From Allacma fusca (lineage: Eukaryota; Arthropoda; Collembola; Symphypleona; Sminthuridae), in the NCBI GenBank assembly GCA_947179485.1, contig OX359246.1, positions 71,203,508-71,267,507 on the forward strand: DNA of 64,000 bases, given 5' to 3'. The stretch's first letter is position 1; each line of letters begins with the position of its first letter. The notes below the pieces were generated by a model. It did no database searches, had not been told where the DNA came from, and saw only the letters and a list, made by a program, of their open reading frames with translations. This document shows positions 1 through 64,000 of this stretch, one piece after another. Position numbers and translations under genes: made by a program.

Positions 1-681
1 AGTGGTCGGACTAATTCAATCCAGAACCGAAATTTTTCGATTCAATTCGATTCAATTCAATTCGATTCGTAGTTTTTTCGATTCGGTTTACATATTGAAC
101 CGAACCGAACGATTCAGTTCACACTGCCGGACTGAATTGAATTGTTTACTCTGAATTGCAGTCCAAACGATTAATGATTAGTCATTGCTCAAAACCGGTT
201 AATACTGAAACCTATAGCGTGGACCGGAGTCTCACGTGAAACATATGCACACTTTTGTCATAACTTTGTATTTTTGTGATTATTGTTTCGGATCATTCGA
301 CACAGCTTACAATCAGAAGTGTTCTGACGTCTCAATTTAATTCAACTTCCAGTAATTTCTGATTATTAATTAAGAAATGGGAATTAAATACTAATTTTAA
401 TATTAAACTTAATTTGATATTATTAAATTATTACTAATTCATGTATTTCTAAATGCATGAACAAAACTCATGTACGTGTGGTAGCAGGTACTGCGTGTTT
501 AATTTGTCTTCCCACAAAAAACAAACGATTTTCAATTCAGTTCAATTCATAGAGTAAAACCGAATTGAATTGAATTGTTTTTATACTGGACCGAATCGCA
601 AAACGGTTAACAATTCAGTCCACATAACTAATTGAATTGAATCGAAAATTTCTGAATTGAATTGAATCGTTCCGATCACTA
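1..681. mobile_element. hAT-like non-autonomous element, family F1 (left edge cut by window)
   Basis: The window opens with AGTGGTCGGAC and the inverse, ending in CCGATCACTA, lies at 671-681. The same TIR (TAGTGGTCGGA) bounds two other elements here (1499-1992 and 45435-48582), both with 8-bp target duplications as in hAT elements. The first T of the TIR and the left target duplication fall outside the window. The interior is built from GATTCAATT and its complement, densest near the ends, with no coding capacity. The right target copy would be ATTTGCAT at 682-689. Confidence 0.7.
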
Positions 682-1498
682 ATTTGCATACTCCATTCCA
701 TTTTTTTTCCTGCAATTTCTATACATATATCCTTGCCTTAAGGATAATAATTTTAGAACTCGTGTTTCAGTACAATTGCAGTATTTTCTAGAATATTTCT
801 ACAATTTAATATAATTAATCTTAAAATAATTATAAATAGTTTATACTTTTACTGCAAGTTTTATCCTTGAAAAATTGATTGCTTGATTTTGTTTTCAAAT
901 AAAGCTAAAAAAGGAAAACGGATCCGTGCTGGCGCTGGCATATATTTTTCAGATATATTTGATATGTAGAATAATTATTTTTGGGCCAGCAATTCATCTT
1001 AAATAGTAAATACCATTTTGAAACCCTCATCAACGTAATTTTATTATTGGAATAGCATCATCAATACTTCATTCATGATTGCATCCTTTCACAGTACGAC
1101 ATTTTAAAGTGTTGATATTCGGTCTACTCGGTACATAATCTCTGAAGAATTAAAAAATCAGTTATAATGCCGTCGCTATGGGGGAGCATTTAGCCGCCCT
1201 GCATATGGTCTGTTTTTATCTGCAAGACGAAGGGTTTAGTGGTTACCAAAACCCTTATAGTAATTGTTACCGCACTAATCGTAAGTACAATACATCTAGG
1301 ACCCGAAAACGGGACTGGGAAAACCAGCTGTGGGAACGGGTACAGGTCCAGAACATTTTAAATGTCTGGGTACGGGAAAAGGAACGGGTCCGGGTACGCA
1401 TTTTTATAAATGCATGGGAACGGGTCCGGGTACGGGAACACTTAAGGGGAGTACCCATGACGACCACTGGTACACTCTAATCTCTAATAATGTCAAGT
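682..1498. other. AT-rich spacer with a GGGTACGGG patch
   Basis: No gene recognised. About 1270-1450 is dense in GGAACGGG/GGGTACGGG words, which resemble the interior of the family F3 hAT-like elements at 24839 and 46488, so it is probably a remnant of a related element; no TIR or target duplication was found. The short ORFs here are by-products of the repeat. Confidence 0.4.
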
Positions 1499-1992
1499 TA
1501 GTGGTCGGATCGATTCAATTTGATTCGAATTTTTCAATTTGATTCAATTTGAAGCTTGAATTGAATCGAAAAACCAATTTTCGATTCAATTTGCCCCAAA
1601 GCAATTCAATTCGATTCAATTCACTCACTGAATCGAATTGAATCGTAAATCGAACGATTCAAGAGGGGAAACACAAAATTTTCCTTATGTTACTGGAGTG
1701 TCGTATACATATTATAAAGAGTATGGTAAAAGCTACGCTAAAATAACAAACGTTGTGGTATACGTAGTATTTGGATTTTGATTATGCGGAAAAAAGTACC
1801 CGTGCGCAGCCGAAGCGGTTTTGATGAATTGTTTGAATTGCAATTCACATGATATGATTCGATTCAGTTCAGTACATAAATCGAATCATTCGATTTGGCT
1901 TTGCTGCAAATCGAATCAAAATACTACTGAATCGAATTGACTCGAATCGAATCGAAAAATTCCAATTCTGAATTGAATTGGTCCGACCACTA
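1499..1992. mobile_element. hAT-like miniature element, family F1, complete
   Basis: 494 bp bounded by TAGTGGTCGGA and its inverse TCCGACCACTA, flanked by a perfect 8-bp duplication TGTCAAGT (1491-1498 and 1993-2000). Both the duplication length and the TIR start (T-A-G-N-G) fit hAT elements. The interior is direct and inverted copies of GATTCAATT; it encodes nothing and would depend on a transposase elsewhere. Confidence 0.85.
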
Positions 1993-2716
1993 TGTCAAGT
2001 TTACCAAAATTTTGGGTAACAACGATTTAAGTGCTGAAATCTCGGTCAGTGGACAACTATGTATCGTCTAAAATGTTCGGAAGCAATTTCGAATTTATAG
2101 TTGTTATACAGTAGTTTCTCTTTAGCTGGTTTTTCAGAACCGATTGTATCATCATATCACCGGCAACAATATGTCCAATTTCCCCTATCCTTAATGGCGA
2201 CTGTAAAACATTGTATGTTTGTGACTGTAAAAACCTACTTCGTATAACTAAAACAAAGAATTTAACCGATTATTTCAGAAATTATTTACGTATGAATTGT
2301 AAGTATTGTTCCGTTTTTGCTAATAATCTCTCCTTGATGTAGTGTTTTAAATAATAGCTTACATAAAACATGTTGTTTGTGTATTAGTGTTATCCCTGTC
2401 CAAAGATGCGTGCCGCGAAGACGATAAACGCCGAAGCTTAGGTCTGTGTGTGGGGACTCCCATTTCGATGTACACAATCAGATCATGATTTCCCTGTCCC
2501 GACTGCTGTGCTGAACAGTTGTTAAGTCAGCTGCTCTGCAGCAGGTTTCCGTGAACCTTAATCACGAATGTACTTATAGGCAGTGCATTCCATCTGTACC
2601 GCGGCTGGGTTGTGACTCCCTGAAAAAGTCATCATATGTCTGCCTTGGTTGGATAATTGTTGTAGTGGTGTATCGGTGCTTAGCTTACCTGTGCTTCCTT
2701 GTATATAAATTTTATT
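1993..2716. other. Spacer, possibly the 5' UTR of the LINE
   Basis: No gene recognised. The last 150-200 bases may belong to the untranslated leader of the non-LTR retrotransposon whose ORF1 starts at 2717, but no 5' end can be placed. Confidence 0.3.
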
Positions 2717-2890
2717 ATGGCATCTTTGTTTTGCTCATCACTAACTTGTAAAAAGAAAATTGCAAAAAATGTGCTTATCGTAGTTTGTATAACGTGTAAG
2801 TGTGTATTTCATCGTAAATGTCTGGATATGAGTGTTGCAGTCTATAGGGCTATTGATAGTGATTTTTGGGTATGCTTGTATTGTGTGACC
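2717..2890 (+). pseudogene. LINE ORF1 fragment with PHD-type zinc finger
   Basis: From ATG 2717 the reading has C6, C11, C24-x2-C27, H32, C35 and C53-x2-C56, a C4HC3 spacing typical of PHD fingers in the first ORF of CR1/Jockey-group LINEs. The frame runs straight into unrelated sequence at about 2890, where CAGTGCTG opens a stretch closing with CAGCACTG near 3046, probably a small inserted TIR element; no target duplication was seen for it. The ATG at 2699 is also in frame; 2717 fits the family better. Confidence 0.6.
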
Positions 2891-3289
2891 AGTGCTGCCA
2901 GATGTCCTGGATTGGCCCAAACTGTCCCGGAATCGATGCGTTTGTCCCGGAGGAAGCATAAGAGCATTCCTTGACACAAACGGCTTGGGAAATGCATAAA
3001 AAATTCCGGGACATGCTTAAAACATTAGTCTTTTCCAGCACTGATCGTTGTACGTTTATAAACACCGGAAACTAATTCTGGCATTGCACACTCCATTTTA
3101 TACGTTTCTGGTAATCGCTCCCACTCTTCATTGCATTAAACGTCAATGCAATAAATACATACTTCGACTCTTTCTCCCTGCAGGCTGAAGTAAGCGTTCA
3201 GACTCAATTGTGTACCAACGTATGTAATGCATTGCTTCAATTGGATTGATATTAATAACAAAAATTTGAAAATTCTGATGTCTTCGAAG

Positions 3290-3913
3290 TAATGTTATGC
3301 TGAACAGAAAGTCGTTGAAAGATTGGAAGAGAGATTGCTTTTACGGAAGCAAAACCAATTCGATTGTCAAATTACTACCTCGGAAGCAGCAAAAAAAGTT
3401 TTACTGCTACTGCTATAATTTCCCACACCAGTCAATTGAGTACCTAACTACTCGTTTTGATTTTTCGAAGGGAAACATACTCTCGCGACTTAAAGTTTTA
3501 TAATTATCCATGACCGAATTTGATTCAATCTTCTCAGTTTACCAATTTAGCTAATGAGTTGAAAATCGAACTTTCAACTGATCAGCTCTATCAAGATTTT
3601 TTCAATATACGTGCTAATTACAAAATTATTGCTGTAGAAGACGAAGTGGATACCGGAACTGCTGAAGCTCGTGTCATTTGTCCTTTCAGTTCCTGTTAGC
3701 AATGCATTGGCAGAAAATGTTTTTAGTCTTGTAAAATTGATTTGAATGGACAGGTGTAATTCTATGTCCGTTAGTTTGATCGAAGCTGATTTACAAGTTA
3801 AACTCAATTTTGAACTCAGTTGTGCAAATTTTTTGGAATACACGGGCAAGGCCGAAAATAAAGCCTTCCTGCTTAAGGCCAAATCGTCTGACAAGTATGC
3901 TGGAAATGATTAG
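3290..3913 (+). pseudogene. Possible remainder of LINE ORF1
   Basis: Short open pieces in different plus-strand frames: 3297-3503 (68 codons, Lys-rich), about 3550-3700, and about 3700-3913 with helical composition. Their position between the PHD finger and the endonuclease suggests the rest of ORF1, but no domain was recognised. The opposite-strand ORF at 3574-3894 looks like a shadow. Confidence 0.3.
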
Positions 3914-4066
3914 ATTGTCATAATAGGACAATATTGTTATACTAAACAATTTATCGGTAATAAAACGAACACTTTAAGTATTACTTAAATACTACTTACT
4001 GTTTTTTCACCATAAACCTAGACGGCTTAAAATTTTGTATTACAAAAACAATGTGTCCCTGAATTC

Positions 4067-4732
4067 ATGATTACACATCTGGTAGCACTGTTTGTGACAA
4101 AGGTGAACCCTCCGCTTATCAATAATGTATCGTTTACTACTGATAATGTGTCTTCTATTGAAATTGCATCTATCGATAATTCCTGTGACTTACCTGCACA
4201 CAACGTGAACAGTAAGCTAGGTCAGTTTATTTATCTAAACATTAACAATTTCACTGCACATAAATTTGAAGAAGTTAAGTGTAGACTGTGTGACGGTAAA
4301 ATTGATGTTGCAGGTTTTGTTGAGACCTTTTTTGATACGAATACAAAAATTAACTTGTATAATATAAATGGTTTTGTTACTGTAAGGAGAGACAAGGATA
4401 ATGGGGGAAAAGTTGGTGGCTTGATTTAAGCGTTTGTTTTTAAGGTACTTAATCCCAATGTTGATACGTTTAACTCAGTCGACGAATATTTAATTGTAAA
4501 AATGGGGCTCTCTGAATATCAGTCCAATATTATCATCTTAATATACAGGCCACCGTCTTGTTCTGTAGATAAATTTTTATTGTTTCTTGATTCCTTACTA
4601 AAATTTGTTACCCAATGTAATTCCAAATGTTTTCTCATGAGTGATATAAATATTGACTTATTTTCATGTAAATTTGAAAGTGTCAAGCTTACAGCCTGCT
4701 TAAGTATGTTTGGCTATAAGCAAGTTATATAA
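4067..4732 (+). pseudogene. LINE ORF2, endonuclease domain
   Basis: Two open pieces in one frame (4067-4429 and 4502-4732) match an APE-type endonuclease: FIYLNINNF near the start, DVAGFVETFFD carrying the usual catalytic-Glu motif, VVRRD-like VTVRRDKDNGGKVGG, then IYRPP and MSDINID where families usually have YRPP and GDFN. A stop separates the pieces. It would nick target DNA to prime reverse transcription. It belongs with the reverse transcriptase downstream. Confidence 0.65.
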
Positions 4733-5467
4733 GTTCGGACGAGGAAATATAGTGGTAAGGAAAATCTAGCTCTCTTATTGACCAACTTTATGTACCACGT
4801 CACCTTCCAATTCATTGGAATGTTGAAACAACTGGATTATCAGACCATGATTTTATCTCTTTTGACCCAAGTTTTAAATGTAAGTCAAAGCATGAAGTTA
4901 AGTATATTTCATACAGAAACTTCAGCCAGTTTGACTGGGGAATACTAAATACGGAAATATGTAAAATTGACTGGACTTTCATGGAGTGCGGTAATTATGA
5001 TATTGACTTTGTTTTTAATGTTATACATACAACAATACGGGTCCTGCTGAATGAGTTTGTGCCTATTTGTAAAAAACGTGTTAAGCACTCTGTTAAATGT
5101 TTGGTCAACCCTGGCATACTTAAGCAAATTAAGGAACGTGATAATCTTAAACAAATAGCCTCTTTGCAACACACTCCAGAACTGCAGAGCCAGATCTAAT
5201 TATGCTTCAAAGCGTGCATATTTCTATCCAAACTAACAAACAAATACTATGATATCGGGGAAACATGTTTGGAAATTAGTCGATAATTTAAGAATCAAGG
5301 AAATTGAAGTAACAGGTTACTTTAATAAAATTAGTTGATAACGATATTACCTACAGTAATAATCCATCTATTTGTAATGTGTTGGCTAAATCCTTTACTG
5401 TTCTTGTTACTATGAAAATTCAGATATACAAACTTTTAAGTCTGATCTTCCACAGGATTATAGCTTT

Positions 5468-6459
5468 ATGCCTGTGACGAGTGAGGAGATTCACAACGCA
5501 GTTCGATTTATGAAAAGTACTAACAACCGCCGTGAAGTAATTACTTATCGCATATATGCTAATGCTGCAGTTATGACTCCCATTCTTTTACTATTTGACC
5601 TTATATTAGCCAATGGAACTCTACTTAAATATATTGAAGCAGCTACAGTTACACCATTATATAAGAGTAAAGGTAGTTTTACGTAAGCTGGTAATTATCG
5701 ACCTATCAATTGTCTACCTTTCGTTAACAAGTTTTTTGAAAAGCTAATGTTTCATCGTATTCTGACCCAATACAAAATGGATATGGATGATTGTCAGCAT
5801 GGCTTTCGTAAAGGTAGATCCTGTTTTACTGCTGTATTTACTTTCATTCATGCAATATGTAACTATGGAAACCTAACGTTAAAGTTCTTGCTGTTTATGT
5901 TGACTTGCGAAAGGCGTTTAATTCTGCATCCCGTTTACTTCTCTTAAAAGAAAATAGATCTATATTTAACTGTGACACTTGTACTCTGCATGTGCTAGCT
6001 GATTATCTTTCTAACCGTGATTTTCAGATTTACATGAATGGTCAAATTTCACAGCATTTCTTAGATATTAATGGTGTTCCTCAATGGTCAATCTTGGGAC
6101 CTTTACTATTCATACTGTATTTCTCCGACATTGGTACTGCTATATCTGCTAGCTTTGTTGCCTATGCGGACGACCTTGTTATTTATATTCACGGTACTTG
6201 TATCCCAAATATGTTTAAACTTATGCAGGCTATTCTTGAAAGCATACCCTGCTGGATGAATTTAAATGCTTTAACTATAAATTGTAACAAGACTAAGTAC
6301 ATGATTTTTCATAAATCCCCTAGTTGTGATTTAAATGACACTTTTTGTGCGGACAGTGAAAAAATTGCGAAGGTTTGGACTTTCAGGTATCTTGGTGTAA
6401 TTTCGGATGAAAAGCTTCATTTTAACGAACATGCACGGTGGTATTTAACAAATAAATAA
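5468..6459 (+). pseudogene. LINE ORF2, reverse transcriptase domain
   Basis: Pieces 5468-5686, 5747-5947 and 5905-6459 together carry the fingers and palm: TPLYKSKG, NYRPINCLP, a QHGFRKGRS motif, the GVPQ-x-SILGPLLF motif in which the usual Gly is Trp, and the catalytic YADD at about 6165. A frameshift near 5905-5947 and a stop near 5685 break the frame. The thumb (RYLGVISDEKLHF) is cut at 6447 by an AATAAACA repeat; another stretch at about 6570-6735 could be the displaced C-terminus, which is uncertain. Confidence 0.75.
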
Positions 6460-6569
6460 TAAACAAATAATAAATAAATAATAAATAAATAATAAACAAA
6501 TAATAAGCAAATAATAAACAAATCAAAAATAAATAATAAACAAATAATAAACAAATAATAAACAAATAT
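6448..6569. repeat. AATAAATA/AATAAACA microsatellite
   Basis: About 120 bp of AAATAAATAAT/AAACAAATAAT units. It sits where the LINE thumb domain stops, either as an expansion inside the element or as the tail of a truncated insertion. Confidence 0.8.
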
Positions 6570-7348
6570 AACGAGCATTCCATATGACAGACGATATATT
6601 GAACAAGGGCGACGGTCTTTATACGTCAACAGGTTTTCTAAATTCCAAGGAAGAACTCTTATAAACCCTCAAAACAATATGCCATTAAATAAATTCACAT
6701 CGCATGTCTTCACGATACGTGCAGATCTGTAACGTGGTACTTCAATTAATGTAATTGACCAGTTACCCACCCCTCAAAGTCAATTACTACACGCAGGCGC
6801 GTAGCCAGGAATTGACCAAGGGGGGGCAACATTAATTAGAACGTACATATGTAAACTGACACATTCTATGGGAAATCCAATTCACGAATGTAAAATGCAT
6901 CAAATTTTGCGATCTGAATTTCAGATTTTAAAATTCTCCACGTTTTACGATTCCATCAAATTTGAATAATTTTGGACCAGATTTTTAATTGGGCTTGATC
7001 CGATTTCGGAGAATTTCGAGACCTGGGTTCGCTTTTATCGTTTCAGCTGGTGCTTAACCTACTGTTCCTGTGATACACGTCTTTGCTTCGAAAAGAAACT
7101 GCGGATATCAGGCGTGCTTGACCTTTTCATAATGAAGAATTAATTACAATTCACTAATTTACTAATTCTATCCAGCTTAAAAATTCCCTCGAAGCGATGC
7201 GTGTAAGTTACAGAAGCTAAAAGCTTTTAATATGAAAATATTTAAAGCCGCTGTTACCATAGTTTTGTTGCCGTTGAAGGTTGAATTTAAATCGACGAGG
7301 CAAAGGTCAAAGTGAAATCGGGATTTTGCAATGCATTCAAATCAAAGA
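6570..7348. other. Spacer with repeat fragments
   Basis: No gene recognised. At 6791-6830 GGCGCGTAGCCAGGAATT is followed by a run of seven G; this resembles a common interspersed-repeat end, but no family was assigned. The left edge of the P450 duplication is at about 7349. Confidence 0.35.
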
Positions 7349-7518
7349 AACAAGACAGTTCAAAAAATGAGTTTGTATCTATAAATAAGAAAACCTTTAG
7401 AACTTACAATTCAGCCTCCAAAATTTTTTCAATGCTTTTTTGTAGAAACAATTGTTTAAGATTGGGGAAATACGTAAAAATCAGATAAAAAATGTTCTAA
7501 CAAAATTTTACTACTTAG

Positions 7519-9571
7519 ATCATTGCGGAGCGAAAAACGGCCTACAAGAAGGAACAGAAATGGTTGTGCACGGGCGAAACAGATGTTACATCAAAAAAAA
7601 GTAATGAAGCAATATTTGTTTTTTTGTGTAAGTATTACTAATTGTACTAACTCTCACAAGTAATCCTTTTTTGATGCCCCCTCCAGATTTTCGAAATTCC
7701 ACCAAAATTAGTTTGCTCATACCCTGAGTACAACTTTACGTCATATCTGCCACCTGAAAAATCCTTTGTAGTTTTTTAAAAAAATTTGGCACGAAGCCAA
7801 TTTTTCTCGAAATTCAAAACTGCAAAATTTAAATGGCATTTAACATGGAAAATTACAAGTTTCACGTACCCCAACCTTCAAAAAGTTGATTTTTTTTGTC
7901 ATACGGTTTTTCATACTGTAGTACTCTAATATTTTTCTACCAACAATATAATCAGCTAAATGCGTGTATTAACGACATTAAGGTTAGGAATCGACCATTG
8001 TAGGGTTAACAGTAACCAATGCTGCAATTAGTTGGCCATTGTACATTCGTAACCAGACCCGAAAAACCGCTCGTTCAATTTTCAGCTGAAAATGAGTATT
8101 TGAAATACATTATTTTGAACTCATTCCATAAATTGCCATTTTGGAACATACTTTCTTGCATAATGTACGTGAAACTTGTAATTTCCCATGTTAAATGCCA
8201 TTTAAATTTTGCAGTTTTGAATTTCGAGAAAAATTGGCTTTGCGCCAAATTTTTTTAAAAAACTACAAAGGATTTTTCAGGTGGCAGGTATGACGTTAAC
8301 TTGTACTCAGGGTATGAACAAACTAATTTTGGTGGAATTTCCAAAATCTGGAGGGGGCACCAAAAAAGGTTTACTTGTCAGTAGCAATTCGTTTGATTTC
8401 ACAATTTGCTTCATGCAGAACGACTAGCCTTCCTGGATCTCTTGATTGAGATACAGTCCACCACAGAAACAATTCTAACAGACGAAGATATTTATGATGA
8501 AACAGCTACATTTACATTTGAGGTTTGAGTTTATGCATGCGAAATTTCTACCTATATTTGACATAAAATTCATAATTGTTTATTGATTCTGGACTCTTTT
8601 CGGGCTTAGCCATTATAATCCATACATTTAAACTAAAAATCTTCTAAAATTTGACTTAGAACATATAATATCAATATCATCGTCTAATTTCATGGTTTTA
8701 AAATTTCAATACTTTACACATCTAAACAGGGTCATGATACAACGGCAGCAGGGTTAACTTGGAGCGTGTATTTACTTTCTAAACATCCGGAATATCAGGT
8801 TATAAATCCATCTCAGAAGTCTGGTTATTACCACATTTCTTTACCTTCATCCTGATTTGTTTACTTCCCCAAGGAACAAGTTCACAGAGAATTGGAGACA
8901 ATTTTTGGAAGCAATCGGACCCGGCCTATTACGACTTTAGACCTGTCCAAAATGAAATATCTCGAGTGTTGTATTAAGGAGTCTCTACGATTGTACCCCA
9001 GTGTTCCAGCTGTTTTTCGAAAGGTTGAGCAAGACTTTCAATTAGGTACATCTTTAACTTAACAGAACATTTTTAAGAATCGATCTGTTTGCTAATAAAG
9101 TACAAACTGTCGGATACTAAAATGTGTTACTATTATTTAGATGAAAATACAGTAATCCCAGCCGGTATAAATATAATGATTTCCCCATGGGTGATACACA
9201 GAAAGTTTGAATTCTACCCGGACCCTGAGAAAATCATCCCTGAACGATACACTCTTGAAAATTCTATTGGGAGACATCCGTACGCGTACATGCCATTCTT
9301 GGCGGGTTCTCGAAATTGCATTGGTATGACAGTTTTTTCTAGATATTTATCGTTGCCGATGTCATTCAAATATTGTTAACATTCAAAATTGACGTAAACA
9401 AATGTATTCGCAGGTCAAAAAGTGGCTCTTATTGAGTTGAAGACAGTGCTGGTCAACGTTTTCCGAAACTTTAAAGTGAGACTTGCAGATCCGAAAGAGA
9501 CTGTGAATGCCCTTCCGGAACTGATTGTTCGGCCGGAGAATGACATTAATGTACTGGTAGAAATCAAGTGA
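7519..9571 (+). pseudogene. CYP4-type cytochrome P450, 3' partial copy (six exons)
   Basis: Six exons join in phase with GT-AG introns: 7519-7600, 8419-8522, 8730-8798, 8874-9045, 9141-9323 and 9414-9571 (TGA). They encode the C-terminal half of a microsomal haem monooxygenase: I-helix TFTFE/GHDTTAAGLTW across an intron, K-helix ESLR, PERY in the PERF position and the haem loop FLAGSRNCIG with its Cys ligand. AATAAA follows at 9577. No N-terminal exons lie upstream in the window; upstream is a LINE, so this is a truncated duplicate of exons 7-12 of the gene at 26493-37904, from which it differs slightly. The join 7600/8419 skips an in-frame stop, supporting the chosen donor. It keeps the usual Gly after GHDTTAA, which the longer copy has lost. 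It is likely not functional alone. Confidence 0.85.
7657..8377. mobile_element. Long-TIR miniature element, family F9
   Basis: 721 bp with two arms of about 200 bp that are inverse complements (7657-about 7880 and about 8160-8377), beginning CAAGTAA and ending TTACTTG, flanked by TCA on both sides (7654-7656, 8378-8380). The duplicate segment has a single TCA at the matching spot (36714-36716), so this is an insertion with a 3-bp target duplication in intron 7 of the partial P450. A 3-bp duplication suggests PIF/Harbinger or a relative, tentatively. The ORF at 8019-8258 lies inside and is not a gene. Confidence 0.85.
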
Positions 9572-9582
9572 TTGTAAATAAA

Positions 9583-10650
9583 ACTATTCGTTAGTATCAA
9601 CTCCGTCTGATTAGATACCGTAGTGTTTTGTACGGTACATTTTGTTAGACCCTTTCTTAAAGTCTTCATTATTGGAGCGAAGTTAATTGGAGCAGGCTGA
9701 GTTGTTGGCTATTTGAGTGTTACAGGAAGTAAAACATTTTTAGGTTAACAGTTGCATAGCCCCTCCCTCCCTGACTTCGTTTGTGGGGACAGTGTCCCAC
9801 CTTTTACATTACCTTTTAAATTCCAAAATCCAGCAAATATTTAGCAAAATGTGAATTTTATTTCTCAATAATTTTGTATTACATAGCCCGTCCCTCCCTG
9901 ACTTCTTTTCTGGGACGATGCCGCTGTCCCTCCTTATTCTGGAGTGTCTGTGCAATAATTTCCAGGCATTTTAATTTACGATATCTTATAATTTGACACC
10001 TTAATTACAAATTCTTACGTTTCACATGGAAAATACAGAAGGCAATACATACGTACATCTATCTATAAAAACGTTATATGCCGAAACTTAACCAAAATAA
10101 AGCAGGATAAGTAGCCACATATCGTATACCTTAGATTCTGCCACTCATTGCAAGCAAAAGGACAAACGGAACCTTTATGTGCTCTACAGAATCCTTGCAA
10201 ACGCTGTAGAGAGACAGTACAGAAGACAGGTACTTACAATTAGCGACACAGCAATAATAACAGATTTATATGGAAACCGTGCCTCAAAATATAAAACCGC
10301 GTTCATTCGGTACAAATTTTAAACGCTTGGTCATTCCGGGCATCATGGTGCCCGCTTCGTATGCCGGAGTGAAACATTAGGTACCAGCGTTAGATTCGAG
10401 ATTTGATTTTAAGCACGAAAGCATTTTATTTGGTACAAATCGGCATAAAACAACTCTAGTAATGCATTTCTAAGTGGCCAAAACCAGGCCTGGCATCATG
10501 TTACCGGATCGGTTTAAAAAAATTAATTTAAGCTCCTAGTATGCCAGTGAACACGTTTGCATCAATTCCGAGCCTCTATTTAAGAAATAGCCTGGGGCGT
10601 ACCACCTCCCTTCATCTCGGGACGTCAATGGGGCTCCATCCTTCCAGCAG
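9583..10650. other. 3' flank of P450 copy 1 and spacer
   Basis: Up to about 10212 this is shared with 37916-38545 (including two copies of a TCCCTCCCTGACTTC word). From 10212 to 10650 there is unique sequence with no recognised gene. Confidence 0.5.
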
Positions 10651-10659
10651 TTGCTGATG

Positions 10660-12420
10660 CCTGGTTTCTACCTATATTTCACTCGCCTTACTCTAAAGCG
10701 ATCAAATGCTACGTGAATTTCCCTGTAATATTTGTGAAAATATGAAGCGTATTTTAACAATGTTACAGCATGTTCAATGCAATTCATTTGCATGAGCAAT
10801 TTTGAATGTTTTTTTTCATATTCATCTGATCCATTGGTAGTAAATGTATTCTGTAATTTTTAAACATGTCTCTTTGGCAATTGGTCATAAGCGAAAGCCT
10901 ACTCGACTTCAAATGAGTAAACACAAATAAATATATTATATATATATATGTTACAAGTTGTACACAAAACATGTTTGGTAACGGGTAAGTAGCATTCATC
11001 CAATGTTGCAGTATCGTTTGACAAACTTGCCCACAGCGTCACAGAACTTTATTGGTTTCGGAGTATACGCATATCCCAAAAGGATACAGAAACATTTACA
11101 CACAAAAAAGTAAATCAAAAGTTTGAAACTAAGTTTCTTAAAATGAAGCCATAAAAATACATTTTAATTTGAAAAATGGATCCACCCCCCCCCCAAAAAA
11201 GATTTTTGCCCTCAAATTTCAAAGCTCCATGTTTTAGTATTATTTCATAGAACATTAGAGTTGTATAATCACACACAAGGCTACATAAGTTTTAATGGAC
11301 TCTATAAAGTAACAAATATCGAAGGCTTGACGAAATCAATTGGTTTCTGTGTTCTTACTAATTACGGAATACATGATGATATAATTATTAACACCCTTAA
11401 TTTTGATTAAAACTCCCCTTACTGCTAACTCCCGGGTCCCGTTTTCCTATGTAAACAGCTGCATTTCTATTCCAAAGAAATCATTTTACTACAGTCAACT
11501 CTCTCTATAACGGAAATTCTGGGGACTGTCATATTTTGTCCGTTATAAAGATTGTCCCTTATAGGCTTATAACGGAATTAAATCCACTATACAGAAAGCA
11601 CACTAACTTATCTAAAAAGTAACTACACACGCTTATGAAAAATTAAAAAACCACTAAAAATGCATGTAGTTGGTAGATTTGTTAATTTTTGGTATGTAAC
11701 AACTTCAATTCTTGAAATCCAACTCCAAAAATCTGTTGAACGGTTGTTACCACTTCAATTCTTGAAATCGAAATCGAAATATCTTGAAAAAGAACTTGAC
11801 AAATTCTTTTTTCAATACACTTTACTCTCCTATTTGCCGGATTGTATTTCAAAAATTATTTAAGGTTTTGCGTTTAGTGCTGCACATTTTAAATTCACGT
11901 ATTTCTTGATTTTAATTAGTGATCAATAAATATTACAAAATTTATACAATATTGTCGGTTATAGTTCATGTTCAATCTCCAGAGACATCGTGGTTACTCA
12001 AGCATGAAGGAAACTGAAGTGCAATAATAAGCTTATTATGCAGTTTGCACATTTGGTTTCCAAATTCTGGTGGAAGCGACTGCACACATACCAATTATTT
12101 TCTGAAAATCCGTTATAGAATGTGTGTACCACTCCACCGTACCTTGAAATATGTTCCCTTATAGAGAGTTTTCCCTTATAAACATATCCCTTGTAAACCG
12201 AGTCTTATACATGTAGTTATATGGGCATTTTGCCGGGACCAACCAATTGTGTCCCTTATAGTGAGTTTTCCCTTATAGAGTACTCCCTTATAGAGAGAGT
12301 TGACTGTATTATTGGAAAATTCAGATAAAGTCCTCATTTGCTTTTTTTCAAGGACAGAAATCATGTGCAGGGGATTTTGTGTACGATCATGTCCCTCGCT
12401 AGCAGACCTGCTTGCCAGTA
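10660..12420. repeat. Interspersed repeat R1, copy 1 (split by pogo-like element)
   Basis: Sequence from about 10660 to 11489, resuming at 12309-12420, is repeated at about 43720-44400 and 44500-45434 with 48591-48730. Shared landmarks include TTCTACCTATATTTCA, a run of C residues (11184-11193; 45126-45138) and GTAAACAGCTGC. It encodes nothing recognised. The pogo-like element at 11492-12306 interrupts this copy; a different element interrupts the copy at 45435. Confidence 0.75.
11492..12306. mobile_element. pogo/Tigger-like non-autonomous element
   Basis: 815 bp with terminal inverted repeats CAGTCAACTCTCTCTATAA at both ends and a TA duplication (11490-11491; 12307-12308). The 2-bp TA target and this TIR style fit Tc1/mariner relatives of the pogo group. 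CCCTTATAG-like words recur inside both ends. There is no transposase. R1 sequence continues on either side, and the related copy at 48600 lacks the element. Confidence 0.85.
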
Positions 12421-12586
12421 TCAGGCAGTACCTGAAAAATACCCGTCGGGTCGGGTTCGGGTTAGCTAAAATTAAGTACCCGATTATCGGGTTGAACGCG
12501 GGTAGATGTAAATTCACATAAAAATTCATGCCGAGTTACCATCAAGTTCGGGTAAAATGTTATACCTGAACACTTTATCAGGTTCA
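12421..12586. repeat. GGGTTCGGGT-rich fragment, left part
   Basis: Words such as GGGTCGGGTTCGGGTT and their complements dominate. The same composition resumes at 16803-16860, directly after the LTR retrotransposon, so the two parts were one low-complexity, hAT-like element before that insertion. No TIR could be fixed. Confidence 0.5.
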
Positions 12587-12593
12587 AGTTCGG

Positions 12594-12862
12594 TGTTATT
12601 ATGCCTTGATGTGTGTAATGATAGCGTGATGAACCAGGATAATAACAAGTATCTTATTTATTAAGATAATTAAGTTGAGTAGGAAAGGAGCTAGTGCAAG
12701 ACTGACTGTAGACCTTTAGTCAAGTCTACCTTTAGGGAGGGAGGAATGTGGCATCATATGTCGGAATGTATTCTATGTATAAATTGCAAGTGACATTCTA
12801 CATAGGTTTACAATCAGTGGATGGTAGTAATTTAAGTAATTACAATTAGCCATTACGGCACA
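12594..12862 (-). repeat. 3' LTR of the gypsy element
   Basis: Plus-strand TGTTATTATG to GGCACA, 269 bp, with TG...CA ends. It differs from the partner LTR at about five or six bases and one 2-bp indel. Confidence 0.9.
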
Positions 12863-12946
12863 TCCTCTTTTTCTTATACTTTTAGTTAAAAGACTGATTA
12901 ACATAATCAAATAGATTATGTTTAACACACCAAATACAAATGAATT

Positions 12947-13981
12947 TTACAAATTCAACTTTGGTGGTGGTTTAACGACTCTTCCGCTTCGGGTAGTTTT
13001 GACTCCAGGTTCGGAATATGGTTTGACCATGATCGGTTTCTGAACAGTCTTGATTGATTTGGAGGCCGGTGCTTCCGGTGTAGTAGTTGTGACTATCGGG
13101 GATTTTACCGGGGTAGTATTTGATGCGTGAGGTGATGTCACTACTGGTTTGGCTGGACTTGGCGACTTCACCTTGAACAGAGATTGACTGGGAGCCACCA
13201 CTATATGCGTACGCACTAAAAACGAGCTGTTTCTCCTATATGATCCATCATGGGTTGTAATTATATACGATTGCGGGGTTTCCGCTTTCTTATCAACGAC
13301 TCCCCATGATCGTCTGTCCTTGACCCATCTCTCCCTCTTGGAAATCGTTCTTGACCACCACGTTGTGACGATTGTCAAAATGGAGCTTTTGTCTCTCCCT
13401 ACTGTTTTCTTCGAATGCAGCGACTTTTTTCTGTCGATGACTTCTGGAAGAAGCTTTTCGACGGTAGTGGGAATAGTTCCCTTGAGCCTGTGGCCTATCA
13501 GAAGCTGGGCGGGGCTATAACCATTTTCTAAAGGAGTTGTCCGGTACTCCAGTAATGCCTCATCCAAGTCCCTGTTTTTCTTAATAAGGAATTTTACAAC
13601 TTTCACCATTCCTTCAATAAAACCATTACTCTGAGTGTACAATGGACTTGAAGTGACGTGGCGAAAGTTATACGTGTATGCAAAGTTTCTGAAGGCGGCA
13701 GTTTTTATCGGATCAAATTGAGTTCCGTTGTCGCTTCTCAATTCGATTGGAACTCCGTGTCGTGAAAATATTGACTTAAGCTTATCAATCACATGTTCAG
13801 ATTTCATATTATGAAGGAGACATACCTCAGGAAACCGGGAGTAGTAATCAACTAACAGTAAGTACCATTTATTATGATTGTAAAATAAATCCAATGCTAC
13901 CAACTGCCATGGTCCTTGAGGGAATTGTGATGTAATAAGTGGTTCTTTTCTTTCTTGCTTGTGTGGGATACATATGTACAC
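12947..13981 (-). pseudogene. Gypsy integrase, catalytic core and tail
   Basis: The catalytic triad is visible: Asp in VALDLF, Asp in LRSDNGTQF and Glu in NGFIEGMV. This core would join element DNA to the genome. A Ser/Thr/Pro/Lys-rich tail of about 100 residues follows and ends at 12947. The zinc-binding N-terminus lies in the overlapping ORF 14301-13897 in another frame, so a frameshift separates them. Confidence 0.85.
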
Positions 13982-14301
13982 CTCTCAATTACCTGCCGAA
14001 TCTGCTTGGAAATGCCTGGCCACCAAACTGAATCTCTGCCTCGTGCTCTGTTTTTGCAAATACCCATATGTCCCGCATGCAGTTTGGCTAAGATTTCTGG
14101 CTGCAATTTCTTCGGAATCAAGATTCTGCCCCCACACATAAGACTCCCTGCTTGTGGCATGATCGCATCTCTATGCTGATAGTAAGGTTGCAGTTCAACA
14201 GGTATTTTCTTCGGGTTTGGCCAACCTTCTCTGCTGAATTGGGTTAATAATGCACTTGTGGAATCATTTATCTGCTCTTCAATAATTTGTGAGTTTTTCA
14301 T
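13897..14301 (-). pseudogene. Gypsy integrase, zinc-binding N-terminus
   Basis: HAGHMGICKNRARGRDSVWW followed by a Cys shows the His-His-Cys part of the HHCC zinc domain; the second Cys is displaced (CTYVSH where CxxC is expected). It follows RNase H and precedes the integrase core in a different frame. Confidence 0.75.
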
Positions 14302-14747
14302 CAGTGGACGGAAAATTGGTTATGACCATTATGTGATATATGTGCATCACATTCTTTTTCAAAATCTAGATTACCAATCTCTGGAAGTGGATGTCGGGAC
14401 AAATAATCAGCCGCAATTATTTCTTTCCCGGGCGTATAGAAAATTGAATAATCGTATCGCATCATACGCAACCTAAATCTCTGAAGACGTGGTGACAATT
14501 CATCTACATGTTTCGTCTTCAAAATGGCCAATAGAGGCTTATGATCGGTCTCAACTTTAAACGTTAGTCCCAGAACTAAATATTCGAACCGTTCACATGC
14601 CCATGCTATTGCCAAGCACTCTTTCTCGATTTGTGCGTATCGTTTTTCTGCCTCCGACATGGTTCTAGATGCACATGATATTAATCTCCACTCACCCGCA
14701 CTTTGTTTTTGTTTTAGCACGGCCCCGAGTCCCTGAAGAAGAGGCAT
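14301..14747 (-). pseudogene. Gypsy RNase H domain
   Basis: SCASRTMSEAEKRYAQIEKE and VETDHKPLLAIL are RNase H signatures of Ty3/gypsy pol. The first catalytic Asp (VVSSDASS) is at the end of the preceding frame (14692-15435), so a frameshift near 14720 splits the domain. Confidence 0.85.
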
Positions 14748-15435
14748 CTGAACTAACCACCGTTTGTTTTGGGAGATCGAAAATCGCCAGAATGGGAGCT
14801 GAAGTTAGTTGTTTAATAACTTTACTGTGAGCACTTTTATGATTTTCACTCCAATGAAATTCTGTATCTCGTTTCAATAAATCGTACAATGGTTTCATGG
14901 TGGTCGACAAATTAGGAAGAAACTGGCCCAGATACATAACCAATCCAACAAATATTCTCACTTCCGGTACATCCGTAGGATACGGCAAGGATGTGATAGC
15001 TTTTACTCGGTGTTCATCAATTTGAATTCCTTCTTCTGAAATTATGTGTCCTAAAAATTTAACTTTTAGTACTCCAAACTCACACTTGTCTAAATTCAAT
15101 GTTGCTTTAATTTCCGCCAGTCTCTTCAAGTATTTACGTAAGCGTTTGTCGTGCTCTTTAACATTAGAGCCCCAGCAGATCCAGTCATCAGTGTGATTCT
15201 GTACAGCAGGAAGGCCATTTAAAATCCGGGATATCTTCTTTTGAAAATTTTCAGGTGCGGGTGAAATTCCAAACGGCATTCTCAAATAGCAGTATCTTCC
15301 AAAGGGAGTAATAAAAGTGGTGAGTAACTTGCTTTTACTCGAAAGGCTAACCTGATGGAAACCGTGATTATGGTCCCCCTTACTGAAGATTACCGCACCC
15401 GTCAGTTTATGCAATGTCTCTTCAACTATAGGCAT
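14692..15435 (-). pseudogene. Gypsy reverse transcriptase palm and thumb
   Basis: Motifs in order: VIFSKGDHNHGFHQ (normally LDA in place of GDH), TPFGRYCYLRMPFGISPAP, and HTDDWICWG where I-D-D-I is usual, so the catalytic Asp pair remains in altered surroundings. It continues through EFGVLKVKFLGHIIS to the RNase H border. Confidence 0.85.
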
Positions 15436-16013
15436 TGGGTCACCTCAATGACCCCTAGCTTAATCATGTCTTCAAGCTTCGACTTTACCTTGTCAAGTAG
15501 TGGAAGAGGAACCTTCCTCGGTTGTGTGATAGCATACGGTTTAGCTCCTTCCATTAATCGAATGGTGTACTCGTCCTCCAAATTCCCTAGCCCTTGGAAA
15601 AGTGTTGGAAACTCTTTCCCTGGATTAACCTTCGTGTGAGTTGTAATCGTGTTAATATTGTTCAGTTGCACTAACTTTAATGCCTCACACTCATTAACTC
15701 CCAGTAATGCTCGCTCCAAATCTCTAACCACGTACACAGTACATATAGTTTCATATTGATTATATTTTAACTTGCAGTCAAACCTTCCTACTGTTGTCAA
15801 GAAATGTCTTCCAGGACCTTGAATCAGACTGTGTATTATCGGTCTTGAAATTGTATTTCTTCTTGGTGAACAGGCGGTTGATTTCGGTGTTACCCCCGTG
15901 GGCTTTGACTGCCTGAACCGCGTCGGTGAGGTCGAGTTTGTCTTTGAGCTGTAACTTTTCAGATAAATTTTTAACCAAGACTCCCACAACGATACGATCG
16001 CGAATGAGGTCAT
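15426..16013 (-). pseudogene. Gypsy protease end and reverse transcriptase fingers
   Basis: The first part has no D-S/T-G protease triad; only TVGRFDCKLKYNQYET and ALLGVNECEALKL, typical of the protease C-terminus and linker, are present. PLLDKVKSKLEDMIKLGVIE begins the RT fingers. The gag zinc knuckle and protease active site have been lost, probably by one internal deletion near 15850. Confidence 0.75.
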
Positions 16014-16407
16014 CTTTTAGTCCCTGATAGCCACAATGTTTTGCCAATCTGTGTAGGTCTGTAACAAAATCGTCAACCGGTTCGCCTTCTAGCTGGACAC
16101 GCGAGTTGAATTGGCACGCTCAAAAATCACATTTATTTCCCCCAGAAAGTGAGATTGAAAGGCTTCACAAACTTTAGTATAAGAAGCTCCATCAGTTTTG
16201 GTTAAGTTATCTAAAAGACGCCATTATATTGTCTGCGGGATCTCCCATTAAGTACACCATCATATTGATTTTCTTTGTCTCTTCCGCAGGATCCATTCCT
16301 GCAGCCATTGCAAAACGCTCGAATCGGCGAATCCAATTAGGCCATTCGGCTGGGGTTGTAAATGTAAACCCCTCCGGAGTCCTCACTAGTTCCATGGGAT
16401 TGCTCAT
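15778..16407 (-). pseudogene. Gypsy gag remnant
   Basis: 16407-16207 encodes a gag N-terminus (EWPNWIRRFERFAMAAGM) and, in the same frame after stops, 16120-15778 reads GEPVDDFVTDLHRLAKHCGY and LIRDRIVVGVLVKNLSEKLQ, characteristic of Ty3/gypsy capsid. The CCHC knuckle is absent. Capsid packages the element RNA; this copy cannot make it. Confidence 0.8.
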
Positions 16408-16524
16408 CTTGCCGAATTGTCAGTGTAAAACTAAGAACGGAAACTGAAAACTGTTTGTTTCTTTGTGATACTGATTAGAATCTGTAACTTCCGTGAATAA
16501 CTACTTTAAACCGATGCCACCATG

Positions 16525-16795
16525 TGTTATTATGCCTTGATGTATGTAATGATAGCGTGATGAACCAGGATAATAACAAGTATCTTATTTATTAAGATAA
16601 TTAAGTTGTGAGTAGGAAAGGAGCTAGTGCAAGACTGACTGTAGACCTTTAGTCAAGTCTACCTTTAGGGAGGGAGGAATGTGGCATCATATCTCGGAAT
16701 GTATTCTATGTATAAATTGCAAGTGACATTCTACATACGTTTACAATCAGTGGGTGGTAGTAATTTAAGTAATTACAATTAGCCATTACGGCGCA
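16525..16795 (-). repeat. 5' LTR of the gypsy element
   Basis: 271 bp, plus-strand TGTTATTATG to GGCGCA. Partner of 12594-12862. Confidence 0.9.
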
Positions 16796-16892
16796 AGTTC
16801 GGGTCGCAGTATATGAATTACCTGAGCCCGAACTTGACATTTCGGGTAATTTGCATGTCAAACTTCATAAATAATAAATACTTCATGAATAA

Positions 16893-17112
16893 AACCTGAG
16901 TCTGTTTTTTTCAAAACAGCCATTCCCATAGTGAAGCATTTTTTTGGAATATGTACATGAAATGAACATACACACATTTTAAATAGTGTGGATAATACTG
17001 AGGCCAGATATTATTGACATGTAGCCAACCAATCCCAAATTATTAAAACAAACATTTGGGACTAGCTGAGTTGCGGCACGGTCCCAAGGAATGGAGCGTG
17101 ATAAGGCTTTCT
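16893..17112 (-). repeat. Interspersed repeat R2, inverted copy
   Basis: Reads GAGTCTGTTTTTTTC, CCATAGTGAAGCATTTTTTT, CCAACCAATCCCAAATTATT and GGTCCCAAGGAATGG in the same order as the complement of 24153-23937; 23455-23720 is a third, more diverged copy. Each holds an AGTCCCAAATT...AATTTGGGA palindrome. Family unknown; no coding capacity. Confidence 0.6.
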
Positions 17113-17639
17113 GTTTGCGTAGAAGGCTATGCCCGTGTATTACGCTGGCATAAACATCCTCTCTCCGCAAGCATGCATGTGGCTGTATGTACACGCATGG
17201 AAATCATGCGTGCAGGGAACTACAACCGCATGCTGTCTTCCACTCTTATTGAGTTGTTGTAGGCTGTTGGTTTGCGGTTCATTTTTTTTTCAGACTGATT
17301 TTTTAAAAGCGTCGATATCTTTTTTAAAATAATAATAATTGTTGTGCTACCTTTTTTAAAATCCTTTTGTATATATTTTGTAGTATTAATTTGTATTTGT
17401 ATTGTTATTTTTGTAGCTTTAGGGATATTTTTGTAATTTTTTTCAGCGACACTAGCGCTTAGGCCCGTTATGGCGAGCAAGGGTTATGATGCTAGTGGTG
17501 TACTAGCAAGTGAGTTGTTTTTATTAAAACATTTTAAATTCATTTTTATTGATTTTAAATTAAGTTATTTCATTTTAAATGTAATTTTATAAAATAATAA
17601 AGACAATTAATACATTTTGAATATAAGGTTTTTTTATAG

Positions 17640-17830
17640 GGTAAAATGTTGGTCTTTGCCCCCCAGCTGTGACCCGGCTGGGACTCGGCTACACAAGGGT
17701 TCACGTAACTACTGCACTCAGCTTTGCCCCGGCTGGGAATGTGCAACCCAAGGGGTCATGTTACTAAATGGCACTCAGCTGACCACGGCTGGGAATGCGC
17801 CGACCAAGTGGTGGTGGGGTGGGTATAGGG
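17640..17830. repeat. GC-rich tandem repeat inside intron 1 of the transposase-like gene
   Basis: Three imperfect units of roughly 65 bp built around CTCAGCTnTGnCCCGGCTGGGA and a following CAAGGGTTCA-like stretch, within the AT-rich intron 17510-18350. G-rich runs follow (17806-17850). The ORFs across it are by-products. Confidence 0.6.
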
Positions 17831-20134
17831 GGCGGGGTGTAGGGATTAGACAGGGGTGTGTGGTTGAGTGGACCACATGGCTTAGGGGCTGTGCCCTGAA
17901 GGGTTTTGTTTTGGGTTCCCCTGGAGGCTTGTGAACAGCTTCGCCAGGTGTTATATGTCCCGCAAAACTTCCCCCCAGTGGGGTGCCATGTGGAAATCAA
18001 AACTGCACTGACCTGGTCAGGTTATAGTAGTACTTTAGGAAGGGGGTGGGTTTTTACTAATGTAGGTATACTTTAATTGCTTATGTCCAAGTTATTTTTA
18101 AATATGTGAATAAGGTATTTAAAAGGTGGAATTAGTAGTTGCTATTTTTGTGAGTTATTGTGTGTTTTTACTGTAGTTGCTTGATGTCACGATTTTAAAA
18201 TTAGATGATTTTATTTAGCTTCTACCTCCATGAGTAATAATAGGTGGTATTAGTAGTACTGTAGCTTGTAGTGACTAGCGTATTTTATTTGTAATTATTA
18301 AGTTAATAGTAACCAAAGTAAATTAATGTTGGCTTATTAAAATGTTTTAGGCTCCTGCATTATTGCTTTACGCTTGGGCTTAACCTGCGAGGATGAGGAT
18401 TTGATTCGCTTTAGGGATATTGATGAACGAACGCAGAGAAGCCTTACCTCGCATTTAACTAATATTACGTTTGATTCTGATTCATGTCTTTGTACTTATC
18501 ATAAAATATTATTTCAGGAACGGCGTAGTGACATCAAGTGTGGGAATCCTTTAAACAATCACAAGAAAGCCCCGTATATTTGCAGAGGGGAAAGAAGTTT
18601 TCAGGTCTCTATAGCACAGTATTTAGAGTCGGTTAGGGCAAATCGGGCAGATAGTTTAATTAAAGTTCTTAAGCCGTTTTATACATTGTGCATGAAATGC
18701 AGCGAAATATATCTCGAAGGTATTAGTTTCGGTAGCGCAAGCAATAACCTTTCTGAACCCAGTTGCATGGAGTCGGTAGACAGTAGCGACAGTGATCAGG
18801 ATTTTGTTCCAGGGAAAAAAAGTAGGACAGAAAGCATTCAGCTTGGCACAGATTTATTCAACCAAGTTCTTACGGCAGCTTCACTGCCAGTTATCTCAGG
18901 TAGGTGGGAGTCATTGAGCTACGAAGAAAAGGAAAAGCATCTCCAAAACAAGATTAGCAATGTGGTGGATTACTTAGTTGAACCCCCAGCTTCCCTAGGT
19001 GTTATCATTGAAAATACTCCATTGGATTCGAGCAAAAATTTAGGTATAATATCTGCAAATATTAGGAGCAGGGTGGAACGCGACATTCCGTTTAATGAGC
19101 AGGTTTTGTTAACAAGTGTTTTGCCTAGTGACTGGAGTGATCGTAAAATTAGCAATACGATAGGGGTATCGAGGCACATTGTGCGCGTGGCAAGGACTTA
19201 CAGGCTCATGATCAGTTACATTGTTCAGGCAAGGAGGGACACGGGAAGTCTAATCAGTTAGTTGAAAGTATAGTGGCATTCTGGAAGCGAGAAGACATTA
19301 GTAGAGAGCTAGCTGGTAAAAATAATTACGTCAGGGTAAGAACTCAGGATGAATGGAGCAAGCTTCAGAAAAGATTATTGCTACTTTCATACAGGGAAGC
19401 TTTTAAGGTATTTACGACAGGGGAAATCGGTGACATTGTGGAGGATTTCAATGCCCCTCATTTAGCTGTAACTAGAAGGTTAGAAATTGAAGGATTTTCG
19501 TTATCTAGTTTTATTAAATTTAAGCCAGCTGAGGTAGTTCCAGTTTCTCGTAGGGGTCACCATAATTTATGCGTTTGTGTCTATCACGAAAATGCCAGGT
19601 TACTCTGTAAAGCTTTAGGGTTAGATATTGCTGCTCTTATGAAGTTAAATGTTTGTGACGGGACGAGGAAGGATTGTATGTATCGTAGATGTGCCGATTG
19701 CAATGATCGTAGTACCCAGGTTGAGGAATCCGTTTTTGCAACTGTTTTAGAAAAACATCAGGGAGATAAGGATGTTGTAGTTCAACAATTGGTAAAAACA
19801 GATGCAACCGAATTAGTTCCCGTAGTTATACAAGGCTCTCAGTATCCTTCTAAAGTAGCAGGCGTTATTACTAGTCTCTTAAAGCATGACTTTATTTCCA
19901 AACAGCAGGCGAAGTATTTTCAGCAATGCAAGATTAGCGTAACGGATACCCATGGTGTTGTAATAGTTGATTTTGCGGAAAACTTCATCCCTATCTATCA
20001 GAATGAAATTCAATCGAAGCATTTTGGAGTAAACAGCAGTATAGGTAAGACAACACTTCATCCAATAGTTATGTATATAAGAGAGGGTGACAAGACACAA
20101 GTCGTTTCTGTTGTGATAGTCGGCGATTATTTGG

Positions 20135-20803
20135 ATCATTCTCAAAATGCTTTTCATTGTTTCTTCAAAAGATTTCTAGATTTTTGCAGGGAAAGGTTTC
20201 CAAAATTATGTAGCTGCCATGTTTTTTCGGATGGTTGTGCCGGTCAATACAAAAATTTCAAATCATTCGCAAACTTGGCTCATTTTCATAAAGACTTTCC
20301 TGGTTTCAAAATTTGTTGGACATTCTTTGCTACAGCTCATGGGAAAACGCATGTGATGGAATAGGTGGAGTTGTTAAACGCTCGGCAGCAGACGTAATCA
20401 GAGGCTCAGGTGATATTCGAAATAGTGTAGAGTTGCATGATTTTATTACAGCGAAATTAAATTCTCAATTCTCGAATCATTCTCAAAATGCTTTTCATTG
20501 TTTCTTCAAAAGATTTCTAGATTTTTGCAGGGAAAGGTTTTCAAAATTATGTAGCTGCCATGTTTTTTCGGATGGTTGTGCCGGTCAATACAAAAATTTC
20601 AAATCATTCGCAAACTTGGCTCATTTTCATAAAGACTTTCCTGGTTTCAAAATTTGTTGGACATTCTTTGCTACAGCTCATGGGAAAACGCATGTGATGG
20701 AATAGGTGGAGTTGTTAAACGCTCGGCAGCAGATGTAATCAGAGGCTCAGGTGATATTCGAAATAGTGTAGAGTTGCATGATTTTATTACAGCGAAATTA
20801 AAG
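20135..20803 (+). repeat. 341-bp tandem duplication within the transposase-like gene
   Basis: Sequence from ATCATTCTCAAAATGC (20135) to GCGAAATTAAA (about 20462) recurs at 20476-20803 with only a couple of base changes; 13 bp (TTCTCAATTCTCG) lie between. The offset, 341 bp, is not a multiple of three. Both copies carry the same missing base ahead of the DGIGG motif, so that defect came first. Confidence 0.95.
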
Positions 20804-21522
20804 GTCACGTCGTTATATGTTTCTCAAAATGAAGTTGGTGAGCATGTCAAGCAGTTTAAGTTACAAGACAGGTATGCACAAAGCGGGACTATTTCAGGTA
20901 CAAGAGAAATGCATCATATTTTACCTTGGACTGACGGAATAGGGTTAGATCTTTTTGAAATTAGTTTTGATCCAATTCCTTCAAAAACCATTCAGTACTC
21001 ATCCCATCAAGATCTGGAGATTAATCCTTCATATACAGGGAAATATGTAGCGTGCATGCATAACAAAAGATGGTATGTAGGTCAGGTCTTAGAGGTCGAT
21101 ATAGAAAACGAGGAAGTGAAGGTTAAAGTTTTCAAAATTCCGAATCCCGTAACGCAACAGCTAAGTTGGGAGAATAGTTACGGTTATTATTATACATTCG
21201 GTTTAATCTTGCAGGAGGTAAAAGTAGAATGCAGAAAATCTGCATCGGGGCGTGATAGTTTCTTTCTAAGGGAGGAAATTAAAAATATAGAAGCTTTGGC
21301 GAGTAGCTTTCTTAGTCACCAGTAGGGATTGTAGTTATATGGGATTTAATTAGGGGGCGGGTCATACGTAGGGGGCGGGCGTTACTGCGGTTTGGCATTG
21401 GCTGTATTTATGTCGTCAGTGCATCTCGTAGTGTCGTCTGGCACCCTATAAAAGCAGCAGTTGCGGGTTGATATTGTACTTCATTTTACAAGCTTTCATG
21501 TTATTGTATATGTTGTTTACTT

Positions 21523-22058
21523 AATGCTTGCAACTTCGTGGTAAAATTCAATTCAAGGTCAACTTCATGTTCCTTGAATTCACTCCAACTCAGTTCACTG
21601 TACAAATACAAATACGACGTTCACTCTAGTTCACTGTTATTTGTTTTACAGCTCATTCAGTTCAGTTCAAATTAGTTTTGCATTTATATCAGTTCAATTC
21701 AAGTTCAGTTAAATCAGTTATTTTTCAATTCAGCTCATATTAATGATTATGTATTTAATTCTGCATTTAAGCTAATATTTTATTTGGTATTAAATCTGTG
21801 TTATTCAATAATGCAATTCATTGTCTGGTTTACTTTCGGTTTTTACTCTTAGGTAAACTAAATACACAATATAGTTTACTGCGAACGATTTGCTATATTT
21901 ATCGTTAGTAATTCAAGTTCAATCAAAGTAAAACATAGATCAGTTCACGTTCAAGCATTTATTCTATTCATTCATTTTGGTTCACTCATGTTTCCTCAAA
22001 ATGTTTTTGAAAAGTTCAGTTAGGAACTAGTTCACTGAACGAACTTGTTGCAAGCATG
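21523..22058. mobile_element. hAT-like miniature element, family F5
   Basis: 536 bp with ATGCTTGCAAC near both ends in inverse orientation (21524 and 22057) and a perfect 8-bp duplication GTTTACTT (21515-21522; 22059-22066). The interior is made of AGTTCA/TTCAATTCA words. The very first TIR base differs between ends. No coding capacity. Confidence 0.75.
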
Positions 22059-22420
22059 GTTTACTTATTATTATTATTTACAATATTATTTTTAGAAAAC
22101 AGCAAAATATTTGTCATTAATATTTGTTATTATTTCAGGTCTATCACCACAATAGCTGAAATCATTATGTTTTGTTGCTTGAAAATATTCTGGGGGTACA
22201 TATCACATGATTGCACAACACCCACCCACCCCCTGAGTGTATTAGTGCAGTCTAGATGGTTCCTTTGTATACCCTAGTTTACCACAAGGGTCCTACTTAT
22301 TTATTTTAGTATAAATCCTTCCGAGATTCCACGATGTTAATGTTATATTTCGTAACGTAACATATTCACAACGCCTTACGCAGATATGTATACAAATTAC
22401 CCGATTCGGATTTCCCCCGA

Positions 22421-22537
22421 TTTGACTGCCGGCACACGCGAATCTGCACTTTTAAAAAATTTTACAACGTAAGCTTCGTGCTTCCCTTGAGTTTAGAGTA
22501 ATTAAAAAGTGCAGATTTGCGTGTGCCGGCAGTCAAA
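22421..22537. repeat. Long imperfect hairpin
   Basis: TTTGACTGCCGGCACACGCG at 22421 and CGTGTGCCGGCAGTCAAA at 22520 are the outer parts of arms about 34-36 bp long, separated by about 47 bp. The right arm has AGATTTGCG where the left predicts AGATTCGCG. The hairpin could be a decayed palindromic element end. Confidence 0.75.
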
Positions 22538-23454
22538 AAAAAATCTGAAATTTCGAAATAGTCCATGTGATTTTTTAAAAAAATCCGAAATTTTGATTCG
22601 ACGATTCTAAAAAAAATTATGAGTGTAGTAGTTGGTTTGACAATGTGTTTGAGATAGCCCAATTTTTCATATTCAAATCGGTATAGCTACAATAAATTAT
22701 CAAAGTTTTCGGGTTTTTTCGGTTTTTTAACCTTCCTATTCGGATTTACTGAAAAAAAAGTTGTGGACATTTTTTTTAACAAACGCTTCATCTAATGGGC
22801 GTAATAAATGTTTTAACAAAAATAGTTGCATTTACGGGTGGCTGTTTTCAAAAAAACAGACCCACCTTCTACATATTCGGCATGCAATATTTATAAGGGC
22901 GATTGGTTGGGAAGAACGTGTGGTCGGTCAATACCGAAGTGTTTAGCAAACCGTCAACCAGGCGCTTGCAGTAATTATTATTGATGAGAGTTAAAGTACA
23001 ACGATTTTTTATTTGATAATTCTTAATTACGATATAATTATCATGAGCTTTAAGCGTGTTTGAATCGAGACTAAGTTTTCAACATGTGCCGAAATCGTTG
23101 AAGAATTAAATCATCGTGAAGATAGGTCAAGACAAGACCATACACAAAGTATAAATCAGTAGCGCAAAGCCATTTGGGGTGTGGGGGGCCGATAGGATGA
23201 GAGGTGCGAGCAGAGAATGAGCACTTCAAGGAACGAGGATTCTACCTCTGGGATCGGAGCAGTCAAGAGCTCCTAGGACTTATCATTAAAAATAAAAGGA
23301 TTGATTGTGGATTGTATTGTGGAAAGATGTTTCACTAGAATAAATAAATAAAGACTTGAGATATAAAAAGGACAATTTGGACTGGAAAGACTGAGTGTTT
23401 AAAGGATTAATAGATTAATATGATGTCTACTCAATCTTCACTACTGGGCCTGTT

Positions 23455-23720
23455 TTTTTGAAGACGGCCACCGTGAAAATCACTATTTTTTGAAACACTT
23501 ATAGGGGCCCATCAGATGCAGAATTAGACGGAATTCACGCGCAGCACCTTCGGGATAAACAGAAAGCCCTATCACGCTCCATTCTTTGGGACCGTGACGC
23601 AGCGCAACTAGTCCCAAATATATTTTTTAATAATTTGGGATTGTTTGGCTGAAGGCCAATCATTTTTGCCCTCAATAGTATACATGCTATTTAAAATGTA
23701 TATATGTACATATATACAAA
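23455..23720 (+). repeat. Repeat R2, diverged copy
   Basis: CTGTTTTTTTGAAGACGGCC, TTGGGACCGTGACGCAGCGC, CAACTAGTCCCAAAT and AATTTGGGATTGTTTGGCTG match the copy at 23937-24153 and the inverted copy at 16893-17112. Confidence 0.55.
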
Positions 23721-23936
23721 ACAGACTCAAAAGCGTTTTTTGAGGCCGCCGGCAGTTAAATCTCGGAAGGATTTGTATAAAAATAAATCAGTAGGACCCA
23801 GGCGGAAAACTATGAGGGTGCAAAGGGATCATTTACCCCGCAATAGTACACTCGTGGGGAGGGTTAGCTGTTGTAGACGAAAGGAAGGTGCTGCCCACGT
23901 AATACACGGACAGCGCCTTAGATGTAAATACAAATA

Positions 23937-24153
23937 AGCCCTATCACGAACCATTCCTTGGGACGGTGTCGCAGCTCAACTAGTCCCAAATTGTTTTTTA
24001 CATAATTTGGGATTGGTTGGCTGCAGACAATTCATATTTGTACTCAATATTACCCACACTTTTTACACTGCATATATGTACATTAAATGTACATATTTCA
24101 AAAAAATGTTTCACTATGGAAACGGCCGTTTTTAAAAACACAGACTCCACTGC
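23937..24153 (+). repeat. Repeat R2, copy
   Basis: AGCCCTATCACGAACCATTC to ACACAGACTCC, head-to-tail with 23455-23720 and inverted to 16893-17112. Contains AGTCCCAAATT...AATTTGGGA. Confidence 0.6.
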
Positions 24154-24838
24154 ACCACAGGTCGCGGTCGAAAGGCTGTCTCAGGCCAAGCATACATCCC
24201 TAAAGGATCATTATTAGTAATCGTGATCTTCACACTGTTACCAAAAGAGGAGATCACATAACAATGGCCAAAATACGAAAGTTACACTGTGAGACTCGTA
24301 AATACACTTGCAACTACTAGATAGTACGTTTACTAGTTCTCATAAACTTCTAAAACCAATAAAACCACCATAAACCGCCCTACATGTGTGCCTACAAGTA
24401 GGTAAAATTGCACGCTATGCTAAAATCTTTAAATGTGAAGGAAATTATATGTAGACTGCATATTTCGAGGAAAAAATATATGTTGGTTGAATTTTAAAAG
24501 GTACTATTTTTATTTTGTAACCCTTGATTTTTAAATTCGATTTCCATTGAAAATGGTACTGTTTCGAATTTAGCCGACGATATGTATGTTCGAACAATTA
24601 TTCCAAAACGCTAGTAAGTCTGGATCCACTGCGAAATAACGTGTTGTCTTGCAAAGTGAAAAGTTAATTCCACATGAGAATCAGTGTATACATTTATTGT
24701 CTAAAATGTCCGTACATAAAATCTTCGAAATAAGAGGAAAACTTAAAGAATATGACTCTGTCGTTCAATTCCGACAAAGATACATGTCGGTTGTAGGTAT
24801 ACGAAAAAATGTCGGAAATGATTTATGCTGGTTGTAGG
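24154..24838. other. Spacer
   Basis: No gene, TIR or repeat family recognised; the short ORF at 24649-24837 has no recognisable features. Confidence 0.4.
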
Positions 24839-25781
24839 CAGTGCTCGGCACGGGTACGAAAAATCGGTACCCGTATCCGTATCCGAAGTGCGGGTATTGC
24901 AATATCTGGTATCTATACCCGTACCCATACCCGAGTATACGGGTACACATTTTTCATACCCGTACCCGCAATGTAATCTCAAACCACGTACCTGTACCCG
25001 CATTGTACCCGTACCCGAAAAATATTCGAAAATTGTACCCATACTCGGGTATAACGGTGTCGTACCCGTACTCATACTCGGGTACTTTATATCCAGATTT
25101 CTCTGCAGTGCATAGTACGTTATGTACAATAATGTATGACACCTAAGTGTGTAATTGTGTGACTAGCTAGAGCGGTATTTGATATTGTGTATTTTCATTG
25201 AAGTCTAGAAAAGCTAGACGCGTTTTTGATTAGAAATAAAATTAACTTGCATATTTGCAGATTCAACAAAATATTGCCAACCGTACATAATTTCTCTGAA
25301 TTCTATTCTCCACTTCTATTTTGGTATTATTCCTCACTTGTTTATTTATTTATACTTGCTAAAGCATGTTTAATTAAAAACATATTTTAGCAACACAGTC
25401 TAAAATACATTTACTTTATGTTGTAAGGTTAAAAGTGTATTAATTGTATTATTGTTGGTTATATGTATTCAGAAACACTAAAAACACGGACAGAAGTTTC
25501 CAACGAACGGGCATGCTGGCATAAAATTGATCAAGATGTCTCAATTCTCAACGTACCCAAATACTCGGGTACAATGGTCGTGGGTACCGGTAAATGACCC
25601 TATTATACCAGTACCTGGTGGGTGTATACCCATTTTGAAATCCTTGTACCCGTACCCATACCCGAAATTTTGAGCCGACCAAAGTGTACCCGGGTAGTAC
25701 CCAAAATTGATCGGGTACACGAAATCGGTACCGGGGAGTACCCAAACCCGTTTACCCGAGTATTACCCATGCCGAGCGCTG
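24839..25781. mobile_element. hAT-like element, family F3 copy 1
   Basis: Begins CAGTGCTCGGCACGGGTA and ends ATGCCGAGCGCTG, matching the TIR of the element at 46488-47705. The ends are dense in GTACCCG/CGGGTAC; the middle is AT-rich and non-coding. Unlike its relative, the flanking 8-mers (GTTGTAGG and CTACAAAC) are not a direct duplication. The ORFs here arise from the repeat. Confidence 0.7.
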
Positions 25782-26375
25782 CTACAAACTATGTAAGCAA
25801 GTGTTTTTATCCCACTTCTTGTTGTCTGAAATTTTGAGATGTCAAGTTCTTAATTTTTTAATGCGTTATACTTGTAATACTGTAATTAGTACTAATTTTT
25901 TTTAGATTTTCCCCAGACATGTAAATTTCTCACATCAATTACTGTACAATAATTAGTTTTCTAGTTTCAAGCAACTCAACTATTAATCATACAAGTGAAT
26001 TACATTCATGAACTTGATTGAGGATTCTCGTTTCCGTCATAGGAATACTATTAGTATTTAGTAATGTTGGGAGGAAATTAATCATACAAGTTAATAACAC
26101 TCATGAACTTGATTGAGAATATATAAATATATATATAATGATTGTATATAATACAGGCATTGCAACGTGATACATACTGTAAGTGCAATGAAGGAGATTT
26201 ATTTCTATTTTGGCATTTTCCAACTCGCGGAAGTAAGGACAGGTGGGTAACTCTCACGCACAGGGAAAATATTCCTGAAGTTTCTATTTTAATTGACTGG
26301 TTTCTTCATAGATCAACCGGCCAATTTTCTAATGCGGAATGATTCAGGAAGAGATTCCACAGGAAATAAAAACAT
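25782..26375. other. 5' flank of the P450 gene, with a 43-bp direct repeat
   Basis: ATTAATCATACAAGT to CATGAACTTGATTGAG occurs at 25982-26025 and again, slightly changed, at 26077-26119. No gene recognised; the ORF at 26142-26342 overlaps the promoter region and looks accidental. Confidence 0.5.
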
Positions 26376-26409
26376 TATAAAAGGAGGTATTTAACTTCGA
26401 AGGTTCAGT
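26376..26409 (+). promoter_or_regulatory. Core promoter of the CYP4-type gene
   Basis: TATAAAA at 26376-26382 and TCAGT at 26405-26409, an arthropod-type initiator, with 31 bp from the first T of TATA to the A of TCAGT. Transcription would start about 86 bp before the ATG at 26493. Confidence 0.7.
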
Positions 26410-27754
26410 CGCATTTTATTTCGAAACTGGAGCTATCATCCGAATCAATTTGCAAATAATTATCTTTCTGACCAAACACATTTCAATAAGAAATGATCTC
26501 TATTTTACTTGTAGTCATTGCTTTGACTGTAACATTTGCTTATTTTCTTTTTCGTCCTGAATCAAAAACAACTAAGTTTATAAACTCCATTCCAGGTCCG
26601 AAGACATATCCAATTGTGGGGAATGCTGTGCAACTTGCTGACAAGAGAGGTGAACAATTGCTGACAATTTCTAAACATTTAACACAAACAACAAATGTGA
26701 AGATATAAACACTTTTCTAACGCAACGTTTTGCTTAATACTTTTTATTTTTCATTATTTTAATTAATTACAATGATCTCCTGACATGGATATTTTCAAGA
26801 TTTCCTAAATCAGCTGTTACGATGGCAACGTCAATTTGGTGGCCGATACCGGATTATCATTGGTCCAGTAAAGCATTTGGTCCTGACGGATATGGCAGAT
26901 TTAAAGGTAGTTTTTAATTCATGCAGTCTTCAGTGTTTCTACAAACGTTCCATGAAATTTTATATTTCATCTATGGGAATCCGCCTAATCAATTATTAAT
27001 AATTCAGAAAATCATCGAATCTCCGTTATTACTTAACAAGGGTCCACCATATTCGGTTTTCCGATCCTGGCTTGGCAATGGACTTTTAATTTCTAAAGGT
27101 TTGAGTAAATGCAAACCTTGAAACAATTAAAAATTTCGTAATGTAGGTAAACGTGTTAATTATCACTTACCAATATATTGGTATATTGATTTACTGTAGG
27201 TATCAAATGGAAGAACCGGAGGAAAATCCTCACTCACGCGTTTCATTTTAAAATGCTGGAAGTATTTCAACAGGTCTCAAACGAACAGTCAATGGTGTTG
27301 GTTGAGCTAATGAGAAGGAGGCATGAAAACCATGAAGCTTGTCCGATTCACTTTATGTTCTCGCTCTGTGCCCTCGGGATTATTTGCGGTGTGTCAAAAT
27401 TTCTGCAAAATGTTCTTCATACTTACTGTTTGTCCTTATTAAATCATTTATACGGTTTAGAAGCAGCAATGGGGACCAAACTACAATGTCAAGAGGAGCT
27501 CACTGTTTATACCCAGGCCGCTATCAAGTAATCATTCGAAACATCTATTTTATATAAATCCAGAATTTTTACTTCAGATATCTTTACAGGAGTATAGATT
27601 GAAATAAGCGCGCGGTTTATGTACTTGCGGCTTTGGACACGACACGCCGCCTCGATTATCTCACTTGGGGTGTAATCACCATGTAGTTCTGCATTTTTGC
27701 AATTTTATAACACAAATGCCATAACATCCTGTTACTAATAATAAGGAACACTTA

Positions 27755-29140
27755 CAAGTAAGCAGGTATTGGTGCACCACCAAAATTTTCAGAATTTTCC
27801 ATCGAAACTTGTTATACCCTGAGAATTGTTGTAAGTCTTACTTGCCACCTGAAAAATTCTGTGCAGTTGTTTTTAAGAATTGATGCGAAGTCGCATTCAG
27901 AAGTGGAAATTTTAAATGGCGTTAAACATACAAGTTTCACGTACAATCCACTTCAAAAGGTTGAAGTTTTTTGTGAAATAGTTTTCCGTTTCCCAGTACT
28001 CTGTAACTGCTTCCTCGGAAACTATAATAAGTGATATGTGTATTTTAAGGACATAAAGGTTGACAATAGACAATTGTGGGTTTACCAATGCTGCAATTGT
28101 TTAACTACTGAAATAAATGCCTACAAAAATCCATTTAATTAACTTGGAAGCGTATATTACTGAAAAGTATATGATTTTTCCCGATTTTGTGAAGAAGCGT
28201 ATACTACATTTTACTCAATATTGCGCTAGATCTACATTTTTAAGGTTAAAATGTTAGAAAAATTAGACGCAGGTTATTCTCAAAAGACGATAGTAACTTC
28301 TGTAAATGTCATGTTCCGGGTATGGCAAGCCTTCCAGAATGACACGGAACTAAAGTCAGCACGATTGGACAAAAACCAATTTATTTGACAATTATTTCTC
28401 AGTTTGGCAACTAGCTATGAAGTACAATTTTTTGTATCGGTAAATTGAGGAAATATTGGTGTCTATGAACAGGGTTCGCTGGTTTCGCGCATTTTCCATA
28501 CCAGGTTGAAACGTACTTTCTTGCCAAATATATTTACTCCAGCTCGACCCCGTTGTGCTCAGGTACACTTGACACAACTTGCTAAAATAGTGGCGAAATC
28601 AACTACGATATGCCGGATTGTTGTTGGGATTTGATGAATAGGGCAAAAGTGCAATTTAAATTAATTACTATAAAGTGCGGAATTTTTTGTAGAGGTGCAA
28701 CCATGTGAATCAAGTTGCCGGAAGCCGATCGAGTAAACTCGGGAATTTGAGCGAAAATTTTAATGGATTTCGTCATGGCAGTTTTTCATTTAAAAAAGTT
28801 TGAAATTTCTTATTTCTCTTTTAATAATTTCTAAAAGTACTGCAGCGGTGTTAAAAATTCTTTCCAAATGCGAGACCACAATTTCTTTTAAAAAATATGA
28901 GGCAAAAAATTTCAAAATACTACATTGTTTTTGAATAATTATGCCAGAAAGTATGTTCCAACAAGGAATTTGATCAAATGAGTTCAAAATAATTAATTTC
29001 GAATGTGCATTTTCAGTTGAAATAAACAAATTAAACAATAGCTAATATATATAATACTTAAAGTAGTACTGAACTAAATTGAGCAAACTAGTTCTGGTGG
29101 AATTTCGAAAATCTGGATGGGCCCCAATAAAGGTTTACTT
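27755..29140. mobile_element. Family F9 long-TIR element, decayed copy in P450 intron 5
   Basis: Starts CAAGTAAGCAGG and ends AGGTTTACTT, with inner stretches matching 7657-8377 (for example ATACCCTGAG, CCTGAAAAAT, ACAAGTTTCACGTAC, CCAATGCTGCAATT). TTA flanks both sides (27752-27754; 29141-29143), again 3 bp. It is longer than the other copy because of unrelated inner sequence. Confidence 0.65.
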
Positions 29141-29143
29141 TTA

Positions 29144-30021
29144 GAAATTACTATCAGTGTTAGGACTTAGAATGCAAGTAGCAGTGCATACTTGACATTT
29201 GAACAGACAAAATAGGCATTTGTATTTTCTCTGAAAAGAAAGATTCCGTCATCTTTGAAAAATACATTTGAAATAATTTGGCTCCTTCGCCTAATTCACA
29301 TTTCTCCATTTCATGGATTTTTAGGGGCGCTTCGAGACACTGATCCATACTGTACTTGCAAATTGCATGTTTCATATTCATAGCGCTGCTCAAGCATGAG
29401 TATTTCACGCAATCTCGCCTTGATATGCGCTAAAACATCAAAATTAAAACTTCTAAAATTCGGTAAAGTGAAAACTGTATAAACTCGACCACTTAATGAA
29501 AGTTTTCGTTTGAACACAATTCAAATTTCCAACAGAATTTACTGAGATATGTTGTCAGTCAGCTAATAGATTTCAGTTGCAATAATTGTCTTACTGTTCA
29601 GCTGGCTTTGGAAATGTTTCTTGCGGGGATACATTTGTGAAATAATAAGTACGACATCCGTTTTAACCAACGTTGTAAAATTTGGGCATTATATCCGGCG
29701 CAAACCAAATCGATATCGACGCTGTTCTGCTCTTAGGGACTTGAATGAACTCAAACTATATATTTTATCCCAATTCCATTGGCTTCAGATATTGTTTTTA
29801 ATTCATTAGAGTGGAATGTCCTTAAATAGCCTGTCAGTAACGAAAACCATATAAGATGCAGGAAAGGTGTATTCGTTAGCTAATTTGTTAATGAAATGTA
29901 GGCTTAGTGATCTCCATATAAGAAGGATGTAGGATAGACTGACCTATTCGGCGGTTGAAATATATGCATATAAGTAGGCTCGGTTCAAATATTATAAATA
30001 GGAAGGATATAGGATAGGCTG
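29144..30021. other. Intron 5 spacer
   Basis: No gene recognised. Just before the transposon, AAGGATGTAGGATAGACTG (29926) and AAGGATATAGGATAGGCTG (30003) form a near direct repeat. Confidence 0.4.
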
Positions 30022-30373
30022 CCCAGTCGGAAGAATACAAGCGCCCCTGTGTTGTATTCGAAGCGCCTGTCATTTGAGAGTTCGCCGTAGCCATTGAAGT
30101 AGCCCAACATTAGGTTCTGATGGTATCGCAGCAGCGCCAGGCATATATGCCGGGCCACATCGCCGTTACAGCGTACATACATGAATGAAACAGCGATGCC
30201 GCAACGTCCGTGAAACAGTGAACATACGATAGTGCCCAGAGGTATGCTTGAAACATTCGAGCCTAGCGTATTTCAAAACGACTGCTGAACAATGTTCGCC
30301 TGTCATGCTCTGAAATGGTCATTTCATACATTCTCAATCAGTTTCATATTGCACGTGCTGTTGGAGAGTAATC

Positions 30374-33300
30374 ATGGCTGGATTAAATATTCCAAGGTTT
30401 GCCGTTGTGATTTGTGATACCCAAAAACAAACTGCCGTAGTGCCGATTCCATGGATAACCTCTGATAACAAAAACTGTTATTGGCCTGATGTTAATGGAC
30501 CTGGATTGACAAAGTTGTTGACAAATTCCAACTCCTTGCCGAATACTTCCACATGGGCTCTGCACCCAGTTCGAGTAAAGGGAACGTACAGTAAGTACCC
30601 TTTAACAAATATTTAGTTAAATAAATGTAAATATTTGCATTACGTGTCAACATTTATGCAGCAAATTTTACCCCTTTACCTAGTAAAAATTCGCGTAGAA
30701 TGAAGGTTGGATATTTTTGAAATCGCAAATTGTCATTTTAACTACCACATAATTAATTTTGTGACGGTTGAGGAATACATAATTAAAGTAAATTCTACAA
30801 TTTTAACATTGAATTTACTGAAAGTGGCACTTTAAAATATTAATGTTCATTTAAAATTAGGGACATTAAAATCAGCGCGTGAGGCCGAAGAGAAAGCCCT
30901 TTACACTTCCGCAGTGGAAAGTGACTCTGCAAACGAGATTATAGGAGAGGGAAGGACAAGGAATCGGAAAAAACATTCTCGAAGAAATCATTCGGAGGGA
31001 AGTGACCAAGAGGAATCAACTGAAGAGGGCACAAGTGACATTCAGCCAATTCCAATTCCAGCCCTAGGGTTATATGCAAGTAATTTAATTTAATTTTTTA
31101 TAAGTAAATTTACTACAATTTTTAATGCAAATGTTTTTTGTTGTGCCCAATAAATATAATGCTACTTATGCAATTTAGAAAGTTCTTCCGCTGAACAAGA
31201 ATTAGCCTACTCCGGTCCGTCTACAACCACGGTTTTAGAATCTACAATTCCAGTCGAGAGGCAACCAGAACCGGCTTATGTATTCCTAGAGAATGCCTTG
31301 AATGAGGACCAATTACATTTTCAACAGTTTCCGGAGAATTTGCAATCCCATGTCACTTATGACATCACAGAGTTTGATCAGCGTTTTCAAAACCACGTTT
31401 TGACTTTCAGCAGTAAATATTTGCTCAGTTGGGCTGGCTTTTACTTTCCCGACCAGATTTTCGAATACTACCACCTACCACCTACCACCTGACATACCAC
31501 CTCACCTACCACCTACCGGTAGTCTTATATACCACCTACCACCGTCAGCAATCAAGTTTGTAACAATCAATTATTAAACTGTCATTCATTTAAATTGTTT
31601 CGCAATGACAGTTGATTCATTGCAAATGAAAGATGGGCGTGAATTTAGACTTGCTGAAATCCGAAACAATTGGTTTTACTTATTTCATTTGACAAATTGA
31701 CACTGACGAACGAGCTTTCAGTGTATTTCAACTACGTGAAATGGTTATCTTCAGAAAGGCAGGGAACATATCATTGCTTAAATTTTAAAAGATACCATTT
31801 TCATTGCGTAAATTGTGCTTTTTAAATGGGATCTCAGAATCTAGAATAGGTTTCAGAATTTAGCCGACAATATGTGGGAATCGTTTATTAATTCCCTTCA
31901 AAAACAAATCTATTGAAGCAGATTTTTGGTAGAAGTGGTTCTCAAGCTGTCGATTTGCATTTAGCGGAGTGCATTTACAGAAACTAGTTGAGATTGACTT
32001 TAGAAGAAAATAACTGGGGTAACAAGTTTTTTACAAATTTCGGACGATATCGAGAAAACATACCCTGGCCCTATATAAAAATATACGTTTGATGATTTGA
32101 AATTAAGAGAACAACGTTGGGATTTACAATATATGAATAGACCACAGAAACATACCACCGAAAGGTACCACCAGCATACCATCAAAACATACCACCAACA
32201 TACCACCAGCATACCATCAAAACATACCATCAAAATACCACCAACATACCACCAACATACCACCAACATACCACCAACATACCACCAACATACCACCAAA
32301 ACATACCACCAACATACCACCAACATACCACCAACATACCACCAACATACCACCAAAACATACCACCAAAACATACCACCAACATACCACCAAAACATAC
32401 CACCCAAACAGTAGGTGGTATATAAGACTCCCGGTAGGTGGTATGTAAGGTGGTAGGTGGTATGCAGAATTGCCGGTAGGTGGTATGTAAAGTGGTATGT
32501 CAGGTGGTAGGTGGTAGGTGGTAGTATTCGAAAATCTGGTCGGGAAAGTAAAAGCCAGCCCTCAGTTGCTCCTATTTGCTCATATTTGTTCAGTGTTTAC
32601 ATATATCTACGGGAGCGAAATGTGCAATTGTGTAATTTATTAATTAATGGTCACATTTTTAATGTAGAATTTCAAGATGTAGTTCTCAAAAAACTTGCCG
32701 AGATTCAGGTGACTCAAGAACGAATCTTATACCTCGTTGGTCAGAATCAAGTTGTTGAGACTGAAGACTTTGATTCACTTCCTATTCCTTGTCGGTCAAA
32801 AGATGAATTGGATTATTTAGAGAAATATCTTGGTAGTAAAGGAGATCGAGATAAACTGGTATGCACTTTTTCTTAATCCACAGATTATAGGTTTGCGTGC
32901 AACTTTCCTTAATTTATCACGAATTGGAATTTATATTAATGTATGCAACTGTATTTGTGGAATTTGGAAGCATAAACTAGTATTTTCCAAAATTTGGCAA
33001 TAATCTCAATGAAAAAATAATTGTTTCTGTTGTAAAGACAAGTATGTCTTTACACTTATAAAATTTTCTGTATATTTTCTAAAACAGGAGAGATATCTCG
33101 CCAGTTTTGGAGGACCCAACCTAAAGAAAGTAGTGAAAGCTATTCTTTCCAAACTGTTGACGGACAAGTTTGCAATAACTGTAAGCTATTCAGGAAAGGG
33201 ACAAAACGCTGAGTTGGCCTTTATACATTATGAATCCGTACACCAAGCTGTTGTTCGTAAGAACTTATGAATTATTAACTTATTATTATAAGTATGAAGT

Positions 33301-33524
33301 TAATGCATCTAGCTTGACAAATGGGCTGAGCGTGAACTAATTTTTGCGTGCATGATTAAAAAATACAAAACTATTAAATGTCCTAAACTTTATTGGTAGG
33401 TTCAACAAGGATGAACATCTCGTTGAAGAATTCCACAGTGAGTGAAATAAACACCACTATTCAAGACTGGTTGCGTACTGCAAAGGATCGATCTAGCGGA
33501 CGAGTACATAAAAAGAAGGAGTAG
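30374..33524 (+). CDS. DUF4806-type accessory protein of the transposon
   Basis: Six exons: 30374-30590, 30861-31079, 31179-31412, 32668-32858, 33088-33256, 33400-33524, all joined in phase by GT-AG introns, giving 384 residues. The N-terminus (FAVVICD, VPIPWI, WALHPVRVKGTY) resembles the start of many animal DUF4806 proteins; a charged Ser/Glu/Arg/His-rich linker follows; the DUF4806 region is in exons 4-5 (LPIPCRSKDELDYLEKYLG, then FGGPNLKKVVKAILSKLLTD) and the tail is basic (GRVHKKKE). Function is unknown; the position beside the transposase and its presence in a diverged sister element suggest a role in transposition, perhaps DNA binding. The ATG was chosen because it opens the conserved N-terminus. 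The miniature element 31432-32560 sits in intron 3 and does not touch the coding sequence. Confidence 0.8.
31432..32560. mobile_element. TACCACC-rich miniature element, family F6
   Basis: 1129 bp inside intron 3 of the DUF4806 gene. The TIRs start GGCTGGCTTTTACTTTCC and are identical for about 69 bp, then run on imperfectly; the flanks carry a perfect 8-bp duplication CTCAGTTG (31424-31431; 32561-32568). The interior holds TACCACC arrays in both orientations. 8 bp fits hAT, P or Merlin-type elements; the GG start does not settle which. The perfect TIRs indicate a young insertion. The ORFs reading HTTNIPP-like repeats are not genes. Confidence 0.9.
32150..32405. repeat. Minisatellite CATACCACCAA
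   Basis: About twenty near-identical 11-bp units (CATACCACCAA, with CATACCACCAAAA and AGCATACCATC variants) in the centre of the F6 element. Confidence 0.9.
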
Positions 33525-33550
33525 TTTATAATTATCATATATGTAGCACC

Positions 33551-35503
33551 ATGGCTGAATTTTCAAGGAGTTATCGATATAAAAAAGTTGCCTCCTTGGT
33601 TAGTTCTATGGTAAGAGAAATTAATACTGATGTAGTAGCTAATAATGCTGATAGGGTCGTAAAGCCAGCCGAATCGTCTTTTTCTGAAAATGCAATTGAA
33701 TTTAATATTAACCAGTCTGCAGAAATATTTACTACAAGTACTGCAAGTAGTATTGACATAGTAGATGCAAATTTTGGTAATATTTCTAGTGATAATGAAG
33801 CTCCATCTAGTTCTAGCTCTGACCAACCTAATTCTAATTTTAGAGAAGAATTAAGATGCTGGGCTGTTAAAAGTAATATCGGACGTGACCATTTGAACAA
33901 TTTGCTTAAAATACTGAACGAATATTACCCTGAGCAAAATCTTCCAAAAACCTCCGTTACCTTACTACATACACTAGTAAATTACCACATTGAAACAATT
34001 GCAGGGGGTTATTACTATCACTTTGGTATAGCAAATAGTCTAAAGTCTTTTGACAAATTAATTGTTAAATATTTTGATAGGGTTATAACTATTACGGTTG
34101 AGGTTGACGGACATCCCATGTCTAAGAGTAGTTCGAAATGTTTTTGGCCTATATTAGGGGCTGTTCAAGTAGAGAGATTTCAAGCAACGTTTTGCATAGG
34201 ACTTTGTTATGGAGATTGTAAACCTAAAAGTGTAAGCGAGTTTTTGGGAAGGTTTTGTCATGAATTTAATGATCTTATGAACACCGGAATAATTTTACAC
34301 AACAAGCCTTACACATTTAAATTGTGTTGCTTGATAGCAGATGCTCCTGCAAGGGCTTTTGTTAAATGTTGCGTACCGTATAATAGTTATTATGGCTGCG
34401 AGCGTTGTGTAATTAAAGGACAATTTACAGGAAGGGTAGTTTATGCAGATGTTAAATGTCGTAAGAGAACCGATCTGTCCTTTAGATTGCAACTTGATGC
34501 TAGTCATCACCAAGGGCAGTCACCTTTAGCTCATTTAAATTTTGATTTAGTCAGCAAAGTTCCTCTCGACTACATGCACTTAATTTGTTTAGGTGTGGTT
34601 AGAAAATTAATACGTGGTTGGGTGAAGTGTTCCCGACCAATTGGGTTAGACCGTAATAGTATAAAACGATTGAACACAAACTTACTCACAATCAAACAGT
34701 TTGTCCCAAAAGAGTTCCATAGAAAACCAAGGACTGTATTTGAAGTAGACAGATGGAAGGCTACGGAATTTCGGTCATTTTTACTTTATTACGGTCCCGT
34801 AGTGCTGCATAATATTTTACCACAGGAAAAGTATTTTCATTTTATGAAGCTAAGTATAGCTACGTATATTTTGTTAAGTGAAAAAGCTAGCGAAAAAACT
34901 TGGAATGATCTTGCCCGAAATATTCTAGTAAGTTTTGTAACTAATGTTAGTAAACTGTATTGTAAAGAATGGATGGTGTATAATGTACATAGTTTAATAC
35001 ACATTGCAGATGATGCTCTTTTATTTGGTTCATTAGACAATGTCAGTGCATTTAATTTCGAAAACTATATGCAAGTATTGAAAAGGATGGTAAAAGGACA
35101 ACAGAAACACTTGGCCCAGGCTATACGCCGAATTTCTGAAATGGGTGTACAAACGGCAAAAATTAACTTGGCTAGTGCCGACATTTCTACTAAACTAGGA
35201 AACAACACTTTTTTATGTACAGACGGTTCAATTGTTGAAATCCGCGAAATTTGTTTTAGTCATGACTGTAACAATGATAGAACTTTACTTGGAGTTAAGT
35301 ATTTAAATTGTACAAGTTTCTTTGATGAACCGTTTTGTAGTTACTTGATTTCAATTGCTAAGATTTATAAAAATGATATATCTAATGTTTTTCATATTGA
35401 TCCAGCAACACTTATAAGGAAATGTGTTTTGTTGCCTCTCGAAAGTACAGCACATTATGTATGTATTCCATTAGTTGCAAATTGTATAAATAAACGGGTT
35501 TGA
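33551..35503 (+). CDS. Tnp2/CACTA-like transposase
   Basis: Uninterrupted 650 codons. Residues 1-95 are Ser/Glu-rich and probably disordered; the catalytic region follows with VDGHPM (D186), FWPILG, KP at 224-225, IADAPARAF (D264), a CERC pair (283-286), LDYMHLICLG (D340), RKPR, RWKATEFRSFLLY, YNVHSLIHIADD (477-488) and FNFENYMQ (E504). These blocks are known from Tnp2/Transposase_21-type proteins widespread in animal genomes. D186, D264 and E504 are candidate metal-binding residues by inference. The enzyme would cut and rejoin the CCCAGT termini. It starts 26 bp after the stop of the DUF4806 gene and has no visible intron, so it is either expressed from the same transcript or its own promoter; neither is evident. 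The sister copy at 40881-43250 is decayed. Confidence 0.85.
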   Translation: MAEFSRSYRYKKVASLVSSMVREINTDVVANNADRVVKPAESSFSENAIEFNINQSAEIFTTSTASSIDIVDANFGNISSDNEAPSSSSSDQPNSNFREELRCWAVKSNIGRDHLNNLLKILNEYYPEQNLPKTSVTLLHTLVNYHIETIAGGYYYHFGIANSLKSFDKLIVKYFDRVITITVEVDGHPMSKSSSKCFWPILGAVQVERFQATFCIGLCYGDCKPKSVSEFLGRFCHEFNDLMNTGIILHNKPYTFKLCCLIADAPARAFVKCCVPYNSYYGCERCVIKGQFTGRVVYADVKCRKRTDLSFRLQLDASHHQGQSPLAHLNFDLVSKVPLDYMHLICLGVVRKLIRGWVKCSRPIGLDRNSIKRLNTNLLTIKQFVPKEFHRKPRTVFEVDRWKATEFRSFLLYYGPVVLHNILPQEKYFHFMKLSIATYILLSEKASEKTWNDLARNILVSFVTNVSKLYCKEWMVYNVHSLIHIADDALLFGSLDNVSAFNFENYMQVLKRMVKGQQKHLAQAIRRISEMGVQTAKINLASADISTKLGNNTFLCTDGSIVEIREICFSHDCNNDRTLLGVKYLNCTSFFDEPFCSYLISIAKIYKNDISNVFHIDPATLIRKCVLLPLESTAHYVCIPLVANCINKRV

Positions 35504-35843
35504 TCACTTTAAAAAGTACTTACAAATTATTAAAAAGCCATTGCATCGCCAAGCATACACGAGCATGACTCGCCAAGTGATATTTTATTAAGCGCTTTTA
35601 GCATCTAAATGAACGTCGCTTTGACGTTGGTGGTGTCCGATGGGCGACATTGTATCAACATTGCATGTACCAAAGGGCGGCGTATTAACTGACCAGTGAT
35701 GGTGGCCGCTGCAACCGTTCGGGCGAACAATCGCCCGGCACACTCGTTTCTGACCCGCAGTTTGTCCACGAGCTAACTACAGAGGCATGTCATGAGGCAT
35801 ATGTTGCTTTGCTAGCGCCGCCGTAATTTCTTCCGACTGGGTG

Positions 35844-36284
35844 AGTCATTCAGGCAACTTTGCCTCAGAGAATTAAAATAGCTCACATTTGCGTAAATGC
35901 TAATACAAACAACTCTGACATAGTGATGCCTAAAGAGGACTATTAAAGGTCCCGTGCAAAACGTTTATGAACGTTGTTACAATCTCGACCAATAGTAGTC
36001 GCGTAAACATCACTTACTGTGCACTTTAGTGCTAGACTACAACAAGTTTTGGGAATATTGGTTACATCACCCCAATTAGTCCCATTCAAAAGTAATTTAT
36101 AAGGCGATAAAGCTAAATTACAATAATTTAGATAATTTTTAGTTTAAGTTTTAACATTTAATTTCTTATATGTATTATACATTCTTGAAATTCAAATTTA
36201 AAGTCTATTGGGAAGTAACAATAAATTTAAAATACAAAGCACATATTCTTACTCCAGTAATTTAAAACTAAAAACATTTTACAG
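35844..36284. other. End of P450 intron 5
   Basis: No gene recognised; ends at the acceptor TTTTACAG before exon 6 (36285). Confidence 0.5.
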
Positions 36285-36410
36285 ACAAACTCAACTTATA
36301 TTCAAGCGCTGTTTCTCACCTTGGCTCTACCCTAAATTTATTTGGTCGAGATCGCCGGACGGAAAAGAAGAACCTAGAAATACTTCGTAAATTTATATGC
36401 CACGTGAGAA

Positions 36411-38545
36411 GAAACAACAAAGTTCAAAAAATGATATTGTATCTATAAAATAGAAAAAATTTAGAACTTACAATTCAGCCTCCAAAATTTTTTCAATGCT
36501 TTCTTGTAGAAACAATTGTTTAAGATTGGGGCTATATATAAAAATCAGATAAAAAATGTTCTAACACAATTTTACTACTTAGATCATTGCGGAGCGAAAA
36601 ACGGTCTACAAGAAGGAACAGAAATGGTTGTGCACGGGTGAAACAGATGTTACATCAAAAAATAGTAATGAAGCAATATTTGTTTTTTTGTATATTACTA
36701 ATTGTACTAAGTCTCAGTAGCACTTCTTTTTATTTCACAATTTGCTTCATGCAGAACGACTGGCCTTTCTGGACCTCTTGATTGAGATACAGTCCACCAC
36801 AGAAACAAGTCTAACAGACGAAGATATTTATGACGAAACAGCTACATTTACATTTGAGGTTTGAGTTTATGCATGGGAAATTTCTACCTATATTTGACAT
36901 ATAATTCATAATTGTTTATTTATTCTGGGCTCTTCTCGGGCTTAGCCATTATAATCCATACATTTAAATTAAAAATCTTCTAAAATTTGACTTATAATAT
37001 ATAATATCAATATCATCGTCTAATTTCATGGTTTTAAAATTTCAACTCTTTAAACATCTAAACAGGGTCATGATACAACGGCAGCAAGGTTAACTTGGAG
37101 CTTGTATTTACTTTCTAAACATCCGGAATATCAGGTTATAAATGCATCTCAGAAGTCTGGTTATTTACACATTTCTTTACCTTTATCTCGATTTGTTTAC
37201 TTCCCCAAGGAACAAGTTCACAGAGAATTGGAGACAATTTTTGGGAGCAATCGGACCCGGCCTATTACGACTTTAGACCTATCCAAAATGAAATATCTCG
37301 AGTGTTGTATAAAGGAATCTCTACGATTGTACCCCAGTGTTCCAAGTGTTTTTCGAAAGGTTGAGCAAGACTTTCAATTAGGTACATCTTTAACTTTACA
37401 GAACATTTTTAAGAATCGATCTATTTGCTAATAAAGTACAAACTGTCGGATACTAAAATGTGTTACTATTATTTAGATGAAAATACAGTAATCCCAGCCG
37501 GTATAAATATACTCATTTCCCCATGGGTGATACACAGAAAGTTTGAATTCTACCCGGACCCTGAGAAATTCATCCCTGAACGGCACACTCTTGAAAATTC
37601 GATTGGGAGACATCCGTACGCGTACATGCCATTCTTGGCGGGTTCTCGAAATTGCATTGGTATGACAGTTTTTTCTAGATATTTATCGTTGCCGATGTCA
37701 TTCAAATATTAACATTCAAAATTGACGTAAACAAATGTATTCGCAGGTCAAAAAGTGGCTCTTATTGAGTTGAAGACAGTGCTGGCCAACGTTTTCCGAA
37801 ACTTTAAAGTGAGACTTGCAGATCCGAAAGAGACTGTGAATGCCCTTCCGGAACTGATTTTTCGGCCGGAGAATGACATTAATGTACTGGTAGAAATCAA
37901 GTGATTGTAAATAAAACTATTCGTTAGTATTAACTGCGTCTAATTAGATACCGTAGTGTTTTGTACGGTACATTTTGTTAGACCCTTTCTTAAAGTCTTC
38001 ATTATTGGAGCGAAGTTAATTGGAGCAGGCTGAGTTGTTGGCTATTTGAGTGTTACAGGAAGTAAACCATTTTTAGGTTGACAGTTGCATAGCCCCTTTC
38101 TCCCTGACTTCCTTTGTGGGGACAATCTTCTTTTAACATTACCTTTTAAATTCCAAAATCCAGCAAATATTTAGCAAAATGTGAATTTTATTTCTCCATA
38201 ATTTTGTATTACATAGCCTGTCCCTCCCTGACTTCTTTTCTGGGACGATGCCGCTGTCCCTCCTTATTCTGGAGTGCATGTGCAATAATTTCCAGACATT
38301 TAATTTACGATATCTTATAATTTGACACCTTAATTGCAAATTTTTACGTTGCATATGGAAAATACAGATGGCAATAAATATGTACCTCTATCTCTGAAAA
38401 CGTTACATGCCGAAACTTAAACAAAATAAAGCAGGATAAGTAGCCACATATCGTATACCTTAGGTTCTGCCACACATTGTAAGAAAAGGACAAACGGAAC
38501 CTTTATGTGCTCTACAGAATCCTTGCAAACGCTGTAGAAATACAG
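36411..38545 (+). repeat. Segmental duplication, copy 2
   Basis: Same segment as 7349-10212 without the F9 insertion. The left edge is about 8 bp inside intron 6, the right edge about 640 bp past the P450 stop. Confidence 0.85.
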
Positions 38546-38778
38546 TGCCGGAATTCCACACTCTCCTATGAAACACATTGAGTCTACATACTCAATCAAA
38601 CATGCTTTTTCTTGCATTTTATCTTTCACGGTAAAGTCGCGATCAACGTTTTGCCGGAACCTTTGAAGATACACAGACATACATTAACCGTTTATAGGTA
38701 GGTAGTAGGTACTTTTACTTCAAGTGTAAGTGTAGTAACTGCAAGATATGTAGCAACAGGGGCAGGATGAGATATTTA
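38546..38778. other. Spacer ending in R1 sequence
   Basis: A minus-strand open frame (38680-38546 region, reading QRFRQNVDRDFTVKDKMQEK) has protein-like composition but no recognised family and no support. The last 60 bp (GTAGTAACTGCAAGATA to GATATTTA) are the end of an R1 unit into which the next transposon inserted. Confidence 0.35.
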
Positions 38779-39164
38779 CCCAGTAAACCAAGACTGCAGG
38801 CGTTGTTTAGGGTTAAAGTTGGCTTTGCTGGGGAGACTATCCACAGAAAAGTCATTGGCAAGCCAGCAACAAAACGTAATCACTAAGACGGGAATAAGTT
38901 GGATTACTGTTGGCTATTGTGGCAGAAGAAACAAAGTTTATAAGATGGCTTGCCGATGACGGGCCGTTTTCGTAATAATGCAGGAGATTGAGGCAACAAA
39001 TTACATGGAAACATGTTGGCATGCCTATATAGGCCCATCAAAGGCTTTCAAGGCAAATAATAATCACATAAACTGCATGTAGTTAAAAAAACGGCCACAA
39101 TCGCCATTTCATTGATTCTCCTGCTCTTGAAGATTTTCCTTACGAGTCTCAAAAATTTTACAGC

Positions 39165-40830
39165 ATGAAGCCAATTTATTACGTTGTGTATTTTCCGGAA
39201 GATAATAATGTCGAAGTGGTTCCGTCTAACTGGTTGTTCAATGATAATACCAAGTCACACTGGCCAATAAATGTTGACGATTTAAAAATCGTAACACTAG
39301 TGCAGATGGCAGTAGATCCAATAGAGTACCCAAAAATAAATTGGAAAATATATGACTGTGAAGTTCGTTATGGAGCAGGTAAGTAACACAAATAGATAAT
39401 AATTGCAACTAAATATTTAAACCTTAATGTAATTTGTTCAAAAAAGATTATTTCACAATTTAAACAAACGGGCAATTAAGCAAAATTAAAATTAAATTAA
39501 ACAAGTGCTGCTATTAAATAATTTTTTCTTCAAAAATATATTGAATATTTTGAAACTGGTTTTTAGATTGTTACGATAGAGCTAAATCAGGATTAGAAAA
39601 GGCGTTGGACAACACCGTGTTTGAACTAACAGACACGGATTGTGAGGAAAAAACTCCAGGACGAAAGCTTCGAAAAATAGCAACCCGCAGCAAACATCCA
39701 CCGACAGTCAGCAAAGGCGATTTTCATTTCCCCACCGTTAATTCGCCCCAGTCAATCACGGCAAACCCACCTGAAGCATCTTGCATTGGAAACCAGGATG
39801 TAGTAACTGTGGCGGAGTTCGGCAATATTTTTGATAATGATATAGGAGGTTGGGTTTTTTTTCTCGAAGGATATAATGTATAAAGTCACATTTAATTTGT
39901 TTCACATGCAATGCTTTCGTTGTTTAGGTCCAATTGAGGTTGTGATTCAGGACACAGCTTTTGATTCAGTTGGCGAAAACCATCTATTTACTGATACCGG
40001 TACAAACGGTTGTCCAGTTAATTTAGTTTCGGAAACGCCGATATTGACGGATATTTATGAGGTAATTATATCAATAGTTCATAGGTCAAACACATGTGTA
40101 GTAATTATTACACTATTGCTAATCTTTTATTGCTTTTGGTAATTCAATATTTTTGCATACTTTCAAAAACTTACGCCTCGTCATCTGGTTAACATCGCAT
40201 CGGATTTGTCACAAATTATTCGCGTAGTTTCTCAAAATTTGGATGTTGACGTTGGCGAATCTTTTGAAATTCCTGGTGTTACAATTCCAGTTAATGAAAG
40301 CAGGGAATTCTACGTCCTTAATGACTGGCTTGTGAACCGAGAAAATAAGTCCCAGTTTGTAAGTCTCACATTACTGAATTATTATAAATGTGTAGTTATA
40401 ATTTGTTTAATTCAGTTCTTACGTAACGCTTTCACGTGCACAGATAAAATACTTGAAGGGAATTGGCGGAGTTGGTACTGCAAATTTTGTCAAGCGCATT
40501 CTTAATCGAATTATTGGTGCCGATTTGGAAAATGCTGCGAACTGTTCTGGAACTAGGCAAAAAGTGAAATTTCAGGGACACGAAAACATTCACTGTATAA
40601 TAGGTAATTGTTACAGTTTCAAAAACAGATTTGTAATAAGTATGTAAACTTAAAGTATTATTAGCTTGCTGAACCTGTTCAAATTAATTCCAGCTGCAGT
40701 ACAAAAGCATCACGAGGATACATCGCCTAATGAGAGGGATATCGAGGATTATATCAAACCTTGGCTCAGAGGTTCGGGAGATCGGCATGGAGGCCGCGCA
40801 GCAAGACAGAATAAAAAGCAGCAAGAATAA
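39165..40830 (+). pseudogene. DUF4806-type accessory protein, second element
   Basis: Exons: 39165-39378, 39567-39848, 39928-40061, about 40200-40358, 40444-40603, 40694-40830. All joins are in phase except that no AG acceptor is found before the fourth, where reading LSQIIRVVSQNLDVD begins. The N-terminus (YYVVYFPEDNNVEVVPSNWL, then SHWPI) and the DUF4806 block (KYLKGIGGVGTANFVKRILN) are clearer than in the sister element. The tail is basic (RGSGDRHGGRAARQNKKQQ). Possibly still nearly functional; the missing acceptor may mean the exon boundary is misread. Confidence 0.7.
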
Positions 40831-40984
40831 AGCAACTTTACTTCATTCCACGTAAAATATGGTTTAAACTTTAGTTAATAATGAGTCTAACAATTAGTGG
40901 TCGTTCAAAACGACGCAAGTCAGCTGAATTAGTGGGTCAATTATTAGGAAGCGAAATGTTGAGATTTCACTTCTAGCAACACGA

Positions 40985-41215
40985 ATGCAATACTCAGGCG
41001 GTGGGGTGAGATGCTTACGACAACTGCACTGTGAGATGTGTAAGATCAGGCAGGGTGAGATACGGCCCAAGCAGGGTGAGATGTGTATTGCAAGGCAGGG
41101 TGAGAAACGGTCCAAGCAAAGTGACATGCGTACGACCCAGGCAAGGTGAGATGCTTACACACAGGCAGGGTGAGATACCAGAATGAGACCCAGGGTGAGA
41201 TATCAGAATGATTCT
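40985..41215. repeat. GGTGAGATACGG minisatellite
   Basis: About ten irregular units around CAGGCAGGGTGAGATRCG, inside the broken transposase ORF. Confidence 0.75.
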
Positions 41216-42125
41216 GAACTGTATACTTCAATACGAGAACAATCTTAATAATTGAGGAAAATAAGAATACAAGTATGACCGAAGATTACGTCTAAACTCT
41301 GTGGTGGTCTCTGAGCGACTAACTAAAAATAGTTAGTTGCAATGTTAACATTGCAATGTCGTAGCATAAGCAAGTAATTTTATTCACTAATCTACAATTT
41401 CCTAAAATAAAATGAATGTTTGGTAATGTTAGTAGTTAATTCTAAATCAGAATCCGACAGGAAGTATTAGAGAATACGGGCTTGTAAATATAGGTGGTGC
41501 GGTAACTCCAGATACAGAGCAAGTAATAAATTTAAAAAACCTCAGCGTCAACTACCATCTAAACAACATATTAGATAGTGACCATGTTTCTGAAGAAATT
41601 AGTTCCTCGGATTCAGATAACCAAGATTTAGAGGTTGAAGAAGATTTACCATTGAATTTGAAACTTGCTCAGTGGTGTACAAACTTTCAAGAATCTCATA
41701 TTGCTGTCGATTCGTTGTTAAAAATATTAACTAAGCATGGAAATGATCCGCTTTCTCTTTGTACGAGAACACTTCTTTCAACGCCAAGAGTAATGTATAA
41801 ATAAATTGGGAGAGGGTGATTTTTACTATTTTGGCATTGAGTCCAGCTTAAGATCAAAAATTAATGCAGGAATTGTAGCCAATAATTTACCAATTAACGC
41901 CTTAGAATGTGAATCAAACTTAATAACAATGACGGTTAGTTGCGACGGGCTACCAATTGCAAAAAGCAATAAAGATCAACTTTGGCCATTGCTGGTGTAG
42001 TGAATCAGTCTGTGTGTCGGAAACCATTAGCCATTGCATTGTACAGTGGCAAATCAAAGCCCAAAGATTTGAATGCTTACTTGGAAAAATTTATTATTGA
42101 AACTAATATTCTGGCAACATCAGGA

Positions 42126-42251
42126 TAGATAGATAGATAGATTTATTAAAGGTCGATATGGCCTTAGCCCTTACAACCCACTGATTATCGCAGTTAATGC
42201 ATATAAATTTTATAAGACATGAAATTCATAAATAATAAGATATAAACGTAA
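42126..42251 (-). mobile_element. Short 3' fragment of a retroposon with ATCT tail
   Basis: On the minus strand AAGGGCTAAGGCCATATCGA is followed by CCTTTAATAAATCTATCTATC, that is, a 3' end with a simple ATCT-repeat tail as in several non-LTR elements and SINEs. It interrupts the transposase reading. Confidence 0.5.
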
Positions 42252-43603
42252 ATGGATGGCGCTGGTGTAGGCAATGCCTACTTTTCTTGTGACAAGTGTG
42301 AAAAAGAGGGTACCTGGTTTGAGCGACGCGTTGTATTTCCAGAATTTAATTCTCCACTAAGATCAGATAGTAGTTTTAGATTACAGAGTCAGGAAGAGCA
42401 TCATGTTGGCATATCTCCATTGATAAATATTTCACTTGTGATGGTCAGTCAATTTGTATTGGATTATATGCATTTAGTATGTTTAGGTGCCATGAGAAAA
42501 ATGTTAAATTGCTGGGTAAAGGGTTCTCTTAAAGTTGAATTTGCAAGTAAGCCTCGTGCTCTAAGTGAAGTTGATAGATTTAAAGCTACGTAATTCAGAT
42601 CATTCTTACTTTTTTACGGCATCGTTGTTCTAAAAGACGTTCTACCAGCTAACCGGTACAAACATTACCTGTTATTTCAAGCTGCCATTTTCATGCTTGT
42701 TAGCTCTCGTGCTCATGAACCACCATTGAATACTACTGCTAAAAATGTATTTGTAGAGTTTGTTAAGCAAGCTGCACCTTTATACGGCGCAGAGTTTTTG
42801 GTGTTCAATGTACACTGTTTGTTGCATCTTGCAGATTATGCTCTTAAATTCTCAAGCCTAGATAATTTTAGTTGTTTTAGTACTGAAAATTACATGCAAA
42901 GTTTTAAAAAAATGATCAAATCTAAACGAAATTACTTGCAGCAAGTTGTGAATAGAATTTCAGAGCAAAATATGTATGAGGAGACACATCTGATGAAAAA
43001 GCAAGGGTTTGTTAAATATTCTAATAATAAAAAGCTTTTTAAAAATGGTACTCTTATAGCTACAAATGACTCGGATTCGTATTTTCTAACGAGGTCTCTG
43101 CGTGTTGTCAGAGTAATATCTTTAGACAATATAAGTGAAGGAATATTATTATGTAAGCACTTTAGCTGTTTATCGTTAGTACCAGATTATCCTATAAATC
43201 GTAAATTGTTATGTATTTACCTATGTTCACATAGTGTAATAATGTTGTAAATTTATATCAGTGTAATAAAATTGTTTACTTTATTAATTGCTAGAGTATC
43301 AATAATTTTCTTTTTTAATGCAAGCATCAATATACCAAATACAATTGGGTTTGATCCTGGCAGCCATAATGTAACAGGAAGTTTTAATAACGGCGGATTG
43401 CAGTTCATCCCCATGGTACCTACAATGGCCCAGCATTGAACCATGTATGAACGAATGGCGGGTTTTTAATGGTAACATGATGGCTAAGGCTTGGCATAAA
43501 CTTTGTCTGCCCAGCAAAGGCCCTGCGGCCAAGACGTACATTCAGCCAGCATTGGCTATTTACGTTGGCCCAGCATGGATCCTTAAAGTGGTGGTTTACT
43601 GGG

Positions 43604-45434
43604 TACACTTTGTTTCTGATCAACTCCTTGCATTATATACTTGCAAGATTCTGGGGAGGTTAAGTACACTCGTGGCTTTTAACAACTAACAACATTCACA
43701 ATCAGTACTGTTTATACTGGATTCTACCTCTATTTCACACACTTTTCTCTAAAGCGATCAAATTTTATGTGAATTTCCCTGTAATGTTTGTGAGGGTATG
43801 AAGCGTATTGCATCACAATAATTTTTGCAGCATTTTGAGAACGCATGTACTATTTTGAATGTCTTTTTTCACAGAAATCTGATCCATTGATAGTAATTGT
43901 ATTCTTTAATTTGTAAACATGTCTCATTGGCTATTGGTCTTAGGCGAAAGCCTACTCGACTTCAAATGAGTAAACACAAATAAATACATATATTTTAAAT
44001 GGATGCTACCAGTTGTACACAAAACATGCTTGGTAAACGGATTTAATAATTGTTTGGTTCATAAAGTCTGAATTTTTTGACACGTGAGCAAGTAGGTTCG
44101 AGGGGTAAGTAGCATCAATTCTTGGAGTGTCATTTGACAAACTTGACCACACCTTCACAGATCTTCGATGGTTTCGAAGTATACGCATAGCCCAAAAGGA
44201 CACAGAAAAAGTTACACACGGAAAAGTATTTCACAATTTTGAAACAAAGTTTCCTAAAATGTTTTCTATAAAATACATCCACCTACGAAATACAGGGATT
44301 GGAGTTCTAAGAAACTTGAATATATCTTCCGAAGCCATAAGAGTGCATATTAATGTGTGTAGTAACTGCAAGATATATAGCAACAGGGGCAGGATGAGAT
44401 ATTTACACTTTGTTTCTGATCAACTCCTTGCATTATATACTTGCAAGATTCTGGGGAAGTTAAATACACTCACAACAAACAACATTCAGTACTGTTTATA
44501 AAGGATTCTACCTCTATTTCACACACTTTTCTCTAAACGACCAAATTTCATGTGAATTTCCCTGTAATGTTTGTGAGGGTATAAAGCGCGTTATATCATA
44601 ACAATTTTACAGCATTTTGAGACAGCATGCACTAATATGAACGTCTTTTTTCTCTCCGTTGATAGTAATTGTATTCTTTAATTTGTAAACATGTCTCATT
44701 AGCAATTGGTCATAGGAAAAAGCCTACTCGACTTCAAATGAGTAAACACAAACAAATACAATTTTTTTATGGATGTTACAAGTTGTACTTAAAACATGCT
44801 TGGTAAACGGATTTAATAATTATTTGTCTCATTAAGTCTGAATTTGTTGACACGTGAGCAAATAGGTTTGAGGGGTAAGTAGCATTCATTCTTGGAGTAT
44901 CATTTGACAAACTTGACCACACCTTCAAAGATCTTCGCTTGGTTTCGGAGTATACGCATAGCACAAAAGGATACAAAAAAGTAGGTCAAAATTTTGAAAC
45001 AAAAATGTTTTCTATAAAATACATCTGCCTACGAAATACAGGGATTGGAGTTCTAAGAAACTCTTATCTCTCAGAATATTTTTCCAAGCCATAAGAGTGC
45101 ATTTTAATTTGAAAAGTAATTCTCTCCCCCCCCCCCCCGAAAAAAAACATCCATCCTCAAAATTCAAAGCTCCTTGTTTAAGTAATATTTAATAGATCAT
45201 GAGAGTTGCATAATCACTCACACGGCTACATAAGTTTTAATGGACTTATAAACAATAAAGTAACAAATATGGAAGGCTTGACCGAAATCAGTAGGTTTCT
45301 TAGAGTTCTAATTTACAGAATGCATGAGAGTGGATATAATTATTAACAGCCTAAGTTCACCCTTTATTTTGATTAAAACTCCCTTTATGCTAACTCACGG
45401 CTTGCTAACCCCCTTACGAGCGGATAACTTCATG
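43604..45434. repeat. Tandem R1 units
   Basis: CACTTTGTTTCTGATCAACT at 43606 recurs at 44406, an 800-bp period. The first unit runs to about 44405; the second continues to 45434 and, across the nested hAT-like elements, to 48591-48730. The 10.66-12.42 kb copy is related. Confidence 0.8.
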
Positions 45435-45814
45435 TAGTGGTCGGAACGATTCAGTTCGGTCCAGGATTTTTCGATTCGATTCAGTTAGGGCACTGGACTG
45501 AACCGAAAATTGTTTTTCGGTTCGGCTCAGTGAAAAACGGTTCAGTTCGATTCGGTTACACCGATTGGACTGAATCAAATCGAAAACCGTTTGCCTTTTG
45601 CGGCTATTTAAATCTGAAGTATTCCTCATTAATTATCAAGTCTCCATTAGTGAGTTGCTACCTGCGGACTGCAGTTTCTGCGTATGTGAGTGCAAATTAT
45701 TATTTATCAGCACAGTACCATTTTCCATTGTCGTGACTCAGAAGTCAAAAAAGACTTAACCGTTTTTAATTTTCAAAAATGGACATCCCCAAGGCAACTC
45801 GTCCAAATCTGTAT

Positions 45815-47816
45815 TAGAGGTGGGATTCGGGCTTGAACTCAGGCCCAAACCCGGAAGAAACCCGAACAAATACTCTATTAGCCAGAAACGGCCCGTCAAC
45901 GGACTAAATATTTGATATTCAACCCGGCCCGTTTTATGCACCTCACATTTTGTGAAGCCCGAACCCGTTAAAAACCCGGTCTCCAAAATTTTTTGCAACC
46001 CGAACCAGCTAAAAACCCGATCTTTAAAGGGTTTTAGAACCCGATGAAAACCCGGTTTTTTAGTAACAATTGAATCCGCTGTGAAACCTTTATTTACATA
46101 TTCTATTATATTTACATATACTGTCCATCCCATCTCATCACATTCAATAAACGTTCACTCACGGAGCAAAACTTCTTATTGGATTTGAACATTTTTGAAC
46201 ATAAACTATCAAGGTTAAGGGATCGTTTCAAAATGTTTAAGCAAGTGTACGTATTAAATACAGTGAACGATTATTTAGCTTTAGCGTGAATATACATAAG
46301 AGCAATGCTTGAACTCAGCGCAACGTCAAATATGCCACCTTCCTGTCCTAAATTCAATTATAGTGGGATTGTCGGGTCATTTGTAATTTCTGGCCCGCCC
46401 GAAACCCGAACTGAAAAATAAATGCAGGCCCAAGCCCGATCATAACCCGGTTTCATTGTTTTAGTGCAGCCCGAACCCGGTCGGAACCAGTGCTCGGACT
46501 GGGTACGGGTAATACTCGGGTAAATGGGTATGGGTACTGGTATGGGTACTACCTGGGTACAGAAGTTGCGTACTCGCAAGTACGCGGGTACTACCCGGGT
46601 ACTTTGGATTTTAGAAAATGAAGTGGGTGCAGGTACGGGTACGGGTATGGGTACTCACTCAGTGACAATCGGGTAGTACCCAATAGATACGGGTATTACA
46701 ATGTAAAATACCTGTACCCATGGGTGCTGTACCCGAGTATTTTTGGGTACTTCAAGGATTTCTGCTGGGATGGATTACTATGGCTAACAATAAGACCTGC
46801 CAACCGTAGAGTTGCTTGTTTCTTTGTATACAGCTTCTAATGATTCCTCTCAGATCTAATAAAAAAATGGATAGTCAGTCAGATTGCCTGTTTATCGACT
46901 GAAAAGATGAAGTTCATCAAAGAATAATTTCATGTGGCAGGACCAATAAAGCTAATTAAATTTAATTAGCTTCATTGGAAGCGTAGCATTATAATTATTT
47001 AAAGACGCATTACGAGATAAGTTCAAAATAAATATACATTTATTAGTCTCGAGCCAGATCAGTTATTTAATGGTACAAGTACCCAGGTTTGCCCATTTGA
47101 AAACGCTGAGGTATCTTGTGTATGCAATTTTAGCATTTTAAATACTGGGCATTTATGACACTTTGAATATTTATACAATTCTGGAATGGAAAATTTTACT
47201 CACTGCAGACAATATGTATATTTCAAACAAGAAACAATTCGAGAGAACACATTTTATTTCATTCAGTAAATTATTATTTTAGCGTAGCAGCATGTGAATT
47301 TTATCAGTGCTTATTAAAAATAAATCATAAATAAACTTAAATAACTTTTTAAACAATTTGAAATAGCACCCCTTAACAACCTCTTAACGCCTAGAGTAAT
47401 TCCCAAAACCCCGGGCATTTTTTATGTGGGTCAAAAAATTAACAAATTAAGCAGTTTCAGCTGAACAGGTAAATGTCTTCTGGCATTTTCAACCGGTCAA
47501 ACTTCGAGTACCTGAGTAATACCCGGGTACAAACAATAGATACTCGAGTACGGGTACAGGTTTTGGGTACATTATGGGTACGGGTAAATTGTGGGTACAG
47601 GTACTACATTGTAGTTTCAAGTATGGGTACGGGTACTGAAATAATTTACCCGGGTACTCGGGTATGGGTACGGGTACACGGTTTCTGTACCCAGTCCGAG
47701 CACTGGTCGGAACCCGACGTAAGTTCATATTTGCAGCCCGAACCCGGCCAAAAGCCCGGCCGGGTCGGTTTTGGGCCGGCCAGAATCAAAATGCCCACTT
47801 CTGGGCCCCACCTCTA
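45815..47816. mobile_element. Middle hAT-like element (family F2)
   Basis: Ends TAGAGGTGGG and CCCCACCTCTA; 8-bp flanks ATCTGTAT/CTCTGTAT (45807-45814; 47817-47824) differ at one base. The interior is rich in AACCCGG/CCGGGTT. It is itself split by the element at 46488-47705. Confidence 0.8.
46488..47705. mobile_element. Inner hAT-like element (family F3)
   Basis: CAGTGCTCGGACTGGGTAC at both ends in inverse orientation, with a perfect 8-bp duplication GTCGGAAC (46480-46487; 47706-47713). The ends are dense in GGGTACGGGTA; the middle is AT-rich. Same family as 24839-25781. No coding capacity. Confidence 0.9.
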
Positions 47817-48590
47817 CTCTGTATATAATGTGAACTTCATAAAAAATTTCAATGCATACATAAAAATCTATGTATGCTTAATGAAATATATGTTTACGTG
47901 TTTGTACGAGTTTGACAAAGAGCGATATATATGTAAAATAATATCGGCTTAAAAAATTATTGTATTAGAATTTAGGAAAAAAATTGATTTTAGCAACAAT
48001 TCACCGATATCGATGAAAACGTGACGACGTTTAACTTAACCCCTCAAGTTACCGGAACTTAGAACGTCCGACAAATCATATTTAAAATTCCTAATTTTCA
48101 ATCGGTGTCTGAGCCGATTTTCACCGAAGTCGGTGAATAGCATTTAAAATTTATTTAAGCAAAATTTAAAGTATAAAGGCAATAATTTATGCAAATTCCG
48201 ATTGTTTTATTAAACATAAATAATAAATTTTAAGCAATAGTCTCCCTTTAATTAGTATGACAGCAATTCCAAACTTATACAGATAGGACAATAATCTCTC
48301 AAATTAATTAAGACAGACGGATGTTGTACAAATAAATGTTTGTAGTACACTCACTTCCTGTTTAAGTGTTGTGAATAGTGGGGTCAGACTTACAAATATT
48401 TGCTCCCACAAACCGTTTGGACTGCAGTCGAGGAAAAACGATTCAATTCAGTCCAACATTGTGGATTGAATCGTTCGGTTCAGTCCAATTGAGGATTGAA
48501 TCGAAAAAATCGTGAATCGAACTGAATCGGACTGAATCGAATCGAAACTTTTCGGTCCCGGACTGAAGCGGTCCGACCACTAACCTCATG

Positions 48591-48730
48591 TAAACAGCTG
48601 CCTGGCTATTCCAACGATAACGTTTTACTTTTGGAGAAAAATTCAGATATAGTCACATTTAATATTAAAGGACCGAAAGTCATGTGCAGGGGATACTGGT
48701 TACGATTAAGTCCCTCACCTGCTCTCGTTG
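48591..48730. repeat. R1, end of the unit split by the hAT nest
   Basis: GTAAACAGCTGCCTGGCTATTCC and GTCATGTGCAGGGGATACTGG match 11449-11475 and 12362-12385 of copy 1. The border with the giant retroelement lies between here and 48875 and could not be placed. Confidence 0.65.
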
Positions 48731-48874
48731 AGGGTACTCCGACCCATGTAAGGATCGTTTCTTCCTGTACGTGTACATAAATATCCTGGATGAAAATAAT
48801 TGCACTCCTTGACTGACCGCTAAACTTTGAAAATTCTGTAAAAAAAGAACCTTGTAACCGGGTAAAATGAGACA

Positions 48875-49207
48875 CTATTTATTATGTGTCTCCTTCTTGA
48901 CCTTCTTGTCCTTCTTGGCACGTTTCTTCGTGTGATGTTCACACTCCTGTTGCACAACTGGTCCATTATCGGTATTGATTACTTGTCGTACCCTTTTACA
49001 TCCTTTCCGACTACAGGTTTGGATGGGTACTGTCTCTTCCACTTCTGAATCTGAGGAAGATTCATTGGCAGTGTGTCTATCTGCTGTTGTAGTAGTATTT
49101 GATGCCGCATCCGCGCTCCATAATGTCACTGCTACTGGTGGTGGAGACTTCCACTGTCCGTTCATTTGGAGCGATTCAAACTGCACGCTGTGGCTGTGGT
49201 GGATCAA
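48875..49207 (-). CDS. ORF-F, small basic protein
   Basis: 110 codons, last ORF of the giant element. The middle is Ser/Thr/Asp-rich; then CSRKGC and, about 20 residues on, CEHH form a possible zinc site; the tail KKRAKKDKKVKK could direct nuclear import. It overlaps the end of ORF-E2 in another frame. No family recognised; may be a continuation of E2 after a frameshift. Confidence 0.45.
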   Translation of the reverse strand: MIHHSHSVQFESLQMNGQWKSPPPVAVTLWSADAASNTTTTADRHTANESSSDSEVEETVPIQTCSRKGCKRVRQVINTDNGPVVQQECEHHTKKRAKKDKKVKKETHNK

Positions 49208-50441
49208 TTCGGATCGGTATTCTTGGCGGTGGCATCTTTGTAATCGCTGTGTAGCTTTGGGCTGGAGCTGCTATGGGTGCTGTCAGTATTGACTCCCTCT
49301 CCATATGGTCTCTGTAATCTCTTGTCGGCGGTGTTGGTATTGGCGAAGGTGGTGGAGTTGATTCTCTCCTTCCTCTAGAGCGTGCTGGACTGTAATGGCG
49401 GTTTCTCGACCTGTCGTCCTCCCTTCGCTTTTTTCTCTCCGATGACGACTCTGATTCCCGCTTCCTGGTCCTGCTGTCCTTGGAGCTGTGCCTTTCATTT
49501 GAACTTTCTCCTGAGCTTCCGGGTCGCCTGTCCGAACGTTCTCCATTCGTGATGGCCCGCCCGCGGCCTCTCCCGGCTGGTACCATGTGTGCCGAGTAGG
49601 CTGCGAATCTCGGAGGTTCCCTTCGTCGGTCCTCCAAGTTTCCTCGTCTCAGATCGGGTCCATAGTTGTCATCAATACGTCTATTGATTCTGTGGACTGT
49701 ATTATTGACCTGCTCCTCTTGTTGCGGTAACCATTCACTGATCTCTGGGATGTTAACTCGGGTTACTCCACAGATGGGGTCGGCTCCAATCACTTTTCGT
49801 GAGGAACTCCGACTCGTCTTGTCCCGTTCGAACTGAAGCTCTGGAGTGAACGCCCAGGGATCATGTTCATAATCTAACCTTGGATTCCTTTTTCCTGGTA
49901 CGTCCTTTTCCTGTCTGTAATTTTGGACTAGCCATGGGTCATTGGGCTGTCTATTACGTGTTTTGCAGATGGGAATCTGTCGTCGTATTGGAGTGGGATT
50001 AAATTCTTGCCCTTTAAAAAGGTAAACAAGATCATCTGGCGCTCGCTCGCCTCTGTCAATTTCCATTTGCTGCTCTGGAAAACTTATTGACCCACAAAAG
50101 TGAGGTTCTCGTCGTAAGATACGATAATCTATTGGTAACTCCCTAGGTTTCCTGAGAGCTCCGATTAGTATTGAATGGGTAATGACTTCCCGTCCATCTC
50201 GTCCTTGGATGATAATCCGGTTGGGTAACTTCCCGTCTACTCTGAGAACAACGTCCAGTCGTCCTGTGTCTGAGTTTGGTAAAATCTTGGCCTGTGGTGG
50301 GTCAACTTCAGTTTGACTCACGTATTGGGTCCAATACCGTGGTCGATCGTCGTCGTCCCTGTCGACGGCGGGTAGGGCGTCTTGGCGCGGGGTCCCGTTA
50401 GTTCGAGACCTGGATGCACGTGATCCTCTGTTCTCTGCCAT
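49176..50441 (-). CDS. ORF-E2, 421 residues with Arg/Ser-rich C-terminal half
   Basis: Begins MAENRGSRASRSRTNG. Residues about 60-150 (VVLRVDGKLPNRIIIQGRDG, FCGSISFPEQQMEI) look folded; 290-370 is an RS/RE-rich stretch (for example RKRESESSSERKKRRED) like splicing-factor tails; the end is Pro-rich. No stop interrupts it, unlike most ORFs of this element. It sits in the position where retroelements carry env, but has no signal peptide or membrane segment, so it is not an envelope protein. RNA binding is an inference from composition. Confidence 0.55.
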   Translation of the reverse strand: MAENRGSRASRSRTNGTPRQDALPAVDRDDDDRPRYWTQYVSQTEVDPPQAKILPNSDTGRLDVVLRVDGKLPNRIIIQGRDGREVITHSILIGALRKPRELPIDYRILRREPHFCGSISFPEQQMEIDRGERAPDDLVYLFKGQEFNPTPIRRQIPICKTRNRQPNDPWLVQNYRQEKDVPGKRNPRLDYEHDPWAFTPELQFERDKTSRSSSRKVIGADPICGVTRVNIPEISEWLPQQEEQVNNTVHRINRRIDDNYGPDLRRGNLEDRRREPPRFAAYSAHMVPAGRGRGRAITNGERSDRRPGSSGESSNERHSSKDSRTRKRESESSSERKKRREDDRSRNRHYSPARSRGRRESTPPPSPIPTPPTRDYRDHMERESILTAPIAAPAQSYTAITKMPPPRIPIRIDPPQPQRAV

Positions 50442-50634
50442 CTGGCTGAAGATAAAATAAATTCCAGTAATCTGTTTTTATAATTGTGTACGTACATACG
50501 TATCGAATTCTCCTTCGACCTTGTCGTATTAGGTAACTGATGAGATTTATGCGATCACCAATTTTGAGATCAATCTCGCTTTGACCAAAACTAACACAGT
50601 TTGGTATTGTTGTCAAGTATCGGGTTGTACTCAT
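50398..50634 (-). CDS. ORF-E1, 78 residues
   Basis: Starts 4 bases past the stop of ORF-D in the same frame and overlaps the start of ORF-E2 by 44 bp in a different frame. Reads like a small folded unit (DLKIGDRINLISYLI, DYWNLFYLQPDG). Function unknown. Confidence 0.4.
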   Translation of the reverse strand: MSTTRYLTTIPNCVSFGQSEIDLKIGDRINLISYLIRQGRRRIRYVCTYTIIKTDYWNLFYLQPDGREQRITCIQVSN

Positions 50635-50640
50635 TCGTAT

Positions 50641-52008
50641 TTAGATGGATCCAAATCTTCTCGTCCTCTGACGGGTACGATTTAGGTATCGCCTGCCTTC
50701 ACAGGTTTCTTCAGCACTTCCTCCTTGAGTTGTTTCGCCTGCTTCTGTAGCTGACGGATTTCCTCCTGAACTTGTTGCAGTTCCTTTTGGATCTGTATTC
50801 TCCGGTTTGTGAGGGTCGCTGAATGATTCTGAGTGATCTGGCGTATTTCCGCTAACTCTCTCAGGCCTTCTGGAACTGTTTTTCGCGATGACATCCAATG
50901 ACCTGTCCTCTTCTGTAGAAGATTCTACAGGTGTAATAATGACTTCTGTAGGTGTATCTACAGAGTCTAATCGGTTTTCTTCCTCTGGAATTTCTTGGAG
51001 TTCTTCGTCCTCTTCTGTAGGATTTTCTACAAGGACTTTTCGTTCCGTGGGTTGTCTAAATTGTTGACTGCAGTGTTGCCTGCTCGAATCTGATTTTTCA
51101 GAAGACTCTTTAGTCTTTCGGTTTGCTCTATCTCTCTCTCCACTCGTGCTATTTGCTCTCTGAACCGACTGCCTTGCGCTTGTAGGCTTTGCAGTAATTG
51201 TCTCTGAGCTTCGCTGGGTGGGCTTGGTGTTGAGTTCCACAAAGCTGGGCTCTTCCAAGGCCTTTTGCTCATCTGAGTGAAGCAATTGTGTTGTAATATC
51301 CGCCTCTACTGTGGGCCAAGGCACCTCAACTCGTTGAGTCTTCTCTGAAGTTCCTTGATCTCCTGCTTTAACTTGTCCAGGTCCCTCTCTTTCTGTCGTA
51401 GGCGGTTGATTAATTCTCGGTTCTGGTCCCGAATTGTAAGAATTTGTCTCTCTACATTCACTGCTGTCGTCCACATCAAATTCCGGTTGATTTGTCCACG
51501 AACTACTTAATTTCTTAAGTGTTCTAAGATCACTTTCGTCAATAAGCGGTCGAGTTTCTTCCTCTTCAGATTCGGATGTTACACCTGAGCTTGTTTCAGC
51601 TGGTTTATTAAATCCAAAATATCTTCTTTGACTTTCTGAGTCTCCTGGAGGGTTGATCGATGATCCTCCTCGAGTTGCTGTAGCTTGCTCACTACTTCTT
51701 CATGTTTCGAAATCTGATGTAGTATCCTTTGTTGGAGACGAATTTCGTTCTCCTTCGCTTTGATTAATTGGGTCGGTAATCCCTCTATGATTTAGATTAA
51801 TTCCTTCTTTGTGAATGTCATCAGTTATTTGAGTTAAGCCTCGTCTTGGGATTTCTCCGCTTGTGGGCAGAAGTTGGAGTTCTAAAGCTGCTATCCTGTG
51901 TTTGATGTACTCCTCCTGGGCTATGTACTTCCAAACTTTTATCTGAACTAAATTTCACTGCTGTTTTAATACTCTTAGCTCGTCCCTGATTTCCTCTAGG
52001 GTTTTCAT
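50641..52008 (-). CDS. ORF-D region: acidic disordered frame overlapping a coiled-coil frame
   Basis: From ATG 52008 one frame has two TGA stops and is then open, including 277 codons (51474-50641) rich in Ser, Thr, Glu and Pro. In the same DNA a second frame of the same strand encodes four coiled-coil stretches: about 51776-51579 (ILHQISKHEEVVSKLQQLEE), 51476-51306 (RDLDKLKQEIKELQRRLNEL), 51272-51027 (IARVEREIEQTERLKSLLK) and 50894-50682 (LQQVQEEIRQLQKQAKQLKE), each ending in a stop and three opening with ATG. Which frame is used, or whether both are, cannot be told by eye. Confidence 0.5.
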
Positions 52009-52287
52009 TTATTTTTGAGCGAGTGAAATATGGGTAGTTTCTATCTATAAACTCCCGATTATCTGATAATTTTCTGGCGAAAATTTTCTTACTTGTGTAC
52101 TCGATTGCTTAGCCTTACCTTTCCCTACTTGTGGAATATCTTTGGGTTGATACGATTCCTGATTTGGTCTCCCTTCTTCTCCTGGGGTGATTTGAGAGTC
52201 TGAGTAATTTTTGTCACAAAATTCTCCTCTCTGCTGTACTGGTTGAGTTTGATCACTTGAACTCTTTGAGTAATTTTGTAAAGAAAA

Positions 52288-53530
52288 TTATCTAGTTCTT
52301 TCTTGGGTTTGAGCTGGTGGAACTTTAAAAGTCACCTTCTTGCTCGAGGTTGAACTGTTGTCTGAAATGGTCGAACTCTTGAGAATTGACAGTGGCTGAC
52401 TCACTATAACTTTTCCACAATTATTCCAATTTCGTTTTGTCAACAATTCCACTATATCGGAATCTGAATCATAGCTATACTCGTCCTCAATGTGTTCTCG
52501 CTGGAGGCACTTCTTAAGCCTCCCCACATGGAATTTCTGTCTCTTTTTAGAATTCCTTAGGTCTTGAATGATATAATTGTCTTTGGCTAAAACTTCTATG
52601 ACTATAAAGGGTCCTTTGTAAGGATGAAGAAAGCGTTCGCTCTTTCCAACTATCCAGGTCGGTGTAAAAACTCTCACTGTGTCTCCGACGTTAAATTTGA
52701 CTAACCTTCTCTTTCTATCATACCAATCCTTACTGTAGTCCTGACGTTCCCTTATCTTATTAATAGCTTTTTCTATTCTAGTAATGGCTTCTTCAGCACT
52801 CATTAAATTTGTGTCGACGCTGCTTAAACACAATTGTAGATTGAAATCATATATGGGTTGTCGCCTAAACATCATAAAGTATGGAGTTTCTTTGGTCACA
52901 TCATGGTGACTGCAATTGTAAGCATTTATGAGAAATGGTAAACAACTGCACCATAGTGCTTGCTCTTTTTTAGTATAATGACTCAGCATAGTGCTTATAG
53001 TCTGGACCATTCTTTCAATTTGTCCAACACTATTATGTCTAAATGCGGTAGATATAGAATGGTGCAAGCCTAATCTGCGAAGTAATGCTTGAGTAATTTC
53101 CGCTCTTCGGATCCTCCATCACTCAGCAAATTTTTGAACAGTCCGTATTTTAAAGCTACGTTGTGTAGCAAAAATTCTGCTATCCTTTCTGCAGTTTTGT
53201 CTGGAATTGCCTCTGCAATCACGAACTTTGAAACAATCCTGAGCGATTATAATGTACTTATTCCCTTTTATGCTAATTTACATGGGTCCTATGAGATCAA
53301 TACATAGTGCATCTTCTATATTTTCTATCCGGATTGGATGAAGTAATCCTGCTGGTTGCATCCGCATGGATTTAGCTGCTTGGCAACTTTCACATAACAT
53401 GACATATTTTGCTACGGAGACGTTCATTTTTCTCCAAAAATAATTTCTGTTGAGTCTATGAAGCGTTTTCTGGAATCCCAAATGTCCTCCGCATAGGATC
53501 CCATCATGAGCTTTTGATAGTAGGAGATTT
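52288..53530 (-). pseudogene. Integrase of the giant element, frameshifted
   Basis: The zinc-binding start (AHDG, GGHLGFQKTLHRL, YFW, CESCQAAK) is at about 53530-53380; ALCIDLIGPM and IIIAQD follow; LLSDGGSEE holds the second catalytic Asp in one frame, and GQIERMVQTI (53067-52288 ORF) the Glu in another. A stop at 53278 and a frameshift near 53085 break it. The C-terminal part (WYDRKRRLVKFNVGDTVRVF) is the usual SH3-like DNA-binding region, and the ORF ends with a Ser/Lys-rich tail. Confidence 0.8.
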
Positions 53531-54561
53531 CCCCTTACTTCCTATCCATGATTGTAAGATGGGACTAACAATTTTTGCGAAGTCCTTGATGTATTTTCTG
53601 TAGAAACTGCATATCCCGAAAAATCTTCGAGCTTCTGTTTCAGATTTTGGTATTGGCACATGTCTGATAGCGTCCACCTTCGCAGGATCTGGACTGGTGC
53701 CTTCCCTGGATACTTTAAATCCTAAAACAATGACTTCGAAATATACGAATTTGCATTTCTTTGGTTTGAACTTAACTTCTTGTTACTGGCTCTTAACATC
53801 AATTCTTCAAGTGATGCTAATTTGTCCAAAAGACGAATTCCGTATGAGATTACGTCATCTAGGTAGACCATGGCTCCTCTAAATTTGAGTGAACCTAGCA
53901 TCTGGTCTGTTGCTCGCTGAATAGCTGAAGGTGCGATCTTGACTCCAATAGGTAGTTGTTTGAATGCATACAGTCCATCCTGTGTAATAAACGAGGTCAT
54001 GACTTGGTCATACTCATGTATTAAAAGTTGAAAGAAACCTGACCCCATGTCAAGAGTATCGAAAATTGCAGATTTTCCGAATTGCATAAGTATGTCATCT
54101 ATTCTTGCTAAAGGATATACTTGATCTGTGATGGTCTTGTTTAACGCTCGATAATCCACAACTGATCTAAATGTTCCGTCTTTCTTTTTAATTAGGAATA
54201 GTGGGCTGCTGTAAGGTCCGTTCACCTCCTTGATAATGTCCGCATCCAACATCTTTTGTACTTCCTCTCGTACTTTTTGTCTTTCCATTGGTGAGCAAGG
54301 GAAAGATTTTGCCTGAACAGGTGGATTATTTCCCGTATGAATCCGAATGGGATCAATCCACGCTGGCTCCTTCAAATCTCCCTTGCTGAATGCGAAACAT
54401 TCTGGATATCTAGTCAACAATGCTCGGTACTTGGCTCTTCCTTCCTCATCGAGATCGTCGTTAATGTCGAAACAATCAAGTTGTTCTTGTGTGAGCCTTT
54501 TGTAAAGCATCACGTAGTTGGTTGCGTTTGATTTTAATGAGATCAAAATTCTCCTCAGCAT
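53531..54561 (-). pseudogene. Reverse transcriptase of the giant element
   Basis: FRSVVDYRALNKTITDQVYP, FDTLDMGSGFFQL, and the catalytic YLDDVISYG are present, with QLPIGVKIAPSAIQR where FGL.NAP is usual. The ORF shifts frame near 53800, then thumb motifs ARRFFGICSFYRKYI run to about 53540. The sequence then passes straight to the integrase zinc domain: RNase H and the connection are gone. Confidence 0.85.
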
Positions 54562-55255
54562 GGCCTATAGCTGTACGTCCGTACATCGTCTGTGGGCATG
54601 GTGCTGGGTTAAATACATATGCGAAAGGTTCTTCATTAGGGACTACACCTGCGGCTACTAAACGTCGCTTGATGGTGTAAAGTTTTTCTGATGGTTGTAA
54701 GTAAAACTCCTTTTTGACACCTTGTGGAATTTGAATGGGCACCTTCATGTGTCCATAGGCTGGTATTGTGACTGCTTTCCGAGTCCTGCACATCATGTTC
54801 TTTGGTCCTTTGACTTCGTGAAACGAAAAAATTGACCTGACAAACGCTGTGTCAGCCTTGTTTTCCCCGACATAGAGATGTGTATCTCTAGTCATTGGAA
54901 CTGTTTGAAATCGGTCACTCTGAATTTCATGGGTTTTGTAGTCTAACTTTATCCCATAACGTGACAAAAGATCTTCACCTATAATCATTCTAGGCTCCAG
55001 TGATTCCATCACTAGTCCTTTGAATAAAAGTTTTTCTCCTTCAATCATTGTTGTGAATTTGGTGAGACAAATTGGTTTTACCAATTCTGCATTTGCCACT
55101 GCTACTCGCAGGGTGCTTAAGACTTCTTTGATTTCCGCGCATCTTGGTACTAAGTTTCTTTGGATAAAGGATCTTGTTGCTCCTGAGTCTAGTAATGCTG
55201 GTATTATCATACTGCAAATTTGTACTTGTAAAGTTGATGTATTGCCGCTTGACAA
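54476..55255 (-). CDS. Retroviral-type aspartic protease region of the giant element
   Basis: PALLDSGATRSFI contains the D-S-G active-site triad; MIIGEDLLSRYGIKLDY is the second conserved block. It would cleave the gag-pol product. The ORF continues into the linker before reverse transcriptase and overlaps it by 86 bp. The first ORF residues differ in frame from gag, as usual for pol. Confidence 0.8.
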   Translation of the reverse strand: MSSGNTSTLQVQICSMIIPALLDSGATRSFIQRNLVPRCAEIKEVLSTLRVAVANAELVKPICLTKFTTMIEGEKLLFKGLVMESLEPRMIIGEDLLSRYGIKLDYKTHEIQSDRFQTVPMTRDTHLYVGENKADTAFVRSIFSFHEVKGPKNMMCRTRKAVTIPAYGHMKVPIQIPQGVKKEFYLQPSEKLYTIKRRLVAAGVVPNEEPFAYVFNPAPCPQTMYGRTAIGHAEENFDLIKIKRNQLRDALQKAHTRTT

Positions 55256-55359
55256 GCGACATTGATTGAGATCAATGATTTCTAATTCTTCATCATCTTA
55301 TAAATGATCTTCTACTCTGGTTGCGATTATTGCATTTATTCTATCTTGACTGTCTTCAG

Positions 55360-57516
55360 TTACTGGGGGTGCGTCCCCCTCGGGTAGTTTCCCAACGAAT
55401 ATGGGCTGGCGTGTCTCTTGTGTGGGCAATTTCTGCTTAGATGGCCCATATCCCTGCATCCGAAACATTTTATGTCGGTTCGAGCGGATTCCAGCGCAAG
55501 TTGTCCCGTTATGGGTTGAGACTGTTCCTGGCGTTCTGGCTGCGCCTTCCAGGAGTTGTTTCTGTCATTACTTTGGTTGTTCCGGTCCCTGGAGTTACTC
55601 CTACTCCTATTGTTATTGTTGTCATACTGTCGGGGTCGTTGACCTCCTTGGTTGTTGTTAGGCTGATAGACTTGGTTTTGGTAACCTTGTGGGTTGGGCT
55701 GGATTTGTTGCATACCAGGGTTGGCGTACCCTGCGTTGGATCCTGGACCGTATCCTTGTTGAGGTACGTATCATTGAGATGGTCCATACCCTTGGGTTGG
55801 TACATAACCTTGAAATGGTGCATACCCCTGTTGTGTTGGGTATCCTTGGTTTGGAATAAACCCTGGATGTTGTATGAATCCTTGGTTTTGGTTGAATCCT
55901 TGGCTGTTATAGCCGTTTTAGGGTTGGTTGTACCCTTGGTTCGTCTGTTGGTCATGCCACTGGCTGTTACCCTGGTTGTTATGGTTGTTGTTATAGTATC
56001 TGCGGTTTGGACTTTGTCTTAATCCGAAATTTTGGTTCCTCTGAGGGTAACCTTGGTTATTGGAGTTGTAGCCATCATTTCTATACTGAGGCCTGCTCCT
56101 ATCTTGGTTGTTGTAGAATCTCTCAGGTGTTGGAGATCTACCTCGATTTCCATAATTCCTTCGGTCCTCGTGACCTTGATTGTTACGTCCCCTGTCCGGG
56201 TAGTTGTTATTGTTGTTGTATCCTGGACTGAAGTTTCGTGAGTTACTGAAGTTCCCTTGACCTGGACTCCGTCCTCGTTGATCGTTTGGTCGGTTGTCGG
56301 GTCTCCGGTATTCTGGTTGTTCTCTCAAAGCTGCTACCTTCACGATAGTTGTTTCCGTTGGCGCTGCTTTCATTCCTGTGGTCAATTTCTCTAGCATTTC
56401 CTGTACCTTGACAAATCTTGTCTCAATGGATTCTGCACCATCCGTTTTTCGATCTTCATCATACTGTTTAATTCCGAGTACAAAATCTGCTACTGTTTCC
56501 GCTGCCCATCCTCGGCATAATACTTTGTATTCAGATGTTAATCCTGTACGTAAGAGTCTGATTTTCTCCAGTTCGGGCATGAATCTATCGACTCTATTGA
56601 TTAGTGCTAATTTCGCATCTATGTATGCACATGGATCTTCATCTGAGTGCATCTTTCGCTTTTCCATTAACGTACGTATCATTTGATCGGTGATTCTATA
56701 CCTTACTAGAAGTTCCTCATGCAGTCTTCGTTCTACGATCCAGTTTCTGATCCAGTCACTTACGGGTGAATCGAAGATAATCTGTACGTATTGCATCCTG
56801 GTTATGATGGTATCTTCTCCGAACCTGTTGGTTCGGAGTTCGGCTGTTGCGAAGGCTGTCTCTGGATCATCCTCACATAGCTTGAATTCTACTTTTGGAA
56901 ACATGAAGGCGGTCATGTCGTCGTCCGGGTGTCGCCTTGGGGTGATTCGTACCTGCCCTTTGTCTGCAACTTCCTCAATACGTATTCCTTGATTTTGATT
57001 AATTGGTACGTATGGGTTAAGGATGTTAACGTTGACCTGGTTGAAAAAGTTATTTCTGTTCATCTGTCTGTTTCTCCAGTTGTCGAAGGCTTCAAAGTCG
57101 TGAGGGTTGTTGGAGCTACTACTACTGAAGCTGGGTGATGAGTGAGCTACTTTTTCCGGAACTGCCGGGGTCACTCCTTGCTCTCCGTCTGCTTCCAATG
57201 TGTCGTCCTCCTCTCGAGCCTCCTCGACCTGGATTTGATCTTTGTTGAGGTGGTCGTTGATTGCGAGAGTTATTGTTGTTAGCTCCTCGTGAGTGGTTAC
57301 CTCTCCCTGACCCTCTCGGTCCTGCGCCTGGATGTCTTGGTTGATTAATTCCGATTTGACGACGTGCTCGTAAAGGTTGTCGTCTCCTTCTACCTTGAGT
57401 GAGTACGACCTGAGTTTCGGGACTAAGATCTTGAAGTCGGATTCTTGGAAAGAAGTGAGTTTCTCCTGTGTTGTCCACAAATCGGACTTCCTCTTGTATT
57501 TCTTCGTCTCTTTCAA
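55360..57516 (-). pseudogene. Gag of the giant element
   Basis: One frame, open except for TAA at 55918 and TGA at 55771. Capsid-type region about 56960-56460 (SDWIRNWIVERRLHEELL, DEDPCAYIDAKLALI), then a Asn/Arg/Gly-rich stretch, GYxPxQ-type tandem repeats (about 55905-55735) and the knuckle CFGCRDMGHLSRNC (CX2CX4HX4C). The nucleocapsid would bind element RNA. Its first 130 codons overlap ORF-C in another frame, so the true start may lie further in, near 57100. Confidence 0.8.
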
Positions 57517-57720
57517 TTGCCATGAACGCTGCGTCGTAAGCGTTGTCTATAGAAATTCTTATTGCAAATTGACCAGGTATTTCTGGAGTAATGAAATCCT
57601 CTTCGTCAATTCCAATAAAGATGTACCTCTACGTCTGCAATAGACTGTGCACTGCTGTTTTGTTCGCTCTCACGTATTGGAGTATCTCTGACTATTATCC
57701 GATCTATTACCTCTTCTTCC
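57122..57720 (-). pseudogene. ORF-C, end of the pre-gag coding region
   Basis: Follows ORF-B after two frameshifts (near 57730 and 57625). Reads EEDFITPEIPGQFAIRISID, then FVDNTGETHFFPRIRL and an Arg/Gly-rich tail (GRRRRQPLRARRQIG). The last 400 bp overlap the 5' extension of the gag frame. Function unknown; Arg/Gly-rich tails often bind RNA. Confidence 0.45.
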
Positions 57721-60695
57721 TCACTCGAAGTCACTCAAGATTTCTATGTTAGGATCGTAAATTAATCTGTTCAATGCCTCTTGGTGGTCGTGTTCGTTCT
57801 CGATGTCCTCCAAGTAGCCTGGCGGTACCCTTTGCCTGCGAATGCCGTTAGGCAAGCTGATGTGTCTATGATAGAGTCTGAAATTGGGTGCGTTGTAGCT
57901 GATGATTTGCTCTGGATCTAGAGATCTTCGTACTAGTATATTTACAAAGGTTATGGCTGGATGGTTACTCAGAACAATTTCTTTTTGTTCCGCTCTTGTT
58001 GCTGCGAAAGCTTCAAAATTGGAATTTCTTGCTGGTCTAAACCTTCGTTGAATTACACCGTCCCTTCTGTTTAAATAAATTAAACGTCTTACTTGACCTG
58101 TCCAGGTTGCTTCGTTTTCTACTCCCTGGTTCCTGAATCTATCTTGTCTTCTAGCGACCTTGGTGTATTGCCGTATTGTTAGTCTGCTTGGTACTAACTC
58201 GTTTTCTGTTGTTTCGTTTTCACTAATGTATACTAGTGTTTCTGTTCGGTATCGGGAATTCCCGAGGTTCCGGTTCGGTTTCGGTTCCGGTACTGTTTCG
58301 GGTCAACGTTTTAAAGAACCGTTACATTTCGGTCCGGTTTCGGGTCATCGGTTTATGAACCGTCAAATTTCGGTCCGGTTTCGGATACAAAAATCAAAAC
58401 CGAAAGTTGTCGGGAATGGTTTGTTAAAGCTGCCGTTTTGGATGAAAACGCGAAACTTGCATTTGATCAGCATTTGTCAACTATCATTTGAAAAGGCGAC
58501 ACAATTTTGGCTTGCATAAAAATGAATCATATACATTTTCTGTCTGTTCGGAAAGGAACCGGAACCGGTTCGGGAACCGCTTTTATTTTCCGGATCGGTT
58601 CCGGGAAGCCAAAAATGTCCCGGACTCGAAAATATCGGTTCCGGTTTTGGGAACAGAATTTTGATTTTTTTCGGTTCGGGAAAACGAGTCGGGTCGAGTC
58701 CATGTTTTGGTACCGTTTAGAAACACTAATGTATACTCTTCCGCTGGGTCCTGTCCATACATCAACTCCGTGTCGTAAATCGTCAAGCCAGCTGACTGTA
58801 CCTTGACTTGTGGTTGGAGTTGTGTTAACTCGAGATGGTCCTGCTACGGCTGAGCTTGACCTGACGGGGACCGCTGTAGCTGTCGGTGTCGTTGGTCGAG
58901 TTGCTGATCTGGTTATAAACCTTGCGGTTGGTTTGGATGGTACAGCAAAAGTCGTTGTTGGACCTGTCGTTGGTACAGGTGTTATTGTCTGTGACCTTAA
59001 TGTGTCACCTTGGACGTATGACTCGTTGCTTCTCGATGTATGCTCCGATTATGGTGGTTGTGGCTCTGTTACAAGCTTTCCACCTTCTTTGATGGACCTG
59101 TCGTTGTTGGTTGCTCGTTGCAGGATGTCTCGACCTCGTAACACGTGGCGGTGTATACCGGTACGTCCTATTGGTAGGCTGTTATATAACGAGCCTCTAG
59201 GTGATTGATAGACGGTGAATCTGTCTTGAGCTCTGAATGCTTGCTGGTAGGTACCTGTGTCTGGATTTCTGATGGTCTGTGTAATACTTGTTGATGGAGT
59301 TTGTTCTCGTAATTGTCTTGCTACCTGTACTAATATTCTTAAAGCTGCCTCACTAACGTCAAGTGGTGGTACTCGTAAAGCATGCACTGGTGGGTGTACG
59401 TAGATTCGACCTACCGGTTACTGGTAAACTTGGTGTACCTGTTGTTCGTTATTGTTTTCCTGGGTGGAATCTGTGTTGACGTACAATTTTGTTGTTACTT
59501 GGTCCTTCTTAACGTTAGCCTGTGACGCACTACCAATTTGTGTGCTCTCAGCTTCCTCGGTCGGTGTCTCCAACTCGTCCTGAATGGGTTGTGACCTAAA
59601 CTGTAGGTTAGGTTGTGTTGGTCGGTTTTTTGGCGTATTGTCTGTTGACACCTGTCTGTTCTGGCTGGCAGGTGAGAGATGTACTGGGTTGATTTGTTGT
59701 GTTATCTCGTGAGAGTTGCTGTGTTGGCTTGAATGCCCTCTTCCACCTGTTGCAGGTGCTGAGCGACAGGAATTACTGGACCTCGGGGTGACTCTTGGTT
59801 TCGCCGTAGAGTTCCCTGCTGGTGTATGATTACCTGTCTGGGTCACCGGTGATGTCGTTGGTCATCTTAGGCTACCCTTCAGGGTGACTGGTACGCAACG
59901 GGTGTTGTTGAGTCTCTCACGTATTGTTATCCCTAGTGGGCTGGTCCTGGGTTTTGAGTTGCTGTTCTTTTTAGCACTACTAACCCTGTAATGTCGTCTT
60001 ACTGATTTCTGAAAAAGTTGTGACCTTGGTGATGAGAAATCTACCTGGTAACTATCAGTCACCTGGTTACTTAATCTGAGTTGGTCAAAATTTCTGTTCC
60101 TCAGTCTCTGATGTTGTGGAGTGAATAGTCCTCCTAGGATTGCTGCTGAGACTATTGCCTGTGCGATAGCCTTATTATAAGCGGTTTAACCGTTGTCCAC
60201 ACTTTCTGGTGTAATTCTTGGCGTTATGACAGGCGGTGTTGTCGGTGTTACTATGGGCTGGTTGATGGAAAGTCTGTTGAGTTCGGTTTAATCTCTGAAA
60301 AAGGTGGTGGATACACGGGGTTCATGTCCCGCTGTATTGCCTGTGGACTCGCCTTCTCTGTTACCTGAGATGGTTCTTGATGAAAATCTGGATGCAGGTC
60401 CTAGTAAACCCGTAACCGGATCCCGTGTTACTGGTGGGTTTCTCTGGTCGTACCTGAGGTACCTGCTTATGATGTCGTCAGCGTTGGGGTCAATTACCCT
60501 TTGCTCTATTGACTCGCTGTTGTTGGAGTCTTGTTCTTGACCTGGCCTACTCTCGTCGTTGACTCGTCTTTCCTGTTGTTGGCCAAATTCTTGATTTTCA
60601 CTAAGTCTCCCGGATTTTATCACGGTGGTGTAAATGGGTGTATCGTCAAAGAAAATCTGGCTATCCTGGTGTGCCTGGTGACTTCTCAACGACAA
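57721..60695 (-). pseudogene. ORF-B, long pre-gag coding region split by a hAT-like element
   Basis: A single frame of about 820 codons continues through five in-frame stops (60288, 60186, 59862, 59418, 59049), with no frameshift, and across the element 58234-58728 once that and its 8-bp duplication are set aside. Composition is Ser/Thr/Pro/Gln/Arg-rich with more structured parts near 59390-59250 (PPLDVSEAALRILVQVARQL) and 58080-57750 (NILVRRSLDPEQIISYNAP). No family recognised. Elements with an extra ORF before gag are known in plants (Ogre type); this one is not obviously related. Confidence 0.5.
58234..58728. mobile_element. hAT-like miniature element, family F4
   Basis: 495 bp with ends TAGTGTTTCT/AGAAACACTA and a perfect 8-bp duplication ATGTATAC (58226-58233; 58729-58736). 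The interior is CGGTTCCGG/CCGGTTCGG words. It disrupts ORF-B, so it arrived after the retroelement. Confidence 0.9.
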
Positions 60696-60807
60696 TACCT
60701 GGTGCTGTAAAAGATTTCGGATGACGCCAGTTGGGATGAAAATGTTGTCCCTGACGTTCCTACCGTACTCACAAGCACGTGTACGTAGTACTTCCCTTTC
60801 TTTCCTA

Positions 60808-62508
60808 TTAGGATCTCTGCTTATTGTCCCTTCTGTGGGTGACTTCAGCTAATCTAAGGAAAAAATGTGTCCACTGAACCGTACCTGTATAAAGATTATG
60901 AGCTAACCTGTGATACACCTGTATCAGTTGTCCTTCCAATCCTCGGACTACCAGAAATTTTTCCACTTGGTTCCGTTGGAAGCCTGCCGTTGTCACTAAT
61001 TCTTGAAATGATCCAACTGGTATTGTCACATTTGCTCCTGTCACTAATTGTGCGAAATTTTCTTCCACTCTTTGGATGTTATTCTGCCCTAGTCTGATCG
61101 GTGGTAACTGATCCTCGACTGGGCCTTCCTGTTCTGTAGACTCAGACACCTGGCTGAGTGTCCTTCAAAAACTCACGTCTCCTCTGTTGGAAAAACTTGG
61201 AGATGGTCTTGATCGTAACTGGTCTCGCCAGAGCTGTTGTATATCTGGCTGTTGGAAACTTTTCGAATTTGACTGTAGCCCTTTACTTTGGTCGCTAATA
61301 CTTAAGTTTGATAACTGCTGATTTGGTTGAGTAGTGACCTGGTCACCATCACTCCCTATACTGTTATTAGTACGTGGCACTCCTGTTGGTGAGTCACCTT
61401 GTTCACTGTGTTCGGTTGACTCGTCCGATTGTGTTATTGCTAAATTGTCTCTAAATGATGAGTGTGCACTGAGATTCCTTTGCTGGATAATCTCGGGTGT
61501 GCTTGTTGCTATAGCTGTTGGTCGGTTGGAATCCTCCAGGTCATCCATTTCCGTTGAGCTTTGCTGATTGATCTGTTCTGCTGTTTGTCCAGTAGCATTG
61601 CTGCACATTCCTCTGTCCTGCTGACTTTGTACATCCTGTTGAGATTGTACGCCCGTGTCTTGAGGAATGTCTCCGTTGTCAACTGTGTTTGTCAAGTTGC
61701 TGACAACCACATTGTTGGGTGATTCATGAGTCACGTCCTCCGTTTCACTTTCTGGAGTCGCAAAGCCTTGTTCTTCCGTACTCGTGTGATTACTTCCAGG
61801 ATCCGTGATGATTTCGAATGATGACGTGTCTGCACTGCTTACTGGTCTTTGCTCAAGTTGATTGAATTGCGACAACATTTCCCTGATCGTGGGGTCAGCA
61901 TCGTGACTGACAAAAACCATGTCTCCTCTAGCAATTAGCATGAGTTCACCTATGGCTTCAACCTCCTGGTCTTGCTGGACCTGTTGGTCCTCCAGGTTGG
62001 TTACCTCGAGGTCGCGTAATTCTCCTTGCATAGCTAGTCTATGGAGATTCTGTCCTTGCGCCACCTTTGTTTTAGAAAACTTTGGTGTTTGCGCAGTCGA
62101 TACTGTTGGTGTTCGTCTAGGACTGGTTGCCGTACCTGTTATAGGTGTTGACACCGTGTCCAAGAACACGTCCGTGCTTTCATCGTTAATGTCAAAATTA
62201 TCCCCTTGTCCCGTGGCCCGCGAGCCCGATGGACTATGTGCAGATAATGCCAGGGTTGTACTGCCGGATTCTTCCATGACTGTAGATGTTGATGCTGAAG
62301 ACGTTGAAGAGAGGTCAACACCTGCCGTTGCTGTATTAGCTTTGGCTTTTGCTGCCTTCCTCTCCTCTTTCCTACGGGCGAGGATCTCCTCCAAGCCTGT
62401 CTCATTCTGTGGTACTGGTCCTGCCGATCGCGTAGTCCTTCGAGATGGTGTTGAAGGTGCAGGTGATGGTTCCCTTTTTGCTAGATGTTGGTTCTTTTCG
62501 GGTTCCAT
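60808..62508 (-). pseudogene. ORF-A, first ORF of the giant element
   Basis: 447 codons to a TGA at 61165, then the same frame stays open to 60808 (113 codons from 61149). The N-terminus (RREEERKAAKAKANT-like) is Lys/Arg/Ala-rich; the rest is Ser/Thr/Gln/Asp-rich with no predicted membrane segment, strongly suggesting disorder; the second part looks folded (NIQRVEENFAQLVTGANVTI, then VYHRLAHNLYTGTVQWTHFF). No family recognised. ATG 62508 is the first in the frame. Confidence 0.5.
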
Positions 62509-64000
62509 ACATGTAAACGTCCTAACGTTTACTGGATGGGCTGAAAAATGCTAAGGCGTTTCTTAGAGTTTGGTTTTATGAATTTGTTTGACGGTTGTGA
62601 GAGTTATGCCAAATGAAACTTAAACAGTTTTCAAAAATTTTGCCTTGTATGGCTATTCTTGTGTAAACCTAGTTGTTAATCTTAATTGCCAATTGTGAAG
62701 TTAACTTTGAAAAGAAATTTCGTTGCCCAAAACCTAAGTGTTCGATTCCTGAACGTCTCTAACTTTTCACTGTGACTGTCTTAAACTTAACTGTTTTTAA
62801 TCTTAAACTTTTGACTCCTTGTATCTAATTTCTTCCTATTGTTACCTCCTGAACTCTTTTCTAATCTTAATTCCTTTTGTAACCTATTCCTTCTTAATTT
62901 TAACCTTCCTTAAAACCTACTGTCCTAAAACTTACTTCCCATAAAACTTTATTCTCCCTAAACTTAATCTCCTTAAAACCTAATCCTCTTAAAACTTAAT
63001 GTCCTTACAACTTACTCATCTGAAAACTTAATTCTCTTAAATTTACTTATCTGCAATGGCTAGTTGCGTTTAACTCCTTAAATTAATCAGGCTTATTGTC
63101 AATCAACACTCCTCACATTCGGGCCGGTGTTGCCTAAATTTCCCTAAATACTCCTGTAATAATTCTCTCAAAATTGATAAGGACTGTATTACTCGATACT
63201 AGTTACCCTTCTCCCAGATGGATAAGTTTCGCGTCCTAATTCGTACCTAAGAACTTCCTTGAACCGATCCTACCATCAGCAAGGCTTGTATCTTGCGTAG
63301 ACAATAAAAACTGAACGCACCAGAACTTATTGAATTCCTATCCCTTTTACCAACTCTCAAATTACCAAAGCCATGAGCCTGTGGTTTCTTATGCCAATTC
63401 TCTCTACACTAGCAAAATCCTTCGAGAATGGCTAACTTATGATGCACCCAAAACCATGAGTCATCTAAAGAAGAAGCAATAAATATGAAAGTCCATATGT
63501 ATGGCCATAGCTGGAAACCGCATACATAGATTTTAAAGTGAACATCCCTCCCATGGCATGTCCTCTGTTATCCTATCCAAAACCATGGACCTCCTTACTG
63601 GTAATAGTCATTGCTGTTACCTATCCGCTAGCTCGGGCACATTACAAACATATACCTATATCGGTGCGTCAGTCATAGCCTCTCCGATTACCTCTAGTAG
63701 GCAACAGGCTTATCGGTACTTTTGTCGGCACTCCATCCGATTACCTCCGTGCTTGGAATGACTCGAACCCTACTATGCCATAAGGTCCCTCCTTATCTTC
63801 CTAGCCTCTCGGATTCTACGTGTATTATAAACCTATATACGACAATGATTGCGCTCATATTTCGGCCTTTCAATTCCTAAATTACGTAGATGGAAATTTT
63901 CTTATATGTATGCTTATGTGCTAAACCAATATGCCCATGCTCAATATACCTCGGCCCTTTGGACTAAATTTTGTCAAACCTTAATTAACATTTCTTAATC
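62509..64000 (-). other. Leader of the giant element
   Basis: No ORF of note. 62740-63060 is low-complexity: about fifteen irregular units of CTTAAAACTTAAT type. No primer binding site or LTR border could be fixed, so part of this may already be LTR. Confidence 0.45.
62740..63060. repeat. CCTTAAAACTTAAT irregular tandem repeat
   Basis: Units of about 18-21 bp such as CTCCTTAAAACCTAATCCTC follow each other imperfectly just upstream of ORF-A on the minus strand. Confidence 0.7.

What the first reader, a model, noticed from the sequence alone, without database searches (positions are those of the whole stretch)
48875..64000. Giant gypsy-type retroelement with large unknown ORFs on both sides of gag-pol
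About 5 kb of coding sequence precedes gag (ORF-A, B, C) and over 3 kb follows integrase (ORF-D, E1, E2, F). None resembles env: no signal peptide or membrane segment. E2 has an RS-type tail, F a basic tail with a possible zinc site, D coiled coils, A disorder. The set suggests a retroelement encoding its own RNA-handling or particle-scaffold proteins. I know of no described arthropod lineage with this layout, but cannot search.
Basis: partly seen in the sequence, partly recalled or inferred. Interest (0 to 1): 0.88.

Follow-up and report, generated by a model that had tools for sequence, protein, structure and literature searches.

The report
Giant 28-kb retroelement of a springtail
The window holds a decayed copy of a giant virus-like jumping element that exists in many recent, largely unbroken copies in a springtail genome and carries large genes of unknown kind, kept by selection, on both sides of its usual copying machinery.

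Summary
Real, and larger than it looked. The window lies on Allacma fusca (springtail) chromosome 2. Its copy is decayed: RNase H and the start of integrase are deleted, a 495-bp insert sits in ORF1, the 3' third is lost, and the 5' end lies outside at 66118. Sister copies have LTRs about 28.2 kb apart. ORF2 (~2,420 aa, probable -1 frameshift) is PR-RT-RNaseH-insert-IN-tail. D is that tail plus five or six small coiled-coil ORFs overlapping it in another frame. E1 is a small ORF starting on the last coiled-coil stop. E2 and F begin ORF3 (~2,207 aa); a membrane protein, ORF4, follows.

Of the 89 best lineage RT loci, 81 have both ORF1 and ORF4 in place. Mean dN/dS of ORF1, ORF3 and ORF4 is 0.06-0.32 in five close pairs. 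The coiled-coil frame is mostly the conserved one. Outside Allacma only Pol enzyme parts found relatives (E2, Pol core, most of ORF3 searched).

'No env' holds for the truncated copy; complete copies encode hydrophobic and transmembrane segments. Functions are inferred. New variant of the Ty3/gypsy kind.

The parts
48890..64000 (-). Decayed, 3'-truncated copy of the giant element; continues to position 66118 outside the window (L009:5118), where the 5' LTR begins after ATAT
   Evidence: 83-90% DNA identity in collinear blocks to sister copy pieces L031/L032/L033, plus one 74% block of tandem repeats; 5' end ATAT|TGTTACG
61168..62550 (-). ORF-A = N-terminal part of ORF1 (MEPEKNQH...), largely low-complexity
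   Evidence: same start in the open ORF1 of L031
57125..61164 (-). ORF-B/C = broken middle of ORF1 (frames 60811-61164, 60291-60848, 59865-60185, 59421-59861, 59052-59417, 58530-59048, 57724-58302, 57125-57628; two of them run into the foreign insert)
   Evidence: frames; collinear with one open ORF1 in L031
58235..58729 (.). 495-bp foreign insert inside ORF1 with 8-bp target duplication TGTATACT and a short terminal inverted repeat (hAT/MITE-like by recalled criteria)
55921..57546 (-). Gag part of ORF1 (Retrotrans_gag only as a weak, below-cut-off match, and only in the sister copy)
55363..55770 (-). Zinc knuckle at the ORF1 C-terminus
   Evidence: PF00098 21.3 bits, cut-off 20.8
54479..55297 (-). 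Aspartyl protease, start of ORF2
   Evidence: PF00077 E 1.3e-07
53725..54564 (-). Reverse transcriptase part of ORF2
   Evidence: PF00078 E 1.6e-15
53525..53531 (.). Deletion junction: about 2.45 kb (RNase H, insert, start of integrase) missing relative to the sister copy
   Evidence: L032 2425 adjoins L032 4878
52291..53541 (-). Remaining integrase (H2C2 piece 53281-53541; core remnant and C-terminus 52291-53118)
   Evidence: PF22938 E 1.7e-06 on 52291-53118; H2C2 piece
50644..52287 (-). ORF-D region: C-terminal tail of ORF2, dual-coding with the coiled-coil ORFs
51582..51791 (-). Remnant of coiled-coil ORF cc2 (frame +1 to ORF2)
   Evidence: sequence resembles cc2
51030..51305 (-). Coiled-coil ORF cc5 (MSKRxWxSP...), frame +1 to ORF2
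50685..50924 (-). Coiled-coil ORF cc6, frame +1 to ORF2
50401..50640 (-). E1: small separate ORF (96-108 aa in sister copies), its ATG overlapping the cc6 stop there
49179..50477 (-). E2 = N-terminal part of ORF3 (conserved start, RS/basic tail)
   Evidence: relatives P0001-P0003; 95 places scored in the own genome
48890..49270 (-). F = continuation of ORF3 with conserved C-x4-C...CEHH cluster, cut off at 48890

Best explanation
The feature is the 5' two thirds of a dead copy of a giant Ty3/gypsy-type LTR retroelement (about 28.7 kb) that has amplified recently in Allacma fusca (at least 120 ORF1 places of this subfamily). Shown from sequence: LTRs; ORF1 (N-terminal extension + Gag); ORF2 (PR-RT-RH-insert-IN-tail); 5-6 short coiled-coil ORFs overlapping the ORF2 tail; E1; ORF3; membrane protein ORF4; purifying selection on them. 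Likely working: one LTR-driven genomic RNA is translated to Gag and, by -1 frameshifting at G GGA AAC, to Gag-Pol; integrase inserts it at ATAT-type sites. Inferred: the coiled-coil proteins and E1 come from downstream cistrons, E1 perhaps by stop/start coupling at the shared ATGA; the RS/basic, Cys/His N-part of ORF3 handles or exports the very long RNA; the hydrophobic middle of ORF3 and ORF4 form a membrane module for budding or cell-to-cell passage; the coiled coils build an oversized particle or RNA scaffold. The confidence is for the element and its conserved gene set; the inferred roles I put at about 0.3 each.
For: LTR pairs: 15 pairs, 10 of them 28.1-28.3 kb apart (recounted); one pair identical over 297 and 200 compared bases. 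Domains. 81 of 89 RT loci flanked by ORF1 and ORF4. Mean dN/dS in five close pairs: ORF1 0.10-0.16, the two ORF3 pieces 0.06-0.14, ORF4 0.11-0.32. Dual coding: L032/L035, +1 frame 27 nonsynonymous:37 synonymous against ORF2 frame 51:12; F1b/F1c 32:52 against 73:12. Of 17 other alternative-frame ORFs none is both stop-free and below pN/pS 0.42. Slippery heptamer plus GGGGG/CCCCC hairpin in F2. ATGA overlap in 6 of 6 sampled copies and by a strict test in 18 of the 20 loci L011-L030, three of which are copies already among the six. Transmembrane segment, Tyr and basic patch in ORF4.
Against: No expression, protein or particle data. AlphaFold2 failed on two ORF3 parts (mean pLDDT 28.8 and 45.9), so the membrane-module reading rests on hydropathy and motifs; ORF3's middle has few cysteines, and ORF4's ectodomain no N-glycosylation motif or shared cysteine. 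In one pair (L035/L038) the last coiled-coil ORF goes the other way (8:0 in the +1 frame, 3:5 in the ORF2 frame), and its F2 pN/pS of 0.41 is next to the lowest control (0.42). The slippery heptamer is not exact in the one F1 copy where it could be read (G GAA AAC), and the hairpin stretch is not exceptional against shuffles (z -0.73, -0.81). No strong shared splice acceptors. One of the six copies has an extra stop in ORF2. LTR 3' end, primer site and target duplication were not established.
Confidence: 0.9

Rival explanations
1. The flanking ORFs belong to neighbouring unrelated elements or host genes that merely adjoin a gypsy copy in this window.
For: The window copy has a foreign insert and broken frames, and neighbouring sequence holds other transposon-like ORFs.
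Against: The same order and spacing recur genome-wide: 87 of 89 RT loci have ORF1 and 83 of 89 ORF4, and 10 of 15 LTR pairs have 28.1-28.3 kb spacing.
Confidence: 0.01
2. A giant endogenous retrovirus (errantivirus-like) whose ORF3 middle plus ORF4 are a true, very divergent envelope, the RS and Cys/His part being a Rev/CERV-like RNA export factor.
For: Internal signal-like segment, Gly/Ala-rich hydrophobic segment, three multibasic sites shared by both subfamilies, N-glycosylation motifs and a further hydrophobic segment in ORF3; type I-like ORF4.
Against: No Pfam match and no convincing PDB sequence match for the ORF3 middle; no confident fold; few cysteines; no infectivity evidence.
Confidence: 0.3
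3. An envelope-free element spread from cell to cell by ORF4 acting like the short transmembrane sORF2/FAST-like proteins described for Drosophila MDG1-group elements (PMC11952523, preprint).
For: ORF4 has one strong transmembrane segment followed directly by Tyr and a basic patch in both subfamilies, features listed in that paper's sections 8 and 10.
Against: ORF4 is about 246 aa with a signal-like N-terminus and an ectodomain of roughly 150 residues; the paper gives 63-107 aa for its sORF2-like set, ectodomains of about 30 residues and often a myristoylation motif; ORF4 lacks an MG start.
Confidence: 0.25
4. The small +1-frame ORFs are an artefact: codon bias of the Pol tail leaves the alternative frame open by chance.
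For: Low-complexity, A-rich coding strand; short lengths; my ad hoc heptad test is weak for some (cc2 F2 25/300, cc1 F1 31/300 shuffles as good); L035/L038 last ORF 8:0.
Against: Summed counts favour the +1 frame inside these ORFs in both independent pairs, while in the two gaps the +1 frame shows 26:2 and the ORF2 frame 18:18 summed over three non-independent pairs; starts and heptad patterns recur between subfamilies sharing 33-44% identity there.
Confidence: 0.03

Closest known systems
Ty3/gypsy LTR retrotransposons (Metaviridae)
   Same: PR-RT-RNaseH-IN order, zinc-knuckle Gag, LTR starting TG; Pol core up to 40% identical to public gypsy-type Pol proteins
   Different: About 28.7 kb; roughly 1,500-aa N-terminal extension of Gag; 674-aa insert between RNase H and integrase; dual-coded coiled-coil cluster; 2,200-aa ORF3; RT branch long and isolated
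Burro giant gypsy-like elements of planarians (PMC6431247, passages read)
   Same: Giant size (internal up to 25 kb, over 30 kb with LTRs), huge polyproteins, accessory ORFs, possible membrane-fusion part
   Different: Burro carries MATH/TRAF, BIR, ankyrin and BCL2-like parts, most of them in a 4,873-aa ORF1; Pfam finds none of these in the five pieces scanned here; layout here is three giant ORFs plus small ORFs
Ogre elements of plants (PMC6431247, passages read)
   Same: Large gypsy-type element with one or two extra ORFs of unknown function; that one lies upstream of gag is recalled
   Different: Ogre size owes much to its LTRs (1.9-6.5 kb); LTRs here are about 0.5-0.6 kb and the upstream part is fused to Gag
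MDG1-group elements with sORF1/sORF2 (PMC11952523, abstract and sections 7, 8, 10 read)
   Same: Accessory ORFs outside gag-pol including a transmembrane protein with post-membrane Tyr and basic patch
   Different: sORF2 is short and mostly upstream of gag; ORF4 is longer and last
Cer1 of C. elegans with CERV (PMC10309623, abstract, outline and section 6 read)
   Same: LTR element with a novel extra protein needed for export of its own RNA; a model for the RS/basic part of ORF3
   Different: No sequence comparison was made; the role of ORF3 is inferred
Bdelloid LTR elements with varied ORF3 (PMC5408684, abstract and outline read)
   Same: LTR elements capturing unusual third ORFs, including small transmembrane ORFs
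   Different: Those named in the abstract are recognisable enzymes or a paramyxovirus-like env; ORF3 here has no recognised relative
Troyka (PMC12440569, abstract and outline read)
   Same: Unusual gypsy-like lineage of animals
   Different: Troyka has CG...CG termini; this element starts TG

Membership tests
Ty3/gypsy (Metaviridae) | Pol order protease, RT, RNase H, integrase | tested here: met
   Pfam order in L032:548-7798 (integrase core 32.2 bits, just under its cut-off 32.6)
Ty3/gypsy (Metaviridae) | Two LTRs flanking the coding region | tested here: met
   15 LTR pairs among 40 scored places (273 candidates), 10 of 15 spaced 28.1-28.3 kb
Ty3/gypsy (Metaviridae) | TG...CA termini and 4-6 bp target duplication | tested here: inconclusive
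   Start TGTTACG after ATAT read in L031, L034, L037 and the window copy; 22 of 40 LTR matches extend into the TAT before the LTR; LTR end only bracketed by inference (L031 836 to about 950); 3' flank not read
Ty3/gypsy (Metaviridae) | RT groups within gypsy-type RTs | tested here: inconclusive
   One 100/100 clade on a long stem at an unresolved base; no retrovirus or caulimovirus outgroup in the tree; bootstrap had not settled
Chromovirus | Chromodomain at integrase C-terminus | tested here: not met
   No PF00385 in ORF2; lineage outside the 21-row group that holds 12 of the 15 chromodomain rows in the tree
Errantivirus / env-bearing gypsy | Separate env with recognisable F-like fusion protein | tested here: not met
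   No Pfam match in the ORF3 pieces, only weak below-cut-off matches over ORF4's membrane region; PDB search of the ORF3 middle gave only eIF3J at E 0.16
Burro giant gypsy | MATH/TRAF, BIR, ankyrin, BCL2-like parts | tested here: not met
   None in the 5 pieces scanned
Troyka | 5'-CG...CG-3' termini | tested here: not met
   LTR starts TGTTACG
sORF2/FAST-like | Transmembrane segment with following Tyr and basic patch | tested here: met
   ILYRIRMQKKK / ILYRIKSMRKR in ORF4
sORF2/FAST-like | Short protein with about 30-residue ectodomain | tested here: not met
   ORF4 about 246 aa from its ATG, transmembrane segment near residue 182 of the open frame

The most novel reading that the evidence does not exclude
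A 28.7-kb virus-like retroelement with about ten genes: two 2,200-aa proteins of mostly unknown ancestry, a Pol whose tail is overprinted by an array of five or six separately started coiled-coil genes ending in a stop/start-coupled small gene, and a membrane module of its own for passage between cells. It would be a retroelement lineage with viral-style gene packing on both sides of gag-pol, recently active in a springtail with paternal genome elimination.
Probability: 0.35. Interest if true: 0.9.

Novelty: new variant of a known kind. Interest (0 to 1): 0.78.

Why it matters
It widens the gene content known for a gypsy-type element, gives many recent copies for studying how such a long RNA is exported, packaged and translated, and offers dual-coded coiled-coil genes and large orphan proteins whose functions can be tested one by one. 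Burro of planarians is the nearest giant comparison that I found; in the listings of my literature searches no arthropod element with this layout turned up.

Tried and rejected
LTRs were first sought by comparing 44001-52000 with 60001-71000: none, because the window copy has lost its 3' end. A 1,000-bp 5' query showed only one match per copy; this was a ranking limit (40 of 315 candidates scored), resolved with a 300-bp query. AlphaFold2 on two ORF3 parts failed, so no fold search was run. ORF3 parts found no relative in the PDB (E 0.16 to eIF3J judged chance), in public proteins or in viral contigs. Splice-site scan: a possible shared donor before ORF1 in F2, no strong shared acceptors. The two-peak RT-ORF4 spacing came from using low coordinates on both strands. 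Rfam and tRNA scans of the window were empty. The eight RT loci fetched (L001-L008) gave no row in the tree. The junction check on L011-L030 was wrongly oriented for minus-strand loci and was redone; the two of 20 that still fail are L011, which shows the same ATGA but a start outside my strict motif, and L019, whose junction is changed. F1 stretch 5670-6341 (upstream part not a coiled-coil ORF) was left out of the sums; it gave 18:14 in the +1 frame and 25:6 in the ORF2 frame. The Fisher tests compare two readings of the same changes and are descriptive only. Three F2 pairs were counted; only L032/L035 was put into the test (L032/L038 27:37 against 51:11; L035/L038 13:13 against 17:8).

Full report
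SOURCE. The own genome has 392.7 Mb; a public Allacma fusca protein (P0001) is found there at 100% identity, and contig lengths (C1 81.89, C8 75.61, C10 66.08 Mb) equal chromosomes 1, 2 and 3 of the published A. fusca assembly (PMC10427803, passages). The window is C8:71203508-71267507. Term searches found no 'transpos' or 'repeat' in the main text of that paper or of PMC9630974.

OBSERVATION. Frames on both sides of gag-pol are longer than chance gives. Pfam recognises protease, RT, zinc knuckle and integrase C-terminus in the middle only. Against a sister copy the window copy is collinear at 83-90% identity (one repeat block 74%) from L009:5118 (window 66118) to 48890, with a 2.45-kb deletion at 53525-53531, a 495-bp insert at 58235-58729 with an 8-bp duplication, and loss of everything after 48890. 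Its ORF1 stretch appears in the genome search as two broken rows. It is a dead copy.

FULL ANATOMY, read piece by piece from six sister copies, three of each of two subfamilies that I call F2 and F1. The LTR starts TGTTACG after ATAT, is at least 497 bp and, by ranking inference, ends before about L031:950. ORF1 is typically 2,202 aa in F2 and 2,261 in F1: a long, partly low-complexity N-part, then Gag ending in a zinc knuckle. ORF2 overlaps the end of ORF1 in the -1 frame; in three of three F2 copies a correctly phased G GGA AAC lies 7 nt before a 5-bp G/C hairpin; in the F1 copy examined the hairpin is kept but the site reads G GAA AAC. ORF2 (2,417 aa) has PR, RT, RNase H (to 764), a 674-aa insert, integrase (from 1439) and a long tail. 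In the 30 of 66 public relatives printed, no aligned piece covers residues 913-1356.

OVERLAPPING GENES. Over the ORF2 tail, in the +1 frame, lie five (F2) or six (F1) separate ORFs of 56-100 aa from their ATG. The ATG follows an in-frame stop within about 33 nt in all but one; F1 cc1 instead starts deep in a longer open frame. By my ad hoc heptad score they look coiled-coil-like (z 1.3 to 5.8). Inside them changes are mostly synonymous in the +1 frame and nonsynonymous in the ORF2 frame (L032/L035 27:37 against 51:12; F1b/F1c 32:52 against 73:12); the last ORF in L035/L038 is an exception (8:0 against 3:5). In the two gaps the +1 frame gives 26:2 and the ORF2 frame 18:18, summed over three non-independent F2 pairs. 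A scan of plus-strand ORFs of 60 aa or more gave 39 rows: 11 of main ORFs, 9 coiled-coil (pN/pS 0.04-0.41), 2 E1 (0.09, 0.27) and 17 others, of which 15 were 0.77 or higher or had no synonymous change, one was 0.49 with stops and one 0.42. The last coiled-coil stop and the E1 start share ATGA, with the ORF2 stop 9 nt upstream, in 6 of 6 copies; a strict test finds the same in 18 of the 20 loci L011-L030, three of which (L014, L015, L017) are F1 copies already counted. ORF3's ATG lies inside E1.

ORF3 AND ORF4. ORF3 (2,207 aa in F2, 2,341 in F1 by open frame) starts with E2 and F, then has a signal-like segment, a Gly/Ala-rich hydrophobic segment, three R-x-[KR]-R-type sites and N-glycosylation motifs shared by both subfamilies, another hydrophobic segment and a well conserved C-part. 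ORF4 has a signal-like N-terminus and a transmembrane segment followed by Tyr and a basic patch. No Pfam family passes cut-off in the ORF3 or ORF4 pieces scanned.

COPIES AND SELECTION. Of 15 LTR pairs among the 40 places scored, 10 are 28.1-28.3 kb apart, four 25.9-27.0 and one 3.6 kb. In one copy the LTRs are identical over 297 and 200 compared bases; the 17 same-copy pairs have equal scores, which suggests but does not prove near-identical LTRs, since worse partners would fall off the list. RT: 89 places scored, 98-100% identical in protein, 67 of 89 in open frames of 2,390 codons or more. ORF1 lies upstream of 87, ORF4 downstream of 83, both at 81 of 89. Of the 68 F2-type E2 rows used, 66 have ORF4 and 62 a listed RT at the expected distance. 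108 of 120 F2-like ORF1 places have ORF4 within 8-27 kb. All these lists are capped (E2 95 of 302, ORF4 150 of 214, ORF1 150 of 191, RT 89 of 2,193 candidates scored) and favour well-kept copies. Mean dN/dS in five close pairs is 0.10-0.16 for ORF1, 0.06-0.13 for the first ORF3 piece, 0.09-0.14 for the second, 0.11-0.32 for ORF4 and 0.16-0.32 for ORF2; single 250-codon stretches reach 0.47 in ORF1 and 0.62 in the ORF2 insert, and exceed 1 in much of the ORF2 tail, as expected of the overlap. F1 and F2 share 50-63% of residues in the five pieces compared. 120 loci of up to 28.7 kb would be about 0.9% of the genome, an upper reading for these loci because some are partial, though the loci themselves are a lower bound.

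RELATIVES. E2: three proteins, all Allacma, of 7,931 candidates. ORF2 core: 66 proteins of 5,408 candidates, aligning over Pol enzyme parts in the 30 printed. ORF3, residues 340-1755 of the L033 piece: none of 7,975; length limits apply. ORF1, ORF4, E1 and the coiled-coil ORFs were not searched in public proteins. In a 64-row RT tree the lineage is one clade on a long stem (1.43) at an unresolved base. Viral contigs: 102 pattern matches to the ORF3 C-part, none confirmed.

HOW IT WORKS. Shown: structure, copies, selection, overlap. Inferred from established retroelement biology: Gag to Gag-Pol frameshift, integration near ATAT. Inferred with less support: stop/start coupling for E1 and perhaps the coiled-coil ORFs; RNA handling by the basic part of ORF3 (compare CERV of Cer1); a membrane role for the ORF3 middle and ORF4 (compare sORF2 of MDG1-group elements).

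NOVELTY. It has the gypsy domain order and LTRs, so the kind is known; the gene set and the dual-coded array match nothing in my searches. Literature seen: listings and the parts of papers named under Closest known systems. They cover open-licence PMC papers only; Repbase and most subscription journals were not searched.

Noticed in passing
window 58235-58729: 495-bp insert with 8-bp duplication TGTATACT and short terminal inverted repeat, probably a hAT-type MITE (type recalled).
   Followed up: partly
window 12947-16013, minus: Another gypsy-like element in pieces (integrase-like 12947-13981, RT/RNase H-like 14301-15435), judged by eye from the ORF list.
   Followed up: no
window 18374-21325, plus: Possible transposon-like ORFs, interrupted by a 341-bp tandem duplication at 20135-20802.
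   Followed up: no
window 33551-35503 and 42693-43250, plus: A 650-aa ORF and a shorter one that looks related ('...FNFENYMQ...'/'...FSTENYMQ...'), transposase-like in appearance.
   Followed up: no
G000:C12:12605006-12609063, minus: A short form: LTR pair only 3.6 kb apart with part of ORF4 inside; perhaps a non-autonomous deletion derivative.
   Followed up: no
L041 and L032, ORF2 tail: Repeated short motif of the type [DE]FS.E.Y, about four times in F1.
   Followed up: no
L031 about 3400-3640 and window 62907-63053: Imperfect tandem repeats in the leader before ORF1.
   Followed up: no
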